Source: a virus. From it: a stretch of 36,032 nucleotides of DNA. Location of the stretch: positions 3,686 through 39,717 of IMG/VR virus record IMGVR_UViG_3300030106_007211; one strand, given 5' to 3'. Positions 1 through 36,032 of this stretch are shown here, piece after piece. The notes beneath the pieces are model-generated. The model was not told where the DNA came from. It ran no database searches and saw only the letters and a program-made list of their open reading frames with translations. The position numbers and the translations under genes were made by a program. Each line of letters begins with the position of its first letter. The first letter of the stretch is position 1.

Positions 1-2
1 GA

Positions 3-62
3 CCTGTGGATGTGGATACAAAAGAGGACTTGAAAAAATACTATGACAAAAATAATCGCTGA
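3..62 (+). CDS. C-terminal fragment of a probable CMP-sugar cytidylyltransferase (NeuA-like)
   Basis: Only the last 19 residues are in the window. They end in a PVDVDTKEDL-type stretch, which resembles the IDIDTxEDL motif near the end of nucleotidyltransferases of the CMP-NeuAc/CMP-KDO synthetase group. The frame stays open from the window edge and stops at 60-62, overlapping the start of the neuB-like gene by 20 bases. A CMP-sugar synthetase is the expected partner of NeuB because it activates the nonulosonic acid that NeuB makes. A shorter open frame (2-46) reading CGCGYKRGLEKIL is the competing interpretation and would be a different protein tail. The call rests on a very short piece plus context. 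Confidence 0.45.
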   Translation, partial: PVDVDTKEDLKKYYDKNNR

Positions 63-861
63 AATTGGAATCAATCATAACGGTTCTATTAACATAGCCA
101 AAGATTTAATTGACTTATCAAAAGTCGCAGGCTGTGACTATGTGAAGTTCCAAAAGAGAACGCCCGATATTTGTGTTCCAGAAGAGCAAAAATCAAAAAT
201 GCGTGTAACACCTTGGGGTGAAATGGCGTATATTGATTACAAGAAAAGAATTGAGTTTGAAGAAGAACAATACGATCATCTTTTCGCTTATTGTAAAAAG
301 ATAGGGATCGGGTGTTTTGCTTCTGTCTGGGATAATCCTTCAGTTGACTTTATGACAAAGTATACCGATATTGCTAAAATCCCATCTGCCCTTATTACAA
401 ATCACAAGCTTTGCAGCTATGCCAGAAAAAAGAATGATTTTTTGATTGTATCGACAGGTATGAGCACTGAAGAAGAAGTAGAAAAAAATGTTGACATTTG
501 CAGTCCAGATGTTATAATGCATACAAACTCTTCGTACCCATCTAAAGTAGAGGAGCTTAACTTGAATTACATCAAGTGGCTTGCTGAAAAATATCCCGAC
601 GCTGCTATCGGATATAGCGGTCACGAGTACGGACTAGTCACAACCTTTGCAGCAGTTGCATTGGGTGCTACTTGGGTTGAGCGCCACATTACTCTTGACA
701 GAAATATGTGGGGCAGCGACCATAAATCCTCTATCGAGCCATCAGGCTTGATTAAACTTGTTAAAGGTATCCGTGATATTGAAAAGTCGTTTGGTAAGGG
801 TGGACCACGCGAAGTGTTAGGAAGTGAATTAGATAAGCGCAAGTCCCTACGAGGTAGTTAA
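43..861 (+). CDS. neuB: Short NeuB-family nonulosonate (sialic-acid-type) synthase
   Basis: The predicted reaction is condensation of phosphoenolpyruvate with an N-acetylated hexosamine to give a nine-carbon keto acid (sialic, legionaminic or pseudaminic type) in the cytoplasm. The TIM-barrel signature is complete: IAEIGINHNG at residues 5-14, VKFQKRTP near 34, a KIPS segment near 112, a SxYP...NL stretch near 180, GYSGHE near 204, and ERHITLDR followed by GSDHKSSIEP near 225-250. The protein is 272 residues, whereas usual NeuB is about 335-350. It stops at the SExxKRKSLRgS linker, where the C-terminal SAF (antifreeze-like) domain normally begins. An AGAGGA Shine-Dalgarno at 23-28 supports the start. 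The stop and the next start overlap by one base (TAATG). Which nonulosonate is made cannot be told. Confidence 0.88.
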   Translation: MTKIIAEIGINHNGSINIAKDLIDLSKVAGCDYVKFQKRTPDICVPEEQKSKMRVTPWGEMAYIDYKKRIEFEEEQYDHLFAYCKKIGIGCFASVWDNPSVDFMTKYTDIAKIPSALITNHKLCSYARKKNDFLIVSTGMSTEEEVEKNVDICSPDVIMHTNSSYPSKVEELNLNYIKWLAEKYPDAAIGYSGHEYGLVTTFAAVALGATWVERHITLDRNMWGSDHKSSIEPSGLIKLVKGIRDIEKSFGKGGPREVLGSELDKRKSLRGS

Positions 862-1166
862 TGATTGTATATGTTGATATTGATGAGACAATTTGTGACA
901 CCCCTGAAAGCAGAGATTATGGATTGTCAACGCCGATAAACGAAAGAATTAAAAAGATTAATGCGCTTTATGACAAGGGTCATACAATTATTTATTGGAC
1001 TGCCCGAGGCACGGGATCTGGAATTGACTGGAGAGAGACAACAGAAAGACAATTTAAAGATTGGGGTGTTAAGTATCACGAGCTAAGGCTTAAGAAGCCA
1101 ATTTACGATTTGTTTATTTGTGATAAAGCGATTCGCACAGAGGATTATTTTGAAACCAATGATTAG
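861..1166 (+). CDS. Small HAD-superfamily phosphatase of the capsule/LPS biosynthesis type
   Basis: The 101-residue protein starts with the HAD motif I, DIDET (D6, D8, T10), where D6 would be the nucleophile. It continues with a TAR motif II region (YWTARG near residues 45-50) and ends with KPIYDLFICDKA, a motif typical of compact HAD proteins in polysaccharide loci. There is no cap domain, which suggests a small phosphosugar substrate. It follows the NeuB-like gene with a one-base overlap. It could be the nonulosonate-9-phosphate phosphatase step or a phosphatase for another sugar in the operon; the sequence does not decide. The last 8 bases overlap the next gene. Confidence 0.75.
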   Translation: MIVYVDIDETICDTPESRDYGLSTPINERIKKINALYDKGHTIIYWTARGTGSGIDWRETTERQFKDWGVKYHELRLKKPIYDLFICDKAIRTEDYFETND

Positions 1167-2307
1167 ATTAGCAGAAAAAATTATAGATAATGAAGATATT
1201 TCAAGTCTCGTAGACTGGTTACAACAAAGTGATCGTTTCACAAAAGGTGAACAAACTTTAATGTTTGAAGCTGAGTGGTCTAAGTGGCTTGGCTGCAACT
1301 ATTCTGTTTTTGTTAATTCTGGTTCCTCCGCAAACTTGTTAGTAACACTTGCTCTTCTGTGTTCTGGTAGGCTTAGAAATAAAAAAGTAATTGTACCAGC
1401 AATTAGTTGGGTTACAACTGTATCCCCAGCGATGCAACTTGGAATGACACCTATTTTGTGTGACTCTGATAAGGATGATTTAGGACTTGATGTTGACCAC
1501 TTTGAGAAACTATGTGAAGAGCACAGACCATCTGTAGCTTTTCTTGTTCACGTTTTGGGGCATGCTAACAAAATGAAGCAGATAACTGAAATCTGCGAAA
1601 GATATGATGTTCTCTTAGTGGAAGATACCTGCGAGGCTTATGGAAGCGAACATCGAGGTCAAAAACTTGGAACATTTGGTATTGCCAGCACTCACTCTTT
1701 CTTTTATGGGCACGCTATGTCCACGATTGAAGGAGGAATGGTTAGCACCAACGATTATGATTTATTTAATTTGATGTTGTCACTTCGCTCTCACGGATGG
1801 TTGCGAGACAATGACGAATTATACAGACAAAAGATACTAGAAAAGTATGATATGAATGAGCCGTTTCTTGAAAATTACTTTTTTGTTTATCCAGGGCTCA
1901 ATATTCGTAATACAGATTTGAATGCTTTTATCGGTATTGGTCAAATGAAAAAAGTTAATGACTATGTAAGTAAACGAAATAAAAATTATAATTTGTATCT
2001 TAATAATCTGTCGGAGCATGTTTGGGTTCAACGGAGTGATACAGATCCTGTCTCGGCTCTTTCCTTTGGGCTGATTCACGAAAACAGAATGAAGATTGCT
2101 GATGCTCTAATAGAAAACAACATTGAATGCCGACCACTAATTTGTGGATCAATTCAAGAACATCCCTTTTGGTATACGAGGTATGACAAAGTTGATTTGC
2201 CTAATGCAACAAAAGTACACCAACTTGGACTTTATGTCCCTTGTCACCAGGCTATGACCGATGAGCAAGTTAATTTTATCAGCGATATTATTAAGGATAA
2301 TGTATAA
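1159..2307 (+). CDS. DegT/DnrJ/EryC1-fold PLP enzyme with His in place of the catalytic Lys; probable NDP-4-keto-6-deoxysugar 3-dehydratase (ColD/E1-like)
   Basis: The fold is the fold-type I sugar aminotransferase family: NSGSSANL near residue 53 (PLP phosphate and substrate binding), VEDTCEAYGS near 154 (the Asp that binds the PLP ring nitrogen), and an FFYGHAMSTIEGGM loop at 181-194. In aminotransferases this loop holds the Schiff-base Lys. Here the aligned residue is His185, as in E. coli ColD (His188) and Yersinia E1/RfbH, which remove the 3-hydroxyl of 4-keto-6-deoxy sugars instead of transaminating a C4 ketone. Usual ColD length is about 388; this protein has 382. ATG 1159 is preferred and overlaps the previous stop by 8 bases. 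TTG 1150 has better Shine-Dalgarno spacing, and the longest frame begins at GTG 1120. GDP-mannose dehydratase in the same operon fits a ColD-like substrate. Confidence 0.82.
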   Translation: MIRLAEKIIDNEDISSLVDWLQQSDRFTKGEQTLMFEAEWSKWLGCNYSVFVNSGSSANLLVTLALLCSGRLRNKKVIVPAISWVTTVSPAMQLGMTPILCDSDKDDLGLDVDHFEKLCEEHRPSVAFLVHVLGHANKMKQITEICERYDVLLVEDTCEAYGSEHRGQKLGTFGIASTHSFFYGHAMSTIEGGMVSTNDYDLFNLMLSLRSHGWLRDNDELYRQKILEKYDMNEPFLENYFFVYPGLNIRNTDLNAFIGIGQMKKVNDYVSKRNKNYNLYLNNLSEHVWVQRSDTDPVSALSFGLIHENRMKIADALIENNIECRPLICGSIQEHPFWYTRYDKVDLPNATKVHQLGLYVPCHQAMTDEQVNFISDIIKDNV

Positions 2308-3575
2308 TGGAGAAAAAAATGAAATGTAGAATCTCTGGCAAAGAAACTGTTGAAGTTTTTAACTTAGGCGATCTTCTGATGTCTGACTTTACGCCAGACG
2401 GAGAAAAGCCTCGCACAGGTCTCGGAGAGCTTAAAATGATGCTCTGTACTGAGTCTGGTCTCCTTCAGTTGGAAACAATCCTACCTCCTGAAGAAATGTA
2501 TGGAAAATACTGGTACAGGTCCGGTATTAATGATACAATGAAGCAGAAGCTAAAGGATGTCGCTGTGTCCTGTCTTGACTCCATTGATACAAAGGAAGGT
2601 GATGTATTTTTGGATATCGCCTGCAACGATGGTACTATGTTTGATTATGTTCCAGACTACATGATTAAGGTTGGAATTGACCCTGCTGACGATTCTTTTG
2701 TCGAAGAATCTTCCAAGAAAGCCAATGCTATCGTGCAAGATTTTTTTAGTGCTGAAGCATACAGGCGAACTGAGTACGCCCACCTGAAGCCCAAAATCAT
2801 TACCACAATCGCGATGTTTTATGATTTGGATGATCCACAACCTTTTGTAGATGACATCTACGATATCTTAGACGACGATGGCATCTGGGTTCTCCAACTG
2901 AGTTACACTCCCCTGATGCTAAAGCAGCTTGCTTTTGACAACATTTGTCATGAGCATATCTGTTACTATTCACTCAGTTCTATGAAGTATCTGATGGATC
3001 GTGCCGGATTTGATATTGTTGATTGTCAACTAAATGATGTTAATGGTGGAAGTTTTAGAATTTATTTGATGAAGAAGACTGCTAATAAAACCAAGTTTAG
3101 AAATCAACAAGAGCGAGATGTCGCAAACTTTAGAGTCAACGCTCTGCTTGAGTATGAAAAGTCACTTAAACTTAATGACCCTCAGACTTACATTGATTTT
3201 TATTCTGAGATCTGTAAGCTTCGTGATGACACGATGTCATTTATTAAGCAAGAGAAAGCTAAGGGCAAGAAGATTGCTGGCTATGGTGCCTCCACGAAGG
3301 GTAACACCCTATTGCAGTGGTATGGGCTGGATCACAATTATGTGGATTACATTGCAGAGCGCTCTGAATACAAATATGGTCTCAAGACAGCAGGAACCAA
3401 GATCCCGATTATTGCAGAGGCAGATATGAGAGCAGACCACCCCGATTATCTTATTATCTTGCCGTGGCACTTTATCAACGAGTTTGCCGAAAGAGAAACT
3501 GAATACATTGAGAAAGGCGGAAAGTTTATTGTTCCGTGTCCAAAGTTTCTTGTTTATCCTGACGAGGGCAAGTGA
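2307..3575 (+). CDS. Sugar C-methyltransferase (TylC3/TcaB9/NovU family)
   Basis: The family uses S-adenosylmethionine to methylate a carbon, usually C3, next to the 4-ketone of an NDP-6-deoxy sugar. Three domains are visible. Residues 1-60 form the N-terminal zinc-binding module, here with only C7 and C47; the paired positions are S10 and S50. A Rossmann SAM domain has FLDIACNDGT at 101-110 and the catalytic HEHICYYS at 215-222, followed by NGGSFRIY. The C-terminal domain has GYGASTKGNTLL at 325-336 and the GGKFIVPCP ending. The length of 422 is normal for the family. ATG 2307 overlaps the previous stop by one base and has AAGGA nine bases upstream; ATG 2319 behind GGAG is an alternative. 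GMD and a fucose-synthase-type reductase downstream make a GDP-4-keto-6-deoxymannose-derived substrate likely. Confidence 0.88.
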   Translation: MEKKMKCRISGKETVEVFNLGDLLMSDFTPDGEKPRTGLGELKMMLCTESGLLQLETILPPEEMYGKYWYRSGINDTMKQKLKDVAVSCLDSIDTKEGDVFLDIACNDGTMFDYVPDYMIKVGIDPADDSFVEESSKKANAIVQDFFSAEAYRRTEYAHLKPKIITTIAMFYDLDDPQPFVDDIYDILDDDGIWVLQLSYTPLMLKQLAFDNICHEHICYYSLSSMKYLMDRAGFDIVDCQLNDVNGGSFRIYLMKKTANKTKFRNQQERDVANFRVNALLEYEKSLKLNDPQTYIDFYSEICKLRDDTMSFIKQEKAKGKKIAGYGASTKGNTLLQWYGLDHNYVDYIAERSEYKYGLKTAGTKIPIIAEADMRADHPDYLIILPWHFINEFAERETEYIEKGGKFIVPCPKFLVYPDEGK

Positions 3576-4516
3576 TGAATTTATTAGATGTACAAGATAA
3601 ACTTCTCGTGACTGGTGGTACAGGAATGGTCGGAGTTGCCCTACAAAAAGTTCTGCCTGACGCAACTTATGTCGGTAGTAAATATGACTTGACCAGCTTT
3701 GATAGAACTATGGAGCTTTTTGAGGAAGTTAAGCCAGAGTATGTTGTTCATCTCGCAGCAAAGGTCAGCGGTATGAAAGGCAATATGGACGCACTTGGAA
3801 CACACTACACAGAGAATGTGTATATGAACACGAACGTATTGGAGGCAAGCAGGATTCACAATGTGACAAAGGTTCTCTCAGTTTTAAGCACTTGTGTGTA
3901 TCCAGAGTTTGCCAGACTGCCTTATGTCGAGGAAGACATTCACAAAGGCATGCCTCATTACACTAATATGGGCTATGGTTTTTCCAAACGAATGCTCGAT
4001 GTCCAAGCCCGAGCTTATCGCGATCAATACGGTAGTAACTTTGTTAATATTATCCCAAACAATCTTTTTGGAGAGAATGACAATTTTCACTTAGTTGAGA
4101 GCCATGTTATCCCGTCTGTTATCCGCAAGGTATACGAGGCAAAGAGAAACAACACAAACATTACATTGTGGGGCGATGGATCTCCTCAAAGAGAATTTAC
4201 ATATTCTAATGACTTAGCAGAGATTATTCTGTTTATGTTTAATAATTATGATGGTGCCGACCCTATCAATGTCGGAAATCCAGGCGAACACACAATCAAA
4301 GAACTCTGTGAGATAGTCTGTGAGTTCTTGGAGTATGAAAACGAAATCACTTGGGATACAAGTGTTAGCAATGGTCAACCAAGGAAGCCATCCGACAACA
4401 ACAAATTTTTGGAGTTGGGCTGGAGCAACGACCGCTACACTGATTTTAGAACAGCATTAAAAAACACTTGTGACTGGTTTGTTGAGAACTATGAAAATGT
4501 TAGAGGAGTAAGATGA
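3575..4516 (+). CDS. fcl: GDP-L-fucose synthase-type 3,5-epimerase/4-reductase (WcaG/ColC-like)
   Basis: This short-chain dehydrogenase-fold enzyme is predicted to epimerise and reduce a GDP-4-keto-6-deoxy sugar with NADPH. The nucleotide-binding loop TGGTGMVG is at residues 13-20. The catalytic set of E. coli fucose synthase is kept at an offset of two: S105, C107, Y134, K138 (YGFSK) and H177 (SHVIP). [17 protein letters not shown], typical of the family, follows near residue 194. The length of 313 is usual. ATG 3575 overlaps the previous TGA (TGATG) and has GAGGG six bases upstream; the in-frame GTG at 3572 is less likely. ColC of colitose biosynthesis is a homologue, so with the His-type dehydratase upstream the product could be a 3,6-dideoxy sugar rather than fucose. 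Confidence 0.9.
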
Positions 4517-5490
4517 AAACCGCACTAATCACTGGTATTACAGGACAAGACGGCTCTTATTTAGCAGAAATGTTATTAAAGAAGGGCTACAAAGTTGTAG
4601 GAGTTAAAAGAAGAACTTCTCTTATCTCTACAGATCGTATTGATAACATCTTTAATGACCCAGATTTAATTATGAATTTTGATCTGGTATACGGAAATAT
4701 GAACGACTCTGGCTGTCTTCACAGGTTGTTGATTGAACATCAGCCTGATGAGATTTACAATCTTGCTGCTCAGTCACATGTTCGTGTTTCTTTTGAAACA
4801 CCCGAGGAGACCACTGAGTTTGTTGCCATGGGTACACTTCGTTTGTTGGAGGCATATAAGAACATCTGCCCCAAGGCAAAGTTTTATCAAGCATCCTCGT
4901 CTGAAATGTTCGGTGACAACCCAGAGAATCCACAAAGCGAAACCACACGACTCATGCCCGCCAGCCCTTACGCTTGTGCGAAGGTATATGCTCATAATCT
5001 TTGTAGAAACTACAGAGAAAGTTATGGACTTCATATCTCCAGTGGTATCCTTTTTAATCACGAGTCTCCCCGTCGTGGAGAGACATTTGTTACCCGTAAA
5101 ATCACCCGTGCTGCTGCTCGTATAAAAATGGGGCTACAAGATGACCTTTTATTAGGTAACCTCGACGCAAAGCGAGACTGGGGCTTCGCAGGAGACTATG
5201 TGGAGGCAATGTGGTTAATGACACAACAAGAAACACCTGATGATTATGTCGTGGCTACTGGTGAGACCCACACAGTTAGAGAGTTTTTGCAAGTTGTCTT
5301 TGACTATGCTGGACTTGACATTGATAAATATGTTGAGATTGACGAGCGTCTTTTTAGACCTCATGAGGTTCCACTCTTACTTGGTGATGCTACTAAAGCA
5401 AAAGAAAAGCTTGGATGGGAACCAAAGGTAGACTTTGTAGGTCTTGCAAAGATGATGTATGATGAGGATCTGAAGGAACTAATTAAATGA
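4513..5490 (+). CDS. gmd: GDP-mannose 4,6-dehydratase
   Basis: The enzyme converts GDP-D-mannose to GDP-4-keto-6-deoxy-D-mannose, the branch-point intermediate for fucose, colitose, perosamine and related sugars. The sequence shows [15 protein letters not shown] at residues 8-22 (NADP-binding GxxGxxG), [12 protein letters not shown] near 84, the SSSEMFG active-site segment at 128-134, the Tyr-Lys pair Y153/K157 in SPYACAK, and [16 protein letters not shown], a GMD signature. The length of 325 is slightly shorter than E. coli Gmd but complete. The start overlaps the preceding gene in ATGA, behind an AGAGGAG Shine-Dalgarno, so the two genes are translationally coupled. The stop overlaps the cupin gene in the same way. 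Confidence 0.96.
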
Positions 5491-5816
5491 GAAGAGTAGA
5501 AAAGCCTTGGGGCTATGAAATCATTTGGGCAGAGACAGCAAACTATGTAGGAAAAATTCTTCATATTAATGCTGGTCACCGACTTTCCAAACAATATCAC
5601 AATGTTAAAGAAGAAACACTCTATGTTTTAGCTGGCACACTATGTAATTACGCTGATTCTGGTGAGATCCAGAGGTTTCACCCTGGTGAAGTATTTCACG
5701 TTGAACCTGGACAGATACACCGATTCGGCGCTCTTGAAAATAATGTAGAGGTAGTCGAGGTTAGCACACCACATTTAGATGATGTGGTTAGGTTAGATGA
5801 CGATTACACACGATAA
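5487..5816 (+). CDS. Single-domain cupin, mannose-6-phosphate isomerase type II (ManC C-terminal domain-like)
   Basis: The 109-residue protein is a stand-alone version of the cupin that forms the C-terminal isomerase half of ManC/AlgA. It starts with VEKPWGYE, then GHRLSKQYH near residue 30 with a metal-ligand His, an ETLYVLAG strand, the second cupin motif [15 protein letters not shown] near 66-80, and the ending [17 protein letters not shown]. The likely role is interconversion of fructose-6-phosphate and mannose-6-phosphate, feeding GDP-mannose to Gmd encoded just upstream, or a related sugar epimerase/isomerase step. It starts inside the gmd stop (ATGA) and is the last gene of the sugar operon; a 47-base gap follows. 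Confidence 0.85.
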
Positions 5817-5837
5817 TTTAAAAAACTAATAAAATAT

Positions 5838-5851
5838 GGTATTATAATACC
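5838..5851. promoter_or_regulatory. Perfect 14-base palindrome containing a TATAAT box
   Basis: GGTATTATAATACC is its own reverse complement. It lies in the 47-base gap between the sugar operon and the small-gene cassette. It contains TATAAT at 5843-5848, a consensus bacterial -10 element, but no good -35 element lies at the usual distance. The AAGGAG Shine-Dalgarno of the next gene follows immediately. It could be a promoter with an overlapping operator, or a small RNA hairpin (5-base stem, TATA loop) at the operon boundary. There is no U-tract, so a terminator is unlikely. Confidence 0.4.
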
Positions 5852-5863
5852 AAAGGAGATAAA

Positions 5864-6076
5864 ATGCAACTTACTGATCAAGCACTTGGAGCACTTATGC
5901 TCGCACTTCAAAACTCACTTATGAACCAGACTGACATTGTTCCTGTTTTGAAGGAATTTAATTTTACAGCAACTGATAATGGACTTGTTGTTGAAAACCC
6001 TCCCGTTGTTGACATGTCGGACAACGATGAGGAAACCAGTGTAGTATTTGATGCGCTTGTTGACGCAATTGAATAA
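5864..6076 (+). CDS. Hypothetical acidic 70-residue protein
   Basis: I do not recognise this protein. It begins with an amphipathic helix-like stretch rich in Leu, Gln and Ala (residues 1-30) and turns strongly acidic after residue 45 (DMSDNDEE). It has no Cys, no signal peptide and no membrane segment. The start has a strong AAGGAG Shine-Dalgarno five bases away. It is the first gene of the cassette that leads to the late sigma factor, and its stop overlaps the next start by one base, so it is probably co-expressed with the zinc-ribbon and membrane proteins that follow. Confidence 0.75.
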   Translation: MQLTDQALGALMLALQNSLMNQTDIVPVLKEFNFTATDNGLVVENPPVVDMSDNDEETSVVFDALVDAIE

Positions 6077-6342
6077 TGCCAAAATATGTCTACAAATGCT
6101 TAAAGTGTGAGAAGATATGTGAAGTTGTGCATTCGTTTAGCGAAAAGAAGACCAACTGTTCTGAGATTACAGAGTGCGAGGTTAACCACGAGATTGAGCG
6201 ATTGCCACAGCACATCAATTACTCCACAAAAAAAACGACCAACAAAATAACCCCTGGTCAAATTGTAGACGACTTTATTAAAGAAACAAAAAAAGAAGTA
6301 AAAGCGTATAAGAAAGATATGCGCGATTGGAAACCTGAATAG
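6076..6342 (+). CDS. FmdB-like zinc-ribbon protein
   Basis: The first residues, MPKYVYKCLKCEKICEV, match the start of FmdB-type small zinc-ribbon regulatory proteins (MPxYxYxCxxC). Further cysteines at about residues 28 and 34 could complete a metal site, although the second pair is not a clean CxxC, so zinc binding may be altered. After residue 50 the protein is Lys-rich and hydrophilic, with a predicted helical tail. It overlaps its neighbours by one base on both sides (TAATG and TAGTG). Its function in phages is unknown; nucleic-acid or protein binding is a guess from the fold. Confidence 0.7.
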   Translation: MPKYVYKCLKCEKICEVVHSFSEKKTNCSEITECEVNHEIERLPQHINYSTKKTTNKITPGQIVDDFIKETKKEVKAYKKDMRDWKPE

Positions 6343-6629
6343 TGTTAATTTATATTATTTTACTGCTCTCAATAGCTCTTAATGTGCTACTGGTGTGGTA
6401 TGTTCGGAAGGTTCAAACAGAATATATTTTGTTTGTCAGAGACAACCTTGAAGCACTTATCGAAATGCAGAGTGAGTTCAATGAACATCTTGAAGTCGTA
6501 AATAATATGGAAATGTATTTTGGTGACCAAACTCTTGTAGGACTATTAGAACACTCTAAGTTTGTTAAAGAACAGACGGCGGAGTTTCTTTTAGTTTTAC
6601 AGGATTTAGAAGAAGCAGAAGAAGAATAA
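6342..6629 (+). CDS. Hypothetical small single-pass membrane protein with a helical cytoplasmic tail
   Basis: Residues 2-20 (LIYIILLLSIALNVLLVWY) form one hydrophobic segment followed by a basic residue pair, which suggests a signal anchor with the C-terminus in the cytoplasm. The remaining 70 residues are acidic and strongly helical, and end in LEEAEEE. The start is GTG at 6342, inside the previous stop (TAGTG). Only three bases separate it from the sigma-factor gene. I do not recognise a family. A role in membrane-associated lysis control or superinfection exclusion would be speculation. Confidence 0.7.
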   Translation: MLIYIILLLSIALNVLLVWYVRKVQTEYILFVRDNLEALIEMQSEFNEHLEVVNNMEMYFGDQTLVGLLEHSKFVKEQTAEFLLVLQDLEEAEEE

Positions 6630-6632
6630 TTT

Positions 6633-7322
6633 ATGCCAAGAAAGCGGAAAGCCGGTAAGCACTACTTTACCAAAGACCACGAAAATGCAATTATTGAATA
6701 TGTTGCCACCGATGACCAAAAGGTAAGAACTCAACTTTACGTTGATTGGATAGGTCCAGCCTTTGACGAGATGGTGGATAAAATTGTATACACTTATAAA
6801 TTTACTACTCTCCCAAACATCGACGCTCTCAAAGACGAATGTAAGGTTTGGCTGACAACAATTCTTGATAAGTATGACCCAAGCAAGGGATCAAAAGCAT
6901 TCTCGTATTTTTCAGTCATCACGAAAAACTGGTTTATTCACAAAGTAAAGAAAAACGCCAAGCGAGCCCGAACCGAGGTTCTGTATGATGAGATGCCAAA
7001 AGAAGTTGATAATGAACTTGTCATAACCTCTAATCCCTATCATGCAGACCGTGAAGAATTAGAGTTCTGGAAGTCATTATGGGCGGAGATTGAATCTTGG
7101 GACACGGGTAATTTAAAAGAAAACGAAAAAAAGGTTCTTGAAGCAATTAAGATTTTACTTGATTCTATCGATGAAGATAAGATGATTTATAATAAAAAAG
7201 CAATCTACTTGTATCTTCGTGAGATAACTGGTCTCAACACGAAGCAGATTGTTAACAACCTCAACAAGCTCCGTGTAAAATACCGGATTTTTAAGAAAAA
7301 TTGGGTTAACGGCAAAATATAA
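6633..7322 (+). CDS. 55: T4 gp55-like RNA polymerase sigma factor for late transcription
   Basis: The protein looks like the minimal sigma factors of T4-type phages, which combine with host core RNA polymerase to read short late promoters. Residues 40-115 resemble sigma region 2: a helical block with DKYDPSKGSKAFSYFSVITK and WFIHKVKKNAKRAR, comparable to the T4 gp55 stretch around its HAYITQACFNAFVQRIKK. The C-terminal 90 residues are helical and basic at the end, with LREITGLNTKQIVNNLNKLR resembling a helix-turn-helix. It is longer (229) than T4 gp55 (185). It lies immediately upstream of the baseplate module it would be expected to transcribe. The Shine-Dalgarno is weak (AGAAGAA), so translation may depend on the preceding gene. 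Confidence 0.8.
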   Translation: MPRKRKAGKHYFTKDHENAIIEYVATDDQKVRTQLYVDWIGPAFDEMVDKIVYTYKFTTLPNIDALKDECKVWLTTILDKYDPSKGSKAFSYFSVITKNWFIHKVKKNAKRARTEVLYDEMPKEVDNELVITSNPYHADREELEFWKSLWAEIESWDTGNLKENEKKVLEAIKILLDSIDEDKMIYNKKAIYLYLREITGLNTKQIVNNLNKLRVKYRIFKKNWVNGKI

Positions 7323-7324
7323 AC

Positions 7325-7355
7325 TTCGTCGCTTCTAATTATTATGGAGCACGAA
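7325..7355 (+). promoter_or_regulatory. mRNA hairpin that sequesters the Shine-Dalgarno of the 94-residue gene
   Basis: TTCGT (7325-7329) pairs with ACGAA (7351-7355), and GCTTC (7331-7335) pairs with GGAGC (7346-7350). This gives a ten-pair stem (one G-T pair) with a single bulged C at 7330 and a ten-base AT-only loop (7336-7345). The GGAG at 7346-7349 is the only Shine-Dalgarno for the ATG at 7360, so the stem would hide it. It begins two bases after the sigma-factor stop. No U-tract follows, which argues against a terminator. Confidence 0.55.
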
Positions 7356-7359
7356 TACC

Positions 7360-7644
7360 ATGAAAAAGACAGATAATTATCTTGATGAAGCAATCGAGAA
7401 CATTAGGAAAGATCGCGAGATCACAAAAGATCTGTTAAATGATTTAATTGTATACTTGAGCAAAGACGAAGCACGCCACACGGAAGTAGGCACCGTCGCA
7501 GCCAAGTATGTTGAAACACTCCAGCGTTCTAACGAGCAACTTGTTAAGCTTGTCACACTACTGGAGAAAAAGAAAAGCACATCGGTTGGTCTTACTGACG
7601 ACGATAAGTCAGAAATCTTTGACTTGCTCAACGGAGAAAACTGA
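7360..7644 (+). CDS. Hypothetical 94-residue helical protein
   Basis: I do not recognise a family with certainty. The sequence is almost entirely helical and charged. Residues 45-70 (VAAKYVETLQRSNEQLVKLV) have coiled-coil heptad character, and the C-terminus DDKSEIFDLLNGEN is acidic with hydrophobic residues. T4 gp33, the late-transcription co-activator that works with gp55, is a similarly small protein and also has a hydrophobic/acidic C-terminal clamp-binding tail. Position right after the sigma gene makes that analogy worth testing, but it is inference only. Translation is probably controlled by the hairpin over its Shine-Dalgarno. Five bases separate it from the baseplate-hub gene. Confidence 0.75.
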   Translation: MKKTDNYLDEAIENIRKDREITKDLLNDLIVYLSKDEARHTEVGTVAAKYVETLQRSNEQLVKLVTLLEKKKSTSVGLTDDDKSEIFDLLNGEN

Positions 7645-7649
7645 TATTA

Positions 7650-9152
7650 ATGTTTGAAACACACCAAGAAAGACAGGCTCGTGAAGAACGAGAAGAACAA
7701 GAGCGAGTATTGAATGAAAACATTCAGTACGCTGCTTTTTTTGATGCCTTGCAAGAGATTTTTGGCAACGCACAGGAGCTTGTCCCTGGAGATTTTGAAG
7801 ACACTGAAGTGCAAACAAGTAAGTTTAATAACATACTTGAAAATGGAAAATTAAAAAATCTTCAAAAGAAAATCGCTGCTCATCAAGGAAAGCCGTTAAT
7901 TGGCTTATATGCAATGATCATGCAGAAGAAAGAGGTAACTCAGGGTGATAATCCTCTACCAGCACCACATGGAGGTAAATCTGCTTGGGGACGAGCACTC
8001 GGTGCCCTTCGTGCTGCTCCAGGTGCCATAGTAGAAGGCAGCAGATCTCTCAACTCTGGTATTGTTGATCTTCTTTCAGGAGGACAAGAAAACTCTATTG
8101 ATAATCAACGCAGTGAGGCGTTGAACCTTTTAAATTTTCCTGAATATTATGTTTACATTTTTTCAAATATTGGTGACAATACTCCACCACCAACATTACT
8201 CGAAGAAAGAAACACGCCCCTTGACCCAGGACAAAGCCGTGGCAATAGAATTATCGGTAGAAACTTTACTAATTTAGAAGCTTATCAAGAGGCTATTGTA
8301 ACCTCAAAGGCGATGAGGGATGAGGAGGATATTGCCCCAGGATCAATTGTAAGAATATCGTATGAAAGTCCAGATACAAAAAGCAAAGTTATTATCAATG
8401 AAGTTGTTGAAAATGACCCACAATTTGTTGAGTTGGTTCTACGCTCACTTGGTGCCAAATCTGCTCTAACTGCTGAAACTGCCTGTGCCACTGATTCGAC
8501 TTTTCGTAACACACAACACCCAACTGGTGACCCAATTGGAACTTTGAGCGATGTATTAACTAAAACAAATATAGGTGGCAATAACACTATTGCTTATCCA
8601 TTTAAAGAAAATGCTGAGGTTAACTTAGTTGTAATTTTACACGGGACATCTCCTTATCCTCGTAACGCTGGTGGAAGAACCGGACAGGAAATTATTTTAA
8701 GTATAGTTAAAGAATTTGATATAACAAGCACAATGTTTTTAATACCAAGAGGTACTGATCTAGGTATTTTTCAATGGTCTGCTATTGAACAAGCGATAGA
8801 CGACCTTACCAATCAGGGAATAACAATTAGTAGTAAAAGGCTTGCTGCTTGGAGTAATGGTGCTTATGGCTTTGTTAATTCTATTGAGGGTGCAGGTCTT
8901 TCTTATTGGGATCGCGGAGTTTTCTTAGCAGATCCGACACCATCCCCAAGGAGTATTTGGGGAACTGACTTTACAAAAGTACCCAGCGGAGTTTATATGG
9001 AATATAATCCAGCGAATTGGGGCTCACAACAACTCCGTGATGATTTCCCAAGTATGGTTGAGAAAATTACATCAACTGGTGGTCAAGCAATATTAAAAGA
9101 AGAGAGTCATTCTGCTATTTTAAAGTCCATATTAAACAAACTAAATACTTAG
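7650..9152 (+). CDS. Baseplate hub-like protein fused to a C-terminal alpha/beta-hydrolase-like domain
   Basis: Two parts are visible. Residues 1-270 look structural: a charged helical N-terminus, then a segment near 228-265 (IAPGSIVRISYE...VVENDPQFVELV) resembling the OB-fold region of phage baseplate hub/gp5-type proteins. Residues 320-500 look like a serine hydrolase: VVILHGT (327-333) as the oxyanion strand, AAWSNGAYGF with nucleophile S402 in a G/A-x-S-x-G elbow, an Asp in FLADPT near 428, and ESHSAI with H487 as the catalytic His. The likely role is a virion-borne envelope enzyme (esterase, deacetylase or peptidase) acting during infection. T4 gp5 has a lysozyme domain in its hub; here a different enzyme would take that place. 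GGAG at 7635 serves the start. Confidence 0.65.
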   Translation: MFETHQERQAREEREEQERVLNENIQYAAFFDALQEIFGNAQELVPGDFEDTEVQTSKFNNILENGKLKNLQKKIAAHQGKPLIGLYAMIMQKKEVTQGDNPLPAPHGGKSAWGRALGALRAAPGAIVEGSRSLNSGIVDLLSGGQENSIDNQRSEALNLLNFPEYYVYIFSNIGDNTPPPTLLEERNTPLDPGQSRGNRIIGRNFTNLEAYQEAIVTSKAMRDEEDIAPGSIVRISYESPDTKSKVIINEVVENDPQFVELVLRSLGAKSALTAETACATDSTFRNTQHPTGDPIGTLSDVLTKTNIGGNNTIAYPFKENAEVNLVVILHGTSPYPRNAGGRTGQEIILSIVKEFDITSTMFLIPRGTDLGIFQWSAIEQAIDDLTNQGITISSKRLAAWSNGAYGFVNSIEGAGLSYWDRGVFLADPTPSPRSIWGTDFTKVPSGVYMEYNPANWGSQQLRDDFPSMVEKITSTGGQAILKEESHSAILKSILNKLNT

Positions 9153-9171
9153 TGTATTAGAGAAATATCTT

Positions 9172-9996
9172 ATGTCACAATTACCTTGTCCACAAAATAA
9201 TCCAACAGAGGGATCCCCAACAACAATAGACGATATCTGTGAAGACCCCTCTTTTTTAGATGCCGGAGGTCCAGGCGGTGCAGCGGGAGGTGTCTATCAA
9301 AATATTCCTGACGGTGAGGTTATACAAAATGTACAAGACACTTATGTCGGTGGCGACATAACTGGTACTATTTCTGAATTTGTTGTTTTTAATGGTAAAA
9401 TAATACCAAAAGAAATTGCAGTGTACTTAAGACCTATGATTCAAGCAGCCGCTGCTGAAGGTGTAACACTTCAAGTAACAAGTGGTTTCCGAACATATGC
9501 AGAGCAAGAAAAACTAAAAAGGGACGATCCTCACAATGCAGCCTACGCAGGATACTCTCCACATCAAAGGGGATTTGCTGTTGATATGAATACACGAGGT
9601 CCAGGTCAGTATGAATGGCTGGTTAAAAACGCTTATCGCTATGGTTTTGTTCGGACTGTTACTCGCGAACGATGGCACTGGGAATATCGAGGAAATTGGC
9701 CAGGACAAGAAAAACCAGTCTGGGCTTCATCTGAATATAGATGGTATCCAGCATCTCAATTTTCTATCGTTAAGAGAAATCACCGTTGTGGCGTAGCCGA
9801 TGCTAATGGAGGTTCTAAAAATATGTCCGAAAGCACTCGCTGGGGTGGGAATCTTGGCAACCGTCATCCAGATCGCAAGCAACTAGGATATGCCAATACT
9901 TGGGTTGGTTTGGATGGAGAACATTTACCCGACAAATTTGATCGAGAAGATCCCGGTTGGGACCAAAGAGGTCCGGCACCATTACCACCAACATAA
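9172..9996 (+). CDS. VanY-type D-alanyl-D-alanine carboxypeptidase (peptidase M15) in the baseplate module
   Basis: The zinc peptidase core is complete. VTSGFRTYAEQ is at residues 102-112. SPHQRGFAVDMN at 129-140 gives zinc ligands H131 and D138, and ERWHWEY at 166-172 gives catalytic E166 and zinc ligand H169. This is the M15B/VanY pattern, which cuts the peptide stems of peptidoglycan. The first 70 residues are Gly/Pro-rich without a signal peptide, and the last 85 residues are an unassigned Trp/Arg-rich extension. It lies between the hub-like hydrolase and the spike-like protein, so it is more likely a virion-associated wall-penetration enzyme than a lysis endolysin, although an endolysin cannot be excluded. 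The Shine-Dalgarno is weak (AGAGA). Confidence 0.85.
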   Translation: MSQLPCPQNNPTEGSPTTIDDICEDPSFLDAGGPGGAAGGVYQNIPDGEVIQNVQDTYVGGDITGTISEFVVFNGKIIPKEIAVYLRPMIQAAAAEGVTLQVTSGFRTYAEQEKLKRDDPHNAAYAGYSPHQRGFAVDMNTRGPGQYEWLVKNAYRYGFVRTVTRERWHWEYRGNWPGQEKPVWASSEYRWYPASQFSIVKRNHRCGVADANGGSKNMSESTRWGGNLGNRHPDRKQLGYANTWVGLDGEHLPDKFDREDPGWDQRGPAPLPPT

Positions 9997-10008
9997 CTTT
10001 AATAAGAA

Positions 10009-10019
10009 CTACTTACATA
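10009..10019 (+). promoter_or_regulatory. Candidate late-promoter motif CTACTTACATA
   Basis: This 11-base motif lies two bases before the ATG of the spike-like gene and differs by one base from the one at 35984-35994. The gene has no clear Shine-Dalgarno, so a transcript starting at or near the ATG is conceivable. Weak evidence from repetition only. Confidence 0.25.
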
Positions 10020-10020
10020 T

Positions 10021-10947
10021 ATGGCGAGAACTTTAGAATCAACACAGACACCAAACTTCGCACCAGCAGTTGATAACCAAGGATTAGATCCTGTTTCAAG
10101 TGCCGTGATTAACTCTTCCAACACGCAAGAAATATTGAGAGTTTCTGGGCTAAACAATGAGAGGATGTTAGAAAGAGTCCCAAAATATATTAGGGCTGGA
10201 TGTGAAAAAGTTGTACAACGAGGTAATTCTTTCATTGTTCTTGGGCGTGACAGACCTGGGGCAAGAGACAGGGGATATGGCGGAAGAGGGCATACTGGTG
10301 CTTCTGCTATAGATATAGTTGCTGGCAGATCTTTAGATCCAAACCAAGATGGGCTAAATTACGATCCAAATATGAGATCAGATTCAGCAAGAATTTATAT
10401 TAGTCAAAAGACGGATATGGATTCAAATTTTAATACTCCTGGTGTTTCTGTTGGTAAATCTGGAATTGGTCTTAAAGCAGATGCTATAAGAATTATTGGG
10501 CGTGAAAGTATCATGCTGGTTACCAGAACAGAGGACACAAATTCAAGAAATGGAACTGCTGGATATGGTGGCATACAACTAGTCGCAAATAATGATGCTA
10601 CAACGCTTCAGCCAATGGTGAAGGGTGATAATTTAGTTCAGATGATTCAAGAATTAGACGACAGACTGAAAGAAATAAGCACACAACTTTTAAATCATAT
10701 AAAAGATCAAAATTCATTTAATTTAGAAGTTATGAAACATACGCATCTTGGTTCTGGAACTCGTGGTCCTATTACAACATTTGTTTCTCCAACACTTGTA
10801 CCTCCTGGTGTTCAGAGTACCTTGAATACAATGGAAGCCATTATTGATAATTTAAAACAAAGAATAAACTTAGAACTTTTTGAATACAAATACCTATCAG
10901 GTGTGACTCAAAGCGCAATTAATAGTAAATATAACAAGGTTAACTAA
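10021..10947 (+). CDS. Baseplate central spike-like protein (gp5 C-terminal/GpV-type)
   Basis: The 308-residue protein has a Gly/Arg-rich block, GRDRPGARDRGYGGRGHTG (residues 75-93), then a beta-repeat region at about 140-195 (GVSVGKSGIGLKADAIRIIG) that resembles the short beta-strand repeats of phage needle and VgrG-like spikes. KHTHLGSGTRG (240-250) contains an HxH motif; in P2 GpV-type spikes such a motif binds a metal near the tip. A Pro-rich segment follows, and the last 60 residues are helical. It follows the two envelope-degrading enzymes, as expected for a cell-puncturing device. The assignment rests on pattern only. There is no recognisable Shine-Dalgarno before ATG 10021. The stop overlaps the next start by one base. 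Confidence 0.55.
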   Translation: MARTLESTQTPNFAPAVDNQGLDPVSSAVINSSNTQEILRVSGLNNERMLERVPKYIRAGCEKVVQRGNSFIVLGRDRPGARDRGYGGRGHTGASAIDIVAGRSLDPNQDGLNYDPNMRSDSARIYISQKTDMDSNFNTPGVSVGKSGIGLKADAIRIIGRESIMLVTRTEDTNSRNGTAGYGGIQLVANNDATTLQPMVKGDNLVQMIQELDDRLKEISTQLLNHIKDQNSFNLEVMKHTHLGSGTRGPITTFVSPTLVPPGVQSTLNTMEAIIDNLKQRINLELFEYKYLSGVTQSAINSKYNKVN

Positions 10948-13900
10948 TGCCAGACATTGAAAAATGGAAATATCTCGACGCTTGTTCGCCGTTTATTGAG
11001 GACGATAAATATTATATTGTCATTGACAGCGAATATACAACCCCAGGAGATGACCCAGAGACTAGATATGCTGAAGCGCAGCGTTTTGGTGTTTCAAAAT
11101 TATTAGAGTTTTATGGTAAAGATACTTCGGTATTAGATGATACAACAGGGATTATAACAGCTTCAAGCTTTGAAGATAAGTATGTGACAGCATCGGAAGA
11201 AAATCTTGTTCCAATGAAGGTTTTAATTTCTGTCTTAAAAGAAGACTTTGATTTAGTTGATGATGACCCAACAACATGCAGTATTGATATTCCAGAGAAT
11301 AAAGTTGTAATAGAATACCCTGTGAATGAAATTGCTAAAAAAATAGATTTAGTGGTCTCAGGTATGGCTACAACATTACTTGATGCTTTAAATTCTCAAT
11401 ATTTCATATCAAATATTTATATTGAAAAAGAAATGGCTCGTTTGTCTCAAGCCAGAACATTGTTACAAAATTATTTTAATTTAAATAATATCGAGCCATT
11501 TAAGCTTCAAAATCCAGATTGTTCAATACCTTCAGAGCAGGAAAAAACTTTAACCCTAGGTTTTGATACGGACTATAAACTACGATATCTTTTAATTGAT
11601 AATCAACAACACACCATTGGGTATAATTGTCTTTTAGAGCAATCTGTTTTTTCACACATTACCACAACATATTACTTGACTCGTTTAGATGATATGATAT
11701 TGGATTTAAAAGATAGAGTTTGTGATGAATTTAATTGGATCAACTTTTATAAAATTCACACATTACCAATTCCTATAATAGAAGCAAAAGAACATTTCAC
11801 AGATGGTGTAAATCATTATGATGAGAATGGCAATTACACCACAGAGCCCACTCCACCTGTTGGGGATATTGAATCTTCTACAAACGAACTGGACCCTCTT
11901 CTTGGAGAACTTATCAACAAATTAGGTAAGACAGATGAAGAGTTATCAGCAGAAAACCAAAAATTAAATGACCCAATTGTACGAACTGTAAAGGCGGAAA
12001 ATGCCAAAATCGAGCGTGATTATGTTGGTGCTGAAGAAACCTCTCCTGCTGCAATTGAACAAAAATTAGATGAACTAAACGAGATTTCATCTCCTGTTTC
12101 ACCAAATACAGAAGAAGATGGTAGTGATCTTTTAACCCCACAGCAACTTTTAGAAAATAATAATCAAAAAAATTCGTTATTCAAAAAATTAAATTTTACT
12201 TTTAATGTGCTTGGCACAACGAACATTGGACTTATGTCACAGCAGGTCATACCAACAATGATAAATTGTTTAATAAATGAATATGGTTTAGAAATGTGGG
12301 AAGATCCAGATCTACAAACTGCTTTCAATCTGCAAGATTGCCAGCTTGATAAAACCACAATACAAGAAAAGTTTGGTTCATTTAGCACAACAACTGCTGG
12401 AATAGTTCCTCAGATATTTAATATTCCACCATATTTTCCTAACAATAAAGATTATTTAGCCGTAGCAATGGACCAATTGCGAGCAAATTTAGCTAATTTA
12501 CTTTTACAAACAACTATATCTACAATTGTTGAGACATTTCAAAATTATATTGATAACGTGTATTCAAACCCTTGTCAAGTGGTGACTGGACCTGATCCAC
12601 AATTTAGAAATTGGCTATCACAGACAGTTGGAATTGATTTACCAAATATTGACAACCCAGAAACTTTCGCCTCGTTGATGATTATTAATGGAGGAAAAGG
12701 TTTTTCTGGGATTTTAAGTAATATACTATCTAAAACTAATTCTCCATCACGCTTAGAAGCAGCAGGTTTTGAGTTATCAGACTTACCCACTCCTGGCAGT
12801 TTGCCAATATACATAAATGATTTTGGCGCAGTTAGACAAAAATATTTACCACAGCAACATGTGGTAACAGTTACAAATGAAATTCTAAAAGGTCTTGATG
12901 AAATTTCTAGCATTTTAATGCCAAGGGAGCTTGCTTTGTTATTGGCTGGTAGAGGTGATAAAAATACAAACAATTTAGCTACAACAATATTAACCAGAAA
13001 TGCCTCTAAAGATAATCTAATTTTTAGAAATAGAGAAGATGTAATTGATGTTCTTCAAGCACTTGGTAGAATGATTAGTCCTAAATTACTCATGGAGCCG
13101 GTTTTAATCTCGACTGCTCCTGACAATGTTGAGAGACTTACAGTTGGAGATAGTGTTGATTTGTTACGAAAACAGATATTAAAAAGACAAGATCCTTTAA
13201 TACCTGATGCCGAAATAGAACAAATTATACAAGAAACAAGACAAAAAGCAAAAGACAAAATTTTAAAAGCAGTTGATTTATTTAACAAATATAATGGAGG
13301 TGAACTATTACCATCATTTCCTGACCTATTTGGAAGCGGCGGGCTTATAAAAAATATCCCCCCAGTTGTAAAAGAGGTATCAGAAAAAACCTCTGAGGCA
13401 GTAGTTGATCCGATTATAGAAACTTTTTATAGTGATGTTGCGCCCACCGTTGGAACAGGTTCATATATCAATTGGTGGAATCAATCGCTTGGTCAAATAG
13501 GTTATCTTTATAATTTACCATCATTAATTTTTGATTCATTTTCGCTCGAGGCAAAAAATGATGAATATTTACTTGGTTATACGCCAGCAACAACTCAAAG
13601 AACAGAAACACCTGGAAAAACTTTAATTGGCACAACACCTGGATATAACTTTGGAAGGAACTTTAACGTAGACAACAAGGGTCTTGATGATGATGATGCA
13701 GCAATTGTATTTGCTCAAATCAAAGAAGCATTTGGTGTTACAGATTCATTAGAGAACTGGTATTATGGTAATATCGCTTCTTACATTGAAGATTTTGATA
13801 CAGGCGGGGGAATTATCGTCGCGACAGAGGAAATACTCGATCCGTTTGATGAAAATATTTTATATGAGTTAGAAGTAGATAGAACTGATAAATCTAATAA

Positions 13901-15560
13901 AATTGCAACAATTCGCCGCTATACATTAGATTCAACGCAGCAAACTAACGCACGTCCACCAGGCTACTCTGATGATATTGTCACCTTAAGTTTAAGAAGT
14001 AATTTGAGTTATCAACAAATAGATTACAAATCAAATGTATACAAAATCGGCACTACGCTTTCCTCTTTGGGAGATAAAAGCACAACTGGTGAGCTTGGAA
14101 CAAGATCATTTAATTCTGGATTTGACATTGACAATCTACAAGATCTTGATTTTAATAATTTAAAATCATCAAATTTAGGTGGTTTAGGTGGTGTTGGTCT
14201 ATTTGGATCAAAAATTAATTCTACCTCTGTAAATTCAAGTATTATTACACAATTTGTAGAATATATTAAAGGACAAAAATATTCTTCTGCTACAAAAGAT
14301 AGTAACACTAATATTGTATCGTCAGACTTTAATGTTTTAAATTTATCATTAGATAATGATATCTTTGACGTTAAGGGATTAAAAGCAGATGCAGTAAACA
14401 CAATGAACTTTTTATTAAATGGATCATTGACTGGTGAATATTGTGACTCTTTAAGTGAGATTAGAAGAAATACATTAAATACAAGTTTGCGACTGCTTGT
14501 ACGAGCATACATCATAGAACAGGCATTAATCAGTATCCAAGTATTTAATGGTTTTGATCTTGCCTTTATGGACAATCAAATTTTTGCCAACTCAGTATAC
14601 AGCCTTCTCAAAAAAGAAATATCGAAATATCAAGAATCATTTGACACACTTGAATCTTCATTACTTATTGATATCAAGGAAGCTGCTTTAAAATACTACG
14701 AAATAATGAATCTATCTGGACAGAGTGAAGAAACACCAAGCAGCGGCAAAGATGCTGTAAGACAAATGATTTTGGACGAGGCAAAAGTATTAAAAGAACC
14801 AATCACTCTCGCATTGAATTTAGACTCAAGCACTGACACTTGGAATGAATTCTTGACTAAAGTAATCTTTGGTGAGTATCAAAACTCTACCTATGGAGTT
14901 TATGTGGGCACCGACCTCGTCTCCTTTCCATATCTGAACCCAGTCGGCACTGAAACAAGCTTTACACAGCGAACTGATACTATCATGCAGTATGGAGGTT
15001 CTACATATATTTTTGTTAGAGACCGTAAAGTAAATGATGACGGATCTCGTACATACTCTTACAGCTTAGTTTATATTGAAAAACAAAGTATTTTGTCACA
15101 AATAGATAACTGGACATCTGATTATATTATCTATGATGAGGATACCGTGCGCCGCGATTCCGTCGCCGGAGATGAGCCCACGCCCACTGGCTGGGAGGGC
15201 ACAACAATATTATCAGTTGAATGTACCCGAGAGGATACAGCAGATGATGAAGACGAAGTTTATGACAGCTTGGCAAAACTAATGTTTGAGACAGATGAAT
15301 ATAAAAAAGTGTTTAACGATATTTCTCCGGTTAAGGTTTTTATTTCTTGTTTGTCTCTGTATCAAGCCTCGGCGTTATCTGACCCGGCAACCTTTAGTTA
15401 TTTTGGTGGATCCTCTGGAGAAATACCATATATCGGTGCTGACTTAAATGATTTTATGGCAAAAACAAAACTTACAATATTACAATTATTTGCTTCATCT
15501 ATTTATGGTGGAGGAAAAATAGATTATCAAGATCCGTTTTTACAAAAAGCACAACCTTGA
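10947..15560 (+). CDS. Large virion/baseplate protein of unknown function (1537 residues)
   Basis: I do not recognise a family. The protein has no signal peptide. It has a charged, probably disordered linker at about residues 290-415 (Glu/Asn/Pro-rich), a more hydrophobic helical middle (420-880), and a C-terminal part rich in Asp, Ser and Tyr with short beta-like strands. Cysteines are few. The gene is AT-rich for most of its length (one hand-counted line, 12481-12540, has 16 G+C of 60), but codons 1399-1418 are strikingly GC-rich. It is flanked by the spike-like protein and gp25, so a baseplate role such as a hub, wedge connector or gp53-like part is plausible. The start overlaps the previous stop (TAATG). 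Confidence 0.8.
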   Translation: MPDIEKWKYLDACSPFIEDDKYYIVIDSEYTTPGDDPETRYAEAQRFGVSKLLEFYGKDTSVLDDTTGIITASSFEDKYVTASEENLVPMKVLISVLKEDFDLVDDDPTTCSIDIPENKVVIEYPVNEIAKKIDLVVSGMATTLLDALNSQYFISNIYIEKEMARLSQARTLLQNYFNLNNIEPFKLQNPDCSIPSEQEKTLTLGFDTDYKLRYLLIDNQQHTIGYNCLLEQSVFSHITTTYYLTRLDDMILDLKDRVCDEFNWINFYKIHTLPIPIIEAKEHFTDGVNHYDENGNYTTEPTPPVGDIESSTNELDPLLGELINKLGKTDEELSAENQKLNDPIVRTVKAENAKIERDYVGAEETSPAAIEQKLDELNEISSPVSPNTEEDGSDLLTPQQLLENNNQKNSLFKKLNFTFNVLGTTNIGLMSQQVIPTMINCLINEYGLEMWEDPDLQTAFNLQDCQLDKTTIQEKFGSFSTTTAGIVPQIFNIPPYFPNNKDYLAVAMDQLRANLANLLLQTTISTIVETFQNYIDNVYSNPCQVVTGPDPQFRNWLSQTVGIDLPNIDNPETFASLMIINGGKGFSGILSNILSKTNSPSRLEAAGFELSDLPTPGSLPIYINDFGAVRQKYLPQQHVVTVTNEILKGLDEISSILMPRELALLLAGRGDKNTNNLATTILTRNASKDNLIFRNREDVIDVLQALGRMISPKLLMEPVLISTAPDNVERLTVGDSVDLLRKQILKRQDPLIPDAEIEQIIQETRQKAKDKILKAVDLFNKYNGGELLPSFPDLFGSGGLIKNIPPVVKEVSEKTSEAVVDPIIETFYSDVAPTVGTGSYINWWNQSLGQIGYLYNLPSLIFDSFSLEAKNDEYLLGYTPATTQRTETPGKTLIGTTPGYNFGRNFNVDNKGLDDDDAAIVFAQIKEAFGVTDSLENWYYGNIASYIEDFDTGGGIIVATEEILDPFDENILYELEVDRTDKSNKIATIRRYTLDSTQQTNARPPGYSDDIVTLSLRSNLSYQQIDYKSNVYKIGTTLSSLGDKSTTGELGTRSFNSGFDIDNLQDLDFNNLKSSNLGGLGGVGLFGSKINSTSVNSSIITQFVEYIKGQKYSSATKDSNTNIVSSDFNVLNLSLDNDIFDVKGLKADAVNTMNFLLNGSLTGEYCDSLSEIRRNTLNTSLRLLVRAYIIEQALISIQVFNGFDLAFMDNQIFANSVYSLLKKEISKYQESFDTLESSLLIDIKEAALKYYEIMNLSGQSEETPSSGKDAVRQMILDEAKVLKEPITLALNLDSSTDTWNEFLTKVIFGEYQNSTYGVYVGTDLVSFPYLNPVGTETSFTQRTDTIMQYGGSTYIFVRDRKVNDDGSRTYSYSLVYIEKQSILSQIDNWTSDYIIYDEDTVRRDSVAGDEPTPTGWEGTTILSVECTREDTADDEDEVYDSLAKLMFETDEYKKVFNDISPVKVFISCLSLYQASALSDPATFSYFGGSSGEIPYIGADLNDFMAKTKLTILQLFASSIYGGGKIDYQDPFLQKAQP

Positions 15561-15562
15561 TA

Positions 15563-15573
15563 CTATTTATAAG
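15563..15573 (+). promoter_or_regulatory. Candidate late-promoter motif CTATTTATAAG
   Basis: This sits just after the stop of the 1537-residue gene and before the gp25 Shine-Dalgarno (AAGAGGAG, 15571-15578). It resembles the CTAYTTACATA motif seen before two other virion genes. Its overlap with the Shine-Dalgarno is a point against it. Confidence 0.22.
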
Positions 15574-15587
15574 AGGAGTAATATTGA

Positions 15588-15989
15588 GTGCCCGGTTTAT
15601 CACCAAAACTACCATTATCCATAGATGAAGTTGATGGATTTGCTACCACTAAAAATTTTCAACAGGTAGCAAGACAAAATCTTAAAATGATTGTTCTGAC
15701 CAACCCTGGCGAGAGAGTTATGATTCCGGGCTTTGGAGTTGGTCTTAGAACTTACATCTTTGAAAATGCAAGTAACTCTCTTTTTGAAACCATTAGACAG
15801 AAAATAAGAGAACAGGTGGCACTTTATGCTCCATATGTTTCTATAAGATCGATTCAGTTCTCACAAGAAAAAACAGACTTCAATTTTGTTGAACTTGATC
15901 CGTCCAGTGAATCAAACTTTGTAGGCATTACAATTAACTACTCTATTCCAAAAGCATTTATTTCTGATACTTTAGTGTTGGAAATTTAG
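15588..15989 (+). CDS. 25: Baseplate wedge protein gp25
   Basis: The 133-residue protein has the length of T4 gp25 (132) and the family pattern: a conserved N-terminal stretch leading to NFQQVARQNLKMIVLTNPGER (near residues 21-41), PGFGVGLRTYIFE, then a helix FETIRQKIREQVALYAPYV and strands typical of the gp25/lysozyme-like sheath-initiator fold shared with P2 GpW and type VI TssE. It caps the baseplate wedge where sheath assembly starts. The start is GTG at 15588, preceded by AAGAGGAG nine bases upstream; the frame has a TGA codon directly before it, so no earlier start is possible. Adjacency to gp6 is the conserved wedge order. Confidence 0.93.
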   Translation: MPGLSPKLPLSIDEVDGFATTKNFQQVARQNLKMIVLTNPGERVMIPGFGVGLRTYIFENASNSLFETIRQKIREQVALYAPYVSIRSIQFSQEKTDFNFVELDPSSESNFVGITINYSIPKAFISDTLVLEI

Positions 15990-15997
15990 TTATTTAA

Positions 15998-16008
15998 ATA
16001 ATTACATA
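15998..16008 (+). promoter_or_regulatory. Candidate late-promoter motif ATAATTACATA
   Basis: Located in the 36-base gap between gp25 and gp6, two bases before the AGGAGA Shine-Dalgarno. It shares TTACATA with the motifs at 10009 and 35984. A 12-base palindrome, TTATTTAAATAA, lies just upstream at about 15990-16001. Confidence 0.22.
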
Positions 16009-16025
16009 ACAGGAGACATCTTTAA

Positions 16026-17828
16026 GTGGCAGATAAAAGACAAAATGTCAAAGTAAACTATCTCAGTAGAGATTTTACCTCAATCAAAAATCAGCTTGTT
16101 GAACATGCCAGAAGGTATTACCCAGAGACATTTAGAGACTTCTCTGACGCTGGCTTTGGCGCATTAATGGTTGATGCTGTCTCTTATGTTGGTGATCTTT
16201 TATCTTTTTACCTTGATTATCAAGCAAATGAGAGCTTTTTATCAACTGCCATAGAATACAACAATATTATCAAACACGGAGACGCTGTTGGTTTCAAATA
16301 TGATAATGTTCGCGCCACTTATGGACAGGTAAACTTATACATCAAAGTTCCTGTAAATTCTTCAAACACAGGACCAGATTTAGCATATGCTCCAAAACTT
16401 AGAGCAGGGAGCACATTTTCAGCAACAAATGGTTCTTTGTTTACGCTGTTAGAGGATGTTGATTTTGCTGATGCAACAAATGAAACTGTTGTTGCAACCA
16501 CAAATTCTTCAACTGGTGTACCCGTTGAATATGCTATTAAAACAATTGGACAAGTTGTTTCTGGTGAATTGAGAGAAAGAACATTTGAGATTGGTAATTT
16601 CGCAAGATTTACCACCCTAACTCTCGAAGACGCAAATGTCACAGAGATAATTTCTATTTTTGATTCATCAGGTAAACAATATTATGAGGTAGAACACTTA
16701 TCTCAAAACACAATTTATGTTCCTGTAGTAAATAATGATGCAACAACAAATGTTCAGGCACCTACGATTATTAAACCTTTTATTGTCCCAAGAAGATTTG
16801 TTAGAAAAAGACTTGCCGGAAGCACGCAGATTATATTCGGATACGGCTCAGATTCTCAACTTGATTCGCCAAGTTTAGCGGAGGCACGAGACTTGGTTTT
16901 GAACCTTCACTCCAAAACATATGTAACAGATCAAGCAATGGATCCCACGATCTTAATTAAAGGTGATAAGTTTGGTGTTGGTCCCTCCAATACTACCTTG
17001 ACTGTATCTTATCGTGCCAATACACAGCAGAATTCTAACGCTTCCGCAGGTAGTGTCAATAAAATAACTAATACATCATTTCAGTTTGCTAATCCAGATA
17101 CACTTATTTCCACAACATCAGCGACAGTGCGTCGGTCTCTTGAGGTGATAAATCCAAGCCCTATTCAAGGGGATGTGTCCGCACCTACAACCAGAGAATT
17201 AAGAGAATTAATATCTGGAGCACACTCCGCGCAAAATCGCGCTGTTACTGTCGAAGATTTTAAAACACTTGTTCTTTCTATGCCCGCTAAATTTGGCGGG
17301 ATCAAGCGATGTGCTGTTATTCAAGATGTTGACTCTAATTTGAGAAACATTAACATCTATGTTGTAAATCAAAACAACAATGGATTTTTTGAACAAACAA
17401 ACACAATTTTAAAAGAAAATATTAAAACTTGGCTAAACACCAAGCGTATGATTAACGATTCAATTGATATCTTAGACGCAAAAGTTGTTAACTTAGCTAT
17501 TAGGTTCTCTGCAATTGCCACTAATGATGAAAATAAAAGTGCTGTATTTGGCAGAGTACAGCGAAGAATGAATACTTATTTTAGTGAAAAACTTGATATT
17601 GGTGAATCTTTTAGTATTACAGAGCTATATTCCTTGATTAACGCCACACCAGGAATTATTGATGCCACATTTGTTCAAGTATTTCAACAAACTGGTCCTG
17701 GCTATGCGACAACAAAATTTAATGTAAAAAACAACACCACACCAGATGGAAGAATGATAATTGCACCAAAAAATGTTGTTTTCGAAGTTAGATATCCTTC
17801 AAGAGATATTAAGGGGACAATTAGATAA
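16026..17828 (+). CDS. 6: Baseplate wedge protein gp6 (baseplate J family)
   Basis: The N-terminus has the gp6 signature: YLSRDFTSIKNQLVEHARRY, then PETFRDFSDAGFGALMVDAV, YVGDLLSFYLDYQANESFL and HGDAVGFKYDNVRATYGQ within the first 105 residues. The C-terminal half contains TRELRELISGAHSAQNRAVT and DFKTLVLSMPAKFGGIKRC, the conserved J-like core with a VNIYVVNQN-like strand. The length of 600 compares with 660 for T4 gp6. Two copies per wedge form the inner baseplate ring in contractile tails. The start is GTG at 16026, ten bases after AGGAGA. The stop overlaps the next gene by one base. Confidence 0.93.
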   Translation: MADKRQNVKVNYLSRDFTSIKNQLVEHARRYYPETFRDFSDAGFGALMVDAVSYVGDLLSFYLDYQANESFLSTAIEYNNIIKHGDAVGFKYDNVRATYGQVNLYIKVPVNSSNTGPDLAYAPKLRAGSTFSATNGSLFTLLEDVDFADATNETVVATTNSSTGVPVEYAIKTIGQVVSGELRERTFEIGNFARFTTLTLEDANVTEIISIFDSSGKQYYEVEHLSQNTIYVPVVNNDATTNVQAPTIIKPFIVPRRFVRKRLAGSTQIIFGYGSDSQLDSPSLAEARDLVLNLHSKTYVTDQAMDPTILIKGDKFGVGPSNTTLTVSYRANTQQNSNASAGSVNKITNTSFQFANPDTLISTTSATVRRSLEVINPSPIQGDVSAPTTRELRELISGAHSAQNRAVTVEDFKTLVLSMPAKFGGIKRCAVIQDVDSNLRNINIYVVNQNNNGFFEQTNTILKENIKTWLNTKRMINDSIDILDAKVVNLAIRFSAIATNDENKSAVFGRVQRRMNTYFSEKLDIGESFSITELYSLINATPGIIDATFVQVFQQTGPGYATTKFNVKNNTTPDGRMIIAPKNVVFEVRYPSRDIKGTIR

Positions 17829-19294
17829 TGGGTGTAAAAAGATATACAGCAGATGCAGATAATACGATTACAAATGCATATAAGTCAAATCTGACAACTC
17901 GTGCAACTGGTTCTAATATGGGACTCTCTGATTCCATGGAGGTGTTTAGAATCTATGGTCAACAGGATTCTGCCTCTTCTGAGTTGTCTCGTATTCTTGT
18001 GCAGTTTCCTATTTCAGAAATTACGACCGATAGAAATAATGGAGTTCTCCCCGGAAGCGGCAGCGTAAGTTTTTACCTACGTTTATTCAATGCAAAACAC
18101 CCGTTTACACTACCGAGAAACTACGATATGATCGTTAGCACTATATCCCGAGCTTGGAACGAAGGCACTGGACTAGACATGGAGAATTACTCTGATAGTG
18201 GTAGTTCTAACTGGACCGCTGCGTCGAGTAATTCTGCCGGTGTTACAGCCTGGACAACCGCAGGCGGTGATTATCACGCCGAGCCACGCTTTACTGCATC
18301 CTTTGTGGACGGCACCGAGGACATCGAGCTTGATGTTAGTGACGCTGTTGAGCGATGGATTGCTGGTGATAGAGTTAATTACGGCTTTGGCGTCCGCATG
18401 GAAAACGAAACAGCCTTCTCTTCATCCTATACCAAGAAGTTTTTTGCCCGAGAGTCGGAGTTTTTCTTCAAACGCCCCGTAATTGAAGCACGCTGGGACT
18501 CTGCTACTCGTGACGACCGAGGCAACTTTATGTTCAGCAGTTCCCTCGCAACCTCCGAGGACAACCTAAATACACTTTTCCTCTACAATAGAGTTCGCGG
18601 TAGATTAAGAAACATTCCAGATATTGGTACAGGGCAAATTTATGTTAGTATCTATTCTGGCTCCGCAGACAACTCTGAGCCGAGCGGTAGTCGTATTGTC
18701 AAGGTCGCAGATGGAACTCATGTTATTTCAGGCAACCCCTATGTTATTACAGGCGGGCATGTTAGCACAGGTATTTACTCTGCCTCATTTGCGTTGACCG
18801 CTGCTGCTAATCCTCTGACCACCGCATTTGATGTGTGGCATAGCGGAACAACACAGTTTGCAACATCGTCGTTTGCTCCAAAGAAAATTGAGTCTCTTGC
18901 CTTTAATCCTTACTCAAAATATGTTATTAATATTACGAATCTAAGAGATCGCTATTATCGCAATGAAACGGCACAATTCAGACTTTACACCCGTAACAAA
19001 GATTGGCAGCCAACTATTTATGTAAAGGCAAGCGAGGTTCCAGAAAATCTTCTTATTGATAGTGGGTCATTTAAGATTGTGAGACTTGTAGATAATTTAG
19101 ATGTTGTCCCGTTCGGCACAGGAAGTGACAGACATACAGAATTATCTTTTGATGTTAGCGGTAGTTATTTTGAACTTGACATGGATATGTTAGAAGCAGG
19201 CTACGCTTATGGAGTTAAGTTTGCTTTCTACGATGATGTCGCACAAAGCTGGAATGAGTACCCCGATATATTCAAATTTAGAGTAGAGGAATAA
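17828..19294 (+). CDS. Virion structural protein, possible DNRLRE-like domain (488 residues)
   Basis: The first 75 residues (ADADNTITNAYKSNLTTRAT, then a RILVQFPISEI strand) resemble the start of DNRLRE-type beta domains found in cell-surface and viral fibre proteins. Residues 75-225 continue as a beta-rich region with AWNEGTG and VSDAVERWIAGDRVNYGFGV, also typical of that fold. The remainder is Ser/Thr/Tyr-rich and beta-like, with no catalytic motif visible. Its place between gp6 and the giant protein suggests a wedge or peripheral baseplate part. The base composition is unusual: lines 18241-18360 have 66 G+C of 120 by hand count, far above the 1537-residue gene. The start overlaps gp6 by one base. 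Confidence 0.75.
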   Translation: MGVKRYTADADNTITNAYKSNLTTRATGSNMGLSDSMEVFRIYGQQDSASSELSRILVQFPISEITTDRNNGVLPGSGSVSFYLRLFNAKHPFTLPRNYDMIVSTISRAWNEGTGLDMENYSDSGSSNWTAASSNSAGVTAWTTAGGDYHAEPRFTASFVDGTEDIELDVSDAVERWIAGDRVNYGFGVRMENETAFSSSYTKKFFARESEFFFKRPVIEARWDSATRDDRGNFMFSSSLATSEDNLNTLFLYNRVRGRLRNIPDIGTGQIYVSIYSGSADNSEPSGSRIVKVADGTHVISGNPYVITGGHVSTGIYSASFALTAAANPLTTAFDVWHSGTTQFATSSFAPKKIESLAFNPYSKYVINITNLRDRYYRNETAQFRLYTRNKDWQPTIYVKASEVPENLLIDSGSFKIVRLVDNLDVVPFGTGSDRHTELSFDVSGSYFELDMDMLEAGYAYGVKFAFYDDVAQSWNEYPDIFKFRVEE

Positions 19295-19295
19295 T

Positions 19296-22200
19296 ATGTC
19301 CATAAAGGATCTTTTTGACAGAAGTTCACAAGTGATTGTATCCTCAAGTCTTGAAAAAATAGCAGAGGGTATTGAATCTCCTGAATACATCATAGAGTAT
19401 AATGAAGATGTAGTTCGCGTTGAGCCACATATTGATTTTAGTGATCCAGCAAATTTCTCTAAATACGGTTCGGCAGAGGAATATTATTTAAGATCTCTTG
19501 AATACATTTATGATGAGTATCCTTACGATGGTTCACTCAAAGAAAGATTAGAGTGGAAAAAAGAAGCAACACTGCTTGATCTTTATATTTTAGATAGTAA
19601 ATACCCAAAGTCAACAGGGTACGCTGTATTTGCAAGTGATGGCTGGGGCACATTGGCAGGCAGTATCGTTAATGGATATGGACAACCTGCAAGTAGTAAC
19701 TACGAATATATTAATATCAAAGGTGGACCAAATTCATCTTTTGGTTCCTCACTTGGCACTGCCTCATTAGCTGATGTATTCGATACAAAATCAAACATTT
19801 TTGATGAAACAGTTACAGGGTCCAGCGGACCAGTCTCCGCTCAGAGAACGACAAATCTCCAAACTAATTTAGATCGTGGTGTTACAGTTGAGTTTTGGCT
19901 AAAAACTGGGTCTTTAGATACAGCATTAACAGAAAAACAGGTCGTTTTTGATCTTTGGAATGGTCAGGCATCTTCCAGCGCTGATTATGGACGATTAAGA
20001 ATTGAACTTGATGGCACTCGTGCATCCTCTCCTTTTATGGTCACGGTTTTATCGGGTACGGTTGGTTTAAGCACATCCTCTGTTGAGATTGGTTCTACAT
20101 TAAATTTAAACTCATTCTCTGATTGGCAACACTATGCGTTTAGTTTTGTTAACAGTGGCACCGACATTGAGACAAAATTATATGTTAATGGAGCATTAAC
20201 TGAGACAATAACAACTGGTTCAAATATTGGCGAGATTCGTGAAGATTTAGAAGCAAATATTGGAGCTTTGGTTACAGGCACATTTAACCCTTCAGGTGAG
20301 GCGTTTGCAAATTTAGGTTCTGGTAAGCTCTCCGGCTCTCTTGATGAATTCCGTTTTTGGAAAACAAGAAGAACTGAAAAGCAAATCAAAAGAAACTACT
20401 TTACAAGTGATCTTGGTGGAGGCACAAACACTGATACAGCCAACCTTGATTTAGGTGTTTATTTTAAATTTAACGAAGGAATTACGACCGATGCGACAAC
20501 TGATAGTGTTGTACTTGATTATTCTGGTCGTATCTCTAACGGAACGTGGACAGGCTATCCAAGCTCTAATGCTCGAAATACAGGGTCAGCAATCAACTCT
20601 GCTTCAGCAGGGACAGAAGAACTTGATGTGATTGTCCGCCGCAATCATCCAGATGTCTATAATTTGCGAGCAGAGTTACAAGAATCTGGATCTCTCTGGG
20701 ACAATACAAATAATTCATCTTTGTTTTTCTCACTTCCATCTTGGATTATTGAAGAAGATGAGGGCAACGGAACAACTGGAAACATTAAAAAATTAACACA
20801 GATAATGTCAAGTTACCTTGATGATCTTGACTTGTTGATTGGTGAATTGCCCAAGTTCAACATGGCTTCTTATCCAAGCAGTAGTGTAAGTCTTGACGGA
20901 CAACCAGATAAACTACATAAACTTTATCCGTATGCAAAAAGAGCCGTTGACTCTTATGGTCTTGGGGCACCAGAATTATTTTCAAATGGTCAGTTTTTAG
21001 AATATTACAGAAATCGTAATGAGACAAAAGAGTTTGAAGAAGAATTATACACAGTAAAAAATGTTATCTATAACAATATTTTCAACAACTTAACTGACAT
21101 TTATAAAGCTAAGGGAACTGAAAAATCTTTTAGAAATCTTATCAGATGTTTTGGTATTGGTGATGATGTTATTAGAATTAATGCTTATTCGGACAATAGC
21201 GTATATAAATTTGACACGAAGCGCCGATCCGACAGTGTTCGCTCAAAAGCAATCAATCTAAATCATATTGATAATTTTGCTGGCACTGTATATCAATACG
21301 CCGATTCTTCAAACGCAAACAGTGTATCACACATTTCAGGTTCTGGTCGAGAGGGCTTGACTCTTGAAGACGGATTTCCGATGACCTTGGAGGCAGAGGT
21401 TGTCTTCCCCGAAAAGATCTCAAGGCGTTTAGAAAATTCATACACCCAGGAGTATCCATATTTAACAGCATCATTGTTTGGTATGCACCAGGCACGAGCA
21501 AACTCTCCAACAGAAACAGATTTAACTTGGGCAGCTACCGACAACGCTAACTTTCAAGTTTTTGCAATCCGAAACGAAACACAAGCTTCAGATGTTAAGT
21601 TTATGCTTTCATCATCGGTTCCGTTCCCAATTCCAGAGCTTACAAGTTCTCAATATTACAATGTTTATGAGAATCAAAAGTGGAATTTTGCCGTAAGAAT
21701 TAAGCCCTTGGGATATCCCCAATCTTTTGCTAGCGGGGCTGTAGACAACAACTATGTGCTTGAATTTTATGGTGTAAACTACATTGCCGACAGAAAAATT
21801 AATGAGTTTACAATTACGGGCTCAATTGGCAAGCAGGCAGCAGAAAACCTGCTAATTTCTCCGAAACGTATCTTTGTTGGTTCCCACAAGACAAACTTCA
21901 CTGGTTCGACACTTCATTATAGTGATGCCAAGATCACATCTTGCCGCTATTGGTTTGATTATATTGATAATGAGACAATGCGAACACATGCGATTGATCC
22001 TGATAACTTTGGACTTTTAAGACCAGGCAGAGACACTTATATTAAAGAGTCGGATCTTGCAAGTGTCCAAGTTCCAGAGATTGAGTCACTTGCTCTTTAC
22101 TGGGACTTCCAAACCGTTACAGGCTCTGACAATGGTAGCGGCTCCCCAGCGACTTTTGATGGTAAGTTCGTTGTAGAGGATGTGACTTCAGGTTCCCTTG

Positions 22201-25200
22201 GTCTGATTGGCAGATACAACTGGCTTGGCAAGATCCTTAAGTATCAGCACACTGGTCGTGGTGATGCTTTCCCAATTAACTCAACAGGTTCAGTAGAAAA
22301 TCTATTTTTGTACTCTGGAAGGCAGCAGCTTCCCGAGGTCGTATTTGGTGATGATAATATTCGCGTATTAAACCGCGAGGAGACTGAGGTCTTTACAAAG
22401 GAAACAAGACCAGTAAAAACATACTATGCTTTTGAAAAAAGTATGTATCAAGTCATCTCTGATGAAATTATTAATTATTTTGGCTCTATAGCAGAGTTTA
22501 ATAATTTAGTTGGTGAGCCTGTTCACAGATATCGACAAAGCTATAAGAGTATGGAATATTTGCGTCAATTCTTTTTTGAGAGAGTTGGCAACACTCCAGA
22601 TTTAGATAAGTTTATTGAGTTCTATAAATGGATTGATTCAACTCTTGAGACAATGTTGATGCAACTTGTTCCTGCTTCTGCACAGGTAAGTGATGGTATT
22701 GATAATATTGTTGAAAGCCATATTTTGGAAAGAAACAAATATTGGTCCAAGTTTCCTACAATGGAGTTTTCCGCCTCTGCACCTGAAGGCGGCGTTGTTA
22801 CAATTAACAGACATCTTTATGATTGGGAGCACGGACACAGACCAATCTCCGGGCTACAGTCAGACAATTGTTTTTATTGGAAAGAACGTGCCGAAAGAGA
22901 TGACGATCCGATTAGCAGCGGCGATACTGGAGTTGACGCAGACAGAAATAGTATTTTAGATGTATCTTTACAAGTTTTAAATCGCAAGTTCAACACGCCT
23001 TATCGTTTTGGTGTTGTTAAAAGACGCCAACTTCACGGTGGTATAAACTATTCCGAAAATAAGAAGACAAACTTTTATCGTGGAGTTAACTATCCTCATG
23101 GACCTGTGTCCGCTCTTGGGCTTCCACTTAATGAGCTTAACGCTTATAATGTGAATGTCACATTGCTAAAGGATTGTGATGATGATCTCGTCCCACCAGA
23201 ATTGCAAAAGAAAAAATACTCTTTTGGAACAAGAAATGGTAGAACTTATGACTCTGGCTCATTTGATGGCGTCAAGGGCGAAATTGCTATGCCATTTAAT
23301 ATTTTGTCTGCGTCATCCAATATCGGTGGATACAATGAAGGTGTACAAGCCAACTTCTTAGCGAACTCACAACTTGTTAATCTTCACTCTGACGCATATG
23401 GAGATAGAAATGAAACTCCAATGCAAGGTCCGTTTACCGAAAAGTATGTTGGAGGTCACCAGCATAGACATGTTAGAATCAATAACTTCGATGCCAATCG
23501 CATTGGTGGCGATGGTGCTGCTGGACCAAACAATCTGGATGGGCAATTTACCCGTCCAGAGGCTTGGAGACTTCTTCTTGGTGGTGGTCCTGCTGGACTG
23601 GGAGCTATTGGTCTGACTGGTCCTGATTATGGCGGTCCTTACCCAGATCCAACACGACAACGTGCTTGGTGGTGGCGAGAAGAGACGGCAAAGCGTCCTG
23701 TTAATATTCGAAATATTTTACAAACAACTGCCTCAGCGGACACTGTACTTTCAGGTACGCTTCAGTTTGGAGCGATTGGAAACTACGAAAAGACTTATCA
23801 AGTTGTCCAGACCTCTGGTCGTAGTACAAACAACTTCTGGTTTAATGACGGACAGACTGATTTGTTACCTGATAGGTTCAAAACAAATAATCCTAAAACA
23901 ACAAACGTTCATACTTTAATTGGTGTAAGACCATTCTATGCAGGATCAAATCGTGGAAACACTTTCTTGCCTGGTGCCGGTGCAGATGATGCAACAGCTA
24001 TAACCAGAACAGCAAGAAGTCTGAGTAACCGCTATGAGCCTTTTCAAAATGCTGTTACATCTAACAGAACTGTGTTTAGATTACCAGACAGAACTAAGCA
24101 GGATGCCGTTATTGTTGAGCGCTTCTCTTCTCCAGGCGGACCAGAGATTAACTCTCTTGGCTTCCTTGATGTTATTGCAGCAGAAAAATCTGTTTATAAT
24201 GCACTACCGTTCAGAAATCTTTCTGTCAGAGGCTCTGGGTCTGGCGAAGATCCAAACGTTTTAATTTCTGGTAGTTCTATAAGAGTATCAGATCACTTAG
24301 GTCATCGCCGTGGACTTCGCACTCTTGCTGCACTCCATGCTGGACAATTTGGTGCTGATGCGACCTATGGATCAATTGTGGCGAGCACATACAACACTTC
24401 TCCATCGTTTTACAAGATCAACAGAAACACAGGATTTAAGATAGACGGAGTTCCTGGCACACCTGGCTCATCTTATTCGACAGCATCGGTTCGCGATAAC
24501 TTCTATATTCAGCACCCAATCCCACAGAATGACAAACAATATTCTTGGATTACTGCGTCAATTTCAAATACAGGATCTTTCTTTGGTCATGCTCCAAGAT
24601 CAGGTCTTGTTTCTGGGTCTACCGCCTTTCAGCCCGCTATAAACTTCTTATCAGCATCGGAAATTGTTACAAATACAGGTGATGGTTCGCCCAGTTTTAT
24701 TGATTTTGTTGGAACAAATGCAACAATATTTGAGACAACTTCTTCATTTAATCTTTTAACGTCTTCCGACAATAGTGCTGCCGATAACTTGTTTGCTTAT
24801 ACTGTGAAACCATTTGGGACTCAAACTGATGCGCCTGGTGGCACTTTTACTGGTACACCTTTTACAAGAAACAAAAATAATATTTTCAATGCGCTTATGC
24901 TTCATCGAAATGGTCCTTACGGGTATTCATCATGGAGACAAATCAGTAATAGATATCACCCAATTGTTCGTCAAATGCGTGTAAACAATTCAATTTCAAT
25001 TATTGATCCTGATACTGAAAGAGATTCGCTCTTAAAAGCACAAGGTAAATATCGAGGATATGAGTGGGATGGTGCTAAACAAAATAGTTCTGACATTTTT
25101 GGTTACACCAGTAAGGGCACTTCCACCTTCCGTTTAACGCAAGATCGAGCAATATTAGAATTTGCAGAGCCAGTTGTAACGACCGGGTATAAGCCATTAG

Positions 25201-28200
25201 AATTCAACGGTAAGCTTGCAGGAGTTCCTGCCGAGGTCAAGGCACCATATGCAAACCAAAAAACAAACTTTTCTAATTCTAAATTAAATGAAAAACTTGG
25301 GCTTACAGAGGATAACTCAACAGCAGCAGACAACGTGTACTCAATGTTTGCTGCCGATGGCAATCAGCTTATCAATATGGTGTATTCTGAGCAGATTTAC
25401 CCGGCAAAGAGAAATATTTATCTTAAACGAAACAATCAAAGAACAAGTTTCAAAAACGACTTTTGGAGAAATAATAGATTTGATAGAATGGCTTTTCTCA
25501 CTTCTAGTGTGTTTAACTATGAAGTCCAAAGCCCCGAATATACAAGTTCACTCTGGCCACTTGATGGTCGCATTTATGACAGTAAGGGACCAGACTTTGG
25601 TCCGTCTCCAGGTGTAAAAGTTGCCTCGCATGATGTTTTTGCCCAAAGTGCGCCAAATAGTGGTAGCGGTGTGGGTGTATTGCAAAGTGTAAGTGTTATT
25701 TTCCATAGTAGCCGAGATACAAGCCCCTCTGGTGGTCGTAAGCCAAACTTCATAATTACAGGGTCTTGTCTTTATGCCAGACCTCATGGTTTGACCACGG
25801 GCTCCTCTGTTAGGTTATATCAAAACACACTGGGTACTGCCAAAGGTGATGTAGATTCATCAATTCAAAATCAAAATGTAATACAATTTTCAGGTGATGC
25901 GCCTTGGGATGCAGGAAAACAATCTGGAAAAACTCCCTTTTATGATTCATACGATGATTATGTGCAATCAATGAAGCGCATAGGAAAAGATTATTCAATT
26001 TTACCAGAGTTTAGAATTAGCGAAAGAATGGATGATTATCTTACTGCACCAAATTTTGATAAATTTAATGATCCCGCGTTTCTAAACCTTACAGGAGCCG
26101 TCGCTAACATAACATCAAGTACACAAAATGATTTTTATAAAATCTATAGTCACACTGATTTTACAAAATATTTTGGTGTTGTTAAAAATGATGTCGCAAC
26201 AAAAACAAATTTACAAGAAGATCCATCACAAATTACTGTTCGTTGTAAAGCATTATTAAAGCTATTGCCCTATGATGGTTTCTATCCTGCATCGAGAACT
26301 GTTCAAATTTCAAAACTATACTCTGGCTCGTATGGACGAAATTGGACACTGACAACAACAGACAATTCAGGAGACAAAACATTTGTTGCTGCGGGCGGAC
26401 GAGTTGGGGCAACCCGACCACTTCTGGCTCCAATGATCGCACCCGGTATCTTATTTAATACAATCAAGGCAGGTCTTGCTGTTGACTATCCTGTGTTAAC
26501 ATCTAGTGTTGCTAAAACAGAGAGTGTTCAACGAGTCGCAGTGTCTGGCAGTGATTTAACAGCGAACGGTGGTGCTCAACTTAACGACCCTAATGGAACA
26601 TCGGCAAATAATGGTGAAGATTTCTATATTGGAAATCTATACTTTGACCAACGAATCCCGTTTGAGGCATTAGTTGAGCCTGAAAATCACATCGCAAATA
26701 TTTCTTTTCTTGATATGGAGCCACACCCATCTGCCTCAATGAAAGTAACAGCCTCTTGGAATGGTGATGGCGATGATAGATTTAAGTATGCTATGAATAA
26801 CTTCTTGGCAGAAACTCCAGAATTCTTTTTGGAAAATTCTAATTTTACATCTTTTATTTCTAGCCCAGAAGAGAACTTTAAGACAGCTATAAAAGATAGA
26901 AAATATACAATGAAGGTTGCGCTTAGAAAATCTTTCCGTGTTCCTCAAAATCAATTTGATGAAGATGCAAAGAGATATCCATATAATGGTAATGGGTCTA
27001 ATAATATGGTTATGTATAGCCGCCCATCTGCCTTTGGTCCTCCAGTTCTGGGAGCGCTCTCTGGTGCTATTGCTGGAGACGGCGATGCCGCCCCGAATAC
27101 TACTGTAGGTGCCTCTGCTTTTTCTAATAGTGGTTCAGCATTTGGTGGAAGCAATCATGGTCACAATGGACCATTTACTCCGCCATACTATGACGGCGGC
27201 GCATATTGTATATTTGAATTCAATCCAACAGAGAACAAAAAATACACTTTGGAGGAAATTCAATCACAAGTAACAATGTCTTATTACAGATTTCCAAACT
27301 GGAACTTAACCGGAGCGTTGTCCTCAAGTGGACCTATGGGCTGTGATGGTAGTGGAATTACCGCTGACAATAGAGCAGAAGTTAACTCGATGCAGATTTC
27401 TGCGTCTGTTAATCTTCTTGGAAGAGTTAGTGCCAAAGATCTTTTCAAATTCCAAAATGTTGATTTAACCAGTGGTGATCGCTGGGTAATTCAAACAAAA
27501 TTTGAAACCCCAATTCTTAATTTTGTTGATGCTTCAGCTTCGGCTGGTTTAACAACAATCGTAAACACTGGCACTGGTGGACACGCTGTGGCACTTTCTG
27601 GTGGATTGAATACACGTCCATATGGTATGTGGCATCAGTACGGAAGGCTGCCTAAATCTACAGAGGGCATTTTTCTTGAGCTTGAAAAACCGAAGTATAG
27701 ACAAGTTGGTAATGATCCAGTCGCGACAGCACCGAGAACTGATTTGAGTCTTGCTAAACTTATAGGCTTTAGTGCTACATCGCAAAAAGTGGGGAGAGTA
27801 GCGCCAACAAAAACAATTCGTGAAGCCGTCGTAGCAGTGCCATTTGTTGAGGAAGAAAATGAAAGAAAATTCTTTGAGATTAGTAGAGCATCACTTATTC
27901 CACAGTCTTCCACAGAGGGTGAAACAGTATTTAGTACAAGTGTTGACTCAATTCAACAAATGTTAGACTCGATGGAAAGATATGTAATGCCTCCATCTTT
28001 TGACTTCTTGACTTATCCCGAAGATGTAACGCCAGTTACAATGTATATTTTTGAATTTGAGCACAGCTTGAATCAACAAGATCTTGTTGACATTTGGCAA
28101 AACTTACCTCCTCGTATTGGTAGAGCTTTTGATCCTGATAATGGCTTAGAGACAACAGAGATCATGCAGACAAAAGAAATTACACACTCACTTGGTGATA

Positions 28201-28967
28201 CGGAGTTGCTTGCCGAAGTCGAAGACAAGCTTCAGTGGATGGTGTTTAAGGTAAAACAACGAGGTAAAACAAATTACTTTGAAAAAATAATCGAGTCAAA
28301 TTCAACAACTGACATCCCTACAGAACTCGCTGAAGAGGGTCTCGGTAAAACATTGAAGAAAAAGAATGTAAAAGAAACTGACTTCCTGGGTGGTGGTGCC
28401 GCTAAAGGTGCTAACACGCTGGAGTCTGAGGAAACCATTGGATATAACTGGCCATATGATTTCTTCTCGCTTGTGGAACTTGCTAAGATTGATGAGGACG
28501 TTGTATTTGGAACGCCAGTTGCGGTAACTGTTGACCAAGACTTTGACGCTTCAACATTGACACCTGATAATGTAATTATACCAACTAAAAAGGTCGCTAA
28601 AACTGTAGTTGAGCAAATTGCTGATGTTACCGCTGGCGGACTTACACAACAAGGGGTGCAGAATATGTTTACCACTGAGACAACAAAAACGGTCGCTTCA
28701 CAAATAGATCCAACCAATAAGGGTCAATATGTTAGAACAGGTGTTATAACAAAAACAGAAACAGAAACAACTGAGAGTAGCACTATTGCTGATTTATCTA
28801 GCGGAGTGCCTACAAAAAGCAGCACTATTACAACAACAAACAAGGGTACAATAACTAAGACTGAAGAGACAACTGTCACAGAAATGGACCCAGAAGACTC
28901 TTCAGCCACCGCTACTGTTGCCGACACTCTTTCAGCCCCCAGAAATACTGGTGGCTTTAACCGCTAA
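19296..28967 (+). CDS. Giant multidomain baseplate/tail protein (3223 residues) with LamG-like domain and gp7/GpI-like region
   Basis: Residues 1-130 are helical (SAEEYYLRSLEYIYDEYPYD). Residues about 185-375 form a LamG/concanavalin-type lectin domain: VTVEFWLKTGS, WQHYAFSFV, KLYVNGALTE and GSLDEFRFWKTRRTEKQI are the usual strand signatures. Around 600-635, IYKAKGTEKSFRNLIRCFG resembles the conserved KGT-x-x-A/S motif of P2 GpI-type tail proteins, the counterpart of the gp7 wedge, which normally follows gp6/GpJ. A second lectin-like beta region seems to follow near 690-880. The long C-terminal half is Asn/Ser/Gly/Tyr-rich and beta-like, without enzyme motifs. The last 125 residues are Thr-rich and contain a repeat shared with the 976-residue protein. 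T4 gp7 is only about 1030 residues. The frame is open and unbroken. Confidence 0.85.
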   Translation: MSIKDLFDRSSQVIVSSSLEKIAEGIESPEYIIEYNEDVVRVEPHIDFSDPANFSKYGSAEEYYLRSLEYIYDEYPYDGSLKERLEWKKEATLLDLYILDSKYPKSTGYAVFASDGWGTLAGSIVNGYGQPASSNYEYINIKGGPNSSFGSSLGTASLADVFDTKSNIFDETVTGSSGPVSAQRTTNLQTNLDRGVTVEFWLKTGSLDTALTEKQVVFDLWNGQASSSADYGRLRIELDGTRASSPFMVTVLSGTVGLSTSSVEIGSTLNLNSFSDWQHYAFSFVNSGTDIETKLYVNGALTETITTGSNIGEIREDLEANIGALVTGTFNPSGEAFANLGSGKLSGSLDEFRFWKTRRTEKQIKRNYFTSDLGGGTNTDTANLDLGVYFKFNEGITTDATTDSVVLDYSGRISNGTWTGYPSSNARNTGSAINSASAGTEELDVIVRRNHPDVYNLRAELQESGSLWDNTNNSSLFFSLPSWIIEEDEGNGTTGNIKKLTQIMSSYLDDLDLLIGELPKFNMASYPSSSVSLDGQPDKLHKLYPYAKRAVDSYGLGAPELFSNGQFLEYYRNRNETKEFEEELYTVKNVIYNNIFNNLTDIYKAKGTEKSFRNLIRCFGIGDDVIRINAYSDNSVYKFDTKRRSDSVRSKAINLNHIDNFAGTVYQYADSSNANSVSHISGSGREGLTLEDGFPMTLEAEVVFPEKISRRLENSYTQEYPYLTASLFGMHQARANSPTETDLTWAATDNANFQVFAIRNETQASDVKFMLSSSVPFPIPELTSSQYYNVYENQKWNFAVRIKPLGYPQSFASGAVDNNYVLEFYGVNYIADRKINEFTITGSIGKQAAENLLISPKRIFVGSHKTNFTGSTLHYSDAKITSCRYWFDYIDNETMRTHAIDPDNFGLLRPGRDTYIKESDLASVQVPEIESLALYWDFQTVTGSDNGSGSPATFDGKFVVEDVTSGSLGLIGRYNWLGKILKYQHTGRGDAFPINSTGSVENLFLYSGRQQLPEVVFGDDNIRVLNREETEVFTKETRPVKTYYAFEKSMYQVISDEIINYFGSIAEFNNLVGEPVHRYRQSYKSMEYLRQFFFERVGNTPDLDKFIEFYKWIDSTLETMLMQLVPASAQVSDGIDNIVESHILERNKYWSKFPTMEFSASAPEGGVVTINRHLYDWEHGHRPISGLQSDNCFYWKERAERDDDPISSGDTGVDADRNSILDVSLQVLNRKFNTPYRFGVVKRRQLHGGINYSENKKTNFYRGVNYPHGPVSALGLPLNELNAYNVNVTLLKDCDDDLVPPELQKKKYSFGTRNGRTYDSGSFDGVKGEIAMPFNILSASSNIGGYNEGVQANFLANSQLVNLHSDAYGDRNETPMQGPFTEKYVGGHQHRHVRINNFDANRIGGDGAAGPNNLDGQFTRPEAWRLLLGGGPAGLGAIGLTGPDYGGPYPDPTRQRAWWWREETAKRPVNIRNILQTTASADTVLSGTLQFGAIGNYEKTYQVVQTSGRSTNNFWFNDGQTDLLPDRFKTNNPKTTNVHTLIGVRPFYAGSNRGNTFLPGAGADDATAITRTARSLSNRYEPFQNAVTSNRTVFRLPDRTKQDAVIVERFSSPGGPEINSLGFLDVIAAEKSVYNALPFRNLSVRGSGSGEDPNVLISGSSIRVSDHLGHRRGLRTLAALHAGQFGADATYGSIVASTYNTSPSFYKINRNTGFKIDGVPGTPGSSYSTASVRDNFYIQHPIPQNDKQYSWITASISNTGSFFGHAPRSGLVSGSTAFQPAINFLSASEIVTNTGDGSPSFIDFVGTNATIFETTSSFNLLTSSDNSAADNLFAYTVKPFGTQTDAPGGTFTGTPFTRNKNNIFNALMLHRNGPYGYSSWRQISNRYHPIVRQMRVNNSISIIDPDTERDSLLKAQGKYRGYEWDGAKQNSSDIFGYTSKGTSTFRLTQDRAILEFAEPVVTTGYKPLEFNGKLAGVPAEVKAPYANQKTNFSNSKLNEKLGLTEDNSTAADNVYSMFAADGNQLINMVYSEQIYPAKRNIYLKRNNQRTSFKNDFWRNNRFDRMAFLTSSVFNYEVQSPEYTSSLWPLDGRIYDSKGPDFGPSPGVKVASHDVFAQSAPNSGSGVGVLQSVSVIFHSSRDTSPSGGRKPNFIITGSCLYARPHGLTTGSSVRLYQNTLGTAKGDVDSSIQNQNVIQFSGDAPWDAGKQSGKTPFYDSYDDYVQSMKRIGKDYSILPEFRISERMDDYLTAPNFDKFNDPAFLNLTGAVANITSSTQNDFYKIYSHTDFTKYFGVVKNDVATKTNLQEDPSQITVRCKALLKLLPYDGFYPASRTVQISKLYSGSYGRNWTLTTTDNSGDKTFVAAGGRVGATRPLLAPMIAPGILFNTIKAGLAVDYPVLTSSVAKTESVQRVAVSGSDLTANGGAQLNDPNGTSANNGEDFYIGNLYFDQRIPFEALVEPENHIANISFLDMEPHPSASMKVTASWNGDGDDRFKYAMNNFLAETPEFFLENSNFTSFISSPEENFKTAIKDRKYTMKVALRKSFRVPQNQFDEDAKRYPYNGNGSNNMVMYSRPSAFGPPVLGALSGAIAGDGDAAPNTTVGASAFSNSGSAFGGSNHGHNGPFTPPYYDGGAYCIFEFNPTENKKYTLEEIQSQVTMSYYRFPNWNLTGALSSSGPMGCDGSGITADNRAEVNSMQISASVNLLGRVSAKDLFKFQNVDLTSGDRWVIQTKFETPILNFVDASASAGLTTIVNTGTGGHAVALSGGLNTRPYGMWHQYGRLPKSTEGIFLELEKPKYRQVGNDPVATAPRTDLSLAKLIGFSATSQKVGRVAPTKTIREAVVAVPFVEEENERKFFEISRASLIPQSSTEGETVFSTSVDSIQQMLDSMERYVMPPSFDFLTYPEDVTPVTMYIFEFEHSLNQQDLVDIWQNLPPRIGRAFDPDNGLETTEIMQTKEITHSLGDTELLAEVEDKLQWMVFKVKQRGKTNYFEKIIESNSTTDIPTELAEEGLGKTLKKKNVKETDFLGGGAAKGANTLESEETIGYNWPYDFFSLVELAKIDEDVVFGTPVAVTVDQDFDASTLTPDNVIIPTKKVAKTVVEQIADVTAGGLTQQGVQNMFTTETTKTVASQIDPTNKGQYVRTGVITKTETETTESSTIADLSSGVPTKSSTITTTNKGTITKTEETTVTEMDPEDSSATATVADTLSAPRNTGGFNR
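28590..28967 (+). repeat. Thr-rich C-terminal tail with a repeat unit shared with the 976-residue protein
   Basis: This codes for residues 3099-3223 of the giant protein. It begins with VAKTVVEQIADVT, then LTQQGVQ, then VASQIDPTN, matching VAETVLEQITEAT, MTTSGVQ and VAAQVANDTNPTN in the protein encoded at 30107-33037. After that the sequence is low-complexity Thr/Ser/Glu (KTETETTESST, KSSTITTTNKG). It is probably a flexible, surface-exposed or scaffold-contacting tail. Confidence 0.55.
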
Positions 28968-28997
28968 AAACAATAACAACGAATATTTAATAAAGAC

Positions 28998-30107
28998 ATG
29001 GAATTTTTCAACAAAAAAGAAGAGGTTATAGATTTACAGCTTACCCAATATGGAAAGTTTTTGCTTTCAATGGGTAAACTCAAGCCTGTATACTACGCTT
29101 TTTATGATGAAAATATTATTTATGATTCTGATTACGCTGGCTTTAGCGAAACACAAAATCAAACTCATCCAAGAATTCAAGAAAATACTCCAAATACAAA
29201 AATTGTACACAATTTTCACAGCATTGAAGATGATATGGTCCGCGCTGTTGAAATACAAAACTCAAACAATCCAGACTTAGCTCAACTAATGCTTCAACAG
29301 ACCGCTGAAAAATCACAAGTTTTAACTAATCCATTGGCAAATTCTGATATGGGTTCGGACAAGACGCCATCATGGAACTTGTCTTTGTTGTCTGGTCAGA
29401 TTTTAACAGGATCAACAACATCAACTTTAACATTAAGCAGTTCAGCGACAGTTCTAAACATCCCTCAAATTGAAGTTGAAATGAATTATCGTGTCGAAGT
29501 AGCAGTGGGAGAACCAAGATCTGAACAAGAACAACAAGATATTGAACTGGGTGTTGATGATGGTATTCCACAGTCTATTTTAGAGCAACAACTAAATCCA
29601 GACGAAATTATTCAATCTTATGATGTTCGTGTTTTTCAAGATGGTTCTTTTTTTAAAGTTGATGGTGACCCGACAAATGGCAAATTACTGTTTCAAATTA
29701 TAGAGGAGCATGTACCCCGAGGAAACGATAATTTTGAGATTGAAATATACGAAATTGAAGATGTTGATGGTAACGGCATGGTTCAAAATACTACAAAAAT
29801 AACTGACTTAAAACAATTAAGATTACTGGTCGAGCCTGAACTAATTATTGATGATATTTTAGTTGATGAGGCATCGGGTAGATCACTTTCCTCATCAGAT
29901 ATTGACAGTAGTTTCGCTGATTATTTTTTTGAAGTATTAACTGATGATGAAATAAGTCCTGCTTTTGTTTGTGAGTTACTAAACTCTGGAGACGAAGATG
30001 TATATAAATTTGCTCGTAAAGATTTTGTTTGTCCTGACGTACAGCAAGAATATCAAATTGTTAACCCATATTCGCAAAAAGACTCAAACAGTTGTGGTGA
30101 TACATAA
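28998..30107 (+). CDS. Virion structural protein (369 residues), function unknown
   Basis: The N-terminus (FFNKKEEVIDLQLTQYGKFL, then GKLKPVYYAFYDENIIYDSDY, residues 3-47) has the layout LTxxGKxLL...GKxxPxYYAFxDExIxYD that I associate with conserved tail proteins of marine T4-like phages. The rest is acidic with beta-like strands and a short Cys-containing end (DFVCPDV, SNSCGDT). No enzyme motif is seen. There is no strong Shine-Dalgarno before ATG 28998, and the 30-base upstream gap is AT-rich. The stop overlaps the next start by one base. It is probably a peripheral baseplate or fibre-attachment protein. Confidence 0.75.
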   Translation: MEFFNKKEEVIDLQLTQYGKFLLSMGKLKPVYYAFYDENIIYDSDYAGFSETQNQTHPRIQENTPNTKIVHNFHSIEDDMVRAVEIQNSNNPDLAQLMLQQTAEKSQVLTNPLANSDMGSDKTPSWNLSLLSGQILTGSTTSTLTLSSSATVLNIPQIEVEMNYRVEVAVGEPRSEQEQQDIELGVDDGIPQSILEQQLNPDEIIQSYDVRVFQDGSFFKVDGDPTNGKLLFQIIEEHVPRGNDNFEIEIYEIEDVDGNGMVQNTTKITDLKQLRLLVEPELIIDDILVDEASGRSLSSSDIDSSFADYFFEVLTDDEISPAFVCELLNSGDEDVYKFARKDFVCPDVQQEYQIVNPYSQKDSNSCGDT

Positions 30108-33037
30108 TGGCTAATGCATGTGGACTATTTGGTGACTTAATACCCAATGTTTATATTGATAGGGTCTTTCTTGAAGAGTCGCTAACAGATACAGATAATG
30201 ATGGTGTAGCAGAACTTCAAACCCCAAAACTTTCTGTTCAGTTAAAAGTTTTAGATTCTCAGTCTTCTGATGGTAATTTTAGTATTTTAGGAGACGCCCT
30301 TCAGATAGAAACATCTAATAGCGTTTTAGATTTTAAAGAATACATCAATGTTCATTGTGTTGTTATGACAGATTTAGTTGCAGCAGACGATTTTATAAGC
30401 AGGTTTGAACAATCAAACTACACGGAAACAAATTCTTATTTTGGGCTTCCGCCACGTCCACCAAGCAACTATTATGTTATCAAAAAATCACTGACCGACT
30501 TTACTCTGACATATGAAAACTCTGAAAACTTAACAGAGGTTCTTGCAAGTTATCAATTTGACAAAACGCAATTTGGAGATGATGATGTTTTTGATTATTT
30601 AAGAGTATTTGCCTTTGTACAACTTGATGTTGAGGCATTGGAGTCAGACATTAATGTAGATTTTCCTGCCGGATTTAAAACAGTTGTTGGAAGATATATC
30701 GATGAGATTGTTCTTCGTAATTCGGTTGTTGTTTCTGAATTAACAATTTTTACAACAGAAGATGGCGATTTATGGGATGATTCATTTCATGCTATGACTG
30801 ATGGTCGTTACATGACCGGACGCTCACATACTGGCGACCCCTCTGAACAGATACTAACAAAAACAAACACGATAACAAACAATGTTCAGGATTTTAGAAT
30901 AAGAGATGAAATTAGTGTTTTTGTTGCAAACTTTGATTTTACTAAATCTTTTCAATATGATTTTCCAGAGCAGCAAGATATTTTGAATAGATCTCTTTCC
31001 AAGAATTCCTACTTTTCTGAAATTTTTATAACTAAAGATGAAAAAAGAAATGGACGTTTTTATTTTGCTTTTGATTACGGAAAGTTCATTTTACAAGAAG
31101 ATAAGTTTGCTAATATTATTTCCACTATGACCACCACAGCAAAGGTTGAACTAATCCGAAATGCTGACTTAGTAAAGTTTGTTGTAAAAAGAAAACAAGT
31201 AAAAGAAAAACCAGCAAGAAATCATCTTGGATCACCTGTGAAAAATAGAGTTCAATCAAATGAAACAGTTGAAGTTCCGATTGTGACTTCTTTGGACGAC
31301 AACAATATAACAGAAATAGGTGTAATCTTAACTGACCAGCCATCCAGCGACACTTCTTTAGTAAGACATTTTACAGGGTTTGATCTTGGTCTGAAAGGAA
31401 ACACTGATGGTGATTTTCAATATAGTGTTGAAATTGAAGCACTGTCAGCTTTCACAACAATATTAAATCAGATTTTAAAGAATCTTGATTTAGCACTGTC
31501 GAGTTACAATGAATATGTAAATCTCACACAGATTCCTGGCGTTTACGACTGGCAAACAAGAAAATACACAACTTTTGGACAGCAAGTGCTTACTAATTGG
31601 GATGGTGGTACAAGATTAGCCACTATCATAGATATTTATACAACTGCTTTAGATTACTTTGTTGAGCTTGATACCTCAATTCCAAACAGCGGCGGAATGA
31701 CATATCGAGGCGGAATTGAAAGCAATCTTGTCCGTAATATTAACCCCACTGATGGTTCAGTAGATGGTATTATTTTGTTTCAAAAAATGCTGTCTGATTT
31801 AATTGCACAAGTTAGTGATGTTCTGAGTGTTGGTTCAAATTCTGTTGGAGTTGAATCAACAAGAACAGTCCCTCCATCTGATAGGCAGTCGCTCTTGAAA
31901 CAAACAACCATGAGAGTGGAAGAGGCATTTGATCACACAATTGGAGCAAGATTTATTAACGATACTTATGTAGATAATATTAGTCCAATAAGAAGAAATC
32001 CAGGCGGGTTCCCAGGTCTTAGAACTTATAGTGGCACTGATCTTGCTGATGCATCAGTTACAGAGATTAATCCGTTGAATTCAATTTTTATTGGAACCCC
32101 AAAAGCAGCAGAAGCTCAGGGCATAGTTGTTAATGTACTACCCTCTTTCGAGAGCAGTAGATTTAATTCAATAATTAATGAAGACGGGCAAATTGTAGAG
32201 AAGCCGTCAAGAAATAAAGTTAAATTATCAGATTACACAGGTGCAAATGCACCCTCAAGATTGTCAGGACAAACCATTGGTGTTGACCCATTACAAAGTC
32301 AAGATTTAAATGTTAATAATTTTAGTCCCAGAGATTTACAGAAAGAAGGAGTAGTTCCAAACGCTGCTGCTCCTCTTAGTGTTTATCAACAAATTGGTAC
32401 GAACACTGACTTAGTTAAAGAAGGAGTTGTTACTGAAGATTTGGATACTTTAACTTCTGAGGATCTGAAGACAGAGGTTGAGGTTTTAACAGCTTTCACA
32501 AGACAAAGCTCTAACTTGACTGATAATTCGTTTGTTATGAGAAACCCTCAGTTTCAAGTTAAAAAACTTGGAGACTTAACAACTGCTGTTAATGCAGGTA
32601 ATCTTTATTTTTTGTGTAAACAAAGACAACAAGGTAACAAAGAAGTTATTGATGCTTACTTTCTTGTAAGTCCTGTTGCGGCGACATTTGAAACACCAAC
32701 TGAGTTCACTACAGACGGTGTGCAGCTTGATTTTGGTGAGTCGGAGGCTGTTGCTGAGACAGTATTAGAGCAAATTACAGAGGCAACTGATCCTTCAAAC
32801 ATGACCACTTCTGGTGTTCAATTCAGTTTTGGTGCTCCATCTTCCGTAGCTGCACAAGTAGCAAATGATACTAATCCTACAAACATGACTACGGACGGTG
32901 TTGACCTTGCAGCAGCGCTTGAAGCGACTAACTCTGGTAAAGTTTCTACAGTTATGGAACAAATGAGCGAAGCAACACAAGGTATGACCTCCCAAGGATT
33001 TAAACAGCAAGGCTTTGAGAGACCTTTAGGAACATAA
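30107..33037 (+). CDS. Virion structural protein (976 residues) with C-terminal repeats
   Basis: I do not recognise a family. The N-terminal 320 residues (starting MANACGLFGDLIPNVYIDRV) are acidic and beta-rich. A middle segment near 380-520 contains a helical stretch (LNQILKNLDLALSSYNEYVN). The C-terminal 110 residues hold four imperfect units of 28-33 residues, each starting FTTDGVQ, MTTSGVQ, MTTDGVD or MTSQGFK. The same kind of unit occurs at the end of the giant protein. There is no signal peptide and there are very few Cys. The neighbours and size indicate a tail or baseplate component. Translation is probably coupled to the previous gene; three bases separate it from the next one. Confidence 0.8.
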   Translation: MANACGLFGDLIPNVYIDRVFLEESLTDTDNDGVAELQTPKLSVQLKVLDSQSSDGNFSILGDALQIETSNSVLDFKEYINVHCVVMTDLVAADDFISRFEQSNYTETNSYFGLPPRPPSNYYVIKKSLTDFTLTYENSENLTEVLASYQFDKTQFGDDDVFDYLRVFAFVQLDVEALESDINVDFPAGFKTVVGRYIDEIVLRNSVVVSELTIFTTEDGDLWDDSFHAMTDGRYMTGRSHTGDPSEQILTKTNTITNNVQDFRIRDEISVFVANFDFTKSFQYDFPEQQDILNRSLSKNSYFSEIFITKDEKRNGRFYFAFDYGKFILQEDKFANIISTMTTTAKVELIRNADLVKFVVKRKQVKEKPARNHLGSPVKNRVQSNETVEVPIVTSLDDNNITEIGVILTDQPSSDTSLVRHFTGFDLGLKGNTDGDFQYSVEIEALSAFTTILNQILKNLDLALSSYNEYVNLTQIPGVYDWQTRKYTTFGQQVLTNWDGGTRLATIIDIYTTALDYFVELDTSIPNSGGMTYRGGIESNLVRNINPTDGSVDGIILFQKMLSDLIAQVSDVLSVGSNSVGVESTRTVPPSDRQSLLKQTTMRVEEAFDHTIGARFINDTYVDNISPIRRNPGGFPGLRTYSGTDLADASVTEINPLNSIFIGTPKAAEAQGIVVNVLPSFESSRFNSIINEDGQIVEKPSRNKVKLSDYTGANAPSRLSGQTIGVDPLQSQDLNVNNFSPRDLQKEGVVPNAAAPLSVYQQIGTNTDLVKEGVVTEDLDTLTSEDLKTEVEVLTAFTRQSSNLTDNSFVMRNPQFQVKKLGDLTTAVNAGNLYFLCKQRQQGNKEVIDAYFLVSPVAATFETPTEFTTDGVQLDFGESEAVAETVLEQITEATDPSNMTTSGVQFSFGAPSSVAAQVANDTNPTNMTTDGVDLAAALEATNSGKVSTVMEQMSEATQGMTSQGFKQQGFERPLGT
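32708..32998 (+). repeat. Four tandem protein-level repeats at the C-terminus of the 976-residue protein
   Basis: Units begin at 32708, 32804, 32888 and 32987, i.e. spacings of 32, 28 and 33 codons. Each starts with (M/F)T(T/S)xG(V/F). The units end in EQITEATDPSN, NDTNPTN and EQMSEATQG. The repeats are degenerate at the DNA level, so they are old rather than a recent slippage product. Confidence 0.55.
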
Positions 33038-33040
33038 AAT

Positions 33041-35938
33041 ATGGCAATTAAAAAATGTGATGACATCGTTGCTGAAGCAGAGGCGCTCGAAACGGAGGCT
33101 GCTGAGGGCACAACTGAAGCGGCTGCTCAAGAAACAGAAGCACAGGAATCTGAAACATCAACATCTGGCGATGGCGTAAATGACACCGCAATGGGGTCAA
33201 CTAATTTAGCCGCGCAGGGGCAAGCAGCAATAAGCCAGATGACTGCCGAGTCTGCAATGGAAGCAATTCAGGATGAGGAGCTACAAGAATTAGTAGAAGA
33301 TTATAAAAAGAAACAATCAGCTTATCTTGGAAAAACTATTACAGCCGTTGAATCAAGCTTGTTTCAACGTCTCGCTGTTGAATCAGAAACTTTTGACACA
33401 ACAAAGACAGCTTTGCTTAATATTACAACATTTGGAAATGGAAATATTAAATCAACAAGACCGGCAAATATTTCTGATCCACTTCGTGCGGAGCACAGAA
33501 GTTTTTTTACATTGGATTCAAACGATCAATTATCTTTTTTTAGTACCGATAATACAGATATGTTTGGCTCGACACCAATAAAAATTTCTCCATATCAAGG
33601 ATCAAAACCAACATCAGTTAGCAGTGATTTATTTAAAAAATATCAACAATCATTTATTATTGAAAGTGATAATTTTGTAGAAAATAGCGACTCAGATGGA
33701 ATCATAAATCTTCAACCTGCGTGGGACGCTTTTATGAACGGAGGAACAGATAGTGTTACTGGTCTTAATAGACCATCTGCTATAATTGATACAACACAAA
33801 CATTTACTGACCATTACATAAAAATAAATTCTCTTTTTAATGATGAAGATATGGAAAGATTTTCTAATGCAATCAACAATCCTGCATATGGAAAAGTGGT
33901 GCCAACGTATAACTTTTTTGTTAAAGGATACGAAAACTACATCGCTTCAGCAAATATTAGTGAATATCAATTACAAAATCAATTTTCTAACATTACAAGA
34001 GAAAATTCAGAGCTTCAAAACGCACTTCATGATCTTGGTATGGACTATAGATACGTCCAAAATGTTATCACACTGAAAGACCAACAAGGCTATGATATAA
34101 CTGAAAAATTTCAAAACATTGGAATTCCAAAGTCCTCTGTCCCAAGCATTAAAGAGGTAACAGACACTGATGATCTTTACTCTTTACTAAACTATATTGA
34201 GTTTAACACTGAAGCAACAGGTCAATTTTTGGTCTCTGCTGCTGATACAGGAATGACTGATGATTTGTTCAAGTTTCTTATGGATCAAAATATTGTTTAT
34301 CCAGGGGACATCGCCTCCGCCGCTCAAGCCAACCGTTTAAAGTTTGCTATTTCTACAGAGATTGTAACATACAATAATAACCTAACTCTTATCAATACAG
34401 ACATTGTAGAGGAAAATGTTGCAATTTTAAACTTATCAAGTTGGCTTTTGTCTTATCTATCAAAAGCTGGTGCTCCAAGCATTGATACTAGGTTTAGCAA
34501 TGTTGCTGTTCTTTTAGGAGTTGATCCTAATACAGTTGAGACTTCTGAGGATTGCAATGCGTTTCTTCAAACACTAAAAAGTTTGTTACTATCCGGTAAA
34601 CTTCAACAAGTTGTTAATGATAGGTTCCGTACTTTTGAACAAATGATGGCAGGCGAAGAAGCATACAACGAAACAATTATGTATGAAATTGTTCGAACAG
34701 GCGGAGACTCTACACAAAGAATATTTGTTCCAAACGTAGAAGATTTAGATATCATGAGATATGCCGATACTCAAGTCAAGTACGACAGAGACTACACATA
34801 TGAAATCTTCGCTCATCAACTTATTATAGGAACCAGTTATCAATATTATAACTTTAGTGTTTCCACCAATTCTAAACTCGCCCTTTTTGCTGTTGAATAC
34901 GAACCATCGCTTCAAATTGCAAGACTACCGATTTTTAATCAGACGGTTAGAATTTTAGATAACGCCCCTGTTTTTCCAGATGTTAGTATTGTTCCGTTTA
35001 AGGGTGTGACAGATCGTGTTATCATTAACCTTAACGGCAATATGGGTACATACGAATTGGATCCAATTATCATTACCGATGCTGATGCTAATTTTATTAA
35101 AAATTATCGTGACGCTAGAGGCTTATCTGGTGCCGATCCAATCTTATACGAATCAGATGATCCGGTCAGTGAATTTGAAGTTTATAGAACGACAGACCCA
35201 CCTTTTTCATATAGCGATTTTAGTGATAACTTGCTAAGAACAGTGTCTTCTGATGTAGCTACATCCGTATCATTTATCGATGATATTTCTCCAAATACAA
35301 AATATTATTATACATTTAGATCAATTGATGTTCATGGCAACCGCTCAAACCCAACTGATGTTTATGTCATCGAATTGGTAGAATATGACGGTATGATATT
35401 TTTTAATCAATCAATCTATGAATTTGGAGATGTTAACTACAATAACGTTAAAACAACTCGGTCTTTTAAAAGATACTTTCAGATTAATCCCAACCTAATT
35501 CAAAGTCTTATTGACTATGAAAAAACATTTCCTGATGGCGACACAAGCTCTGCACTAAAAGCAACAAGTGTATCTGTTGGTAGGGCAGACACACCAGTGT
35601 GGGACAAGAGGTTTAAGATTAGAATTACGTCTAAAAACTCTGGCAAAAAGTTCGATATTAATTTTACTTGCAAGACACAATTCATACAAAACACAGATGA
35701 TACACCACCCATTGACCCTGGTGTTATCGCCGCAATTGCTAAAACCGGATTCAATGCTACCGCTTCAAAGGTGGCTTCAAATGAAGCAACAGCAGGGTTG
35801 CGAACATTCCAACAACAGAACACGCAAGAAGACGCAGAAGAGGCAATTGAAGCAGCACGAGAGGTGGGGACTCAACAACCTGAAGAGACTCCGCTTGACA
35901 ATGGTGGAGATCCATCTACAGCAGGATCAAAATATTGA
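33041..35938 (+). CDS. Virion structural protein (965 residues) with a fibronectin type III-like domain
   Basis: Residues 1-60 are a low-complexity Glu/Ala/Thr segment (EAEALETEAAEGTTEAAAQE), and the last 60 residues are similarly Ala/Glu/Gln-rich. Between them is an acidic, Asn-rich structural protein. A fibronectin type III-like domain lies at about 705-785: a VSEFEVYRTTDPPFSY strand, then SVSFIDDISPNTKYYYTFRS and VHGNRSNPTDVYVIEL, the classical tYxYrV-like arrangement. Such domains occur on the surface of many tailed-phage virions. It is one of three consecutive large proteins after the giant one. AGGA at about 33026 serves the start. The exact role in the tail is unknown. Confidence 0.8.
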   Translation: MAIKKCDDIVAEAEALETEAAEGTTEAAAQETEAQESETSTSGDGVNDTAMGSTNLAAQGQAAISQMTAESAMEAIQDEELQELVEDYKKKQSAYLGKTITAVESSLFQRLAVESETFDTTKTALLNITTFGNGNIKSTRPANISDPLRAEHRSFFTLDSNDQLSFFSTDNTDMFGSTPIKISPYQGSKPTSVSSDLFKKYQQSFIIESDNFVENSDSDGIINLQPAWDAFMNGGTDSVTGLNRPSAIIDTTQTFTDHYIKINSLFNDEDMERFSNAINNPAYGKVVPTYNFFVKGYENYIASANISEYQLQNQFSNITRENSELQNALHDLGMDYRYVQNVITLKDQQGYDITEKFQNIGIPKSSVPSIKEVTDTDDLYSLLNYIEFNTEATGQFLVSAADTGMTDDLFKFLMDQNIVYPGDIASAAQANRLKFAISTEIVTYNNNLTLINTDIVEENVAILNLSSWLLSYLSKAGAPSIDTRFSNVAVLLGVDPNTVETSEDCNAFLQTLKSLLLSGKLQQVVNDRFRTFEQMMAGEEAYNETIMYEIVRTGGDSTQRIFVPNVEDLDIMRYADTQVKYDRDYTYEIFAHQLIIGTSYQYYNFSVSTNSKLALFAVEYEPSLQIARLPIFNQTVRILDNAPVFPDVSIVPFKGVTDRVIINLNGNMGTYELDPIIITDADANFIKNYRDARGLSGADPILYESDDPVSEFEVYRTTDPPFSYSDFSDNLLRTVSSDVATSVSFIDDISPNTKYYYTFRSIDVHGNRSNPTDVYVIELVEYDGMIFFNQSIYEFGDVNYNNVKTTRSFKRYFQINPNLIQSLIDYEKTFPDGDTSSALKATSVSVGRADTPVWDKRFKIRITSKNSGKKFDINFTCKTQFIQNTDDTPPIDPGVIAAIAKTGFNATASKVASNEATAGLRTFQQQNTQEDAEEAIEAAREVGTQQPEETPLDNGGDPSTAGSKY

Positions 35939-35983
35939 ATGTATAAGCCATCAACAAAATTGGTATTTTAATATTATTGGAAA

Positions 35984-35994
35984 CTATTTACATA
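35984..35994 (+). promoter_or_regulatory. Candidate late-promoter motif CTATTTACATA
   Basis: It lies in the 76-base gap before the last gene of the window, two bases ahead of its AAAGAGG Shine-Dalgarno. It is one base different from the motif at 10009-10019. This is the longest gap in the virion region, which fits a promoter position. Confidence 0.28.
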
Positions 35995-36014
35995 CGAAAG
36001 AGGTATAATTAACT

Positions 36015-36032
36015 ATGGCATTTCTTGATAAC
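36015..36032 (+). CDS. Start of a downstream virion gene (first six residues, MAFLDN)
   Basis: An ATG at 36015 follows an AAAGAGG Shine-Dalgarno (35997-36003) by eleven bases, and the frame is open to the window edge. MAFLDN is how I recall one conserved T4-like marine phage tail protein beginning, but six residues cannot prove it. The preceding 76 bases hold no other gene. Confidence 0.5.

Follow-up and report, generated by a model that had tools for sequence, protein, structure and literature searches.

The gene at positions 7650-9152 (+) of the viral DNA analysed here (the window; 36,032 nucleotides, part of a virus record of 45,781 bases) encodes a protein of 500 amino acids with two separable parts, an N-terminal part of about residues 1-304 (the carrier) and a C-terminal domain of residues 305-500. 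The data support the view that the C-terminus of the carrier is an exchangeable enzyme slot, which in the window holds a domain that is modelled as an alpha/beta-hydrolase whose closest solved folds are mostly esterases. From this we infer, with a probability of about 0.68, a virion-borne tail-tip serine esterase that is drawn from the slot and used in entry, a proposal that extends to its location, activity, substrate and timing. The ORF begins with ATG and lies within a run of genes on the same strand (Table 1). Related loci are designated by L numbers.

Table 1. Features of the hub-like gene and its surroundings (positions in the window)
Feature	Position	Strand	Evidence or remark
Late-sigma-factor-like gene	6633..7322	+	PHROG 234 'late sigma transcription factor', E 4.7e-6; before the baseplate block
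Small conserved gene, 94 aa	7360..7644	+	directly upstream of the hub-like gene; 97% identical in L001
N-terminal carrier part, aa 1-304 of the hub-like protein	7650..8561	+	
Carrier end HPTGDPIGT, aa 290-298	8517..8543	+	cargo switches afterwards
C-terminal domain, aa 305-500, predicted alpha/beta-hydrolase	8562..9149	+	AlphaFold2 model, fold searches, six relatives
Ser402 codon, predicted nucleophile	8853..8855	+	turn from strand 392-401 to the next helix
Asp428 codon, predicted acid	8931..8933	+	directly past strand 424-427
His487 codon, predicted base	9108..9110	+	four residues past the end of strand 479-482
VanY-type D,D-carboxypeptidase-like gene, 274 aa	9172..9996	+	Pfam VanY, E 1.3e-13
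Spike-like gene, 308 aa	10021..10947	+	role assigned from position only
Baseplate wedge gene ('gp25-like', label given here)	15588..15989	+	PHROG 261 'baseplate wedge subunit', E 1.9e-15
Baseplate wedge gene ('gp6-like', label given here)	16026..17828	+	PHROG 219 'baseplate wedge subunit', E 1.1e-12

The slot was surveyed in a set of 81 contigs, consisting of the window and the best 80 of the 267 relatives that the spike-like gene has among viral contigs. The carrier was found in 16 of the 81 at E<1e-4, and four weaker matches (L099, L101, L124 and L132, E 1.9e-4 to 5.2e-3) were excluded from the 16. Six carriers have the hydrolase in the slot (the window, L073 (=L010), L015, L075 (=L011), L094 and the triad-less L074), one has an M23 peptidase (L083, E 2.5e-18) and one a lysozyme-like domain (L081, Phage_lysozyme2, E 2.9e-5, although its 24.7 bits fall below the Pfam cut-off of 28.2). 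The slot domains of another two (L082 and L093) have no Pfam match at E<=1; by eye, the C-terminal domains of these two genes (L082:675-1955 and L093:2208-3569), of about 200 aa each, look lysozyme-like. The other six are bare (L071 (=L001), L072 (=L002), L077, L078, L079 and L080) and represent fewer than six independent cases, since in the spike tree L071 is identical to L072, and L079 to L080. With six of the 16 carriers bare and one more triad-less, some lineages can do without the enzyme, a point that counts against the favoured reading.

The exchange can be seen between close relatives. The carriers of L082 and L083 are 84% identical and the two are sisters in the spike tree (100/100), yet their slot domains differ. 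Similarly, the carrier of the window is 89% identical to those of L001 and L002 (near-identical to each other), yet the window has the hydrolase and the L001/L002 protein ends without it, seven residues past HPTGDPIGT. In L010 and L015 carrier and hydrolase are joined at the same junction, with domains 69% and 62% identical to that of the window, and L011 has both parts at 27-30% identity. The earlier note had treated residues 1-280 and 315-500 as separate units, which comes close to the observed boundary, as relatives end or switch soon after residues 290-298. A search of the 10 records with a hydrolase-free carrier (L071, L072, L077-L083 and L093) revealed the domain nowhere else in them, and those of L074, L075, L094 and L153 yielded no second copy; in both sets the records may be fragments.

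A chance extension of the ORF, or an assembly artefact that fused a hydrolase gene to a hub gene, could be argued from the 89%-identical L001 and L002, which are without the domain. Such an origin is very improbable, because independent contigs with the same fusion contradict it: L010 and L015 have it at the same junction, and L094 and L011 have it too. It is also at odds with the Nei-Gojobori dN/dS of the C-terminal domain, which is 0.27 for window-L010, 0.42 for window-L015 and 0.20 for L010-L015; being below 1 in the three pairs computed, these values support a protein that is in use. For carrier residues 192-304 the same pairs give, in that order, 0.35, 0.19 and 0.05, so across the three pairs the C-terminal domain is not consistently more constrained than the carrier.

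At the level of sequence families, searches with the C-terminal domain remained empty. The whole window protein matches zero Pfam families up to E 10, with neither a lysozyme nor a GDSL match; the five of seven C-terminal domains scanned against Pfam (including that of L153) gave no meaningful or esterase-family match, and against NCBIfam the best match of all seven was to an unrelated model (E 0.046), with no esterase family. Profiles of the domain gave only noise against PDB sequences. No relative was found in the viral-contig scan with the window's domain alone, nor, within contigs matching chosen peptide patterns, in genome-contig scans with three- and five-sequence alignments; tblastn with four domains (window, L011, L153 and L094) gave no significant match in the phage collection. 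The missing family match counts against the favoured reading. Weak matches to the domain occur in Streptomyces and Klebsiella phages (E 0.1 and above).

The structure of the domain was modelled with AlphaFold2 from an alignment of seven sequences, namely the window's and six relatives with 21-72% identity to it. The model used (m1c731e761904) has a pLDDT of 86.7 and a pTM of 0.88; the five models range in pLDDT from 77.6 to 86.7 and are weak around residues 335-344 and 435-444. A prediction from the single sequence reached a pLDDT of only 42.6, and the seven-sequence alignment was thus needed for a usable model. Strands are predicted at residues 313-316, 323-330, 361-365, 392-401, 424-427, 448-452 and 479-482 with helices between them, that is, in the alternating strand/helix order of alpha/beta-hydrolases.

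Structure comparisons of this model agree with the fold suggested in the earlier note. Foldseek returned 135 matches in the PDB at E<=0.001, with PET hydrolases, esterases, a member of a carboxylesterase/phospholipase family and a small number of peptidases in the top ranks. With VIA-align, 933 of 1000 aligned chains scored Z>=8; the best was 3wyd (Z 14.0, rmsd 3.0 A, 166 residues), and many esterases, esterase D, S-formylglutathione hydrolases, feruloyl esterases and EstA follow at Z of about 13 to 13.8. Rows less than 1 Z apart count as tied, so that no single closest enzyme can be named. The top 50 also include lipases, poly-hydroxybutyrate depolymerase and mycobacterial antigen 85 (Z 12.5-12.8, with many ties), and the fold therefore cannot pick the substrate. 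In BFVD, an uncharacterised protein from an uncultured phage ranks first (A0A6J5PV24), at E 2.9e-5 and with a TM of 0.64 when scaled by query length.

The HGT strand and the WSNGA elbow with S402, as well as D428 and H487, all stand in the translation at the residues that had been named for them. In the model the predicted triad residues lie at the turns expected of them, following strands 5, 6 and 8 (numbering assigned here). When the S, D, E, H, C, T, K, R and Y residues of the window's domain were screened for those kept in at least six of the seven domains, five were obtained, Y316 and Y452 (both 7/7) together with S402, D428 and H487. The last three are the only catalytic-type residues among them, and the motif is thus more than a chance occurrence. 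In L074, whose domain is 33% identical, the three columns hold E, E and P, so that all three residues are lost. From the aligned sequences the triad is read as one catalytic unit, retained or given up as a whole, with L074 as the single case of loss. L074:1802-3340 is a natural version with the triad replaced, presumably inactive.

The same L074 domain, devoid of any triad residue, and the six carriers without a C-terminal domain would also suit a structural or binding role, in which the hydrolase fold persists without any need for catalysis, for instance as a plug, adhesin or carrier. Such a role is quite improbable, since the triad is kept in six of seven domains while most other columns vary, including in L153 with only 21% identity to the window's domain. 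In a fold used for binding alone, one would hardly expect conservation of S, D and H to the exclusion of all other residues of catalytic type.

For the preferred catalytic reading, some details of the predicted active site are atypical. A strict GxSxG is absent in the window (A-W-S-N-G) and is found, as GWSAG, only in L094 of the seven; the predicted acid follows strand 6, whereas its usual position in alpha/beta-hydrolases is after strand 7. Both points count against the favoured reading. The superfamily tolerates departures from GxSxG, and the modelled fold, not this motif, is treated here as decisive for membership. The HG of the putative oxyanion site (H331-G332 in the window) is also variable, being NG in L011 and PG in L074 and L153.

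The domain is not confined to the carrier. In L153 (contig 3300009158_000151) it opens a protein of 1296 aa (profile E 7e-14), which continues with a stretch of the endolysin family (PHROG 181, E 2.7e-17) and ends in a VanY domain (E 2.4e-12); within the 9.3 kb examined there is neither a carrier nor a spike-like gene. Together with the carrier fusion, this means that the hydrolase domain occurs in two different protein backgrounds. Both are set among tail or baseplate genes, the gene that precedes the L153 protein having tail-sheath and baseplate-wedge PHROG matches (E 6.9e-8 and 3.4e-6), and both have VanY adjacent, encoded by the downstream gene in the case of the carrier and forming part of the protein itself in L153.

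Homologues of wedge and sigma-factor genes lie near the window's gene, which therefore sits in a baseplate block. Specifically, Flavobacterium phage immuto and Microcystis phage Mel-JY01 each have a homologue of the late-sigma-like gene, a few genes ahead of their baseplate wedge genes. Both phages also have homologues of the first wedge gene, and the second matches them across 99% of its length (tblastn E 5e-71 with immuto). A gene of similar size to the 94-residue one occupies the equivalent place in many related loci, and the VanY-type product aligns with the gene downstream of the carrier in seven other loci. The window protein has no match by blastp or phmmer to the genes of immuto and Mel-JY01 around the equivalent place, and profile comparisons with their genes there were not significant. 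For the spike-like gene, the best PDB sequence match (E 0.048) is not meaningful and the phage collection holds no match at E<=1; its lineage is large and seemingly barely represented among named phages.

This setting, in a baseplate region and ahead of the VanY-type, spike-like and two wedge genes, is in line with the earlier suggestion that the N-terminal part is hub-like, but homology to T4 gp5, the baseplate hub subunit and tail lysozyme, did not emerge. The carrier profile has no significant match to gp5 (a single gp5 sequence), nor has the spike-like gene, and a wider hub-family profile aligns to gp5 residues 8-36 with a probability of 1% and an E of 0.054, again with one gp5 sequence. 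Since gp5 homology is not demonstrable, 'hub-like' refers to position only; this result and the missing match to the immuto and Mel-JY01 genes weigh against the favoured reading. The proposed plan is nevertheless the same, with an enzyme on a protein of the baseplate centre and wedge genes nearby. Indeed, the analogy to the lysozyme-bearing T4 hub, already drawn on first inspection, is strengthened by relatives whose slot holds an M23 peptidase or, below the Pfam cut-off, the lysozyme-like domain of L081. The two systems differ in that gp5 carries a lysozyme, whereas the window's cargo is a predicted serine hydrolase and its spike-like part is a separate gene.

Tail-tip enzymes are known mostly as wall glycosidases, peptidases or amidases, and the earlier note did not recall a fusion such as the present one being described. 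This holds for the fold, as no alpha/beta-hydrolase in a phage hub appears among the open-access matches listed, but not for tail-tip esterase-class domains in general. The Tal proteins gp59 of phage 80alpha and gp44 of phage phi11 are described as combining a gp27-like N-terminal part with a C-terminal SGNH/GDSL hydrolase, for which a role in wall degradation is proposed and activity is not established (PMC7048315, PMC4876445). Elsewhere phi11 Gp44 is listed as an endopeptidase and as 'lipase or esterase' (PMC5380687). The likeness lies in a tail-tip protein with an esterase-class C-terminal domain, and the difference in an SGNH/GDSL fold of staphylococcal siphophages as opposed to a classical alpha/beta-hydrolase model next to contractile-type wedge genes. 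SGNH/GDSL enzymes have a GDS(L) nucleophile near the start of the domain, whereas the window's predicted nucleophile is mid-domain and Pfam finds no GDSL family. Tail proteins with an esterase-class domain are thus already known, and what is new here is a fold different from that of 80alpha and phi11 and the evident exchangeability.

Other lipid or glycan esterases offer partial parallels. Virion lipases are predicted in Cellulophaga and Pseudomonas phages and are described as experimentally unproven (PMC5380687); the parallel, drawn from that description, lies in a lipid-ester hydrolase predicted in a virion, and a hub slot is not stated. Type VI alpha/beta-hydrolase lipase effectors, likened here by their description, follow the same principle of a serine hydrolase delivered via a contractile tip, but they are a bacterial weapon with an immunity protein (PMC11470151). 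Carbohydrate esterase family 1 and feruloyl and acetyl esterases align with the model at Z of about 12.4 to 13.5 over at least 170 residues (VIA-align), although the window's domain is only about 7-13% identical to these rows, much shorter and without a family match.

In the favoured reading, the carrier would be a tail-tip protein, hub- or spike-associated, whose exchangeable slot is filled here by a compact Ser-Asp-His alpha/beta-hydrolase. During entry the carrier would keep the enzyme at the tip, where it may cut ester bonds of the host envelope, the likeliest targets being acyl groups attached to its glycans (candidates are O-acetyl groups of peptidoglycan or of a surface polysaccharide), jointly with the VanY-type peptidase encoded next door. 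A function in entry is proposed because of the position and company of the gene. Least secure in this reading is the class of substrate, for which glycan O-acyl groups have somewhat less than an even chance, and lipids and other substrates are each rather unlikely, equally so. The lean towards glycans comes from the small size of the domain, from the many small-acyl and carbohydrate esterases among its nearest folds and from neighbours that act on the wall.

Instead, the domain might be a phospholipase or lipase that hydrolyses membrane or LPS lipids for passage of the tail through the outer or inner membrane. A precedent exists in a type VI alpha/beta-hydrolase lipase effector, such effectors travelling either inside the tube or on the VgrG tip (PMC11470151). 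The second-ranked Foldseek match (4f21) belongs to a carboxylesterase/phospholipase family, and the lipases among the top 50 VIA-align rows point the same way. Against this, the domain has only 196 aa and its model shows no extended insertion from which a lid might form (a structural argument that we infer from the model), small-acyl and carbohydrate esterases make up most of the highest VIA-align rows, with many ties, and wall hydrolases occupy the same slot in relatives; a lipase is therefore unlikely. Somewhat less likely again is a preference for another bond, as in a peptidase, thioesterase or protein deacylase, or the processing of a tail protein of the phage itself. Bond type is not set by fold alone, and DPP IV and acylaminoacyl-peptidase structures are found among the Foldseek matches, but esterase entries dominate the top VIA-align rows and neither Pfam nor NCBIfam gives a sequence link to peptidase families.

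More distant genes occupy the same position. Their N-terminal parts align with the window's carrier with an hhalign probability of 96.6% (E 6e-10, 111 columns, 19 N-terminal parts against 13). Among 52 such proteins from 48 loci, Pfam at E<=0.001, with several families per protein possible, gave VanY in 11, Amidase_2 in nine, M23 in three, SLT, Muramidase and CHAP in two each, and Peptidase_M15_4, Phage_lysozyme, GDSL lipase, Phage_lysozyme2, Peptidase_M74 and GH19 in one each. Except for GDSL, these families attack the cell wall or glycans of the chitin type. The single GDSL match comes from L100 (L100:2744-4366), which has an M23 peptidase in the same protein and scores 29.2 bits for GDSL, below the Pfam cut-off of 32.9. 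An FGDS motif occurs in L095, L108 and L110, which have no GDSL Pfam match at E<=1.

A wider proposal, plausible but doubtful, is that, in a large lineage of phages with no match in the named-phage collection, the gene ahead of the spike serves generally as a payload bay, in which the enzyme is swapped among close relatives at one fixed junction and the compact serine alpha/beta-hydrolases, a family as yet without a name, are one payload. Some contractile-tailed phages would then open the envelope via ester bonds, either in place of the wall's glycan or peptide bonds or besides them. That close relatives have wall-cutting enzymes or nothing at this place does suggest an exchangeable tool bay for breaking into bacteria. 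The natural series of slot contents (hydrolase, inactivated hydrolase, M23, lysozyme-like and bare) (i) makes the function of the slot directly testable and (ii) lets one ask if esters in the envelope stand in the way of infection. The short domain, which has no sequence family, could in addition seed a new family model.

The direction and mode of the exchange leave some traces. When the window, L010 and L015 are compared pairwise, divergence at third positions is lower in the C-terminal domain than in the flanks for each of the three pairs (permutation p 0.14, 0.046 and 0.032, for pairs that share sequences), which as a sign of recombination is only a hint. The bare L071 and L072 group with the window in the carrier tree (100/99) and with L073 and L015 in the spike tree (87/89, below the starred level), where the window falls outside. 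Gene mixing between lineages is possible, and loss of the domain in the L001/L002 line is a guess. By eye, short similar stretches of the AACTAA type lie near both ends of the domain (window 8526-8580 and 9116-9190), and the junction in L001 (L001:1261-1330) holds a similar one; such stretches might aid deletion or insertion.

Elsewhere in the window, the tail block includes one ORF of 3223 aa (19296-28967). Ahead of the tail genes, positions 43-5816 hold an apparent nucleotide-sugar or surface-glycan gene cluster, with genes named by eye as NeuB-like, aminotransferase-like, methyltransferase-like, epimerase-like and GDP-mannose-dehydratase-like, and L011 also has some genes that resemble this cluster.
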